Below, piece after piece: positions 1 through 64,000 of a stretch of DNA of 64,000 nucleotides. Origin of the DNA: Pegea sp. RAD2-039 (Eukaryota > Chordata > Thaliacea > Salpida > Salpidae). Numbering within the stretch: the first letter of the stretch is position 1; each line of letters opens with the position of its first letter. Location of the stretch: assembly GCA_034620365.1 (NCBI GenBank), contig JAQGEQ010000377.1, forward strand, positions 1-64,000, written 5' to 3'. The position numbers were made by a program, and so were the translations under genes. Under the pieces are notes generated by a model. That model had not been told where the DNA came from and searched no databases. It saw nothing but the letters and a program-made list of their open reading frames with translations.

Positions 1-565
1 AATACATGCAATAAACTAAGTTTATGAAAGGTTTTTCGACGAGCAGAATTTAATTAAAGATAAAAACTCAATGAAACTAAAGACTACAACAAAAGAAAGA
101 GCGCTCTATCGATTTATCGCGCCACTACCAGCTGAATTAGCCGGTAAGTTTACAAATATTTTAAACATTTCAGGACTTCTACTACAATTTAATCAAATTA
201 GGTTATTATTTGCATACAAATCAAAAATCTTTTATTAGCTTTATTTATTTGGATCACAATAATAACTTTTAATTAAGAAGCGTTTAGTAAAAAAGTTTAA
301 ATTTCTTCAAAATATTTTTAAAGATATTCCTGAAATCTTTGTAGTTGACGAAGAAGTAAATTTCATTCTCGATCAAGAAGGTGAGATTTTTTTTTGGACT
401 TATCTTTCCCGCCAACTCTCAACGACCATTTTGTCTTTACTAACTCTCTACCGCCCCCTGTGTGGATTTTGTTCCACTTGGATGCTTTCATTAAGTCATC
501 TGTTAGAAATAGAAATTAAATGTTTGTTTATTAACAACAAATAAAAGAGGTTACTTCGGAAGATT
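1..565. repeat. Left arm of inverted repeat (with 5,597-6,170)
   Basis: This arm is the near reverse complement of about 5,597-6,170. Both contain the tract running from the exon beginning ATGAAACTAAAG through to the GGTTACTTCGGAAG block. It begins at the window edge, so its true outer end is unknown. It carries exons of a small unrecognised gene. Mismatches between the arms are few. Confidence 0.9.
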
Positions 566-585
566 TTGAAGATGCTAAACTATGA
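21..585 (+). CDS. Small unrecognised gene, left copy (3 exons, frame intact)
   Basis: I see three exons with matching phases: 21-143 (acceptor AG at 19-20, donor GTAAGT), 288-380 (donor GTGAG) and 548-585 (ending TGA). From the ATG at 71 they encode 67 aa. The frame is also open upstream of that ATG to position 21, and the inverted copy keeps that upstream reading with mostly silent changes. The upstream exons would therefore lie outside the window. The peptide runs from KERALYRFIAPLPAEL through a hydrophobic/charged alternation (KKFKFLQNIFKDIPEIF) to an acidic tail ending EDFEDAKL. The middle vaguely resembles a small winged-helix or LOTUS-like fold, but that is a guess and I do not recognise the family. 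A related terminal exon lies at 9,405-9,553 on the other strand. Confidence 0.5.
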
Positions 586-2100
586 ATAAAGAAGATAAAA
601 GTTAAAAACATATTTTTATTGGAAGAATATTTGATGTTTTAATAACAACTTAAAGTGAAAAATCAAAAGTTTAAGTCATCTAATTAGTCACAAAGACAAT
701 CTTAGGAATAATTACAAGTAACTTTTTCCAGCTAAAAGTCCTCAGAAAGAAACAAAGATATTTAAAAAGAATACTGAATTACTCAAAAAAGTAAGTTAAA
801 CTTTTTTCAATTACTTGCATAAAATAAATCTTATTAATGTTTCTAGTACTAGAATAAAATTAATTATGTTGCAGCTGATCTTTATCATTGTGAGTTTTGG
901 GAAGACGTTTTTGGTGATAAGAAAGTTTTTGAATTTAATCTTAAAAGAAAACATCCAACTGATAAAACGTATCCATGTAATCTCTGTGACTATTCTACTG
1001 AAGATATAAGTGTTTCTATATCTCACGTATTAGAGTTTTTCCGACAGGTTTCTTTAGTTGCTGATGAGAGATAGTTTGAGCATCAGATATGGTCACTTAG
1101 TTTTGATATGATTCCTATAATTAACTCAAACAGTGTATCCATAGCCAAAAATTTGCGTCACAGAAAGAAATAATTCTATTAATTAATAGGCAAAAGTGTT
1201 TTATATTGATTGATGGAAAACAGTTGAAAAAGTTGTTTGATTGTGCGAAAATAAAGTCAAATCAAATATTAATTATTTTACTTCCTCTTCTTAAAACAAA
1301 AATAAAGAAATCAAATTTTCAACAACAACAAAGACAAGTTTATTAAATAGTAAAAATCAAACAAGTTAAATAAAAAGTGTCAACAAAATTAATATGACTT
1401 TGTTAATTATTTTTTTAAAGTTCTATTCACAAGAATTCTTTCTGTTTCTTTTTCCTATAAATCTCATGGTGTTTTGATTTATGTTTAACTTCATCTCTCG
1501 TAAAACATACTGCATGGCCGTTGTCGACCTTAATATTCTTATTCTTAATATGCCATATGTACACAATAATAATCTAACACTTTAGAAAAAATGGGTAACA
1601 ACAATTCGTATCAAAATTTGATTTTTTTAAACAACAGACACAAATAATTTTTAGATTAATGAAAACTAAAAGATAATTCTTTAAGCAAATCATGAAGCTT
1701 GTTCAAAATAATTCTAAAACTTTTCTTTATTAGTTTTGAAATCTCTCTTCTGAAATGTATTTAAGATATTTGTCAGAAAATTTTAACTGAATTTTTAAAT
1801 GTATAAGATTTTGTTTAAAGTAAATTTAAAAAATCTTCAAAATTAAGTACTAAAAGATTGCAAAGCAAGATATATTTTAAAAATAGTTAATTTAATTAAA
1901 AATTTAAATTAATAAAATCATCATACTTAAAATGATCACCAGAAATATGAGCTTAAAGTTTGATGCTAAATTTATTTATATCCATAAGATCCACATTTGA
2001 TTCAATAAAATATTGTCTATTTTGATTGCAAAACTTTTTTCTTTACAATTATTTTTCTAATATTTTGTAACTTTCTAATTTCAGTAAAACGAACAAGTTA
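586..2100. other. AT-rich stretch without recognisable gene
   Basis: Only short, biased frames are seen here, and overlapping open frames occur on both strands at about 811-1,026. The segment 1,763-1,868 is repeated at 7,750-7,855, just upstream of the second minisatellite array. Confidence 0.6.
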
Positions 2101-2123
2101 AGAGACTCGAGTTCATTGTCAGA

Positions 2124-3430
2124 TTAAGACAAATTCGTAGAAAGTGAAAAAGACATTTTGGTTGAAAGTGAAAAATACATTTTCGTAGAAAGTGAAAAAG
2201 ACATTTTCGTAGAAAGTGAAAAAGACATTTTGGTAGAAAGTGAAAAAGACAATTTGGTAGAAAGTGAAAAAGACAATTTCGTAGAAAGTGAAAAAGACAT
2301 TTTGGTAGAAAGTGAAAAAGACAATTTGGTAGAAAGTGAAAAAGACATGTTGGTAGAAAGTGAAAAAGACATTTTGGTAGAAAGTGAAAAAAACATTTTC
2401 GTAGAAAGTGAAAAAGACATTTTGGTAGAAAGTGAAAAAGACAATTTGGTAGAAAGTGAAAAAGACATGTTGGTAGAAAGTGAAAAAGACATTTTGGTAG
2501 AAAGTGAAAAAAACATTTTCGTAGAAAGTGAAAAAGACATTTTGGTAGAAAGTGAAAAAGACAATTTGGTAGAAAGTGAAAAAGACATGTTGGTAGAAAG
2601 TAAAAAAGACATTTTGGTAGAAAGTGAAAAAGACATTTTGATAGAAAGTGAAAAAGACATTTTGGTTGAAAGTGAAAAAGACAAATTAGTAGAAAGTGAA
2701 AAAGACATTTTGGTAGAAAGTGAAAAAGACAATTTCGTCAAAAGTGAAAAAGACAAATTAGTAGAAAGTGAAAAAGACATTTTGGTAGAAAGTAAAAAAG
2801 ACATTTTGGTAGAAAGTGAAAAAGACATTTTGGTAGAAAGTGAAAAAGACAATTTCGTCAAAAGTGAAAAAGACATTTTCGTAGAAAGTGAAAAAGACGT
2901 TTTCGTAGAAAGTGAAAAAGACATGTTGGTAGAAAGTGAAAAAGACATTTTGATAGAAAGTGAAAAAGACATTTTGGTAGAAAGTGAAAAAGACATTTTG
3001 ATAGAGGTGAAAAAGACATTTTGGTAGAAAGTGAAAAAGACATTTTGGTAGAAAGTGAAAAAGACATTTTGGTAGAAAGTGAAAAGACATTTTGATAGAA
3101 AGTGAAAAAGACATTTTGGTAGAAAGTGAAAAAGACATTTTGATAGAAAGTGAAAAAGACATTTTGGTAGAAAGTGAAAAAGACATTTTGGTAGAAAGTG
3201 AAAAAGATAGTTTCGTAGAAAGTGAAAAAGACATTTTGGTAGAAAGTGAAAAAAACATTTTGGTAGAAAGTGAAAAAGACAATTTCGTCAAAAGTGAAAA
3301 AGACATGTTGGTAGAAAGTGAAAAATACATTTTGGTAGAAAGTGAAAAAGACATTTTCGTAGAAAGTGAAAAAGACATGTTGGTAGAAAGTGAAAAAGAC
3401 AAATTAGTAGAAAGTAAAATAGACAACAAA
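2124..3430 (+). repeat. 24-bp minisatellite array 1 (about 54 units, V-E-S-E-K-D-x-x)
   Basis: The unit is an almost invariant 18-mer, GTAGAAAGTGAAAAAGAC, followed by a variable hexamer (ATTTTG, AATTTC, AATTTG, AAATTA, ATGTTG, ATTTTC). Because 24 is a multiple of three and the unit lacks stops, the sense frame reads VESEKD plus two variable residues. The antisense frame is open too (MSFSLSTK repeats). A deletion near 3,005 shifts the sense frame, and it resumes at 3,092. An in-frame TAA lies just upstream of the first units. After the array the frame continues for about 33 residues to a stop at 3,526. Whether it is translated is unknown. The array may have grown inside an exon of a coiled-coil or acidic protein, or it may be purely non-coding. 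Confidence 0.95.
2281..2625. repeat. 120-bp higher-order repeat inside array 1
   Basis: Five 24-bp units with a fixed order of hexamers recur as a block. Bases 2,281-2,340, 2,401-2,460 and 2,521-2,580 are identical, and 2,341-2,400 equals 2,461-2,520. This shows recent unequal exchange or slippage in five-unit steps. Confidence 0.95.
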
Positions 3431-3693
3431 GTTAAAAGTCACGTTTCTATTCTGATAGATAAATTACATTATGATGGAGCTTTTGTCATTTATATATTAA
3501 GTAATCAAAATGATGATTTAAGCTAGAAAAATGAAGTTTCAAAAATAGTTAAAACTTTTCTGATTCATCTTCTAGGCACAGATTTATTAATTTAAACAAC
3601 AGATTGAAAAATTAAATGAAAATTTAGCTGCTGAAAACACAGAAAGTTAATTTTATTGAATCGTCAGAAATCTTCTTTTTTTACTAAAAATTT

Positions 3694-3825
3694 TTATCTA
3701 AAAATAAAGCAGAAAAAGAAGAAGAAGAAAATTATTCAGATTCACAAAAAAATAAATTGAAAGATTCGATTATCGCAAATTTTACTGACTCCCTTCAAAA
3801 TAAGTTGGCTGTCAAAAATCAATGA
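3694..3825 (+). pseudogene. Charged coiled-coil-like coding remnant downstream of array 1
   Basis: This frame stays open for 43 codons. It reads a K/E-rich stretch (KAEKEEEE) and then KLKDSIIANFTDSL, ending in TGA. It lies after the minisatellite and could be a leftover of the exon in which the array expanded. No start codon or convincing acceptor is seen. The family is not recognised. Confidence 0.25.
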
Positions 3826-4083
3826 ACGTTTAGATACAAATTAAAGAAAGTTCATATATTTCATAGATATTTGAAGAATTTAAAAAATAGATCAGAAAAC
3901 ATATCTTTGAATGAAAATTACTAAAAAACACAGAAAACTCACTTTAAATAAAAGAAGTGAAGAAGACTCAGAGATGCAATTATTAGTCATTAAATTATTA
4001 TTATTATTAATTATTAGTCAATTAATAGAAATTAAATCATCATTTAAGGAAGTGAGTTTGATTAGTGAGAATTTAGTTTATTT

Positions 4084-4168
4084 ATGAAGAGAAGAATTGA
4101 TGAAGATGCGATTGAAACTCAATTTATTCCAGCTCAGAATAAAGCACATAAGAGTAACGCAAGAGAAG
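4084..4168 (+). CDS. Candidate first exon, unrecognised
   Basis: An ATG opens 28 codons (beginning MKRRIDEDAIETQFIPAQ) that end at a GTAATA donor. Composition and codon use look like coding sequence, but I find no convincing following exon. It lies between array 1 and the right inverted arm. Confidence 0.3.
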
Positions 4169-5117
4169 GTAATAGTTAAATGACAATAATTGATCATTTA
4201 TTCATCTTCTCTCAAGTCATCTTCTTTCAAGTCACACTTTAAAAATATTGACTTTTAATCTCGAATTACAAATTTTAACAAATCAATATTTCTATAAGCT
4301 GATCAGAAAAAGTTAGTAATTAATAGAATTTAATATTAATAGAAAGTTATTAGGAATTAGTTTCAATTAAAGAAGTTTTAGATTAATATGTCTTTACGAA
4401 CAAAACTCAAAATTTAACTACTTTTAATTTTAAGGACTTTAAGTAATAAGGATTTGAATCATTAAGTTAACATAAAACCTTGAAAGACAATAGCCTCAAG
4501 ATTTGATGTCTTGTTTGTGGTTACTTTTTATATTTTTCTTTACTGTCGTTTTTATTATTTACAGTATTTTTTTATTGTTATCTATTATCACTCGATTTGT
4601 TGTGATGTTAATTAAAATATTCGAAGAGCTTTTAGTTGAAAGAATTGTATATAAGAGAATCGAATAAAGAAATAGTTTTTAATAATTAAATAAATTCCAA
4701 TTGAAACAATTAGTTACTTGCTAAACTGCCCTTTTAAGAAATTTACTTTTATCGCAGCTTTCTATGTCAACAAGATACTTTTCAATTAACTTCATTTTTT
4801 CTTGCTAGACATACTATCTGATTTAATCTGGATCCCCAACTAGAAAACAGACGTTGCTATTTATGATTTGTTAAACGTATTTTGATATAAAAATTTATTT
4901 AATTAATTACTTCAAGGAAACGTTGATATGTCAACAGGATTGTTTAAAAAGCAAGTTTTGTAATAATGAAAATAAAACTATAAAAATCTAAATGTAAGTA
5001 ATCTCTTTTACATTTTAGTATTTTCTAAATTATTATATTTGTGTTAATGCATAAACGATATAAAGGCTATTTTGTCAATATATTGAGAAAAATCAACTAC
5101 AGAATAAAATGAAAATT

Positions 5118-5190
5118 CATATATATATTAAAAACTATATATCTATATTATATATATAATATATATATCTATATATATCTATATTAAAAC
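5118..5190. repeat. AT-rich microsatellite (TATATC/TATA)
   Basis: Simple alternating AT with interspersed TATCTA units. It is absent from the otherwise matching duplicate at about 9,000. Confidence 0.9.
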
Positions 5191-5249
5191 GCATAACGTA
5201 ATAAAGTTTAAAGATAATTCCGAAGTTATACAACATTTCCTTGTCGCCA

Positions 5250-5320
5250 AAATGTGTCCACCAAAGTTCTAACCCAGAACCTCCCGCTTGGTAGGCGGGT
5301 AAGGTGGCTGCAGGATAAAG
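5250..5320 (-). other. tRNA-like relic (SINE- or LTR-associated?)
   Basis: On the minus strand the sequence forms a 5-bp stem, CCCGC/GCGGG (5,283-5,299), closing a 7-base loop CTACCAA. That is the form of a tRNA anticodon arm with ACC at the anticodon place. It is followed by GGTTCTGGGTTAGAAC, which resembles a worn B box. No complete cloverleaf can be drawn, so this is more likely a tRNA-derived repeat than a working tRNA. A second, more worn copy lies at about 9,085-9,150. Confidence 0.4.
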
Positions 5321-5340
5321 CAGATGGAAAATATCAATTA

Positions 5341-6098
5341 TTACGATTTGTTTAAGTATTGAAAACTTTCTGGAGCATCATCCGTTTCTTCGCCACTTTC
5401 AGCTTCTTCTGTAGAATGATTTTCTGAAATTAAATTTTTTTTTTAAAACTTTATCTAAATTATAGTTTAGTTACGCCATGTATAATTATAGAAGAAGCGA
5501 ACTTAAAGTTTATTTAAATTAAATTGTAGAATATAACTATATTATCTAACAACATTTTTATTTAGAAAATAAAATAAAATTTTTGATTCATCATCAAGCC
5601 AGAAGACTTCCGAAGTAACCTCTCATTTGCTGTTAATAAACAAACATTTAATTTCTATTTCTAACAGATGACTTAATGAAAGCATCCAAGTGGAACAAAA
5701 TCCACAAGGGGGGCGGTAGAGAGTTAGTAAAGACAAAATTGTCGTTGAGAGTTGGCGGGAAAGATAAGTCCAAAAAAAAAATCTCACCTTCTTGATCGAG
5801 AATGAAAGTTACTTCTTCGTCAACTACAAAGATTTCAGGAATATCTTTAAAAAATATTTTGAAGAAATTTAAACTTTTTTACTAAAAGCTTTTTAATCAA
5901 AAGTCATTATTGTGCTTCAAATAAATAAAGTTAATAACATTTTTTTGATTTGTATGCAAAGAATAACCTAATTTGATTCAATTGTAGTAGAAGTCATGAA
6001 ATGTTTAAAATTTTTGTAAACTTACCGGATAATTCAGCTGGTAGTGGCGCGATAAATCGATAGAGCGCTCTTTCTTTTGTTGTAGTCTTTAGTTTCAT
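5341..6098 (-). pseudogene. Small unrecognised gene, right inverted copy, frameshifted
   Basis: Exons read 6,098-6,026 (ATG start, donor GTAAG), 5,881-5,788 (donor GTGAG) and 5,423-5,341. Phases fit between exon 2 and the last, acidic exon, which reads HSTEEAESGEETDDAPESF and then stops. Exon 2 has one more T than the left copy in the AATATTTTTT run. That shifts the frame and creates a stop, so this copy is broken as read. The left copy's splice acceptor upstream (TAAG) is TAAA here. The acidic exon resembles the start of the exon at 9,553-9,405 (shared DAPE motif), tying these pieces into one family. Confidence 0.5.
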
Positions 6099-6170
6099 TG
6101 AGTTTTTATCTTTAATTAGATTCTTCTCGTCAAAAAACCTTTCATAAATTTAGTTTATTACCTGTATTAG
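5597..6170. repeat. Right arm of inverted repeat (with 1-565)
   Basis: Near reverse complement of the window start. The pair encloses about 5 kb including minisatellite array 1. It could be long terminal inverted repeats of a composite element or simply an inverted duplication. No target-site duplication can be tested because the left end is cut by the window edge. Confidence 0.9.
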
Positions 6171-6274
6171 TATACAAGGGCACAATTTTATCACCGTAAC
6201 CACAATTACATAATAATTATTATTACGTAATAACAATATACTTGCTGAAGTAAAGCTCCGCTTTTGTCTAAAAT

Positions 6275-7748
6275 GATTTCGTATGAATAATTTTCTTTCT
6301 TTTTTGAAGCCATCATAAGATGGTTTTAATCATTAAACAATATTTGTTGAAAAATATTTCAACTCCAAAATGCTGTAAAGAGTTATGTAACTAACCACTC
6401 TTCAATATTCGAACGAATTTCCTTATTATGAAATGTTCTTATAATCTAAAGTTTGTGGGTTAAAAAAAAACATTTTCGATTAGATTTTTAACCCACAAAC
6501 CTTAGATTGTATCAACATTTCATAATACGGAAATGTCATTCGGTAATTGCGATATTGTTGCAAAATTCTGTGTAGCAAATTTGGAGTTGAAAGATTTTTC
6601 AACAAATTTTCTTTAAGATTTGAACCCGCAAAAGTTCAACAATTTTTCTTAGAAGAAAATATTAATAAGCAAATAGTATTTACTTTGTGTTAGCTATTAT
6701 TGTTGGAATTACGTGATGTAGGTAATCTAATTACTTTTAAAATGTAATTAAAAAATTGACCTCTTTTAAATAAAAAAAAATTTTAAACTGAATTAAAAAA
6801 AGTTACTAGTAGAAAAAAAAATATATTTTTAAAAGCCATCAGAAAATTTTTAGATTGATATCAATCTGTCAAACAACATTTAGAGTTTTTCTAATATAAA
6901 AAGGCTTTTTACATTTTGATACCTTTTGAAGAAAATAATTGTCAATTACGATTATAATATATTTTAGTCAAGTTTTGACGAAAAGTATTTCAACTACAAA
7001 ATTACTTACTAAATTTTCTATTCTTTTAAAATCCTGTTGTTGAATATTTTGTTATTTTTTGAAAGCTGTATCAATCTAAAGTTGATTATTTTAAACAAAG
7101 TGTTCTTTGTATTAAGTTGAGTTACTATTTTTTATAAAATAATTAAATTCGTTTTCAGATTTCTATTTAATAAGTGTAAGCTTCTTATATAATTCAAAAA
7201 TTAAAATTTAGCGTAGACAGCCTAGTATGAAGCATAATATTCTAAAAAATTAAATATCGTACAATGAAAAAATATATAATAAACAGTTTAAAGTAATAAA
7301 TAACTAAATATATTACTCCGAATTTTACAATTTAAATTTACAAAGTAAATACTATTTGCATACTAATATCTCCTTCTAAGCAAAATGTTGAACTTTTGCG
7401 GGTTCAAATCTTAAAGAAAATTTGTTGAAAAATCTTTCAACTCCAAATTTGCTAAATTGAGTTTTGCAACAGTCGCTATTTGCAAATGACATTTCCGTAA
7501 TATGAAATGTTGGTACAATCTAAGGTTTGTGGGTTAAAAATCTAATCGAAGATGTTTTTTTAAACCACAAACTTTAGCTTATAAGAACGTTATATAATAA
7601 GGAAATTCGTCCAAATATCTAAGGTTTGGTATTTGCATAACTATTTGTTACATTTTGGAGTTGAAATATTTTTCAACAAATATTGTTTAATGATTGAAAC
7701 CATCTTATGATAGCTTCAAAAAAGAAAGAAAATTATTCATACGAAATC
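6275..7748. mobile_element. Foldback (palindromic) element, about 1.47 kb, non-coding
   Basis: The ends are inverted repeats of about 420 bp: GATTTCGTATGAATAATTTTC at 6,275 matches the reverse complement ending at 7,748. Each arm is itself a hairpin, so a unit of about 130-150 bp occurs four times in alternating orientation: about 6,340-6,470 (+), 6,480-6,615 (-), 7,410-7,545 (+) and 7,550-7,690 (-). The unit runs from TTGTTGAAAAATATTTCAAC to GTTTGTGGGTTAAAAA. The centre (6,700-7,330) is AT-rich and has no gene. I could not make out a clear target-site duplication. Confidence 0.8.
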
Positions 7749-7749
7749 C

Positions 7750-7900
7750 AATAAGATATTTGTCAGAAAATTTTAACTGAATTTCTAAATGTATAAGATT
7801 TTATTAAAAGTAAATTTAAGAAATTTTCAAAATTAAGTACTAAAAGATTGCAAAGCAATATCTCTAAAAAAGTAATAAGTTTTAATAAGTTTAAAGTAAC
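7750..7900. repeat. Duplicate of 1,763-1,900 preceding array 2
   Basis: The tract starting AAGATATTTGTCAGAAAATT matches 1,765 onward with few changes. Together with the downstream duplicate it shows that array 2 and its flanks are a copy of array 1 with its flanks. Confidence 0.85.
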
Positions 7901-7954
7901 TATTAAAATAGTTAATTTAATTAGAATTTTATATTAGTAATTTTCATCATTGAA

Positions 7955-8648
7955 GTGAAAAAAGTGAAAAAGACATTTTGGTAGAAAGTGATAAAGACAA
8001 TTTCGTAGAAAGTGAAAAAGACATTATGGTAGAAAGTGAAAAAGGCAAATTAGTAGAAATTGAAAAAGACATTTTGGTAGAAAGTGAAAAAAGCATTTTG
8101 GTAGAAAGTGAAAAAGACAATTTGGTTGAAAGTGAAAAAGACAATTTGGAAAAAAGTGAAAAAAACATTTTCGTAGAAAGTGAAAAAGACAATTTAGTAG
8201 AAAGTGAAAAAGGCATTTTGGTAGAAAGTGAAAAAAACATTTTCGTAGAAAGTGAAAAAGACATTTTCGTAGAAAGTGAAAAAGACATTTTGGTAGAAAG
8301 TGATAAAGACAATTTCGTAGAAAGTGAAAAAGACAATTTAGTAGAAAGTGAAAAAGACATTTTGGTAGAAAGTGAAAAATACAATTTCGTAAAAAGTGAA
8401 AAAGACATTTTGGTAGAAAGTGAAAAAGGCATTTTGGTAGAAAGTGAAAAAAGCATTTTGGTAGAAAGTGAAAAAGACAATTTCGTCAAAAGTGAAAAAA
8501 GCATTTTGGTAGAAAGTGAAAAAGACAATTTCGTCAAAAGTGAAAAAAGCATTTTGGTAGAAAGTGAAAAAGGCATTTTGGTAGAAAGTGAAAAAGACAA
8601 TTTCGTAGAAAGTGAAAAAGACAATTTTGTAGAAAGTGAAAAAGATTT
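7955..8648 (+). repeat. 24-bp minisatellite array 2 (about 29 units)
   Basis: This has the same 24-bp unit as array 1, with additional variants (AAAGGC and AAAAGC in place of AAAGAC). The sense frame is open from 7,978 to 8,676, and the antisense frame is open too. The array ends directly at the duplicated tract TTTCTATGTCAAC. Confidence 0.95.
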
Positions 8649-9395
8649 CTATGTCAACAAGATACTTTTCAATTAACTTCATTTTTTCTTGCTAGACATA
8701 CTATCTGATTTAATCTTGGATCCCCGACTAGAAAACAAACTTTGGTTTTCATAATTTGTTTAACGTATTTTGATATAAGAATTTATTTAATTAATTACTT
8801 CAAGGAAACGTTGATATGTCAACAGGATTGTTTAGAAAACAAGTTTTGTAATAATAAAAATAAAACTATAAAAATCTAAATGTAAGTAATTTTTTTTACA
8901 TTTTAGTATTTTCTAAATTATTATATTTGTGTTAATGCATAAACGATATAAAGGCTATTTTGTCAATATTTTAAGAAAAATCAACTACAGAATAAAATTA
9001 AAATTGATATATTAAAACGCATAACATAATAAAGTTTAACGATAACTTCCAAAACCTACAACATTTCCTTGTCGCCAAAATGTGTCCACCAAAGTTCTAA
9101 CCCAAAACCTCCCGTTTGGTAGGCGGGGTTGGTGGCTGCTACACAAAACAGATGGAAAATACCAATTATTACGATTTGTTTAAGTATTGAAAATTTTCTG
9201 GAGCATCATCCGTTTCTTCGCCACTTTCAGCTTCTTATATAGAATGATTTTCTGAAATTAAATTTTTCATTAAAACTTTATATAAATTATAGTTTAGTTA
9301 GGCCATGTAAAATTATAGAAGAAGCGAACTTAAAATTTATTTAGATTAAATTGTAAAAAATAACTATGGATATTATCTAACAACATTTTTTATTG
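8648..9395. repeat. Segmental duplicate of 4,756-5,560
   Basis: Direct copy of the tract after array 1, including a tRNA-like relic (about 9,085-9,150, minus) and a copy of the acidic exon (9,251-9,169, minus). That exon carries an in-frame stop (TCTATATAA), so it is dead here. Confidence 0.9.
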
Positions 9396-9404
9396 AGGAA
9401 ATTT

Positions 9405-9746
9405 TTAGGAATAACCTGGCACGTTAAAATTATTTGGTAACTTGCTTTCCATAATTTGTCTTATGGTCTCATCGCAGATTCTCAAATAATTTTCGACAGC
9501 CTCTGGAGCGTCTCTAGTATCTTCGTTAAATTCATTATTTTCTATAAGCGGTTCTAAAAAAAATAAAAATAAAGAAATCTGACTAAGAAAAATAAAAATA
9601 AAAAAATAAAAATATAATTATTTTGTGCTTATACAAAAACTCTATATTTTATAATCTAAATCAATTAGTAAAAACCATGAGGAACGGTAAAAATATTACC
9701 ATTTTCAGATCGTGTTTCTTCATTGGAAGACTTTTTGAAAGAAATT
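9405..9746 (-). CDS. 3' end of an unrecognised gene (two exons)
   Basis: Two minus-strand exons fit in phase: 9,746-9,700 (ISFKKSSNEETRSEN) and 9,553-9,405 (starting PLIENNEFNEDTRDAPEAVE, ending LPNNFNVPGYS, then TAA). The acceptors are ACAAG and TTTTTTTTAG, and the donor is GTAATA. The codons are varied, unlike the AT background, and the second exon has 48 sense codons without interruption. The DAPE segment aligns with the acidic exon of the inverted-repeat gene at 5,423-5,341, so this is probably a longer paralogue. Upstream exons (above 9,750) were not found. Function unknown. Confidence 0.5.
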
Positions 9747-9749
9747 CTT

Positions 9750-12700
9750 GTTATAAATCAACAAGAATACTAATTTATTTCCTAAATTTAATTATGTAGA
9801 AATCATTAACATAAAATGCGAATATTTTAAACACTAGTTCTGAGTAATGCTTTTTGCAAAAGGAAAAAGCTTATTACAAGTCTTACATACACTTAAGATA
9901 TTACTATAGGTATGTTTTAATTTCTAGAAGTGACTATAGTAAGCAACTATATTTTTAAGATTACAACTAATGAACAATCTTGATATCATAGACTTATTTC
10001 ACTTAAGTTATAAAGTAAAATTAACTGATTCGATTAAGTATAACTTAATAATGCAATTATAATTGTAGCGAAAGGTTTACATTTAGAAATAACAAGTATA
10101 ATATAAACTTAAATCTAGTATACACCACCAAAAGCCCTTACTTTTACAAATCTTTAGAAAACATCTAAAACACTTTATTTACAGTTAATTATGACAGTTA
10201 CAAAATATTTCTAAACAATTTCATTGCTGAGCATTGCCAAATGCAGTTAAGAGAAAGTTTTACTACTAATATTTAACCATTATTTATTAAAAGTATAAAG
10301 TAACCAGCAAACTTTAAGTCAATCTTAGTATAAGATACTTATCACAATTAATAATATGTTTATATACTTATATATAGAAAAAATATGAATGTGAAAAATG
10401 GCGTATATTTTTACTTTAGGATTTTACTTTATTTTTTGAATCCTTACTATAAATGATTAAATATAAATAATAAAAAGTATTAAGCACACATAAAAGTAGA
10501 TGAGCAAAAAATAAATATTGTGCAAAAATGCTAAAAATATCAAATAATAATAAGCAACTAAACTTTGCTTAACTTCAAAAAGGTCATTGCTTAGTTTCAG
10601 TCTGGATGTAATAAAATAAACTAATTAGATATAAAGAGTTGTTGTCATATAAAAATTATAAAGTATATGAAAAGTTATAAAATAAACTTAACTGGTTAAA
10701 TTAAGTATAAAATAATAATGTAACTATAGGTGTAACAAAACGTTTTACAGGTAGAAATATAGCAACTATAATATAAATTTGAATCTAGTATAAACCACCA
10801 TAATCCATTACAATCACATATTATCAAACATCTAAAACACTTTACTTATAATTAATTATGACTGTTACAAAATCTTTTTAAACTATTTTAATACAATACG
10901 AAACATTGCAAAATGCATATAGTAAATAAACTCTAAATCATTATGTTGGTTTTCCCATAACCCTCCAAAGTGATCCACAATTTCTATTAATAGATATATT
11001 TAAAAAACATTTTTGCCAGGACTAATTTTAATTGTAAAAGGCTTCTAGGCATGCTCTCTTAACATATTAATACACACTACTAGTTCCAATACAATCTTGT
11101 ATGTAAGTTTGCTTAGATTAGAAAAGAAGTTAATGAATGATGAATCTAACTTTAACAGTTTCTCGAAATAAAATTTCCCACCAACTACTAGGCTCAGAAG
11201 AGACCTATAATATATACTTAAAAAAAAGAAGAAAACAAATGGTGTAACAGATGATTATTTAGTAATTACTATACAATATAAAACTAAATATTTACACAAA
11301 ATGTTAAATAAAATGTAAAAATTCTTGTCTAACTTATAAAGATTTATGATTAGATGTAAAATTGTTAAACAGCTGTTAAATGAGTTTGCTGGTTTTACGG
11401 GGCAACTAATCGAGAGTGCGTCAACACAAATAACCTTTATGCACTAATTTTTATTTAGCTAATCACGTGCATTCAAGAATTTATTTTTTGGAATATTTTT
11501 TACACTTTGAAATTTCGCAATGAGGAAAAGTTCTAGTGAGCTTATGTCATATTGCATCATATTTTTGGAGACTGTGTGTTGTGTTTCAGCTTTATTCGTT
11601 TGCTAATATCATTACCACTGTTTAATATCAGCTTTATTATTGTTGTATTAATTTTGAAAATAAGTTTTTTAAACTTTTTGAGATAGTTAAAAGATAATTT
11701 TAAAAGGTTCAGGTTTCAACTGAAATATAAATCATTACATGATTTTAGAATGGCAAAAGTATTTGCTATTTTTGAAAATTCATACTTTAGATAAATAATT
11801 TTAACTGAATAACTATAATTTGACTTTTAAATATTACTTTGAATATTAAGCTATTTCACACATATTTCAGTTTAGTGTATTAGTGGTGTAAAATTTGATT
11901 AATTGTTCATTAACTATTTAAAAGTTCTAAACATTTTTGTTTAACTGTATAAAATTTTTTTTATATAGCTTTATTATTCTTTCTTTATTAATCTTTTGTT
12001 TCTACGAACGGAATCAGCTAAATAATATCTTTATTTATAATATCTTTATCTTTTAGTATATAACTTTATTAAATTTTTATGTTGATAGAATAGCTAATAT
12101 AATTGCAACTTTTGTACTTTACCTAAAGTAAAATTGTAAAGTTGCATTATACCTTTGGTATGAATGAATATAAACTGATTAATAAGATTCTAGAAAAATT
12201 ATATAATTAATTACTTTTTCCAAATAACAATTGTTGTTATACATTAATAAATTTCTTTTATAATATAATTATCATGTTTAATTTATATATGCCATAAATT
12301 TTGTTGATTTTATCAAGACCTATAACCATTTTAAACATGATGACTTTTACAAATTTTATGGAAATCTTAGATTTAAAGATGACTAAATATGATATTGATT
12401 ACAGGAAATATAGTTTTTGTATGGCTGGACTTTTGAATATACATTGTTTAATATTATAATTTCTATAATAATTTATATACAATAGTTTTACATATATAAT
12501 AATATGTTTTATACAAACCTGCTTGGTGCTGTACTATTATAATTTGGTATTATAAGATTTATTTACTTCTGGAAAATTAGTATAAAAATATTTTTAAGAA
12601 GTTAATAATCTTTTATTGATTTACTTTTTTCTGTTTTAAATCCTTAATATTCATCTTAGTTAGATCATTAATTTTTTTGATATTATAAAATGTTTGGTTG

Positions 12701-12790
12701 TTTTAAACATAAATTGTTTATATAAATCAACTCATTCATTTATATAACATCAACAGTTGGTAGATTTCCAAAAATTGCTGATTGCATCAA
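9750..12790. other. AT-rich region with a diverged direct duplication; no gene seen
   Basis: About 10,018-10,250 and 10,676-10,920 are diverged direct copies (shared CATCTAAAACACTTTA). A block near 11,530-11,570 (GAGCTTATGTCATATTGCAT) recurs upstream of K2 (29,785-29,815) and K3 (36,815-36,845). The upstream flank of the kelch unit therefore probably reaches this far. No coding frame is supported. Confidence 0.6.
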
Positions 12791-12791
12791 A

Positions 12792-15574
12792 ATGGTAGAT
12801 ACATCAAATAGCAAAGTTGTTTTCGATTCAATTATGCCACCTACAGATGATAAAAGGTTAGTAGAATTTTGTTTTAAAATAAAATCAGATTACAAAACTT
12901 TTTATGTTGCATGTAGATAGATGTTATTAACTTAAATATTCTTAGCTTTAACTTGTAATTATTATATTCTTAATCTGTTTTAGAGTGATTTATTATTACT
13001 CAATCATTTAGAGGAATCTTAATTTTATTGTTTTTCTTATCTATCGCTTTAACAACTGGAATAAATATTTATGAATTTAGTTATTCACTTTTTTGTATTT
13101 TTATCTAACTTTTATGTTTCTTCTAATTCCTGTTTTGTTACTCTGATACAAAAGTAAATTATAGTTTCGATTTTTTTAGAGAAGAATTTTCGGAAATCAA
13201 TAATTGTACCAATCTTCGATTCAAACTAAATGGTTTTCGTCAAAATTCTCAGTTGTGTGATATTACCTTCAAAGTAAATTTGGATGGTTTGGAAAGAACT
13301 TTCAGTTGTCACAAAGTAATATTAGCTGCTGCTTCACCTTATTTTGAAGCTATGTTTTGTCGTAAGTTAGATTCAACTTCAATTGTAAAATAACTGAATA
13401 TATGAACACAAAAACTATTTGAATTTATTAAGGTGGATTTAAAGAATCATATTCTCGGGAAGTTACCATAAATGAGGTAGATCCAAATGTATTCTCTAAT
13501 CTTCTAGAATATATTTACACAAGAGAAATACTAATCAATGTAGAAAATGTTGAGAAACTCATAATTGCAGATTCCATGTTTCAAATAAATGGTTTAAAGA
13601 AGTTATGTAGCAAGTAAGCTAGTTTTATAAATGAGTTGCTTTCAATATTTCTTGTAAATATACTTTATCAATTACAGCTTTTTGGAAAGTCAAATTGATA
13701 TTTCCAATTGTATTGGATTTTCAATCTTTGCTGAGAATTATGGATTTATAGAGATTTCAACAAAAATAAAAAAAATTATTGGAAAAAACTTTATGGAAGT
13801 AAGAAAATAGAGAAATGTTATTTTCTTGGCTAAAACATTTTAAGTAGAAAGATTTTTTCTACTTCATCAAACTTAAATACTTATGAAATATTTACTTGCT
13901 TCGTTATTTCTACTGATTTTGTTCTTTTCATATTTAATAAGAAAAAGTTTTTGATTGATCACATGATATTTACCAGATTTCACAAACTGAAGTATTCAAA
14001 TTACAACCAGACTCTATAATTTCTAAAATAATTTCTAAAGATGAGCTTCATGTGATTTGTGAATCCCAAATATTCAGTGCTGTTCTAGAGTGGATCAAAT
14101 ATGATTTAACTTCAAGAAAACATTACTTAAATAAGTTAATCAAGAACGTAAGTATCTAGAACCTATAAAGTTGTAGGACTTATGAGTATAAAATTGTGAT
14201 TTCTCTAGGTACGATGCCATCTGATAAATCCAAATTTTATTTCGATGAAATTAGAAAGTTGTAATGTAATTAGAGATACTTGTTATGAGTATCTCAGCAA
14301 GGTCCTTGATGACCTCAAAGCTTACATTCAAATTGAAAGTAAGCCAAGACAACTTGATATTCGGCAGGTAAAATTATTTAATTAAATACTTTTCACTTCA
14401 ACCACTGACATATGACGTCACAGGTGATCTACATCATTAATGTATCTTATAGATCTGATGAGAAATCTTTGGAAAGTGTAGAGTTCCGTTTGTCTGAAAC
14501 AGATCTTTGGTTTAAACTTCCAAAGATATGTTTTTCACGTATTTCAAGATCTGTTGTCATCAACGGTTTCATTTATATGTTAAAGTGGAATGGTGATATG
14601 GAAAGGTTAGAAGCATGAAGCAAATGATGACATCATCATTGCAAACTAAATATGACGTCATCACATTTCTAGATACGACCCAATTTCAAATAAGTGGAAA
14701 AAGTGCAAAAATTTACACGGTGAATTGTATTTGCCAAGAATCGAAGTTATTGACAATGAGTTGTATCTTTTTCATGGTGGTAAAGAAACTAAATTGATGA
14801 AGTGAGTGATGAAATGAGTAATTTAACCAAAGCTTCATTTTCCAAAAACTATAATGTTATTTCCAGATACGATCCGATCACTGATGAATGGACGCAAAGA
14901 GCTTCATTAAAGAGAGGCTACTGGTTCGGTTGTGCTGTCTTCAACCGGATCTTGTATGTTGTCGGTGGTTACGAGCTCGGTGAAACAGTTACTCGTGTGG
15001 ATAAATATGATCCACAGAGGGACGAATGGAGTTCTGTAAAATCGATGTTGACACCTCGAAGTGATTTAGGTACTTGCTGATGACGTCACGATGACGTTTT
15101 GATCATATGATGATAACTAATTCTAAAATCATTAAAGCTGTAGTCACGCTTGGCAACTATATCTACGCCATTGGTGGTTATAATGACGGAGGAGTTTTAA
15201 AAACTGTTGAAAGATACGATGTCCTCAATGATAATTGGGAGTTTGTAGCAAGTATGAAATATGCAAGAGAAGAACCAAAAGCTGTTGTCTTTAATAAGAA
15301 AATTTATGTTTTTGGTAAAACTTTTCTTATGTTTCGAATTGAAAAACTTTTTAATAAAATTTTTATGATGTTTACAATAATTTACATAATTGTGATGAGC
15401 TTGTTGATTGTTTCAGGAGGTTTTTCTGGAGATGATTATGTAGAAATTGTCGAATGTTACAATGAAGTAACAAACGAATGGAAAAAAGTTGCAAGAACGA
15501 ATGAATGGATTGATGATGTCATAGTCAGCTATCAACCATGTGTACCTGACATATGTGTAAATTTCCCATTTTAA
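12792..15574 (+). CDS. BTB-BACK-kelch protein K1 (KLHL family), 11 exons, 575 aa
   Basis: Exons: 12,792-12,856; 13,180-13,361; 13,433-13,613; 13,678-13,798; 13,977-14,147; 14,209-14,367; 14,424-14,605; 14,673-14,801; 14,867-15,069; 15,138-15,314; 15,417-15,574. They total 1,728 nt with no internal stop, and all junction phases agree. Exons 2-3 encode the BTB domain (LAAASPYFEAMF), exons 3-6 the BACK domain and exons 7-11 a kelch propeller (LYVVGGYE, IYAIGGYN, IYVFGGGFSG). Members usually act as substrate adaptors for CUL3 ubiquitin ligases; that role is inferred from the family only. The start is the first ATG in the homologous exon and gives a shorter N-terminus than K2 or K3. The stop overlaps an AATAAA poly(A) signal (15,573-15,578). 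This is the most diverged of the three intact paralogues. Confidence 0.85.
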
Positions 15575-16471
15575 TAAATAAATTTTACTAGTAGATTGCT
15601 GTGAAGTTTATTTTCAGTATAAAGTTGCTTTTGAGGTCGTGTTTATTTTCAGAAACATTTAGAATAAAATCAAAATGTTCTTTCATGAATATTTTCATGT
15701 TTTTTAATTGTTTGATAATTTACAAAATATATAAATTTTGTTAGAATTTAGAGATTTATTTCAATCATCAAATAAGATGTTTTATATTTGAAGTTATTTA
15801 GAAATGAAATTTCATTAAATTTTTAACAAATTTTGTGAGTAATAAGAAGGAAATTCTATGAAAGTAAAACATTTATTAACAATCTAAGATTAAAAATAAA
15901 AGAGTAAAGAATGAAGATCGCTTTTACAGAGATTCGTCTTTCTTGTATCTTCGACCATCTAACACCACATGTTATTTAATTTCATTTAGATCATTTTAAT
16001 TCATAAATTTATTCATTTTTTAAGTAGCTTTTTGAACTTGATAGATTTCTTAAATATTTTGTATCAAATTTTCAATTAATTTTTATCAACTAAACTTCTA
16101 ACAAAATGTATTGAAATTTATTATTATTTTAAATACTTTTTTAAGGTTATAAATTAAGGTTTTTCATCCAATTATAGTTTTGAAGTCAGATTTATCTTTC
16201 TATTTATCTATTAGAATTTTTAATTATATGAAACATCAGCTTAAGTTACTTTAATAAGATATATACTAATTTTATTAGTTTTATCAAGCATCGAAATAAG
16301 TTATAAGATAAACAATATGGATATATTTTCAACTTATATTTCTTAGATTATATTTGTTCAGCAGTATGTAGCAGAAACTTTATAGTATTTTTTTCAGCTG
16401 ATGTTGTTATCTTATAAGATTGATTAATTATTTAATATTTTTACTAATAATATTTGATCAGTAACTTCTAG
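15575..16471. other. 3' flank of K1, no gene
   Basis: The first 420 bases or so match the 3' flanks of K2 (down to about 25,560) and K3 (40,725-41,090), e.g. AAGTTGCTTTTGAGGTCGTG. The remainder is AT-rich with nothing recognisable. Confidence 0.7.
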
Positions 16472-17146
16472 AGTCTACTCTTTAGAAACTCTGCGTTTCT
16501 ACTTCGTGCGTTTCGGCTGGAACCGAAGCCTCGGCTGCCGCAGCGACCATTTGTAAAATGACTGAAGAAGAACAAAATATCGTGAGTGACGTCATTAGTT
16601 GATCGATCATAGCTATTGTGACGTCATCAGACGATTGTTAAGTGTGTTGCAAGGCGTCACCCTCAGTGTACTGATTCAACTTGGCTTTATCTTCCATTTA
16701 TTTGTGGATCAAGTTATGAATGTTTAAAGTAAGACACCGTGGTCAGATCAGGATTTAATCAAGGAGATTTGATCTGTGTAGTCGAAGTACAACGGAGCAC
16801 AGAATGGCAAGTTTGGAAATATCAAAGCAACATATTCTACAAGATTATTATTTTGTTGGAATTTTGGAACAGTTTGAAGAAACTTTACTGCTTCTAGAAC
16901 ATCTACTTCCGTCTTACTTCAAAGGTGCTGTTGGTATTTGGAAGAAAAAAAGTAGGTGGAGGTCTCTAGTAGTGATGATGTCAGTGATTGATTTGTTTTG
17001 TAGATATTCAAGACGTTCAAGTGTCGACGAAAACGAAAAACCGTCGCGAAATGAATGAAGAATCGCGGAGATATTTTCTCGAAGGACCTTTAAAATATGA
17101 GAAAATGTTTTATGATTTTACTCGAAAAATTTTTAATGAAAGATGA
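16472..17146 (+). CDS. UST-like: Uronyl/heparan sulfate 2-O-sulfotransferase-like, 3' part only
   Basis: Exons: 16,472-16,581; 16,631-16,728; 16,803-16,951; 17,004-17,146 (TGA). The last three join in phase. The translation carries family landmarks in order: LRFYFVRFG, then PQCTDSTWLYLPFICG, then YYFVGILEQFEETLLLLE with LLPSYFKGAVGIW, and a basic/aromatic C-terminus YEKMFYDFTRKIF. These match the C-terminal half of the sulfotransferase-2 family, Golgi type II membrane enzymes that transfer sulfate from PAPS to uronic acid in glycosaminoglycans. The first exon needs one base removed near 16,551-16,556 to stay in frame (a real break or a sequence error). The N-terminal half, with the membrane anchor and the 5'-phosphosulfate site, is absent. 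Upstream is the K1 flank, so this is probably a truncated copy. It is distinctly richer in GC than its surroundings. Confidence 0.65.
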
Positions 17147-18170
17147 AAATATTTCCAGATAAGTTTATCAGATGATTCAAGTTGATAACATTTGATAACT
17201 AACTTTGATAAGAGTTTATTTGCTAATCAATCCGAGTTATTTGTCCCAATTTATTATTTAAAAAAAGCAAACTGCAAAAATTCAAATCATTTTTGAGTTG
17301 AAACTTTTTGGTTTTAGATTCCAATCTCAGAGATGCTGGTCGGGTTTTGTCGAGGTAACTTTGTTTAAGATCATGTTTTTAGACTTTCACTGGAGTTTTT
17401 TTGACATCTGTATAAAATTAGATAATAATTTGTAATTATTAGAACTAATAATTAAAGTTAGTTAGTCGAGAAAGTTTAGTTGAGATTATTTTCTTTTCAT
17501 TGAATAGTAAATGATTTACAAATAAAATCTTATTATATTTCTCAATGGAAAGTTGGAAACAATAAATTTCAGCATAAATTATTCAAAATAGTTTCTTACC
17601 AGCTTAAAGTTTCATAATTCAATTTTATATTTTCTGAAGTCTCTTGTGAATGTAAATATAGAAATTTAGTTTCGAAATATTTAAAAATTTAAAAGTTGTT
17701 GGTAATTTTCTTATATTAATTTTAATCATTTAAAAAAGTAGAAAGTATTTCTAATGCAAGTTATGAAAACCAACTTCAACAATTCACATAAAAGATTGTA
17801 AATATAGAATTTTTACGATTGTTTAATTTAAGCAGGTACATCGTGCCTTTTGTCTCAACCAGGAGCTTCTAACTCAGTTTTTAATCATTACATCTCTCAT
17901 CATCTATATCAACTACAGAAAAAATTATCATTAATTGTTAAGCTCTCATTTTAAAAGAAAAATTTGTTTATTTAAAACAATAAACCCAAAGTAGAATGTC
18001 TGAAAAGATCTTGCTGGCATACCTTTTCACAAATAATATAATTATAAGATATATAAATAAGATAAAACTACAGAAAAATAGATGTAATATCTGGCATTTC
18101 GGGAAACCCTTATACAATATAACAGTGTTTTAAAAACAGTTACTTAATTGTCATAATCTATTCTGAGTTT
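17147..18170. other. AT-rich intergenic stretch, nothing recognised
   Basis: No frame, repeat or motif that I can support. Confidence 0.6.
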
Positions 18171-21055
18171 TAATCTTTGAAATCTTTAATATACACTTTA
18201 ATGAAACGAAAATCTTTCATGAAAACTTTGGTGGACCTAAATAGATCTGGCAAGACTTTACGTTCAAATGTAAAGAAATATCCTGACAAACCGACTTCAT
18301 CAAAGCAAGCTTGCAATGGCAGTTCCAATTTCCCAATAAAATTTACTCTGGTGAAGATCCGGCCAAAGAATGCTTTAAAGATCTCTCCTGGTTTCATCTT
18401 ACCTGTAGTGATGTGAGCAAAAAAATGTACGAAATATTTGATAACAACCAGATGAAGCAAATGGGATTTAAATTATTTTGCATTAAATGTAGAACCATGG
18501 ACACAACAGCCCCACATATAATTCTAATCAAAACCTATTACCGACATTAGCAAATCTGTATCTGCTGAATTAGCCAAATTTAAATCAGAAATTGGCAAAG
18601 ATGCTGCCAAGATCGATGAGAAAATTTCTAGTTTGTCTAAGTCAATGGACGAACTGGATGTGTCTATAAAGAAACAAGTCACATGGGCCACGGTGGTTGA
18701 TGATCCCGGTTCCGACTAAAATGCTAACATGGTGCAGCTTCTTGCCAAGAAGGCCACAGACACACACAAAAAACTCACCTTAGATCGTGAGGACAGAGAA
18801 AACAATGTCATCATCTTTAATATATTTGAGACTGATAAAGATAATGATAGCAAGATGTTTAATCAAATATGCTCTCAAAGACTTGATTTTGTGGAAGTTC
18901 CGAAGGTATCGATGACCAAAAATGGAGCAAAAAGCTCAGATTATCACACACAGTTGAAAGTGTCCTTTCAGATCGCTTAGAAAATAAGCGTCTTCTAAAA
19001 GAGGTATATAACAGAAATCAGAAGGAACAACCAGCTGATTTCAAATACAAAGTTCGAGGTCCACCATGGGCTATGAGAATTGTCAAGGTTTTTAAAAAAA
19101 ACGGAAGTGGCAAATAACCACTGGACCCACATCTCCTTTTCTAATCTCTCTCCGGACATAATTGTTAATACTCAAAATATCAACTTACAGAAGCCCATCA
19201 TCAAATCTCACAAGCATCAAAAAGACATTTCTTCTATCACATTAGGTATGTTCTTCAACACACGGTCGATTATTAACAATATTTTTCAATAGAAAGCTCT
19301 TTTGCATTCCCAAGATTTCACATTTGTTTTTATTACTAAAACTTGGTTGAAACCGTTGTATCCTGATTCTATTCTGGTTGACAGTAATCTTTTTTGTGTT
19401 TTGCGTTGTGACAGACTGTATGATAGAGGTGGTGGCGTTTGCGTAATTCTCAAAATATCACTTGCATCCATGATCTTCAGAATTTAGATCGATGACATTA
19501 ATTGTCCAGGATTTGAGATCATCGCTTTTGATTTTCATTACTCAAAGTTCAAATTTTCTCGTTTTATATGTACTTATCTACCACCCTCTAAACCTAATGA
19601 TGAGGTTACTGTTTAGGCCTTATTGAAGGATCTGAAGAGTGTTGTGTATCCTGAGTTATATATTTTGGAGGATTTGAATTTTAGTAAAATTGATTGGAAT
19701 AACCCGAATTTAGCATTTAGTGGAAAATCGTTTAACTTAGACAGCGAAAATACTAATTCAGCCTTTCTAAGTCATGTCTTTGTAAGCTTCCTCAATGCCA
19801 ATAATCTATCTCAGATGGTTACTTTTCCGACCCAAGTTAGTGGTAATACTTTGGATCTTCTTATCACATTAAAACCTAAGAACATTTTCTACGTTGATCA
19901 AAAGTAACCTTTTGCTTTGACATGCGATCACAATATGATTGAATTCAAGCTCCACCAAACAATTTTTATGAAAGTTAAAACTTCAAGCAAAAGGAATTTT
20001 TACGGTGGAAATTATGATGGTATTAACAAATTTCTATCAGATGTTGACTGGATTTCTGTTTTCAACTCTTCAGAGATATCAATACTATTTACTCAAGGTT
20101 TACTAACATCGTTAAAGAGTCAATTTAAAAATTCATACCTTTGTATAAAATAAACAAAAAACCACACTTGCCCAAAAATTTAAAGAATATACAATGTTCA
20201 AAAAACCTCCTATACAAACAAACTAAAACAGACCCTTCCATCAAATCTCTGTACAAGTATCTTTTTATAGTATACAAGAAATCTATTTCAAATTTCTATT
20301 TAGGAAGAGAAAGTGCAGTTTTATCTTCACTTAGCAAGCAGACGTTTTTAGGATTCATAAATCGCAGGCTTAAGGCGAGATCTCAAATACCTCCCTTACT
20401 TGATAGCAGCGACCAACTTGTGATGGAACCAAAAATAAAGCAGAGTTGCTAAACAATCAATTTAATAGCATTTTTATAACCGATGATGGCAAACTCTTAC
20501 ACTATTCTTACAAATGTCTCTGAAATGATAGATCTTGACATAACGGTCGATATGGTATCTAAGGCTATTTCTTCTTTAAAATCATCAGTTTCCAACACCC
20601 CAGATCAGATCCCAGCTTTGTTTTTAAGAAAAAAATTCCCTGCTCCTTATCACTACCTTTATTTCTTTTCTTTAACATGACTCTGAGGCGAGGAAGAGTT
20701 CAACAAATTTGGAAGAAAGCTATTATTACTCCAATTCATAAAGAGGGTCCCTGAAACACTTCACTTAACTACAGACCAGTTTTGCTGTGGTCAGTTTTTT
20801 GCAGAGCTCACGAACATATCATTCACAATCACGAGACCAGTCATTTGATGGAGCACCATCTAATATCTGATGTCCAGCATGGCTTTGTGAAACGGATATC
20901 TTCCCTGACTCAACATCTCACTTTTCTTAATGAGCTTACAGCTCATTATGAAAGTAATACTCCCTGTGATATCATATACCTCGATGTTGCTACAGCGTTT
21001 GATTCTGTCCCACACACTAAGCTCGTTACTGTATTGAAACACTTAAGATAAAATA
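18171..21055 (+). mobile_element. CR1/L2-like LINE copy A, decayed
   Basis: ORF1 remains at about 18,171-19,080. They include a partial zinc finger (AKECFK..SWFHLTCSDVS....FCIKC) resembling the PHD finger known in ORF1 of some CR1-type elements, followed by a charged coil (KIDEKISSLSKSMD) and ENNVIIFNIFE. ORF2 follows. Its AP-type endonuclease shows FNTRSIINN, TFVFITKTWLKP and CDRLYDRGGGVCV, then LEDLNFSKIDW and LTCDHNMIEF. The reverse transcriptase begins at about 20,480 (SVFCRAHEHII, ISDVQHGFVK) and stops after the first catalytic motif (IIYLDVATAFDSVP). Several stops and frameshifts break every reading frame, and the 3' part is missing. It is inactive. Confidence 0.9.
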
Positions 21056-22540
21056 GGAACAAGCACGAAATTGTTAAATGGTTTAGATGTTAATAGAGAG
21101 GACATTATAGTTATTCGCGTGATGTTCAAATTCGATCATCTAAGAAACAGCTGCATAGGAAAAGGAACAAGAGAAGAGCTGTTACTAGAATTGAGTATTT
21201 GTTTGTTACTCAGCTTAATGAAAGAACATCTGGACGCTTTAATTACTATGAAATAGAAAAACTAAATAAGAGAAAGCTGTAGAAGAGATCCTACCTCACG
21301 GTTTAGATAGCAAACAATTGGCACTACTGGATGTAATCAGGCTTCAATAAGGAAGTGATTTCGCTACGAGGAAGAGCAAAACGAAAGCAATCGAACGACG
21401 AAGAGAGATATGAGCGTTTTCCCATTTAAATAGAATTCTGTAGAAGTTGTTGGAAGCACGACAGTAGAAAGGAAACTGAAAGCAAGACAACAAATATAGC
21501 TGGAACTCTTATCCTTTTTAATGTTGTAAGCCGTGTTGTACATGTATAAGTATACAGGTTGTAGGGAGGACAGCTCCGTCTCATCTACAGTTCTTAAGCC
21601 CGTTGGAAACACAAAAATGACCTTTAAACGATTGCAGTATCAGATATATATAACAATTTCGTAGAAGAAATTTGTTTCAAAGGTTATTGTTCCAAAAGAG
21701 ATCAAATAAATCCTGATAACCTTTGAGGATATTCATCCCCTTACAATCCATTTTGCGGAAGAAAGCGCTTTCTAAAGGACTTTCTTGTGCTGATGAAGAT
21801 TTGTAGGTTTTTGAAAAAGGTCCAATAAATTTTGGAATAAAATTAATTATCTCTAAAAGAAGATAGAATTTGATATGAATAGAAAGAATAGAGAGATATG
21901 AATGAAAGCGCAGTGACTTTTTTGGCTGATGAAGATGGGCTTGTAAATCTTTGGATAATAACTCTCTATTAGAGGAGAGAGAGAATTTGATAAATGAAAA
22001 CTACGATGGATTTGATGAAGCAAGAAGCGAGCTTCATAATATCAATCAAGAAGAAAAAAGTTGAAAAGTTCTTGTCCTTATTTTATCCAATAAACAAATA
22101 AATGCTGATGAACAGGACTTTGACATTCTACAGAAGGGGTAATAGAAAGATTACCCGACGGGCTTTACCAAGTGTTACAAGGGAGAATCCCGATGATAAC
22201 ACCATGGCAACATCATGAGTAGAAAGAGAAAGAAGATGAAGACATTCAAACAATCCATCAATATTTATCCATTATATTTATTTTGAAGATCAGATTTTTC
22301 AGTGAGGCAGCAGCATCTGTTGATGAACTCTGTTAAAGTTTCAAATGTTAAGAAGAAGTGATAAACGCGAGATGTCACACTTTTTAGGTTTATGAAATCA
22401 AATTTAAATTCTAACATGACGAATCAGTTAGTCGAAGAAAAAGTATTTTTCTTCTACAAGTTTATACAAGGACTTGATTGAGTTGAAGAACTTTATACAT
22501 AAGTTAAGAAGCACATCTAAAATGTTTTGCTCAAGTCCTT
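21056..22540 (+). pseudogene. Decayed coding-like tract, unrecognised
   Basis: It begins right where LINE A stops and is richer in purines and GC than its neighbours. Long pieces read like protein but are broken by stops and shifts. One at about 21,090-21,280 reads RIEYLFVTQLNERTSGRFNY. One at about 21,660-21,830 reads EEICFKGYCSKRDQINPDNL, a stop, then GYSSPYNPFCGRKRFLKDF. One at about 21,940-22,070 contains LLEERENLINENYDGFDEA. I do not recognise the family. It could be an old host gene or part of another mobile element. Confidence 0.35.
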
Positions 22541-23870
22541 TAAATCTTTTTATGTTCTTTCAAACTCTTGAGATATCAGAATTTAATTTTCTGAAAAAAA
22601 TATTTAAAATAATATTAAGACTTCTTTGGTGCTAATCAATCATAAATACTTTGAAAAATTAAAAAAGGTTGAACAAGTGACAATAAAAAGAAAACAATAT
22701 TGATATATGAAAAAAACAAATATGAAAATAAGTTAAATTATATAAGTGAGATATCTAGTATTTAGATTACCACTTTTAGCTATCATAATTTGTACAAAAC
22801 AGATAAAATCTTTTATTTCTTTACTAACCAAGAAATTTTCCCCTTACTCATATTAGTGTGGATTGCTTTGTTTAATGATTAAGAGTTTTCATGATTTTAT
22901 TTAGCTTGGTACTAAAATAAATTCTAGTAAAATTATATATTTAAAACATAAGTGAATTAGAAGACAGTGGAGTACTTTTATGGCCAGTAAAATGATAAAG
23001 TTATAAACTAACAGTTTAACTTATAAAAAATTTTGGTAGCCACAAAGTATTATCAATTATTAAAGTAAACTTGCAATAGTGCTTTATGTAAAATTTGAGA
23101 TAAATTTACTTATAGATGTATAAAGTAACATTCAACTTATAAATATGTAGAAGCAGAATATTTTGAAAAACAATATTAAAAATGCTTCACACAAAATAAT
23201 TTAACCCAAATGATCATTGATGATTTTAAAATTTATCTTATTCTGCTGACAAGCCAGAAATAAATTTATTTAAAATCATTTGAAGCTAAAATTGAAAAAT
23301 TCATTTAATAAAACTTTCAACTTAATACTATTAGCAAGGTCACAATTACTTTAGATTAAAATAAATTTAATTTTAAGATGATAAAATAATTGCCAATTGA
23401 TAATATACTGTTACACTGAAAACAAGTATTTTATATAAACTAAGAACTTAATTATTAGAATATAATTATTCAGCAAATAATAAATTATATGGTGAAAAAT
23501 TATATTTATAAATTTTTCTATGTATGCTTCAAGCTTTTAACTCTTGTAATAAATAACAAATTTTGTATTTACTATTAGCTATAAACTTTTTATTCTCTTT
23601 TATTTAATATTAATTTATTTAAATTTAAACTTTATCTTTTTAAGTAAGTTTTAGGAATAAAAAATAATTATCAAATTTGACTTTGAAGTTTAAATTATTT
23701 TCATCTAAGCTAATCTTGTAACTTGCCAAATAGAATATTTTTTTTAATTTTAATCATATTTAAATGAGATTAGCTGAATTAATATTTAAATAAGATTTAA
23801 CTACTATCAACAGTTTCATAATATTTGTTGATGGTACTGTGATCACCATTTCGTACCAAAACACATTGTA
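22541..23870. other. Very AT-rich stretch, no gene seen
   Basis: Only short chance frames. It separates the oppositely oriented LINE copies A and B. Confidence 0.6.
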
Positions 23871-25330
23871 AGTTTAAATCTAGCTGTTTTGCTTAGCACA
23901 AGCTGGTCGCTGTTATCAAGTTAGGAAGGTAAATGAGATGTCGCTTTAAGCGTATGATTTATGAAGCCAAAAAACGTTTTTTTGCTAGTTGATAGGACTG
24001 TACTTTCTCTTTTTTTTATCAGAAAAATAATTCTTATAAAGTATACAAAGATCTTTGTAAATATTTATGCAAATATAGATCTATTTTAACTCGATAAGAA
24101 GGTATGAATTTTTCGATTAAATCCTTAACGATGTTAGTTACAAAACTAAATAAAATTAATGTCTTCGGAAAAGTTGAAAACAGAAATCCAGTCAACATCT
24201 GATAGAAACTTGTTAATGCCATCATAATTTCTACAGTAAAAAATCCTTTTGTTTGAAGTTTTAACTTTCATAAAATTTTTTTGATGTAACTTGAACTCAA
24301 TCATGTTGTGATCGCATGTCAAAGCAAAAGGTTCTTTTTGATAAACGTAGATAATGTTCTCGGGTTTTGAAGTGATGAGAAGATCCAAAGTATTATCACT
24401 AACTTGGATCGGAAAAGTAACCATCTGATATAGATTATTGGCATTGAGGAAGCTTACAAAGGCATGACTTAGAAAAGATGAAATAGTAATAACGCGAACC
24501 AAGCTAAACGATTTTCCACTAAACTTTAAGTTCGAGTAATTCTAATCAAATTTACTTAAATTAAAATCCCTAAGATATATAACTCAGGACACACAACACG
24601 CTTCAAACCCTTTCAATAAAGCCTTAACAGTAACCTCATCATTAGGTTTAGAGGGTGGTAGGTAGGTACATATAAAACGAGAAAATTTGGACTTTGAGTA
24701 ATGATAGTAGAAAGCGATATTCTACAATCCTGGAGAAATAATGTCATCGATCTAAATTCTGAAGATCGTGGATGCAAGCGATATTTTGAGAATTACAAAA
24801 ACGCCACCACCTCTATCATACAGTCTGTCACCACGCAAAACACAAAAAAGATTATCGCCAACCAGAATAAAATCAGGATATAACGGTTTCAACCAAGTTT
24901 TAGTAATAAAAACAAAAGTGAAATTTTGGGAATGCAAAAGAGCTTTCTATTGAAAAATATTGTTAATAATCGACCGTGTGTTGAAGAACATACCTAATGT
25001 GATAGAAGAAATGTCTTTTTGATGCTTGTGAGATTTTATGATGGGCTTCTGTAAGTTGATATTATGACTATTAACAGTTGTGTCCGGAGAAAGTTTAAAA
25101 AAAGAAGATGTGGGTCCAGTGGTTATATGCCAATTCCGTTTTTTTAAAAAAAAGTTTGACAATTCTCAAGGCCTATGGTAGACACCGAACTTTGAATTTG
25201 AAATCAGTTGGTTGGTCTTTTTGATTTCGGTAATATGCCGCTTTTAGAAGACACTTATTTTCTAAGCGATCATCTTCACACATATCACGTGAGACTCTAA
25301 TGCACTCGAATATTTGTCAAGCCTTAGCTT
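23871..25330 (-). mobile_element. CR1/L2-like LINE copy B, decayed fragment
   Basis: Same element as copy A in inverse orientation. Reading 25,330 down to 23,871, it covers the end of ORF1, the endonuclease (FNTRSIINN at about 24,950-25,000; TFVFITKTWLKP; GDRLYDRGGGVFV; LTCDHNMIEF at about 24,290-24,340) and the linker before the reverse transcriptase. A piece of the linker is deleted. Stops and shifts make it inactive. It sits downstream of K2 as copy A sits downstream of K1. Confidence 0.9.
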
Positions 25331-25740
25331 ATACAGCTTGGTAAGTAACTTTCAAGTTTCAGTAATAAAAAAAATTGTGTAATTGTGAGTGCAAGTTGCA
25401 TAAAGTAATAAAGTATTTGACTTTTTTATTAGATTTGTAAAAACAACTTTTTTTAACGACTTTTTCGCTTGTCTGTGATAGCGAAACCTATCATAGTAAT
25501 GTTTATGTGGGAAAATTCTGATGTTCTGATGAGCTGGTTTGATTTGAAGATTAAAATAAATTTCTAAACTCTAACAAATTTTTATACTTTGTAAATTATC
25601 AAACAACTAAAAAACATGAAAATATTCATGAAAGAAAAATTTTGACTTTATTCTTAATCTTTTTGAAAATAAACATGACCTCAAAAGCAACTTTATACTG
25701 AAAATAAACTTCACAGCAATCTACTGGTAAAATTTATTTA

Positions 25741-28671
25741 TTAAAATGGGAAATTTACACATATGTCAGGTACACATGGTTGATAACTGACTATGACTTG
25801 ATTAATCCTTTCATTCGTTCTTGCAACTTCTTTCCATTCGTTTGTTACTTCATTGTAACATTCGACAACTTCTACATCCTGTCTTCCAGAATAACCCCCT
25901 GAAACAATCAACAAGCTCATCACAATTATGTAAATTATTGTAAACATCATCAAAGTTTTATTAAAAAGTTTTTAAATTCCAAACATAAGAAAAGTTTTAC
26001 CAAAAACATAAATCTTCTTTTTAAAGACAACAGCTTTTGAGCATCTCCTTGCATATTTCATACTTGATACGAAGTCCCAATTATCATTGAGGACATCGTA
26101 TCTTTCAACAGTCATTAACTCTTCCTCATTCCAACCACCAATGGCGTAGATATAGTTGCCAAGCGTGACTACAGCTTTAATAATTTTAGAATTAGTTATC
26201 ACCATAAGATCAAAACGTCATCGTGACGTCATCAGCAAATACCTGGATGCTTTCGAGGTGTCAACATCGATTTCACAGAACTCCATTCGTCCCTCTGTGG
26301 ATCATATTTCTCCACAAGAGCAACTGAGTAATATAACTTCCAACCACCGACAACATACAACATCCGGTTGAAGACAGCACAACCGAAATAGAGACGATAT
26401 CTATTTAATGAAGCTCTTTGCGTCCATTCATCATTGATCGGATCGTATCTGGAAATAACATAATAGTTTTTGGCAAATGAAGTTTTAGTTGAAAAGACCA
26501 TCGATAACTCACCTCATCAATGTGGTTTCATAAGTTTTAACAATATATATTTGATTATCTATTGATTCTATAGTCGGGTCAAAGAAAACCATGTTATCGT
26601 CTAAACTTTTGCATTTCTTCCACTCATTTGTAATTGGGTCGTATCTAGAAATAAGATGACATCATATTTAGTCTGTAATGATAGTGTTAATGCATCTAAC
26701 CTTTCCATGTCACCATTACCCCTTAACATATAAGTGAAACCGTTAATTACAACAGAACCTTTGAAAGTGTTTGAAAGACATATCTTCGGAAGTTTAAACC
26801 AAACATCCGTTTCAGATAAACAGAACTTCACACTTTCCATTAGTTTCTTATCGGATCTATTACCTTGATCAATGACGTACATCACCTGTGACGTCATATG
26901 TCAGTCGTTGAAGTGAAAAGTATTTAATTATATAAACTTACCTGTGGAACATCTAGTTTTCTCGGCTTACTTTCAATTGGGATATAAGCTTTTAGGTCTT
27001 TGAGGACCTTGCTGAGATATTCATAACAAGTATCTCTAATTACATCACAACTTTCTAATTGCATAGAAATAAAATTTGGTTTTATCAAATGGCATCGTAC
27101 CTAGAGAAATCACAATTTTATACTCACAAGTCTACAACTTTATAGTTTCTAGATACTTACGTTCTTAATTAATTTATTTAAACAATGTTTTCTTGAAGTT
27201 AAATCATATTTGATCCAATCTAAAAGAGCATTGAATACTTGGGATTCACAAGCCACATGAATCTCATCCATAGAAATCATTTTAGAAATTACAGAGTCTG
27301 GTTGTAATTTGAATTCTTCAGTTTGTGAAATCTGGTAAATATCATGTGATCAATCAAAAACTTGTTCTTATTAAATATGAAATGAACATGATCAGTAGAA
27401 ATAACCATAAATAAGTAAAAATAAGAAAGAAACTAGTTTAATAATTAAAAATTTTGATGAAATAGATAAAATTATTTCTGCTTAAACAGCTTTAGCCCAA
27501 AGAATAATTTTTCTCTATTTTCTTACTTCTAAAAAGTTTTTTCCAATAAATTTTTCAAATGTAGTTGAAAGCTTCAAATATCCATAATTATCAGCAAACT
27601 TTGTCAATTCGAAGCAGTTGGAAATTTCTATTTGACTTTCCAAAAAGCTGTAATTGATAAAGCATCAATTAAAAAACTATCAAAAGAAACTGATTGAATA
27701 AACTAGCTTACTTGCTACATAACTTCTCTAAACCATTTATTTGAAACATGGAATCTGTGATCATCAGTTTCTCAACATTTTCTACATTGATTAGGATTTT
27801 TTTTTTGTAAATGTATTCTAGAAGATTAGAGAATACATTTGGGTCTACCTCATTTATGGTAACTTCTCCAGTCCGTGCTTCTTTAAATTTACCTTAATAA
27901 ATTCAAATAGTTTTTGGTTGATATATTCAGTTATTTTACAACTGAAGTTGAATCTTGAATCTAACTTACCACTAAGCATAGCTTTAAAATAAGGTGAAGC
28001 AGCAGCTAATACTTCTTTGTTACATTTGAAACTTCGTTCCAAACCTTCCAATTTCACTTTGACGGTAACATCACAAATCTGAGAGGTTTCAGAAGAGTCA
28101 TTTAGATTTAGTTGGTGACGATTGGTACAATCATCCACTTCTAAAGATTCATCCCTGAAAAACCCAAAAACATAATTAATTTTAGTATCAAAATCACAAA
28201 AAAGTAATTAGAAATAAAAACTAAATAAGAAAAAAATACATAAAAAGTAAATAATTGAGAACACATATACTTCTTTCAGTTGTTAAAATGATAGATAGAG
28301 ATAACAATAAAGTTAAATTACTGCTAATTATTTATTTAACACTAAAACTATTCTATAACAGATAAAAATATAATAAAACAAAGTTAAAGCTAACAAGACT
28401 TAAATTATTAATATCTTTCTATATGAAACAAAATATTTTTTTAAATTATTTATATTTTAAATAATTAGTGAATATAATTAAATTTATTTCGAAAACAATG
28501 ATAGGTGAAGACACAAAATTCTACTAACCTTTTATCATCTGTAGGTGGCATAATTGAATCTAAAACAAATTTGCTACATGATCTGAGTACCATTTTGATC
28601 CAATTAATAATTTTAGAAACTTCACCATACATTGTAATGAAGTTATACAAAATATTATCAAGTAGAGACAT
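25741..28671 (-). CDS. BTB-BACK-kelch protein K2 (KLHL family), 11 exons, 604 aa
   Basis: Minus-strand exons: 28,671-28,529; 28,154-27,970; 27,892-27,712; 27,647-27,527; 27,331-27,161; 27,100-26,942; 26,885-26,701; 26,644-26,513; 26,448-26,243; 26,174-26,001; 25,898-25,741. They sum to 1,815 nt, in frame with no internal stop. The layout is as in K1: an N-terminal extension (MSLLDNILYNF...), BTB (LAAASPYFKAMLSG), BACK, then kelch blades (LYVVGGWK, IYAIGGWN, FGGGYSG). A run of four lysine codons (YIYKKKI) in the BTB domain is peculiar to this copy. Introns are 53-374 nt. The stop again overlaps AATAAA. It is probably a cytoplasmic ubiquitin-ligase adaptor, by family inference. Confidence 0.87.
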
Positions 28672-30640
28672 ATTTTTAAAATTCCTTTTTGAAACTTTTA
28701 GATAAACAAAACAATTAGTGAAAGGTTTTTAAACAATTAATTTTATTGAATCTGTTAACATATTTAAAATTATATATAATTACTATTATAGAATATAATA
28801 AATATAGAATTCATATTTATATAAAGTTAAGACAGCAATTATAAAAAACCAAAGTTTTAGAAAGAGATCTTTTATAAAAAAAACGATTATTTTAGTTTAC
28901 ATAAAGAAATTAGTAGTAGATATACAATTTACAACCATAAACATAAATTAAACTTAAAAACAAATATAAATTAATTTATAAAACTAGTTCTCTTGTTGAT
29001 GTAGTTAAAACTAATTTAATATTGACAGAATATCTCCTACAGTATTTAAATAAAATTTAAAGCATTCTTTAATAACTGATCAAAAGAAAATTTCTTAAAG
29101 CATATTTAGTCTAAGATGGAAGTAACACAAAAACCTTTTTATTTATTGATAGAGAATACAATTAGTTGAAGGAATTACAAACTTAATTGATACTAAATTG
29201 ATGAAATAAATATTTAACTCAATATGAATAAAATTCTATATGAAATAAATAATATAAAATAAACTAAGATTTATACAACATTCAACAAAACTTATTATCT
29301 TATAACATATCTACTAATTAGAAATAAAAAAATTTTTATTTAATAATCTAAGTTAAACCATTCAAATAATTATATATTAATTACAAAAGTTATAGAAAAT
29401 GATATTTTATAAGAAAATAGAAAACGAAATTCAAATACAAAGTTTAACTAAATTTAATAACTATAAAGCAAAAGCTAAACATTAAAAGATTTTTTGAATA
29501 AAGAACTAATCATCTTGTGATGATTAATTTTATTCAAATATTAAGAAGTTATCTTTAAAAGTATTTATTGAATTGTAAAGCAGTTTTCTATATGTGAAAA
29601 AAAATTTAAAATTAATGATTAAGTATACTAACTAATAAACATATGATAATAATATTAATACATAAATCTAAAAAATGATACAAAAACAAAACTTAACAAA
29701 GAACAAATAAATAATTTCTGATTTATATTCAAAAGAGTTTAAAAAATTTTAAATAAAACACTCATTTTTTTAAAGAAAAGTAAATATGATGTAATATGTC
29801 ATAAGCTCAAAAGTAAAAAACATTATAGGTTTTATACAAAAATAAAAATCATCAAGAAAAATCATCTGTCAAGCCATCTAAAACTTAAATGATAAGTTAA
29901 AAAAAAAGTTAAAATTAATTCACAAAGAAATTATTAAAAAAAATTAAGAAATCTCTGGTTGGACTTTATTTTATGTAAAGCTGCACTATCTAAAATATTG
30001 AACACTCAAAACCGTCCTAGAACCAATAGCAACAATATTCAACATAGATGGAACCGAAGAGCATTATTTTTTCGATTATAAGGTTGGAAAAATATTAGCC
30101 AAAATGTTTATATTTGAAAAATAAATCTAAATCGAAAAGTTCTCTAGTCACCAACAGAAGTATAAAATCTTTCTACTAAAATTATATCATTAGTTTTTTT
30201 AAACAAAATTAAATTGTTTAGGTAAAAAAGTGAACAGTTAAGAAATTATTAATATAAACGAAGTTGTGAAATCTTTGGTGAGCAAATTTTAAGAACAATT
30301 AATTTTTGTAAATATTATTATAATTATTTTAAAAATATTAAGATTAGCATAACAACAGAATATCACATATATAAACTATATTTGTAGATTTAAAAAGTTT
30401 GTAGTCATTGTGACACTAAAAAATAGTTGATAAGGAATTAGCTTTAAGAACACAAAATGAAAAAATGGCGTTTCATAAAAATCTTTCAGTTAAAGTAATG
30501 AGCATTCCTAGGTGTTTTAGTGATAAAGAGAGAAAAAGAAAATAAGAAGAAGCAAAATTGAACTTTTTAAATTAAAATATAAAGTTTAAATAATGTTTGA
30601 CTGGAAGATTCTAAAGTAATTTGTGATAAAAAAAGCTTGC
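28672..30640. other. 5' flank of K2, AT-rich, no gene
   Basis: This matches the K3 upstream region (about 36,080-37,738) in inverse orientation. It includes the block with GAGCTTATGACATATTACAT on the minus strand at 29,785-29,815. No coding frame is supported. Promoter elements cannot be told from the AT background. Confidence 0.6.
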
Positions 30641-31377
30641 CTATTATCCATTGTCATTGAGCGATCGACTGGGTTTTAATTTATTGTTTTATTTTTGTTA
30701 AAATTTGTTGTAAAAAGTTTTGAAACTTCAACAATTATCTGTTTAGTATTTTATGTTAGTTACAAACATAACCATAACCGTTCATACAAAGTTTATACTA
30801 GTGAAGCAGCTAGAATTTAACTAACATTGTATTTTGTATATACTTTGTTAGGGCGAAATGGCAAAAATCTTAATATTAACAGAAGAATAAAAATAGTGAC
30901 GGTGAATAAATTTTATGTAAATAACATTTATATTAGTCTTATTTAAATTTTATCAGAATTATCAAATGTGTATATTAAAGAAAATGCAAAATAAGTTTAT
31001 ATGAACAAAATGTTCTCTTAAAAGTCAAAGTTGATATTTTTTGTCATTAATTGGTAATTAATAGTCATCATAAAATTATAGTCAATTTAATTCCAATTGC
31101 TTTAATCTTTGTAATACTATTAAGTTTAGCTTTTCCAAAATAAATGTTTAAATATTTGGTGGAATTATAATGCAGAAAACATTTTAATTGTTTGTAACAT
31201 GTTAACAAAATAAATACTTTAAAATCATTCCCTATGACTTTAGACGAAGAAAAAGGATAATTTTATTTAAATTAAAATATGTTCAATTTCAAATGTGATT
31301 TTTATGAAAGACTTCATAATCTTTTTTTGATATTATTTTGATTTAGAGAATCTAGAGAATTTAGAGAACATGAACTA

Positions 31378-33400
31378 AAAAGGCCTTTGGGTCGAAAGGA
31401 AAATATTTCCCAGGAAGCTCAAGGGAAAGTAAAAAGTGTGGACGTTCTGTTACCCAGAAAATTGCATCTGGGGAACGCGGTCAGTGTTTAAACCCAAAAA
31501 TCTGTTTATATAATAAGTAGATTACTTCTAAAAACTTTCTGAATTTAAAGGCAAGTCTTTATTCCGACTATACCCTTCCCATGCATCCATCAACCAATCA
31601 GAGGTGAAAAGATGTTCCAATACAAAAGTAGAATATGGAAACGTTTGTATTTAAATAAAATCATTTGATATCAGGTTGTCGGTGGAACAGCTGGTCTAGT
31701 TGGAGTGAATGCAATACAACATGCTCGATATCCGAAGTTTACAGAACAAGAAGCAAATTATGCTTTTGGTGGAAAACAGGAAATGATTGCTCAGGAAGCT
31801 CAAGAGAAAGAAATGTGTGGACGTGTCTGTTGCCCAGAAAATTGTGTCTGAGGACCGTGGTCAGTCTATGGGCAATATCCAATAACATGGAGAAGTGGAA
31901 ACCACACCACATCAAGACCAATTTAAAACCTGCTAAGTGTGGAGGGAATCCTTCACTGGACCAACAAGTAAAAAAAAAGCATGGGGACAATGAAGCAGTT
32001 ATGATAAGTGCTCACTTACTTGTGGATCTGGATCACACAGCAGACAAAGAAAAATTACGAGAGATGCTAGCTGTGGTGGAGCCGCTTGTCTTAGTCCAAC
32101 GACGCAAACAAAAAAACTGCAACACACAGTGCTGTAAAGAATTTTGTGTATTAAGTCAATGGGGAAGTTTTGGTGCTTGTTCAGCTTGTTGTGGTGAAGG
32201 AGTGAGGCTGAGGTCCCGAAAAATAATTCGTTCGGCAAAATGTGGAGAAAAACCTTGTAGTAGTGACAGAAAAGAAAGTATGCCATGTAACGAGAGATGT
32301 TGCCCAGTTGATTGTAGTTGGGGTGAATGGGGATTGTATGACAGCTGCTCAGTTTTTGTGGTGATGGAGTTCAAGTCTGTAGTAGAAGAAAGATGCAGGA
32401 ATCAAAATTTGGAGGTAATCAATGTTTAGGATCTAAGGATGATTATATTGACTGCTACAATTGTTCTCCGGGTAATTGTATTGTCCGGGTAAACTGGGTA
32501 GTTATTGACACTTTATGTGATTCTAGTGGTGTAGGATTAATAAATTGAAGAACAACCATTGAAACTGAAGAGTCTTGTGATGAGCAAACATGTTACGGTC
32601 CGTCAACCGACAAACAATCATGTAATACTCAATATTGTGCAGTTAACAGTCAATGGACTGAATGCAACAAGTTTGACTTATGCTCAAAAACATGAAAACG
32701 GAACAAAATCAAGATCAAGAACAATCCAAGTTGTAGTATTACGCGGAGGAGAAAGCATTGAAAGTGAATACACAGAATTTACATCCTGTAATATGGGTGT
32801 TTTTCGGTTGATTATCAATGGTTAATTTAGACGAACTTTGGAAGCTTTTCAAAATCATGTGGATCAGGACAAGAAAGTAGAAGCTGTAACATAAAAGTAG
32901 AAGAACAATGTTGTGGTGCTGTATATGAAGGAAATGATGTTGGTACTAGAAGATGCAACACACAGTGTTGTGCTGTTGATTGTCAATGGAGTGAGTGCGA
33001 AGATTTTGAGCCATATTCAGTGTCTTTTCCTAGAGGAAAATCTCATTCAAGAACTGTTCAGATTGCTGCAAGATGTGGAGGTAAATTATGTCAACGGTCA
33101 TCTACAAGTTTCTTACCTTTCAATACTCAATGGTGTGCTGTTGACTGTAAATGGACGAATTGGAGTAAATTGTAGTAAATTGTAACAGTGCGGGGACAAT
33201 AGAGTAGTTACAATCAGTTTTCTCTTACTTTTGAATCTGGATCACTAAGCAGAAATATTACGAGAAAAGCTAGATGTGGTGGAGCCGCTTGTGTTGGTCC
33301 AAATAAACCAACAATAACAGTGTTGTGCTATTGATTGTCGATGGAGTGAGTGGGGAGTTTTTGAACAATGTTCATGTAAAACAGGATTCATCCGTCTTTT
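31378..33400 (+). pseudogene. Multi-domain thrombospondin type-1 (TSP1) pseudogene 1
   Basis: At least six TSP1-like units follow one another, each with the W-x-x-W / C-S-x-T-C-G-x-G / R-x-R / C-N-T-Q-C-C pattern. Examples are WNSWSSWSECNTTC (from about 31,680), SYDKCSLTCGSGSHSRQRK (about 31,990-32,060), SQWGSFGACSACCGEGVRL (about 32,155-32,215) and CCPVDCSWGEWGLYDSCS (about 32,300-32,350). The units lie in different frames and several tryptophan codons have become stops. A short extra relic at about 31,400-31,495 repeats the CPENC linker region. TSP1 repeats occur in secreted adhesion and matrix proteins, but no signal peptide or intact frame is left here. An acceptor-like ATATCAG precedes the first full unit at about 31,668. 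Confidence 0.8.
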
Positions 33401-33812
33401 AATCTTTTATCAGTCAGCGACATCTAAAAATCCCCAAAAATTAAGTATTTTGTTTCTCGGTGAACAGCTTTAAAGGTCAACCCAGGAGAGCAACCCTCGT
33501 CATATTCAAAGATGATTAAATGAGTTTACTGAGAGATTCACCCGTTACATATCGTTAATACTTTAACAGATTAAAGAATTTGTCTTTTACTTAATTGACA
33601 ACTTCAACCAACAAATCAGATTAATTTTTTATTGTAAATCCGTTTTTGTGAAGCACAAACTTAAATAAGAAGCTAAAATCAATTACAGAAGAAAAAAAGA
33701 AGAAAATCATTTATATCTCCTTTCAAAAAATTTACCAAAATTTTTAAGCAAATTTCAAAAAATTTTTTTCAGCAAATATTTATTTTTAAGGTTTTTTCGC
33801 TTCATATCCAAA
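33401..33812. other. AT-rich stretch after the TSP1 relics, nothing recognised
   Basis: No frame or repeat that I can support. Confidence 0.5.
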
Positions 33813-34018
33813 ATGGCAATTAACAAGAAAAGAAAAAAAGAGCAAATTAAGATGTACAGACGCGACAGTAATCGTGCACCATCTGTAAATTAGTTTATCG
33901 TGATTGGTAAAGCAAAAGGGCTACATGAAGATAACGAAAAAAACTTTGAAGGACTCGCTTACATCTATGCTCGATCATTACGTCATCAGATGCCTTCGTC
34001 ATCATTCGATTTTGTCAA
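33813..34018 (+). pseudogene. Open frame with one stop, unrecognised, basic N-terminus
   Basis: An ATG at 33,813 starts MAINKKRKKEQIKMYRRDS, which is lysine-rich like a nuclear localisation signal. The frame meets a single TAG at about 33,891 and then reads on: GKAKGLHEDNEKNFEGLAY, then IYARSLRHQ. Composition is coding-like up to about 34,018, after which it becomes AT noise. The family is not recognised. It could be a gene fragment with one nonsense change. Confidence 0.3.
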
Positions 34019-34130
34019 TCTTATTTTTCATAACTTTTGTAATGAAATCATCTTTACCAGTTTCTTTCAATCGTTGACTATTTTTTTAAATTCATCATCA
34101 TATTGCTCTTTGTTTTTATTAGCAAGTTGA

Positions 34131-35120
34131 TAGCTCTGAAAATAAAAGCAAATGTCCAACTAATAGATTTTTAATGTCATAAACTTCAAAGAATTGTTGA
34201 AAGTTGTTAAATTAACTTCTGAATAAGGTTCTACCTCTTTTTAAGTTTCAAGAAGTAAGTTTCAATCGGATGCAATTTGAGAAGTAGCTTTTCTAGTGTC
34301 ATCTTTAGATTTATTGTGATAGTTTTGGTGTTGTTGCTTAAATTAAACATTATAAGCATGCATTGGGCGCATATCGTCTTTCCATCTATAGATATAAGAT
34401 CACAATCGAATTAAGAGATTGCATAATCTTAATTTAATAAATACAAAAATAGTCTGTATATTGTTTGCTTATTTTCTATGATAGAATGTAAGTCGGTTCA
34501 TAGTATTTAAATGCATCATAAGCAACATAGACCTTAAACGCAAGAGTTGTTCGTAAAAGTTATTTGATATATTTTAAGGGGGCGAGGTTTTAAAGTGATA
34601 ATTCAGTCAGAATCCCTCTTGATGACCTCAAGACATTCTTTTTCATATCTTTATAAAAATCAGTAACCGTGTTCAAACACTTCATACTTTTGAGCTTATA
34701 TTGTTTCAAAAGTGTTTGATTTTTCGATACATATGGCTAAAAACAGAATTCATCCGCCTTGTAATCTTATTTTTAAAACATTTTTTAGTTTTGTTTTACG
34801 GACATTTTTTATTTTTTTTTGTTTTTTTATGGACAGTCAACTAGTTGGTTTCGAATATCTTCTTGGAAACCACAGTGGATGTTGGCGTGGAAACTAATAT
34901 TTCTATACCTTTTTCTGTTTCTTATTATAGTCTCTAGCCAGGTGATTCCAGGTTTCTGCGATCAGTTTCAGTCATTAGATGATATTTAGGAACTAAAAAT
35001 ATCAATTCTGGGGGCAGAGTCAAATGTCTGAAAATATTTGTCATTTCACTTTGGGATATCTGCTTAAATTGTTTGATCAATCAATCAATATTACTTTTGA
35101 GTTTTTTTAACCTCACGTTT
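34131..35120. other. AT-rich stretch, no gene seen
   Basis: Only short chance frames (for instance about 34,712-34,897, dominated by F/S runs). A short tract near 35,130 (GAATCCGATTACTG) recurs near 43,260 next to the other TSP1 relic. Confidence 0.5.
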
Positions 35121-35144
35121 TACATGGACTGACAGAATCCGATT

Positions 35145-36015
35145 ACTGCCATTACCACCAGCAGTGTGGGTTGTTCCAATCAATTTTTATAATTAAAATC
35201 CCCCAATTTGCTAACTCAAGATGCACAGCACTCTTTAAAACCTTCAAACAGGCCTTAACAGTAACCCTCATCACTAGTTTTAGAGAGTGGTTAGTCGGTA
35301 AATAAAAAAGGAGAAAATTTGTACTTTGAGTAATGAAAATCAAAAGTGATAACTTCAAACCTTAGACAATTAAAGGGATCGAACTGAATTCTAGAGATCT
35401 GCTGATTGGGTGCAAACGATGTTTTGTAAAATATGCAAACACCGCAGCATCTCTCATACAGTCTGTCACAACTCAAAATATAAAAAAAAAAGTAAAAACT
35501 TATTTAAATATTCTAAAGAAAAACAGGTAAAGTAAAACAGGATTCAACCAACGAGTTTATCAAATAATAAATTTAAACATTCAAAATCGAACAACTTTTT
35601 GTCAAAACAGCAATAGCATTAAACACGATAGTTTACTCATGTTTAATCATGTTGTGATCGCATATCAGAGCAAACTGTACTTTTTGATCAACATATATAA
35701 TGTTTTCAGTTTTTATGTGGTAAAAAGATCCAAAGTATTACCACTAACTTGGGTCGGCCGAATAACTATCAAAAATAGATTATTGTCATCGAGGAAGTTT
35801 ACAGAGGAATGACTTAGAATAGCTGAGTTACTATTATCGCTATCTAGGTTAAACGATTTTCCAATAAATGCTGAATTCGGGTTATGCTAATCAATTATAC
35901 TAAAATTGAAATCTGTTAAAATATATAACTCAGTAGACACAACACTATTCTAAAACTTCAATAAGAACAGTAACCCTATCATTAATTTTAGAGGGTACAT
36001 ATGGAACGAGAAAAT
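35145..36015 (-). mobile_element. LINE endonuclease fragments, copy E (two pieces)
   Basis: Two minus-strand scraps of the same LINE lie one after the other: 35,480-35,145 (SCDRLYERCCGVCIF, then the FEVITFDFHYSKYKF region) and 36,015-35,640 (the strand carrying LDLFTT, AL..DHNMI). Both are degenerate. They sit at the inner edge of the palindrome's right arm. Confidence 0.75.
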
Positions 36016-39000
36016 TTCAACTTTTGATTTTTCAAAACTTTTTACAAAAATATAACAATAAAATAAAAACAAATCGATCGCTCAATGACAATGGATAATA
36101 GGCAAGCTTATTTTTATCGCAAAATATTTTAGAATCATCCAGTTAAACATTTTTTAAACTTTATATTTAAATTTAAAAGGTTCAATTTTATTTCTCCTTA
36201 ATTTCTTTTGCTTTCTTCATCACTAAAACACCTTGAAATGCTCATTAGTATGGCGGAAAGAATTTCGTAAAACGCTATTTTTTCACTTTCTTTTCTTAAA
36301 GCTAATTCCTCATCAACCATTCTTTTAGTGTGGCAATAACTACAAACTTTTTATATCTATGAACATAACACATATATATGTGATATTCTGTTTTTTAACT
36401 TTAACTTTTTTACCTAAAGAATATACTTTTATTTAAAAAACTCATAAAATAATTTTAGTAGAAGGATTTTATACTTCTGTTGATGAGAAGAGAGCTTTTC
36501 GATTTAGATTTATTTTTCAAATATAAACATTTTGGTTATTAATTTTCTAACCATATAATCGAGAAATTAATGCTCTTTGGTTCCACTATGTTGACTGTTG
36601 TTGCTATGGGTTATAGGCCGGTTTTGAATGTTTAATATTTTACATAGTGCAGGTTTACATGAAATAAAGTCCAATTGAAGATTTCTTAATTTTTTTAAAT
36701 ACTTTCTTTGTGATTTACCTTAAAAAATGTTTCTTTCAAGTAATCATTGAAATTTTAGATGGCTCGACAGATGATTTTTCTTGATGAATTTTATTTGTTT
36801 AGTAATGTTTTTTAGTATGAAATTATGACATATTACATCATATTTATTCTTCTTTAAAAAATGAATATTTGATTTATTATTTGCTAAACTCTTCTGAATA
36901 TATATCAGAAATTTTTTATGTTTTTTTGTTAATGTTGGTTTTTTGTATCAATTTTTAGATTTAAGTATTAATATTGTTTTTATATATTTATTAGTTAGTG
37001 TACTTAATCATTAATTTTCATTTTTTTTCAACTATAGAAAACTGCTTTACAATTCAATAAATACTTTTAAAGATAACTTCTTAATATTTGAATAAAATTA
37101 ATCATCACAAGATGATTAGTTCTTTATTCAAATAATCTTTTAATGTTTAGCTTTTGCTTTATAGTTTTTAAATCTAGTTAAACTTTTTTCTTGATTTTCA
37201 TTTACTATTTTCTTATAAAACATCATTTTGTATAATTTTGTAATTCTTATATAATAATTTGAATGGTTTAACTTAGATTATTAAACAACACTTTCATATT
37301 TTTTATTAGAATTTATTTTTTAAATTAGTAAGTTTTCTTAAATATTGTGTAAACTTTAGTTTGTTTTATATATACAATCATGTCATCAATTTCGTAGTAA
37401 TTAAGTCTTTAATTGCTTCAACTAATTGTATTCTCTATCAATAAATAAAAAAGTATTTGTTTTACTTCAATTTTAACTAAATTTCTTATAAGAATTTTCT
37501 CTATTTATCTTTATCTAAATTATAATAATCCATTTTTATAAAACACCCCTTTATAGAACTTTTGTTTTTTATAATTGCTCTGTTAAATCTATAAACATAA
37601 ATTTTATATTCATTATATTCTATAATAATATTAATGTATATTCTACATTTGTTAACAATTTTGTTAAAATTATTTTTTTTAAAACCTTTCACTAGTTGTT
37701 TTGTTTTTCAAAAAGTTTTAAAAAGGAATTTTAAAAGTATGATTCTAATTGATAATATTTTGTATAACCGTAGCAAAATGTATGGCGTAGTTCATAAACT
37801 TTTTAATTGGATCAAAATGTTATTCAGATCAAATAACAAATTTGTTTTCGATTCAATTATGCCACCTAAAGATGATAAAAGGTTAGTAGAATTTTGTGTC
37901 TTCACCTAACATTGCGTTCGAAATAAATTTAATTATATTTACTTACTATTCAAAATAAGAATAATTTAAAACATATACTTATGTTTCGTCTAGAACGATT
38001 CGTCTAAAAATTTAAGTCTTGCTAGCTTTAACTTTACTTTATTATATTTTTATCTGTTTTAGAGTGATTTCAGAGTTAAACAATTAGTTAGGAGTAATTT
38101 AGTTTTATTGTTGTCTCTATCTGTTGTTTTAACAACTGAAGAAAGGATTTTTAATATTAATTATTTACTTTTTTTGTATTTTTATCTTATTTAGTTGTTT
38201 CTTCTACTTCCTTATTTGTGATTTTGATACTAAAATAAATTATATATTTTATTTTTTAGGGATGATTTTTATGAAGTGGATAATTGTACAACTCTTCGGC
38301 AACTCAATCTAAATGACTTTTATGAAACTTCTCAGATTTGCAGATTTGTTATTATCAAAGTGAAATTGGAAGGTTTGGAAAGAAGTTTCAATTGTAACAA
38401 GGAAGTATTAGCTGCTGCTTCACCTTATTTTAAAGCTTTGCTTAGTGGTAAGTTAGATTCATCATTCAACTTCAGTTGTAAAATTACTGAATGTATGAAC
38501 AAAAAACTATTTGAATTTATTAAGGTGGATTTATAGAAACACATTCTGGAGAAGCTACAATAAATGGACTAGACCCAAATGTATTTTCTGATCTTCTAGA
38601 TTTTATTTACACAAAAGAAATACTTATAAATGAAGAAAATGTTGAGAAACTGATGATTGCAAATTCCATGTTTCAAATAAATGATTTAGAGAAGATATGT
38701 AGCAAGTAAGCTATTTTTATGAGTCAGTTTCTTTCAATAATTTTTGCAACTTTGTCAATTACAGCTTTTTGGAAAGTCAAATAGAGATTTCCAACTGCTT
38801 CGAATTGGCAACGTTTACTGAGAATTATGGATATATGAAGCTTTCAACTAAATTTGAAAAATTTATTGGCAAAAACTTTATTGAAGTAGGAAAATGAAGA
38901 AATTTTATTTTCTTGTCTAATACTTTTTAAGTAGAAAGAAATTGTCTTCTTTATCCAACTCCAATATTTAGAAAAATAATTCCTTGCTTGGTTATTTCTA

Positions 39001-41460
39001 TTGATTTCGTATTTTTCATATTTAATAAGAAAGAGTTTTGGATTGATCTCATGATATTTACCAGATTTCACAAACTGAAGAATTCAAATTACAACCAGAC
39101 TCTGTAATTTGTAAAATAATTTCAAAAGATGAGCTTCATGTGATTTGTGAATCCCAAGTATTTAATGCTCTTTTAGATTGGATCAAATATGATTTAACTT
39201 CAAGAAAACATTGCTTAAATAAGTTAATTAAGAATGTAAGTATCTAGAAAATATAAAGTTGTAGACTTGTGAGTATAAAATAATGATTTCTCTAGGTACG
39301 ATGCCATTTAATAAAACCAAATTTTATTTCCATGAAATTAGAAAATTGTGAGATAATTAAAGATACTTGTTATGAATATCTCAGCAAGGTCCTTGATGAC
39401 CTCAAATCTTACATCCCAATTGAAAGTAAGCCAAGACAACTTGATATTCGGAAGGTAAGATTATTTAATTAATTATTTTTCACTTCAACAACTGACATAT
39501 GACATCATAGATGATCTACGTTATTGATGGTTACGGTAGATCCATCAATAACAATGACAATTCTTTAGAAGGTGCAATTTTCAATTTGTCTGAAACGGAT
39601 ATTTTGTTTAAAATTCCGAAGATTCTTCCATTTGGTTTAACAAGTGTTGTTCTCAACGGTTTTATTTATATGTTAAAGAGGAATGATGATTTGGAAAGGT
39701 TAGAAGCAGGAAGCAAATGATGACATCATCATTGCAAACTAAATAGTTGGAAAGTAAATATGACGTCGTCACATTTCTAGATACGACCCAATATCAAATG
39801 AGTGGAAGAAGTGCAAAAGTTTACACGAGAACATTTATTTCAATAAACAATATTTATCAATTGAGAGAATGGAAGCCATAGACAATGAAATATATCTTGT
39901 TCAAGCTTTTCGTTCTGGAAACAGAATAATGAAGTGAGTGATGAAATGAGATTTCAACCAAAATTTCATTTTCCAAAACACTATAATGTTATTATTTTTA
40001 TTATGTAATTTCCAGATACGATGTGATCACGGATGAATGGACTGAAAGAGCTTCTTTAAATAAAGATCGTTCATTTTTCGGTTGTGCAGTTTTCAACCGG
40101 ATGTTGTATGTTATTGGTGGTGAAAAATTCGGTGATTCATTTGCCTGTGTGGAGAAATATGATCCACTAAGCAACACATGGACTTTTTCAAAATCAATGT
40201 TGACATCTCGATGGGCACCAGGTACTTGTTGATGACGTCACGTTGATGTTTTGATCTTATGATGATAACCAATTCTAAAATCTGTAAAGCTGTAGTCACG
40301 CTTGGCAACTATATATACGCCATTGGTGGCTGTAATGAGGGAGAGTTAATGACTGTTGAAAGATACGATGTCTTTAATGATAGTTGGGACTTCGTAGCAA
40401 GTATGAAATATGCAAGAAGATATCCAAAAGCTGTTGTCTTTAATAAGAAGATTTATGTTTTTGGTAAAACTTTTCTTATGTTTGGAATTTAAATATTTTT
40501 TAGTCACAATTTCTATGATATTTGCAATAATTTGCATAATTGTGATGAGCTTGTTGATTGTTTCAGGAGGTTTTTCTGGAGATGATTATGTAGAAATTGT
40601 CGAATGTTACAATGAAGTAACAAACGAATGGAAAGAAGTTGCAAGTACGAATGAAAGGATTTATCAAGTCATAGTCAGTTACCAACCATGTCTTCCTGAC
40701 ATATGTGTAAATTTCCCATTTTAATAAATGAATTTTACTAGTAGAGTGCTGCGAAGCTTATTTTTAGTAAAAAGTTGCTTTTGAGGTCGTGTTTGTTTTC
40801 AAAAATATTTAGAATAATATCAATGTGTTCTTTCATGAATGTTTTATATTTTTTAACTGTTTGATACTTTACAGAGTTTTATTGTAATCATCTAATCAGA
40901 TCTTTTTTGCTTCTAGTTTATTAGAAAAGAAAGTTAATTAAGTTTATTATAAGTTTTTTTCTTATACCAAAAATTTCTCTATACCAAAAAATTTCCTAAA
41001 CATCTAAGATTTGCACTAAAAGAGTAACCGTAAAGAATGAAGATCACTTTTACAAAACTTTGTCTTTCTGGTATCTTTGACCACCTGACGTAGTTTTGCC
41101 ATAATATCCACTCACACTTACTTCAGCGTCAAATATTACTATCTTAATATCAATCAAGTCAACAATATAGTTGATATCTAAATCTATAAATTAAAAGTTA
41201 TTTTGGTTTGCCTGGGATAAAAAATCTTGAGTTTGATGTTTTCAAACAAATTTTATAAGAGTCTTATAAATTACGAAAAGTTACTATTTTTGAAAGTTTC
41301 TATCTAAGGTATTTAAAAATTAAAATACTTTTTTCCTTTTAATTGAAAAAAAAATCGTTTGATTCAGTTACAAATATCTTTTTTATTCGATAAAGAATTT
41401 TCCCAGTTATACATTACTAAGATAGGTTTCGCTTAAGAAGTTGTTTTTACAAAACTAAGA
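36016..41460. repeat. Right arm of large palindrome (K3 side)
   Basis: Inverse counterpart of 25,440-30,728, carrying K3. Bases 36,016-37,738 are the AT-rich 5' flank without a gene. Confidence 0.9.
37739..40724 (+). CDS. BTB-BACK-kelch protein K3 (KLHL family), 11 exons, 613 aa
   Basis: Exons: 37,739-37,881; 38,260-38,447; 38,525-38,705; 38,765-38,885; 39,065-39,235; 39,296-39,454; 39,511-39,698; 39,781-39,933; 40,016-40,221; 40,290-40,463; 40,567-40,724. They sum to 1,842 nt, all phases agree and there is no internal stop. The BTB domain spans about residues 60-165 (LAAASPYFKALLSGGFIETH), the BACK domain about 170-285 (FLESQIEISNCFELATF) and the kelch blades about 320-613 (LYVIGGEK, IYAIGGCN, IYVFGGGFSG). 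The C-terminus PDICVNFPF is shared with K1 and K2. It is closest to K2, with which it forms the arms of a palindrome. A CUL3-adaptor role is inferred from the family. The stop overlaps AATAAA. Confidence 0.87.
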
Positions 41461-41509
41461 GAAAGTTCATACAAAGAAAGAAAATACTTAAAATACTTTA
41501 TTATCTTAT

Positions 41510-41935
41510 ACAACTTGATTGCATTCCCAAAATTTCACATTTGGTTTTATCACTGAAACTTGGTTGAAACCGTTTTTTCTGATTCTTTTCCGGCTGACAG
41601 TAATCTTTATTGTGTTTTGTGTTGTGACAGTCCCTATGAGAGTGGCGGTGGTGTTTGCATAATTAAGCAACATCGCTTGCATCCATGATCTTTAGAATTC
41701 AGATCTATGACATTTCCCATGATTCTTGATTATCGCTTTTGGATGTCATTACTCAAAATCCAAATTTTCTCGTTTTTAGTTTACTTACACCGGTTTAAAT
41801 TCTCCCGTTTTATATGTACCCACTAAAATTGATAATGAGGTTATTGTTAAGGCCTTTTTGAAGTTTCTACAGAGTGTTGTGTGTCTTGAGTTATATATTT
41901 TAGGAGATTTTAATTTGTAGTAATAATAAGTAGTA
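41510..41935 (+). mobile_element. LINE endonuclease fragment, copy C
   Basis: Carries the region TFGFITETWLKP, then the CDS..ESGGGVCI region, up to the LYILGDFN motif, where it stops abruptly. The nuclear-receptor relic starts within a few bases of that break. Confidence 0.8.
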
Positions 41936-41943
41936 TGATAAGA

Positions 41944-42104
41944 AAGTGCGATGCATGTAGAGCATTTTTCTACAAATGGTGGAAAGAAAAACGTACGATT
42001 GTGAAAGATCAGGGGTATGTCCAGTTAATAAAACCAATAGATGCTGAAGTTTCAAATGCTGCAGGTTAAATAAATGCCTTCGTGAAGGAATGATTCGCGA
42101 GGGT
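41944..42104 (+). pseudogene. Nuclear receptor DNA-binding domain relic 1
   Basis: The frame from 41,944 reads KCDACRAFFYKWWKEK, the P-box end of the first zinc finger (usual pattern C-x-x-C-[KR]-[AG]-F-F). One base later the frame shifts to YDCERSGVCPVNKTNRC, then a TGA, then SFKCCRLNKCLREGMIREG, the second finger with the typical C-R-L-x-K-C-L-x-x-G-M ending. Both finger halves and all second-finger cysteines are thus readable across one frameshift and one stop. The first half of finger one is absent, and an acceptor-like GATAAG precedes it, consistent with a single exon. It is a dead copy by sequence. The ligand-binding domain is not seen. Confidence 0.8.
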
Positions 42105-42189
42105 TAGCAGAAATAAAATTATTATCCGATAAATGTTTTTGCATGTATTAAGCTTTCGAAAGGATGAAAAGTTAAAGCTGCACTAAATC

Positions 42190-42978
42190 AAGATCGATTT
42201 CAAAACCTACCAAGTGTGGAGGTCCTTGCACTGGATCAACAATTCAAACAAACATTTTTCTCGGGTGGTTGCTGTCCAATTGACTGTGTGTGGGGACAAT
42301 GGAGCAGTTACGATCAGTGCTTACTTACATTTGGATCTGGATCACAAAGCAGACAAAGAAATATTACGAGAGAAGCTAGCTGTGGTGCAGCCGCTTGTGT
42401 TGGTCCAAATACACAAGCAACAACCTGCAACACACAGTGCTGTTCTGTTGATTGTCAATAGAGTGAGTGGGGAGTTTTTGAACCATTTTCAGTGTCTTGT
42501 GGTAAAGGAAAGAAATCTCGTTCAAGAACTGTTCAGATTGCTACAAGTTGTGTAGGTGAATTATGTCAAGGGTCATCTACAAGTGTCTTATCTTGTAATA
42601 CTCAATGTTGTGCTGTTGACTGTAAATGGACATATTGGAGTAAATTTAGAGTCATTAAAAGATTATTGGAATGGGATTACACTCTAGACAGAGGCGAATC
42701 GCTACGATTGCAAGTTGTCAGAACAAATCATGCCAAGGAGCAAACAACAACACCAGATCCTGTAACAGTGAATGTTGTAAGGTTGATTATTATTGGACAG
42801 ACTGAACTGCATGGCAAGGGTAGTTTATTTTATATTTGAATTAGCAACTATAAACATTAATCTCAAAATAAAAAGATTTTATACAACTTGTGGCACTGGC
42901 AAGCAAAAACATTTTCGTAAAATCAAAAATGAGGCAAGTTGTGGTGGTAATGCATGTGAGGGGGAATGTGTTCGATAG
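42190..42978 (+). pseudogene. TSP1-repeat pseudogene 2
   Basis: The first unit is intact (GCCPIDCVWGQWSSYDQC, then GSGSQSRQRNITREASCG, CNTQCC). The next would read CQWSEWG but has TAG in place of the first W codon (42,459-42,461), then continues FSVSCGKGKKSRSRTVQIA to CNTQCCAVDC. A third unit follows after a frameshift (HSRQRRIATIASCQ, CNSECC), again with a W-to-stop change (WTD-stop-TAW). A donor GTAGTT after that and a partial fourth unit (TCGTGKQKHFRKIKNEASCG) suggest an intron of about 60 nt. It ends in CVR-stop, fused to kelch 3'-flank-like sequence at about 42,978. Confidence 0.8.
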
Positions 42979-43525
42979 TTGTTTGGTAATTTACAAAATA
43001 TAAAAAAGTTTGTTTGAATTTAGAGATTTATTTTCATCATTGAATCACCTTTCCTGCACTGTTTTGATAATTGAAAAAAACAATTTAATTCAAAGTTTTG
43101 TATTAATTAAAATTGTTTAGTTTCTTTAGAGAAACATCAAATATTATATCATCTATTATTTTTATCAAATTAATTGTTTATTTCGTTTAAAAGAACTAAT
43201 AGAAATACAGCTCTGAGAAATAGTCCAGTTGCATCCATACTAACACATACACGGGCTGCAGAATCCGATTACTGTCAGTAACACCAACAGTGCCATCTTG
43301 GTGTTTTAGAAATTTACTGCTTAACAATCAGTTCAATTTTTTTAGCGTTGTACTGAACATGAAAAATAAGGTATCAGTTTGATTTACCAAAGATAAATTC
43401 AAGTTACATGTTTGGGATGGACTTTTTTGTTGCTTCTCTGTTTGGATTTGTCTTTTCGAAAGCATAATATATTCAAAAATATTTATAGGTTAATAATTTT
43501 TTTTCTGCAAACTTTTTAGAATTAT
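42979..43525. other. Kelch 3'-flank-like sequence, then AT-rich spacer
   Basis: 42,980-43,050 (TTTGGTAATTTACAAAATAT...) matches the K1 3' flank at about 15,710-15,770. The rest shows no gene. Confidence 0.5.
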
Positions 43526-43664
43526 ACCTTCACGAAGGCATTTTTTAATCTGCAGCATTTGAAACTTGAGCGTCTATTGGACTTATTTAACCCCTAATCT
43601 TTCACAAACGTTTCTTTTTCTTTCCACTATTTCTAGAAAAATGCTCTACATGCATCGCACTTTC
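43525..43664 (-). pseudogene. Nuclear receptor DNA-binding domain relic 2 (inverted copy)
   Basis: Inverse copy of 41,944-42,104. It reads KCDACRAFF and then stops. Remnants of WKEK and the second finger follow (SSFKCCRLK.CLREG across a shift). It is more decayed than relic 1, showing that the domain was already in place before or during the inverted duplication. Confidence 0.75.
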
Positions 43665-43679
43665 TTATCCTACTACTTA

Positions 43680-44090
43680 TTATTACTATAGATTAAAATC
43701 CCTTAAAATATATAACTTAAGACAAACAACAGTCTTTAGAAACTTCAGAAAGGCTTTAACAGTAACCTCATCTTTTATTTTAGAGGGTATATGTAAAACA
43801 GGAGAAATTAATCCGTGGTAAGTAAACTTAAAACGAGAAAATTTGGAATTTGAGTAATGACATTCAAAAGCGATAATCTAAAATCAAAGGAAATGTCACA
43901 GATCTGATTTCTAATGACCTTAGATGCAGGCAAGGTTGTGTAAATTACGCAAACACCACCGCCTCTATCATACATTTTATCGAAACGCAAAATACAAAAA
44001 GGAATACCATCAACCAGAAAAGAATCAGGAAAACGATTTCAACCAAGTTTCACTTATAAAACCAAATGTGAAATCGTGGGAATGCATTCA
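43680..44090 (-). mobile_element. LINE endonuclease fragment, copy D
   Basis: Inverse counterpart of copy C (RFDKMYDRGGGVCVIY, PNFLVLSLL). It is broken at the same LINE position next to the receptor relic. Confidence 0.8.
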
Positions 44091-44882
44091 AGTTGTATAA
44101 AATAATAGAGTCTTAGACTTTTCTCTTATTCTTTAACAACAACTTTTTAAGCGAAACCTATCTTAGTAATGTTTATCTGGGAAAATTCTGTATCGAATAA
44201 AAAAGATATTTGTAACTGAATCAAAAGATTTCTTTTCAATTAAAAGGAAAAAAGTATTTTAATTTTTAAATACCTTAGATAGAAACTTTCAAAAATAGTA
44301 ACTAATTAAAATTTATAAGAATTTTACAAAATTTGTTTGAAAACATCAAATTCAAGATTCTTTATCCCAGGCAAAAAAGAAACTTTTAAATTATAAATGT
44401 AAATATAAACTATATTGTTGATTTGTTAGAAACTAAAATAGTAAAATTTGACCCTGAAGTAAATGCAAGTGAAGATTTTTTCAAAACTACGTCAGGTGGT
44501 CAAAAACACAATAAAGACTAAGTTCTGTAAAACTGATCTTCATTGTTTACATTTACTCCTTTATTTTAAATCTTAGATGGTTAATAAACGTTTCGTTTGA
44601 ACATATTTTGTTTACTTTTATGCAAAAAACTATAGTAAACTTAATTAACTTTCATTCCTCACTAACTAGAAACAAAAATGATATGATTTGATGATTAAAA
44701 TAAGACTTCAAATTCTAACAAACTTATTTAATATTTTGGAATATCAAACAACAAAAAGACATGAAAATAGTCATATATGAGCAATTTGATAATTTTCTGA
44801 ATAATTTTGAAGAGAATACGACCTAAAATACAAAATTTACTGAAATTAAGTTTCATAGCAATATACTAGTAAAATGTATTTA

Positions 44883-45225
44883 TTACAATGGAAAATCTAC
44901 ACATTTGTCAATTACACATGGTTGATAGCTGACTATGACTTCATCAATCCATTCATTAATTTTTCCAAGTTTTTCCCATTTCTTTGTTACTTCAATGTAA
45001 CACTCGATAGCTTCAACACCTAAATCATCTCCAGATATACCTCCTGAAACAATCAAAAAGCTCATCAGAAATTTGCAACTATTGTAAAAATCAATAAATT
45101 TTGGTTAAAGTATTATTATTATATAAAATATTAAAAGAAATTCTGATTGGAAAGTTTTTAAATTCGAAACAGAAGAAAAGTTTCACCAAAAACATAAATC
45201 TACTTATTAAAGAAAACAGCTTGCC
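44883..45225 (-). pseudogene. Kelch gene fragment K4 (last two exons)
   Basis: The last exon (45,043-44,883) is open: GGISGDDLGVEAIECYIEVT to CVDFPL, then a stop. The preceding exon survives only as its 3' end (about 45,222-45,190: AVFFNK-stop-IYVFG). Upstream of that the homology to K3 ends. It is a truncated inverse copy of the K3 3' end and forms the right arm of the second palindrome. Confidence 0.8.
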
Positions 45226-47327
45226 GCACAAATCATGTTGATGCACTTTCTGAGACTTTCTCTAAATGTGTGTATACTTATTTATATAAGTAAAATTAAA
45301 AGAGAAAAATTATTTTTTCTTCTGTCACTCGTATTTATTAAAAAATTTATTCAACATCTGTTTTTAAAAACACTAGTATACAGATTACATTGGTTAAAAA
45401 GTTTCATCGGGTATTTTTACAGTGAGAGTAACTTATAATGAGCTTCTGTAAGCTTTCTTATTCACAAGTTTTAGTAGTTGTAACTATTTAACTGTTTGTC
45501 ATTTTCAAAATTAAGAACCAAAAATACAGAAATATAATCAAGAAATTAAGAACCAAAAATAATGAACTTTAATCAAGAAAGTAAGAACTAAAATAACAAC
45601 AAAATAAAAACTAAATTAATAACTACAAAATGTTTTATATAATTAAATCGTAAAATGGATATTTTTAAATATGAAAAAATATTTTTGATAAAGTATTTAG
45701 CGAATAGAATACTTATAAAGAAGGTTTACCTTTCAAAAATTGCCATATTTCGAAAACGTTTGAAGTATTTGCTAAGCAGTATATCAATGTTCACTCTGAT
45801 CAGTTTCAAAAAATGAAATAAAAGGATTTCTTGAAAAAGTAAGTTGTTTTTACTAACTCTGAATGTTTATAATTATAACTTTTAAATGTGCATTCTTGTA
45901 GACAAAATTGTTAAACAACAACATATTATTTTTAGCTCTCAAAAAACATTTACCATCTACTGGAAAAGTTATTTTTAATTCTACTTTTATAAAATTAGTT
46001 ATGGTTTTTATAATATAAATAACACAATTTTACAAGAAATTACAACAATGGTTTTAGAAATTTATGTGTCTTTTTGAAATTTTTTATCACTGACAACCGG
46101 ATGTTTATTTCTCTCAGCACCACATTATTGGTGTTTTACGATACATTGATATATTTTACTATCACAAAATCTACCGATTTTAATCTTTATAACTATCAAC
46201 CGTCTACACATTTTTGAATCCGTTAAAGACGAAACAGCAATATAACCATACTCTGAGTTAAGTAATAAATACCCACCAGTTAGCTCAACTGCATTCAATT
46301 TTGTAACAAACAACTTTTTCATACTTAGTTGTTTGTGAAAGCTTCAATGCATTCAATTAACTTATCTGACTTCTAATGTCAAATATCTATACAAATTTTC
46401 TAAAGTCAAACAATTTTCTAAACAATTTAACTTTTTATGGTTAAATTTTGTTCAAAATTTATAATAATAGATCATACTTCTACATTTTATAAAGTTAATG
46501 ACTACAATACGGCAAAAATTTCTTCATAAATTTCTTCATAAATTTATCCGAAACAGAATAACACCATTACTCAATATTTAGCTTTCTACAGCTGAATTGG
46601 CCTTTACTTGACGCAAGAATGGTCGTTAACTCTTTCCTAATAATTTGCTAATAAAACTACAAAGAAAATCACTTGATGCAAAAGTGCTTCAACTCTACCA
46701 AAAAAACTGTTCATGCTCTCCTACATCATCAAACATCTATAGCATTAAAGTCTATATCTTCATTAGCTAAACTTCATTCTTAACAGGGTAATATCAGTCA
46801 TCTTAGAAAGTTATCATTAAATAGAGATATAGATTTAGTATAAATTAGTATAACATAAAAGATAATAAATGAATTTAGCTGACAAAACAACGCAACTTTA
46901 GTAGAAAATGACAGAGACTGCCAGCTGAAGGTGAACATAAGGGTGGTTTGTAAGACTACTGTTTAATTTTAGCATTCAATGGTAGTTTTCATTTTACCTG
47001 AAAAACAACTAAAACTTAAAGTTTGGTTAATAGTTAGAATCTGCTATAAATAAAATCAATGATATTAATGTATTTTTTATTACTATTCCATAAGACTCTG
47101 TTTCAAAATCATAATACAAGGGTTTTTTTAAGTTAACTATTTACCCGTGGATATCTAAATACATATTATTTAGTAGCAGAATTTGTTTTAAATTCAATAA
47201 TATAACCTTTGATCTATCTTTGCTCTTCAAAACAAAAAATTACTGAAAGTTTTTGTATTTATCAAAAAACAAAAAGATCTTACAGCTGGACCAATATCTT
47301 TTGTAGCATATTTATTTTCTAAATTAG
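45226..47327. other. AT-rich region, one unassigned antisense frame
   Basis: A minus-strand frame at 46,322-46,125 (65 aa; GGYLLLNSEYGYIAVSS, VIKIKIGRFCDSKIY) has protein-like composition but no recognised family. About 46,540-46,770 is an inverse, diverged copy of about 51,110-51,300. About 46,780-47,250 is a diverged direct copy of about 48,700-49,190. The N-terminal exons expected for the downstream deadenylase were not found here. Confidence 0.5.
46125..46322 (-). CDS. Unassigned open frame, 65 aa
   Basis: Starts ATG (MKKLFVTKLNAVELTGGY), ends TAA, and has mixed, non-repetitive composition with two cysteines (MCRRLIV, RFCDSKIYQC). It could be an exon of an unknown gene or chance in AT-rich DNA. 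No splice or homology support. Confidence 0.2.
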   Translation of the reverse strand: MKKLFVTKLNAVELTGGYLLLNSEYGYIAVSSLTDSKMCRRLIVIKIKIGRFCDSKIYQCIVKHQ

Positions 47328-48284
47328 TATGTTATTGCAATTTCAATTTCCGGTTCAACATCAGGTATGTAGAAATGATTTACATAATTTTTTAATGTAA
47401 TAGTTGTAGAATCAAAACCAGTAAATCTCTTAATGTGTGTACAGACAAAATGCAAGCTGCCGAAAGTCTATAGAGTTTCTTCAAAAAAATGGCGGAATTA
47501 ATTTTGATGTGCTTCCAGTTGTTGGAGTGCATATGGAAGACTTTAGAAAATTTGCTGTTGAGGCAAAGCTTTTCTATAACGATTCTAACACATTTATAGT
47601 GTTCCACGGGTATATATATTTTAGTTGATTCAATTAATTATTGATTACTTTAATCCCATAATATATACAAAGAAAACTAAGCTTACAAAATAAAATTGCA
47701 AATTTTACCAGGCAATACGACATTTTCTTCCTGCTAAAAGCCATTGCAAGATCACTTCCGGCTAGTAGAGAAGAGTCACAAATCCTAATTCGTTCAGTTT
47801 TTGGAAAGATATTTGATTTGAAGTACATGCTTTTACACGATGATAATGTAAGTTTTGATGTCTGTAAAATATATCGTGATTTTTAACAATTAGTTAAAAT
47901 CTTAGCGCAAAGGGTATGGATTACAAAGACTAGCTGATGAATTAAATGTTTCTCGGATTGGTACTGCACATTCTGCTGGTAGTGATAGCAGTTTGGCAGG
48001 AAGAACCTTTTTTGCCGCCCGTGATGTAAGTATACTTGCTTAAATAAAAGGTCTAAAAGTCTATATATAAGTCTACAAGTCTATATAAATTAATTGGATG
48101 CTTATTTTATAAACTCTCTTTATATTGAAAAATTTTACTTGAAAATTCAAACTTAATTTAATTTAGATTTTATTTTTGACAGATATATCATCTGTTTGGA
48201 AACGATCAAATACAAGCACACGAGTTGAAGATTGCTGGTTATGATTCATTTTGTTTTACAAATGGCAAACATTGTTATTATTAG
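47328..48284 (+). CDS. CNOT7/8-like: CAF1-type deadenylase (CNOT7/8-like), 5 exons, N-terminus missing
   Basis: Exons: 47,328-47,364; 47,445-47,609; 47,712-47,847; 47,906-48,025; 48,183-48,284 (TAG). All phases agree. The translation follows the family: [66 protein letters not shown] and [20 protein letters not shown]1 enzymes are DEDDh 3' exonucleases of the CCR4-NOT complex that shorten mRNA poly(A) tails in the cytoplasm. Three catalytic positions can be seen: the D in QYDI, the H in TAHSAG and the D in GSDSS. The D-x-E motif lies N-terminal to this part and is not found upstream. The gene is either truncated or its first exons are too diverged to spot. It differs strongly from the usually well-conserved family, so it is a divergent paralogue or a young pseudogene. 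Confidence 0.75.
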
Positions 48285-49886
48285 TTAAAATATTTTACTT
48301 TTGTATGTTAATAAATTGTTGTGTGATCTTTATTCTATAGCGTTTGATTTATTATTAAAATACTCTTAAGAGTAAATTGTTATTATTACCATTATTTAAA
48401 AATCTGATTAGATTTATTTACTTTGAAAGTTGAAAGTATGTTTACTTTTAATAATTTAAAGGAAATTAAAACAAAATTATTAAAAAAGTGGCTTGTAGTG
48501 ACTTATTATTTATTGTTTTTTTAACATTTGATTCTATATGCAAAATAATGTTATATTCATAATCTAAGAAAGCAGATATCGATAGAGATTGCTTAGTTAA
48601 ATGTCATCTGATAGTCATAAAAGGCAAAAACTCTCTGTATATCGTTAAGACTGTATCAAATTGCATAATAGTAAAATTACTGTTTAAAATTAACAGATAA
48701 CCTTTTAACGAGGAATAATTAAGAAGAAGTTAAAAGTTTTACAAAAGAATAACGTCAGTTATCTTAATAAATTTTTAATTGATAAATATATATCTCTACT
48801 GAAAAGTTCTACTATAATTGATAATCAATCAAATTAACTGACAGAACAACGCAATTTTAAAAGTAAATGACAGAATACACACAACTGATGGTGTAGATAT
48901 AGGCAAATTTGTAACAGCATTTTTTAAATTTGTAACTAAGAAATAGATTTTAATCTCCGGAGAACCGATGACAACTCAACATTTCATTTATACTTAGATA
49001 CAACTTTAAGTTAAATGACTGTTTTTATTTTATTTTCAAAAGCAATTGCATTAGGCTCATGTTAAAAACTAATAAACTTAGTAATAAACGGTTTCTTAAT
49101 GTTAATTACTTAGTCATAGCAATGATTAAAAATTCAATAAAGTGAAATTTGATCTATCGTTGTTTTTTCAACAAAATATTTAAAAATTGCTTTATAACAT
49201 TTTAAGTAACTGTTAACTGTTGTACGCTTGCATATGTTCTAAATAATTTACGGAATTGCAAAGATAAAAAATGATCAGAAAATAGAAGAATGAAGATGGT
49301 ATTTGTTGTACTTACTGTTTCATCCAACTATAATTTAGGTGGAATGTGAATACATAAGTTAGTTACAATTAATTTAGAGAAATTGTTTTCTGTATATACT
49401 ATTGGATGATATTTAAGAAAAGTATTTTTAGCGGTGATTGCATTAATTATAGAAGTGGTTTTATTGCGATTTATGTCCCTTATTATAAGACAGAAGTGTA
49501 CATATTTAGTAAAAATAATCAACAAACTTTTTTTTAAAAATAAAATTGTACTGTACTAATGAGATCATGCATCAAAAATCTTCAAAAGCTTTAAAAAGTT
49601 TTTAAACGTTAAAATTTTGAAAAAATCTCACCAGATACTTTTTAACTTACATTAAATGACGTCAATTACTATGTCATCTGATACCATCTTATTTTATTTT
49701 TGTCAAAGATCTACAGATATAAAGATAAGTTGCTTTGCTTACATCACTTCATTATGATCTTTAACAAAACAACTTTAATAATATTTTCTTATATTTCTTT
49801 TTACACCAGGCAGTATCTCTTAAAGTAGTTGAATTTAGTTACTAATTCGAGTCTATAATTTTATTAACAATCAACAAATTTTATAG
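48285..49886. other. 3' flank of the CAF1-like gene, duplicated AT-rich sequence
   Basis: About 48,700-49,190 is a diverged direct copy of about 46,780-47,250 (shared GACA.AACAACGCAA.TTT and TTTGATCTATC.TTG tracts), so the gene is flanked by repeats. No further gene is supported. Confidence 0.6.
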
Positions 49887-49998
49887 AGGTACATTAAATA
49901 TACTTGGATTTGATGAACATATTGTAAAAACAGCTGACAAATTAAATACATTCTATTTGTTATTGCAAACTGCTTTGTTTGAAAACTCAGCTTGGTAA
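49887..49998 (+). CDS. Possible terminal exon, unrecognised
   Basis: After an acceptor TTTTATAG a frame reads GTLNILGFDEHIVKTADKL, then NTFYLLLQTALFENSAW, then TAA: 36 sense codons with protein-like composition. No upstream partner exon identified. Confidence 0.2.
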
Positions 49999-52549
49999 AT
50001 GTTATGATTAAATGAATTAACAAACATATATATGTATAAATGTTTGCCTTTCAGTTTAGATAGGTAAATATTATCTTATTGAACTTCTTTTTACAAAAAG
50101 TAATATTTATTTGTTCACTGAAATCTTTATATTACATAATCTTTATGGGTTTTTTTGTTAAAATCTCAACGTAAAAAACTGCTGTAGCTATTATCAGAAA
50201 CTTATGGTTGAAAAATAAAAGAAATTATGATAGCTTTATTCAAAACTTTATTAAAGTTAAAATTAACTTATTCTTGTATCTGCTAAAATCATTTGTTAAT
50301 AGAGCAAATGGAGTTATCTAATTGACTTTTTTTGGTCTAAAAATAGTTTCTTTCCTTAAAAGCAATCACTTTTGCTTATCAAAACAAAAAAGGGCAAGAT
50401 ATGAAAAATATAAATATAACAATGCAAAAAATAATTTCATTTATACTTAGAGTGTATTATAAGTAAAATAAGTTTCATTAATATATTTTTCATTATTATA
50501 TGCGTTAGACTCAGTCGAATACAAATTGGTAAACTGTTCTTATCAGTTTTTATGAAGCAGAATGCTTTTCGTAATGATGACTTTTATACGTATGTCTCAA
50601 TACCTTAACAATGCACTTAGTTGTAGTCGTTTGCTGTACAAGTCAGTCCCAGTCTTGTTCTGATTTTATTATCATCTTGATGTTTAAGGAAGAAGTAGCT
50701 ATTGAAAGGTGACTAGCAAGAGCATTCATTAGAATAAGAATTGAAATGGAAACTTCAGTTTACGGGTGTAGGACCAAGTACTTCTTAGTAATCAATGGTG
50801 ACTTCACAACTTTTTATTTTAAATTTACACAAAACCATTTTTCAGCGACTTTCGGCAGAATGTTATTGAATCAGCTGCATTAAACCTGCTACAGATGGCG
50901 CTGAAGAGTTATTATATTCGATATGCTGCATCAAATTACAGTATATAAAATCACAACCTAAATATGAACTCAGCACTTCAGCATAAGTAGCACATTTTCA
51001 TTCGATTGCTTAAAAAAGCGCGTCTCATTTGTCGAGTACAACTCTAGTTTGTCTATTTTGCCAAAATTTTCATGACGTTTCGTCGTTCAATAAAAGTAGC
51101 TGATGAAAATAGGAATTAAAAAACGTCTGGTGATGTAAGAGAGCATAAGTAGGTTTTCTGGTAAGGCTGAAGCTAAAGTTGTCTTCATTTTAATTTAGTT
51201 TGCAAAATTCTAGGACCGAATTAATAGACATACAACAGTCAAGTAATAAACCATTAAGTTGTAGAAAGCTAAATGTTTAGTAATGGTTTTATTTTGTTTA
51301 GGATTGTTGCTGAAATTGCAGTCATTAAATGTATACGATGAAGAGGTCTTTTATGTTAGAGTTCAAAACAATTGTGAAATCAAAAAAAACTGTATTTTAT
51401 GATGAATTTTACGAAAGTACAAAACTTTTATAAATACTTAACATTCTAAATCATTATAGTTAATAAAACGCTGATTCAATTTCTTAACATTTTAAAAGCC
51501 TTACAATTGTAATATTTAGTATTGAAAAAACCTTTTTGCCAACATTATATGTTCCATTTTTCATATTTCTTCAAAATCCACGCTAATTATTTTTATTAAG
51601 AAACACAACATGAAAATAAATATTTCTTTAGCTGCTTTCAAAATTTATGGAAATAATTATTTTTTATTAATAGAATCCAAGGTCAAAAACAATTAATAAT
51701 TTTTTCACGTTGGCGCATTTTTTTAGTGACCACATTTTCTACCAAAATTTTGTAAACATTAAACCAACGTTTCTAAAATGTTGTTTTAGATATCTTATCT
51801 TACTGCGATTTATTAATTCTTTTTTTTAAGTTATTACTTTATTAAAAGATTAGAAATTGTTTAGTGTATAAGTAAAAATTTCATTTAATATTTTCTTGGT
51901 GCTGCTGTACAGTCTTCATCAACAAAAATATATTTTTTGTTAAGGTTCTATTTATCTATTAATTATCATGTTTCTTATAGTATTTGACCAACGTACTGTA
52001 TAAATAAAGATGAGATAAGTCACTTCAAATTTACCATTATCATAATTTAAAAATTATTATAATTTATTATAGGTGAATCAATAAACTTTTCACACAAATA
52101 GTATTTAAAAAAATTCCCTATTTGGTTTAACAAAAAACTGTTATTATTAATTCTATATCAAAAGATTTGTGATTTTTGTATAGTTTTCTTTGTTTGAAAA
52201 CTAGATTAAATGTTAGACCTAGCTATTTTTTAAATGTACTGATTCCAAAAACAACTTCCATCTTTTCATATCAGTTTTTTTTTACTTTTTTTACAATCAT
52301 ATCTAATTAATTCTGTTAGAAAAAAGAAATAACTAAAAAACCAGATTATCATCATATTACTTTTGAAATACAGCTTTTCTTTTAATTCACGTCATAAAAA
52401 AAATTATTATACTAAGTCCAATGTTTGTCAAGCAATTAATTTTGAATAATGATACCAAACTATCATCTAATTATTATCATTATAAATATAGCTTTATCTA
52501 GGACTGTGTTGTAAATCACAACATTGCTTAGTTAAAAAAACAACTAAAC
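49999..52549. other. AT-rich stretch, no gene seen
   Basis: About 51,110-51,300 matches about 46,540-46,770 in inverse orientation (GATGTAAGAGAGCATAA versus GATGTAGGAGAGCATGA). Otherwise nothing recognised. Confidence 0.5.
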
Positions 52550-55500
52550 AACAAAATACTGTCAAACGAGTAAATACAGGTGAACATCGACATATTTCCA
52601 ACTTTCAGAATTGTAGTATGAGCTCGTGTATAGGTGTATTAATCTCAGCACCAGGAGGCGCTTTCACATATAATCTTATTTTGACAATTCAACACGGTGG
52701 TTAATTGATGATTGGAACAACAATGGCGTCACCAAAAGTATGCGGAGGACTTGCTCTTGCTCATTCAGGTGAGTAACCACTTGGCTAATGACGTTTTTGA
52801 AAAGTTTGTTGCTTAAGGTTATAATTTCACAAGCTGATTTTGAGTCTTTTTGCTGTTAGAAGGCGCTTGTCACCACTGCAACATTTCTAAATGAAGTTTG
52901 AAACATATGTTCAAGGAGCTGGTCTTTTGCAGGTAATATTCACGTGATGGAACCTTCTCGAGTTTAATTTGTCAGTTTTAGGTAGTGGAGTACTTGGAGT
53001 TTTTGAAAACTTTTCGAATCGAACTCATTCAAATATTGATTATAAGATCACAACCAAGAAAAAACTCTTTAATCTCACCAAGTATTTAATAGATGTTTGT
53101 ATTATTAACAACAATTTGATCACTTTGTAAATTTTGTGAAAATTCACTTTTTTATTTCAGAAAAGCTTTAAAAAATATTGCAGAAACCGTCACAGAACAT
53201 AACGTAATATCCGTATGAAGTGCCAGTAAAAGTAGCCCTTGCCTAACCACTCTTGGTGCTCCAAGAAGGACCAGTCCTCATTTTATTGGTTTGTTGTTGT
53301 CATTTTGTTAAAACCATCTTCTGATTTGAAGATTAAGGTATTGGGTCCAGGCTAATACCTGAGATAATGACCACTGAGTACTCTTAAAAGGACGAAATAC
53401 TGTCAAACGTGTGAATAAAGTTGAACATCGACATATTTCCAACTTACAGAATTGCAGTATGACTTGTCTATAGGTGTATTAATCTCAGCACCAGGTGGCG
53501 CTATCACATATAATCGTAGTTTGACAATTTGACACGGTGGTCAATTGATGATAGGAACAACAATGGCGTCACCAAACGATTGCAGAAGACTTGGTCTAGT
53601 TCATTCAGGTAAGTAACCACTTGGCTAATGACATGTTTGAACAGTTTGTTGGTTAAGCTTAAAAATTCATAAGTGGATTTTGAGTCTTTTTGCTGTTAGA
53701 AGGCGCTTGTCACCACTGCAACATTTCTAAGAAGAAGTTTGAAACATATGTTCAAGGAGCTGGTCTTCTGCAGGTAATATTTACGTGATGGAACATTTTC
53801 GAGTTTAACTTGTCAGTTTTAGGTGGTGGAGTGCTTGGAGTTTTTGAAAAATATTCGAATCGAATTGATTCAAATTTTGATTATAAGATCACAACCAAGA
53901 ATAAACACTTTAATCTCACCAAGTATTTCATTTATGTCTAAAATAGAGAAGTATAGATGTCATCTAGAACTCTTAGCTACAGAGAAGGTTGTCATTGGCC
54001 AAACCAAGGGTACGCTTTATTAACAACAATTTGATCAATTTATAAATTGTCTGAAAATTCACTTTTTTGTTTCAGAAAACCTTTCAAAGATATTGCAGAG
54101 GCCATCACAGAACATAACTTAATATTCGTATGAAGTACTGGTAAAAGCAGCCCTTGCCTAACCACTCTTGGTGACCCCAAGAAGGACCAGCCCTGATGTT
54201 ATTAGTTTTCATTGTCGTTTTGTTAAAACCATCTTCTGATTTGAAGTTTAAGGTATTGGGGCCAGGCTATTACTTGAGATGATGACCTCTGAGTACTCTT
54301 TAACGGACAAAATACTGTCAAAGGTGTAAATACAGGTGAACATCGACATATTTCCAACTTTCAGAATTGTAGTATGAGCTCGTCTATAGGTGTATTAATC
54401 TCAGTACCAGTTGGCGCTTTCACATATAATCTTATTTTGACAATTCGACACGGTGGTTAATTGATGATTGGAACAACAAGGGCGTCACCAAAAGATTGAA
54501 GAGGACTTGCTCTAGTTCATTTAGGTGACTAACCACTTGGCTAATGACGTATTTGAACAGTTTGTTGGTTAAGATTATAATTTCATAAGCTGATTTTGAG
54601 TCTATCTGCTGTTTAAAAGGTGCTGGTCACCACTGCAACATTTCTAAAAAGAAGTGTAAGACTTATGTTTAAGGAAATGGTTTTCTGCACGTTATATTCA
54701 CGTGATGGAACCTTCTCGAGTCTAAATTGTCAGTTTTAGGTGGTGGAGTGCTTGGAGTTTTTGAAAAACATTCGAATCGAACTCATTCAAATATTGATTT
54801 TAAGATCACAACCAAGAATAAACAATTTAATCTCACCAAGTATTTAACTTATGTCTAAAATAGAGAAGTATAGATGTCATCTAGAACTCTTAACTACGAA
54901 AAAGCTTGTCATTGGCTAAACCAAGAGTACGTTTTGTTAACAACAATTGGATCACTTTGTAAGATGTCTGAAAATTCACTTTTTATGTCAGAAAATCTTA
55001 AAAAGATTTTGCAGAAACCGTCAAAGAAAATTACTTAATATTTGTATGAAGTTCCGGTAAAAGCAGCCATTGCCTAACCATTCTTGGTACCCCAGGAAGG
55101 AACAGTCCTAATATTATTGGTTTTTATTGTCGTTTTGGTTAAACCATCTTCAGATTTGAAGTTTAAGGTGTTGGGGCCTGGCTATCACCCGAGATGAGGA
55201 CCACTGAGTACTCTTTAACGGACAAAATACTGTCAAACGAGTAAATACAGGTGAACATTGACATGTTTCCATCTTTCAGAATTGTAGTATGAGCTGGTCT
55301 ATAGGTGTATTAATCTCAGCACCAGTTGGCGCTTTCACAAATAATCTTATTTTGACAATTCGACACAGTGGTTAATTGATGATTTGAACAACAATGGCGT
55401 CACCAAAAGTATGCGGAGGACTTGCTCTTGTTCATTCTGGTGAGTAACCGCTTGGCTAATGACGTTTTTGAAAAGTTTGTTGGTTAAGGTTATAATTTCA

Positions 55501-57200
55501 TTAGCTGATTTTGAGTCTTTTTGCTGTTAGAAGGCGCTTGTCAACACTGCAACATTTCTAAATGAAGTTTGAAACATATGTTCAAGGAGCTGGTCTTCTG
55601 CACGTTATATTCACGTGATGGAACCTTCTCGAGTCTAACTTGTCAGTTTTAGGTGATGGAGTACTTGGAATTTTTGAAAAACATTCGAATCGAATTGATT
55701 CAAATATTGATTTTAAGATCACAAAAAAGACAAAACACTTTAATCTCACCAAGTATTTAATAGATGTCTGTATTATTAACAACAATTTGATCATTTTGTA
55801 AATTGTCTGAAAATTCACTTTTTATTTCAGAAAAGTCTTAAAAGATTTTGCAGAAACCATCACAGAACATAACGTAATATCCGTATGAAGTACCAGTAAA
55901 AGTAGCCCTTACCTAACCACTATTGGTGCCCCAGGAAGGACCAGTCCTGATGTTATTGGTTTGTTGTTGTCATTTTGTTAAAACAATCTTCTGATTTGAA
56001 GTTTAAGTTGTAGGGTCCTGGCTATTACCTTAGATAATGACCACTGAGTACTCTTTAAAGGACAAAATACTGTCAAACGAGTAAATACAGGTGAACATCG
56101 ACATATTTCCAACTTTCAGAATTGCAGTATGACTTGTCTATAGGTGTATTAATCTCAGCACCAGGTGGCGCTATCACATATAATCGTAGTTTGACAATTC
56201 GACACGGTGGTCAATTGATGATTGGAACAACAATGGCGTCACCAAACGATTGCAGAAGACTTGGTCTAGTTCATTCAGGTAACTAACCACTTGGCTAATG
56301 ACATGTTTGAACAGTTTGTTGGTTAAGCTTAAAAATTCATAAGTGGATTTTGAGTCTATTTGCTCTTTAGAAGGCGCTGGTCACCACTGCAACTTTCCTA
56401 AAAAGAATTTTGAAGCATATGAGCAAGGAGCTGGTCTTTTATAGGTAATATTTACGTGATGGAACCTTCTTGAGTTTAACTTGTCAGTTCTAGCTGGTGG
56501 AGTGCTTGGAGTTTTTGAAAAACATTCGAATCGAATTGATTCAAATTTTGATTATAAGATCACAACCAAGAATAAACAATTTAATCTCACCAAGTATTTA
56601 ATTTATGTCTAAAATAGAGAAGTATAGATGTCATCTAGAACTCTTAGCTACGGAGAAGGTTGTCATTGGCCAAACCAAGGGTACGCTTTATTAACAACAA
56701 TTTGATCAATTTATAAATTGTCTGAAAATTCACTTTTTTGTTTCAGAAAACCTTTCAAAAATATTGCAGAAGCCGTCACAGAACATAACTTAATATTCGT
56801 ATGAAGTACTGGTAAAAGCAGCCCTTGCCTAACCACTCATGGTGACCCCAAGAAGGACCAGTCCTGATGTTATTAGTTTTCATTGTCGTTTTGTTAAAAC
56901 CATCTTCTGATTTGAAGTTTAAGGTATTGGGGCCAGGCTATTACTTGAGATGATGACCTCTGAGTACTTTTAAAAGGACAAAATACTGTCAAACTTGTAA
57001 ATACAGGTGAACAACGACATATTTCCAACTTTCAGAATTGCTGTATAAACTCGTCTATAGGTGTATTAATCTCAGTACCAGTTGGCGCTTTCACATATAA
57101 TCTTATTTTGACAATTCGACACGGTGGTCAATTGATGATTGGGACAACAATGGCGTCACCAAACGATTGTGGTAGACCTGCTCTAGTTCATTAAGGTGAC
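52550..57200 (+). repeat. Tandem array of six 0.84-0.92 kb monomers in order A-B-C-A-B-C
   Basis: Monomers start near 52,555 (A), 53,393 (B), 54,303 (C), 55,218 (A), 56,058 (B) and 56,976 (C, cut off at about 57,200). The spacings are 838, 910, 915, 840 and 918 bp. A monomers lack a segment of about 75 bp (ATGTCTAAAATAGAGAAG...) present in B and C. A copies share TGCGGAGGACTTGCTCTTG, B copies share GATTGCAGAAGACTTGGTC and C copies share a worn splice donor. Corresponding monomers three steps apart are the most alike, giving a higher-order unit of about 2.67 kb. Every monomer contains the same exon-intron layout of an unrecognised gene. Confidence 0.92.
53474..54122 (+). CDS. Unrecognised gene in monomer B1, four exons, open throughout
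   Basis: Exons: 53,474-53,608; 53,700-53,773; 53,823-54,009; 54,076-54,122 (TAA). Phases agree at every junction (1, 0, 1), giving 146 codons, or about 118 from the in-frame ATG (ATGATTGG). The protein contains VLISAPGGAITYNRSLTIRH, GGQLMIGTTMASPNDCRRLG, a C-H-H-C motif (EGACHHCNISKKKF), GAGLLQVVECLEFLKNIRIE and ATEKVVIGQTK, ending ILQRPSQNIT. I do not know this family. The other monomers carry the same exons with stops or shifts: TAA for CAA in exon 1 of A and C, a shift in exon 2 of A, and TAG for CAG plus a stop in exon 3 of B2. B1 is therefore the only candidate for a working copy. Confidence 0.45.
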
Positions 57201-57635
57201 TAACCTCTTGGATAAAACTAATATCTTGGATATTACTATGATTTAGAGATTTATAATTTTGAAGTTAATTGTATTAATTATATATAAATTTTGTGTAAAA
57301 CATTAACAAAACACTATTTTGAAAAATTGTATTCAGGTTTTACATTACAGAACCTTAACACCAAATTATATTTAAGATTAAATTTAGTATATATATTTAT
57401 TTTTTTGTGGATACCAATTGGTGGGCATTAAATTAACATTTTCGTTAATGGTTTACTTCTGTTTGAACAAAGCTATAGATGATATTCTATTTGAATAAAT
57501 ACTTATAAATTATGATAAATTTACTTTTAATAAGTGATTTGTATATTATATATATACTATAAATTGTGGTTGGTGACAGTAAAAATCTTTTATAAAAACT
57601 ATGTTGGGTACACATAACACTACCAAAACCTTATG
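57201..57635. other. AT-rich spacer between the monomer array and LINE copy F
   Basis: No gene or repeat recognised. The array breaks off inside a C monomer shortly after its exon 1 donor. Confidence 0.5.
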
Positions 57636-58878
57636 ATCGAATATAAAGAAAATTCCTGATAAACCGATTTCATCAAAACAAGCTTGATATGGCAGTTCCA
57701 ATTTCTCAATAAAATTTGCTCTGGTAAAGATCCAGCAATAGAATGCATCAAATGCCTCTCCTTGTTTTTTCGCACTTGTAGTGATGTGAGCAAAAAATGT
57801 ACGATATATGTGATACTAGCCAGAAAAAGCAATTGGTATTTAAATGGTTCTGCATTAAATGTAGAACCATGGACACTACTGCTCCCTTATCTAATTCTAA
57901 TCAAAACCTATTATCCGACATCAGAAAATCGGTAGCTGCTGAATTAACCAAATTTAAATCATAAATTGGCAAAGATGTTGCCAAGATCGATGAGAAAATC
58001 TCTAGTTTGTCTAAGTCAATGGACAAACTGGATGCCTCTTCAAAGAAACAAGTCACATGGGCCTCGGTGGTCCGTGATTCCGGTTCCGACATAAATGCTA
58101 ACATGGTGCAGCTTCTTGTCAAGAAGGTCACCGACAAGCACATAAAACTCACTGTAGACCATGAGGACAAAAAAATATAGAAATTTAGACCGTGAGGAGA
58201 TAGAAAACAATGTGATCATATTTCATGTCTATGAGACTGATAAAGATGATGACAGTAAGTTTTTTAATCAAATGTGCTCTCAAAGACTTGATTTTGTGGA
58301 CTTTACAAAGGTATAAATGACTAGAATTGGAGTAAAATGCTCAGATCATCAAAGACCGTTGAAAGTGTCCTCTCAAGTAAATTGGAAGAAAAGCATTATA
58401 AGCTAAGGCTTGACAAATATTCGAGCGCATTAGAGTAGCACATGATTTGTGTGAAGTTGATCGCTTAGAAAATAAGCAACTTCAAAACGAGGCGTATAAC
58501 CAAAATCAGAAGGAACAACCAACTGATTTCAAATACAAAGTTTGAGGTTCAACATAGGCATTGAGAATTGTCAAATATTTTTGAAAAAGTAGAAGTGGAA
58601 AATTGGACCTTCTACTTTTTTTTTCAAATTTTCTCCGCACACAACTGTGAATAACCAAGATATTAATCTACAGAAGCCTATCATCAAATCTCACAAGCAT
58701 CAAAAATGCAATTTTTATATCACATCATGTATGCGCTTCAACGCACGGTCGATTATTAACAAAATTTTCAATTGAAAGTTCTTTTGCATTCTCATGATTT
58801 AACTTTTTTGTTTATTACTGAAACTTGGTTGAAACCGTTGTATCCTGATTTGTTTTTCTGGTTGACGGTAATCTTTCT
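57636..58878 (+). mobile_element. LINE copy F, 5' part (ORF1 and start of endonuclease)
   Basis: Contains the zinc-finger half (IECIKCLSLFFRTCSDVSKK), the coil (KIDEKISSLSKSMDKLDAS), the region before ENNVIIF, and the endonuclease start (ETWLKPLYPD). Multiple stops. It ends abruptly at the codons for VDGNL, where the inserted block begins. Confidence 0.88.
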
Positions 58879-60274
58879 GTATGTCAAAGTCGCTCGCGTT
58901 GTTAAAAAAAATTAACCGTTATAATATTGCCATTTCTGAACTATGATTTTTTTCTCTCTTTTGTATTATAAACATTCCATGTAATTGTTCACTGTTATAT
59001 GCCTTTAGTAGTATTGATATACCATGTGTTACTCTATTACTTTTTAAATTTTTTACTAAATAGATGCTATTTGTAAAAATAGATATTAGAAAGAGGTACT
59101 ATCTTCAGCTACTCTCCTTCGCATTTATTAAAATAAATGAATAAAATAAACATATAAATTAGCTGCTTGACTATTAAGAAAAGTTTGATTTATAAGATTT
59201 ATCTGTTTAGCCATTTACAGTTAATTAAAAAATTTAAAATCTCTGATATTTTATTTGATTTCAGGATAATTATTTTTATTAATTAATGCTATTAATGATT
59301 TTATTGAAAGTAAGATTTATAGCATAATGGCTAAGTAAAATCCATTAGAGTTAATTAAAAACTTATAAGGGCGTGTATATTGTTGTCGCTGTGTTGTGAT
59401 TTATTCTGCAAGCTCTCTACCTAGACATTGACTAATGCTCGGAAAAATTCGGCAACTTTAATAATAAGGCTGTTTACTTAAACTATGACGGAGGTTTTAA
59501 TTGTACTTGTAAAAATGGCTATACTGGTAATGGTACCCCATGTACTGGTTAGGTAATTTAAAACCACAAACCAGGTGAACACTTTTGTGTGTGAAACAGT
59601 CTTATTGAAATGAATTCTTAAAATGATAAAGTTTTAAATAAAAATAAGTAAGCAGTAAACTAAAATTACTAGAATGATACTACATATACATTTGTTGTTT
59701 TATTAGGAATACAAAATGATTAGAAATCAGTTTAGAAAAAAGATCATGAGGTAAGCTACAAGTGATGACTGTTTTGAATTAAATGGAAGGATTTTGAACA
59801 TCAGGCCAAGAATAGATATTAGGAGTTCTCAAGACACGAAATAAATGATAAATTGATCATTTTTATCATAACCCCGGAAGAAAACAGCTCCAATGTTTGA
59901 TATTTCAGCAAAGATACCAGCACTCTAAATATCAATAGTGGTTGTGTACTTTGTAGCTCCAAACAATATATCTGGTAGTCTGTTTAATAAAGAAACTATT
60001 GTAGATGTAAACTTTTAGACAGGAACACACATGGACCTCGCCATTCTAATATCAGCAATTTTTAAATCGCCAATTTTATTGAATTATAAATTTGATGGTT
60101 TCAATTCGCGATGTAGAATCTCTTTACTATGACAAAACTCTAAGCCTTTTAACAACTGAAGCATTGTTGAACGTGCAACGGCAGCTTCTATTGGAAAACC
60201 ACAGGTTCGAAAATACTTTCTCAAATCTTGCTTAATATATTCAAAAACTAAAAGCATTCTTGTTTCATTCTGAT
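58879..60274. other. Block replacing about 340 bp of LINE F
   Basis: Between the two LINE parts, about 1.4 kb of unrelated sequence replaces the middle of the endonuclease. It carries an EGF relic and a kinase pseudogene. The right junction falls in CGTTTAA, shared by both sequences, as expected for a microhomology join. Bases 58,880-59,400 show nothing recognisable. Confidence 0.7.
59424..59555 (+). pseudogene. Calcium-binding EGF-like domain relic
   Basis: Reads DID-stop-CSEKFGNFNNKA, then YLNYDGGFNCTCKNGYTG, NGTPCTG and a stop. This matches the cbEGF pattern D-I-D-E-C ... G-x-F-x-C-x-C-x-x-G-Y-x-G-x-G-x-x-C, with the first Glu codon changed to TAA and two mid-domain cysteines lost. It looks like one exon of an extracellular multi-EGF protein, now dead. 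Confidence 0.7.
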
Positions 60275-60283
60275 CGTTTAATT
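59757..60283 (-). pseudogene. Cyclin-dependent-kinase-family pseudogene (intronless fragment)
   Basis: On the minus strand the translation runs LLVFEYIKQDLRKYF, LLKGLEFCHSKEILHRELKP, a stop, KIGDLKIADIRMARSM, a stop, LLNRLPDILFGATKYTTTID, a stop, SAGIFAEISNIGAVFFRGYD. The order and spacing match the middle of a CDK: catalytic loop HRDLKP (here HREL), DFG loop (here DIR), the APE-region PPD, and D-x-W-S-x-G (W is a stop). No introns interrupt it, suggesting a processed copy. The N-lobe is missing, cut by the junction with the LINE. It cannot be active given the lost catalytic Asp and the stops. Confidence 0.85.
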
Positions 60284-61370
60284 TGGATAGCAACAGTACT
60301 AATTCAGCCATTTTAATTCATTCCTTTGCAAGCTCCTCGATGCCAATAGCCTAACTCAGATGTTTACTTTTCCGACCCAAGTAAGTGGTAGTACCTTAGA
60401 TCTTCTTATCACATTAAAACATTATCTACGTTGATCAAAAACATCCATTTGCTTTGACATGAAATCACAGCATGGTTTAATTCAAGCTAAAGAAACATTT
60501 TCTATGATCGTTAAGACTTCAAGCAAAGAGATTTTTCGTCGTTTTATATATAATCCTATTAACAAGTTTCTATCAGGTGTTGAATAGATTTCTGTTTACA
60601 ACTCTTTCTAACACATGAATAATATTTACATACGGCTTACTTACATTGTTAAAGAGCCAATCCAAAAATTCAAACCTTTTTCTAAAATTAACAAAAAACC
60701 AAATGTTCCAAAATTTTTAAGGAAACTTCGAAATATAAAAAACCTCTTATACAAAAAAACTAAATCACACCTTTCCATCAAATCTTTTTACTTGGATCTT
60801 TTTACAGTTTTCAAGAATTCTAGTTCTAATTTTTATTTAGGAAGAGAAAGTGCAGTCTTACGTTTTTGGCTTCATAAATTAAAAGCTTAAAGGCGCGATC
60901 TCAAATGCCTCCCTTACTCGATAACAGAAACCAGCTTGTGATAGAACCAGAAAATAAAGCTGAATTGCTAGACAATTAATTTAATAGCGTTTTTATAACC
61001 GATGATGGCAATACTCCTTCTCTTTCCTTTTCCGATATTCTTACAAATATTTCTATGACAGATCTTGACATAAAAGTTGCTAAGGTATTTAAGGCTATTT
61101 CTTCTTCAAAACCATCAATTTCCAACACAACATATCAGGTAGAATTCAAGAAATTCGTGTAGAAATAACTTTATCCACTTCTAGTCAAATCACTAATGGT
61201 GTTCCTCAGGGTTCTGCTCTGGGTCTCATTTTCTTTTTAATTTTCATTGAAAACCTCATCAGAAGATTACTAGCAGTAGATGATGTCGATGCATTTGTGT
61301 ATGCAGATGACATAAATTTTTGTTGTATGAGTTGTGCAATTCGTGATTTGCAGCCTTATGACAAATAAAA
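60275..61370 (+). mobile_element. LINE copy F, 3' part (endonuclease end and part of reverse transcriptase)
   Basis: Resumes at NLDSNSTNSAI (compare LDSENTNSAF in copy A), passes the linker (SNFYLGRESAVL at about 60,830) and jumps by deletion near 61,140 to the reverse-transcriptase core: ITNGVPQGSALGLIFFLIFI and AFVYADDINF (catalytic Y-A-D-D at about 61,300). It shows the class of element best but carries many stops. Confidence 0.88.
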
Positions 61371-64000
61371 GTTAACAAATTTCATTTACTTAATATTCCA
61401 AAAGATTATTAAAAGCATGCTTCATGAATTTGACTTATCCAGCCTATTTTTATGGTAATCGCAGTACGAATGAACAGTAGACTATTTACCGCATAAATAA
61501 TGTGATTGAAATTTTAGTTTCTGTGCACTGCATTTTGTTACTTCTATCTTCATGGTGTCAGTTGAGTTTTTCATTATTGTTTGCCAATGTCGTTAGTCGT
61601 ATTTTATTTTATAGCTTTTATAATAAATTATTTTGTATTCTTATTTTATAATCTTTCTAAGATCTTATTAAAAAATAGCTTCATTATACTATTCAGATTA
61701 TTAATTTGAAGTCATTATTGCCAAATGGTAGTAGTAATTGCCAAAGTTGTGTAAATGTATGAAATTAAAGACAAATCAATCAATAAACAAAGTATTTATG
61801 TAAAATATTGCCAATTAAAAAAATTTCTAGATCAATATGTCTTTAAAAACAAAAATAAAACTTTAACAAAGTTTACTTTATATACTTGTGATTTAACAGT
61901 AAATTATTTCTCTGCTGACGAGAGTCGATTTTTTTTTTTTTTCAATTCTCTCTCATTATATATGGGCCCGTTGTGGTGGACATATTATATTTTCTTTTAT
62001 CAAACTAAATTATTGTCGTTTTGTTTTATCAGCTTTTTGTGAAAAGTTTAGGAAAAATCTATAATTAATTTTTTTCAAAATTTTAGTTTTTGTATCGACT
62101 TTGTATAAATCTTTTAAGCCAAAATTTTATTTAATTTATAAAATTTATTGATATGAAAATTTAACGATGCAAATTGATTGAATAACTTCTCTAAATTTTT
62201 GCATTTTATAGACTTCATGATTATATATATAAAATTTTTGTAATTTATTTAAGTCAACATTATTTATTTATCCTCTTTTTTTTAATTTTAATGATGCAAA
62301 TTGATTGAATAATTTTGATAATTTATTGCCTTTTATAGCCTTCATAATTTTTTTTTAATTATATATATAAATTTTAATTCTACTAATAATTTTTTTATCT
62401 AAAATGCACTAATTTTTTGGTATAAAATACCTCTTTCTAAAACTTTTATTTTTTCATATTTGCTTCTTTATTTGTATATAATTATAAAATTTATCCTTCA
62501 TATATTCTTTACCAACATATTTTTATAATTATACATCTATTAACAAATTCATGAAAGTTCATTGTTAAAATACTTATCACTAGTTGTTGTATCTATCCTA
62601 CACTTTTAAAAATGATTTTTTTAAACTAGTATTTTATTTGACATGATTTTTTGTTAGTAGTATTTTTTAAAAGATGTTCTCTCAATACATTTTATTAAAA
62701 TGTAAAAAGTGTTTAGGTTTGATATCAACTAAATAATGAATTTAATTATATATTTAAAAGTATTTCTTAATATTTGCTTTGATTTGTTGTTATTGTTGGT
62801 AGAGTAGGTGAATTCAGGCATAGTATAAAATTCATGCAATTTTTTACATCAGATAAAAGATAGGTTAGAATATATAATGTAATATTTTGTATAACATTAT
62901 AATTTCTCATATATAAGTATAAAGTTGTATTAAAATTTAGTATGGATGGACATTTTTATATTGACTGTTTACTAAAATCATGAAAAATATATTTTATAAT
63001 TTATTTTTAGAATTAACAACTGTTGATATACATTACTAAATATTGCTAAATTTCTTTTAGAAAAATGCCCTAAGTTTTTGAGTTTTATTATTTAGTATTA
63101 AAATTTTGAACATGATAACCTTTACAAATTTGAGGGAGTCGTTGGATTCAATTAATAAATCAAATTTATTTGTCGCCTTCATAATAAATTTACTAGTTTC
63201 TAATAAAAAGTTATTAACATTACTTTTCTTTAAACATATTATAATCGTTTTATTTTATTTGTCAGTTCTGTTAAAAATTCAAAAAAAAAAGTAATAATTA
63301 TTTTTTTTCAAAATTTTTTATTTTATATCCACCTTTTATAATTGATTTAAGTTTTGTTTGTTTTGAAATATTGATATTGTTTTTAATTTTAATAATTTCA
63401 ATTGATTGAATTATTTTTATAATTTCTTTCATTTTACAGTATTTATATTTAATCTAAAAAGTATCAATTTTTTTAATATTCAGTTCTTAAAGAAAACATT
63501 AGTTTTATTCAGTTAATTTTGAAGATATTCTGTTAGTATTAGATTAATTTTAACTACATCAAACAGAGAACTGATTTTATATAATTATTTACATTTATTT
63601 TTAAGTTTACTTTTTGTTTATAGTTGTAAGCTTTAAATCTACTAATAATTTCTGTATCTAGACAACATTAAGTCTTTAATATGAAAAAACCGTTTTTATA
63701 ATTTTGTTTTTTATAATTACTTTTTCAACTTTATATAGATATAAACTGTATATTTAAAATTTTTATTTATAATTAGAAACATACATTTTACCAAAACATA
63801 TCAGGAATAATTGCCATTTAAATATTGTTGTGTATTTGTTATTATAACTTAATCATATATATCATAATTTCATTAGATGATTTTGTTTTTTGATCTATGT
63901 TCGTTACAACTTAAAATCAAGTATAGTATAAAGAAGTTTTATCCTTTAAAATTATATTATGAAGTTTTTTCTCATAATTATGAAAACATTTGTAACTATA
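61371..64000. other. Very AT-rich stretch, no gene seen
   Basis: Contains a diverged tandem repeat of about 130 bp at about 62,160-62,350 (GATGCAAATTGATTGAATAA), with a weak further copy near 63,400. Open frames here (e.g. 61,755-62,042) are rich in F, L, K and N and show no splice or family support. Confidence 0.6.

Follow-up and report, generated by a model that had tools for sequence, protein, structure and literature searches.

Examples of gene-derived tandem repeats and higher-order satellites are, respectively, the Stellate/Su(Ste) arrays of Drosophila and the higher-order repeats (HORs) of alpha satellite. The array described here lies at 52550-57205 of the window, the whole stretch of 64,000 nucleotides that was analysed (positions 1 to 64,000 of contig JAQGEQ010000377.1 of Pegea sp. 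RAD2-039). Like those systems, it is built of tandem units whose several monomer types recur in a set order, and it bears a sign of unequal exchange. It differs from them in being very short, with two incomplete turns of a trimer, in the mixed monomer orders that are present at other loci, and in having no function known here. Sequence comparison traces its monomer to a stretch of exons and introns from the gene for tripeptidyl peptidase II (TPP2; an S8 subtilase, peptidase family S8). The array is thus a satellite built from gene sequence rather than a new protein family. The array is very probably a non-coding fragment of a TPP2 pseudogene that was expanded by exchange and copied together with its flanks.

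The array and its flanks are described on the plus strand. Five full TPP2-derived monomers of 840-916 bp are followed by a 229-bp stub in the order A-B-C-A-B-stub: A1 (52550-53390, 841 bp), B1 (53391-54305, 915 bp), C1 (54306-55220, 915 bp), A2 (55221-56060, 840 bp), B2 (56061-56976, 916 bp) and the terminal stub (56977-57205). An earlier note had described six monomers in the order A-B-C-A-B-C. The array and its trimer hold up, both in the identities and in a lag of ~2.67 kb, and the sixth monomer proves to be the stub, the type of which is uncertain. Specifically, the separation of 11-mers peaks at ~2,670 bp (1,106 pairs), compared with 615, 595 and 277 pairs near 910, 1750 and 840 bp, and this dominant lag indicates that the trimer is real. 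The pairwise identities that the earlier note had proposed as a check agree: A1-A2 (92.6%) and B1-B2 (95.7%) are more alike than any of the eight full-monomer pairs of different type (87.6-89.0%), so that, as in HORs, monomers of one type are closer to each other than to their neighbours. The C pair is weak, because the stub is nearly as close to B2 (91.7%) as to C1 (92.6%), and its assignment to type C is correspondingly tentative. Both A-type monomers lack ~75 bp containing almost the whole of one exon, SYGEASHWPNQG. In a tree of monomers, A1 (subclade A'') clusters with the A monomer that comes second at other loci, and A2 (subclade A') with the one that comes first. Since these subclades recur at other loci, the two trimers are not simply the product of one recent duplication. 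The maximum period of 500 in Tandem Repeats Finder placed the array outside the range of that program, and scans of the window for Rfam families (at the gathering score) and tRNAs returned no matches. Two other tandem arrays, of a 24-bp repeat, occupy window positions 2126-3425 and 7961-8645 (54.2 and 28.5 copies, respectively); their unit, when translated, gives an octapeptide such as KDILVESE, with several frames open on both strands.

The source gene was identified within the assembly itself (105.7 Mb, 387 contigs), which was searched at the DNA level. The unit returned at least 57 matches on at least 34 contigs, with 40 of 61 candidates scored, and the copies on contigs C43, C65 and C106 were more diverged. 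Reading two of these diverged copies suggested TPP2, and the assembly was accordingly searched for the Pfam domain TPPII (PF12580). All three matches fall at 274.2-274.9 kb of contig C19, and two of the 12 assembly matches to Peptidase_S8 (PF00082) lie just upstream, at 272.1-273.1 kb of the same contig. Each monomer aligns with this C19 gene at 78-81% nucleotide identity, across exons and introns alike, from position 1350 to ~2300 of the C19 segment. The C19 exons in that matching interval join into an open segment of 220 aa, which matches Pfam Peptidase_S8 (E 3.1e-29) and, in the PDB, TPP2 entry 3lxu (E 2.9e-61; the next subtilase ~1e-11), which we take to be the Drosophila protein. In a tblastn search, the C19 segment found pieces of itself in all five full monomers and in the stub (best E 1.6e-33), interrupted by stops and frame changes, and 20 shuffled C19-segment proteins gave no matches at 1e-3. 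The gene and protein family that the earlier note did not recognise is thus identified as TPP2 by the C19 alignment, the 3lxu match and the tblastn search. The case is carried by these comparisons of the whole unit and not by a lone exon: one A1 exon, with its stop written as X, placed TPP2 third in the PDB (E 0.05) after two unrelated chains, and its match to Pfam Peptidase_S8 fell below the cut-off (E 0.014; an unrelated family scored 0.028).

The monomers follow TPP2 in exon order, at most splice sites, and in the stretch of protein that surrounds the GTSM serine. They differ from it in being broken, with this serine codon changed, stops and frameshifts introduced, and an exon end lost along with its splice donor. 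The extent of the damage was assessed in 94 monomers longer than 780 bp, cut from 39 regions (loci L009-L046 and the window) with shorter pieces dropped; near-identical contigs (C349/C350 and C155/C323) were counted apart and the duplicate loci L001-L008 left out. These monomers stem from 32 of the 39 regions, with none from L028, L029, L030, L032, L044, L045 and L046. The GTSM serine is the catalytic serine in S8 subtilases, and an active member of the family would be expected to have it. Its codon is TCA in C19 and ACA (Thr) in 94 of 94 monomers. Just as uniformly, the VSS codons contain a stop, and only 2-3 aligned bases are left of the 25-base WSSRGP exon end and its splice donor. Frame changes relative to the C19 segment are also found in the window monomers.

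Nor do the codon positions show any sign of purifying selection, as far as sequence divergence can tell, in the TPP2 frame or in the frame of a four-exon gene model that the earlier note had proposed. Monomer pairs are not independent and no significance is claimed for these figures: divergence at positions 1/2/3 is 0.204/0.202/0.183 between C19 and the monomers (introns 0.171) and 0.132/0.121/0.097 among the window monomers (introns 0.086), and in the frame of the four-exon model, diversity across the 94 monomers is 0.119/0.090/0.120, with position 2 somewhat lower, vs 0.083 outside that frame. Neither frame shows the excess of substitution at third positions that would point to the coding signal sought by the earlier note. 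Exon-derived positions are more variable than introns, which counts against our explanation; we read this, provisionally, as decay of GC-richer exon sequence. Presumably, no product is made from the array.

The earlier note had nonetheless viewed each monomer as a gene-like unit of four exons with GT-AG introns and a C-H-H-C motif. A living family of genes for a small CHHC protein, with B1 as its working copy, would account for the fact that B1 is, as that note stated, open through all four exons (117 aa), with the GT and AG dinucleotides present at all three introns. However, B1 is the sole monomer of 94 in which the model is open, and the boundaries of all four exons, scored with strict sequence patterns, are kept in 2 of 94, so that not every monomer is a gene-like unit. 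The GT-AG introns are real in the sense that the source gene, TPP2, has them. The second intron of the model and both boundaries of the third coincide with TPP2 introns; the first uses the TPP2 donor but not the TPP2 acceptor, which is altered in B1 and sits ~44 bases upstream of the acceptor in the model; and the third exon spans a tandem-duplication junction at 53909. As for the motif, the C19 gene reads VKKALVTTAAFQKNIETFAQGAGLLQ where the B1 model shows C-H-H-C. The peptide EGACHHCNIS is a frameshifted reading of TPP2 VKKALVTTAA: with one base missing from B1 before it and two extra bases after it, the stretch leaves the frame of TPP2 VKKALVTTAAFQKN, to which the later KKFETYVQGAGLLQVVECLEFLK returns. 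A zinc-binding CHHC protein would be expected to conserve its motif in frame, and here the motif lies outside the TPP2 frame in a model open in that single monomer. The profile search suggested for the B1 translation yielded one Pfam match, below the cut-off (E 0.18), and nothing in the PDB with an E of 1 or less; what can be recognised in the 117-aa peptide is TPP2 (E 2e-13 in comparison with the C19 segment). Together with the frame figures, which do not indicate constraint, these results led us to reject the coding potential of B1, and we give a working CHHC gene family almost no credence.

Other loci of the assembly form a series between the source gene and the arrays. On C106 and C43 there is one unit in gene order (the C43 copy begins slightly inside the unit), and on C65 the first part of the unit is present twice, as a dimer with an internal deletion. 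The comparison covered four of the five loci fetched from these contigs (L028, L030, L031 and L032, with L029 left out), and all four have the same rearranged tail order: the C19 segment up to 2544, then ~3817-4170, then from ~3015-3030 on. This common tail indicates that the four loci descend from one rearranged pseudogene. On C43 the pseudogene is adjoined by a gene for a CAF1-family ribonuclease (L030, ~3830-4500; Pfam CAF1, E 1.7e-11).

The tandem-duplication junction is likewise present outside the arrays. At 53055-53090, in A1, the TPP2 exon end ITTK... is joined to the intron preceding exon SYGEASHWPNQG, and the same junction recurs near 53909 (B1), 54826 (C1), 55739 (A2) and 56580 (B2) as well as in the C65 dimer. 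The dimer junction, ACCAAGAAAAAACACTTTAATC, is the array junction ACCAAGAATAAACACTTTAATC at 53909, and it is lacking from the compared copies on C106 and C43. Its partner sites share only a few bases, so that the founding duplication looks illegitimate.

Later changes in monomer number appear to have been of a different kind. A locus on C306 matches the window at 99% identity to either side but is missing precisely A1 and B1 (1,756 bp), and the switch point falls inside ~57 bp that are identical in both monomers. This points to homologous exchange as the source of the two-monomer difference, although five single positions beyond the switch, where the first C306 monomer equals A1 rather than C1, count against it. 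At another locus, on C310 (L021, 3202-7141), a run of A monomers includes three that are nearly identical, as left by a local expansion. Distances are graded: 0.171 between monomer introns and the C19 gene, a mean of 0.107 between types within a locus (112 pairs), and a mean of 0.044 when monomers of one type are compared across loci (871 pairs, with types labelled by nearest reference, a few of which, e.g. L009_m4, differ from the tree). This gradient suggests that the pseudogene came first, then the array, and then its dispersal.

We therefore propose the following course of events, the order and the mechanism of which we infer from these comparisons. A duplicate of the host TPP2 gene would have become a pseudogene, losing the GTSM serine codon, gaining a stop, and losing the WSSRGP end with its donor. 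A segment of ~0.9 kb, bounded by the intron that precedes exon SYGEASHWPNQG and by the exon that closes with ITTKNK, would then have been tandemly duplicated between sites of little homology. Homologous unequal exchange may subsequently have lengthened and shortened the array, giving rise to diverged types and to the A-B-C-A-B-stub order seen here. Finally, the array and its flanks would have been copied within larger segments, leaving pieces on at least 30 other small contigs.

The flanks bear on this last step. At least 30 other small contigs, 14-55 kb long, carry pieces of the array, a count that uncollapsed haplotypes may inflate. On the left (51174-52549), 28 of the 39 regions, window included, have the edge of the array in common. 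On the right (57206-59678), the flank is common to other array loci at ~95-98% identity, and the right array end is of two common types, shared by 20 (window included) and 9 of the 39 regions, the stub of the window belonging to the first. Such sharing could also arise if the array were a tandem repeat inside a mobile element that had captured a TPP2 fragment and spread it. Copies on small contigs do have a sharp left edge in common, at 51174, where several derived copies change to one of two other outer flanks, so that at least two outer flanks differ from that of the window, and many right-flank matches stop near 59678. Position 51174 is an edge in some copies only, however. The outer flank of the window runs unbroken across it at C350, C349, C184, C310 and C124, and also at C106, where identity is 91% over window positions 47327-51508. 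Because this continuity extends to C106, a contig with a single copy, the window keeps the older arrangement, and the unbroken flank across 51174 makes a mobile element improbable in our view. Moreover, each outer flank is common to several loci, which segmental duplication fits better than independent insertion; there are two frequent right ends; the right flank contains a piece of a host gene; and inspection by eye revealed no inverted repeat at the 51174 and 59678 ends. Dispersal of the array and its flanks thus fits segmental duplication.

Other features of the window and its surroundings are varied. Within the shared right flank, an EGF-like fragment with a stop is present at 59424-59550 (EGF_CA, E 3.2e-5, just under the cut-off), and a LINE-like stretch was noted near 57870-58500 by eye only. 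A Kelch-repeat ORF lies at 15095-15574 (Pfam Kelch_1, E 2.1e-24), and sequence related to 10000-17500 is found on C14, C81, C97, C116 and other contigs. Thrombospondin type 1 fragments at 31659-32429 and 42462-42839, both with Pfam TSP_1 above the cut-off and TSP1_spondin below it, are apparently pieces of a multi-domain gene. On the minus strand, 24146-24541 weakly resembles an endonuclease-reverse transcriptase domain, with an E value (0.001) below the cut-off.

The higher-order pattern and the many loci might also be expected of an array serving a chromosome function, as a centromere-like or heterochromatin satellite, or yielding small RNAs against TPP2. But long homogeneous arrays were not found, either in the window or in the 38 other regions, which hold 0-6 full monomers each in mixed orders, and divergence of the monomers from the C19 gene (~20%) is judged poor for small-RNA targeting. 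Both roles seem highly improbable to us. A more speculative possibility, to which we attach modest weight at most and which we consider rather doubtful, is that the arrays mark a repeat-amplifying compartment (supernumerary, sex-linked or other) that gathers and multiplies broken pieces of host genes, and that the TPP2 series is a stepwise record of satellite birth there. Those portions of the literature on TPP2 and gene-derived satellites, pseudogenes, and B-chromosome gene fragments that were available to us describe no comparable array.

In our reading, then, the array is a satellite of an ordinary, gene-derived kind, the history of which can be followed unusually well. Its recognition removes a false protein family from view. 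It also provides, in one assembly, a case of satellite birth in which the source gene, single pseudogenes, a dimer that carries the founding junction, and arrays differing by whole monomers can be set side by side.
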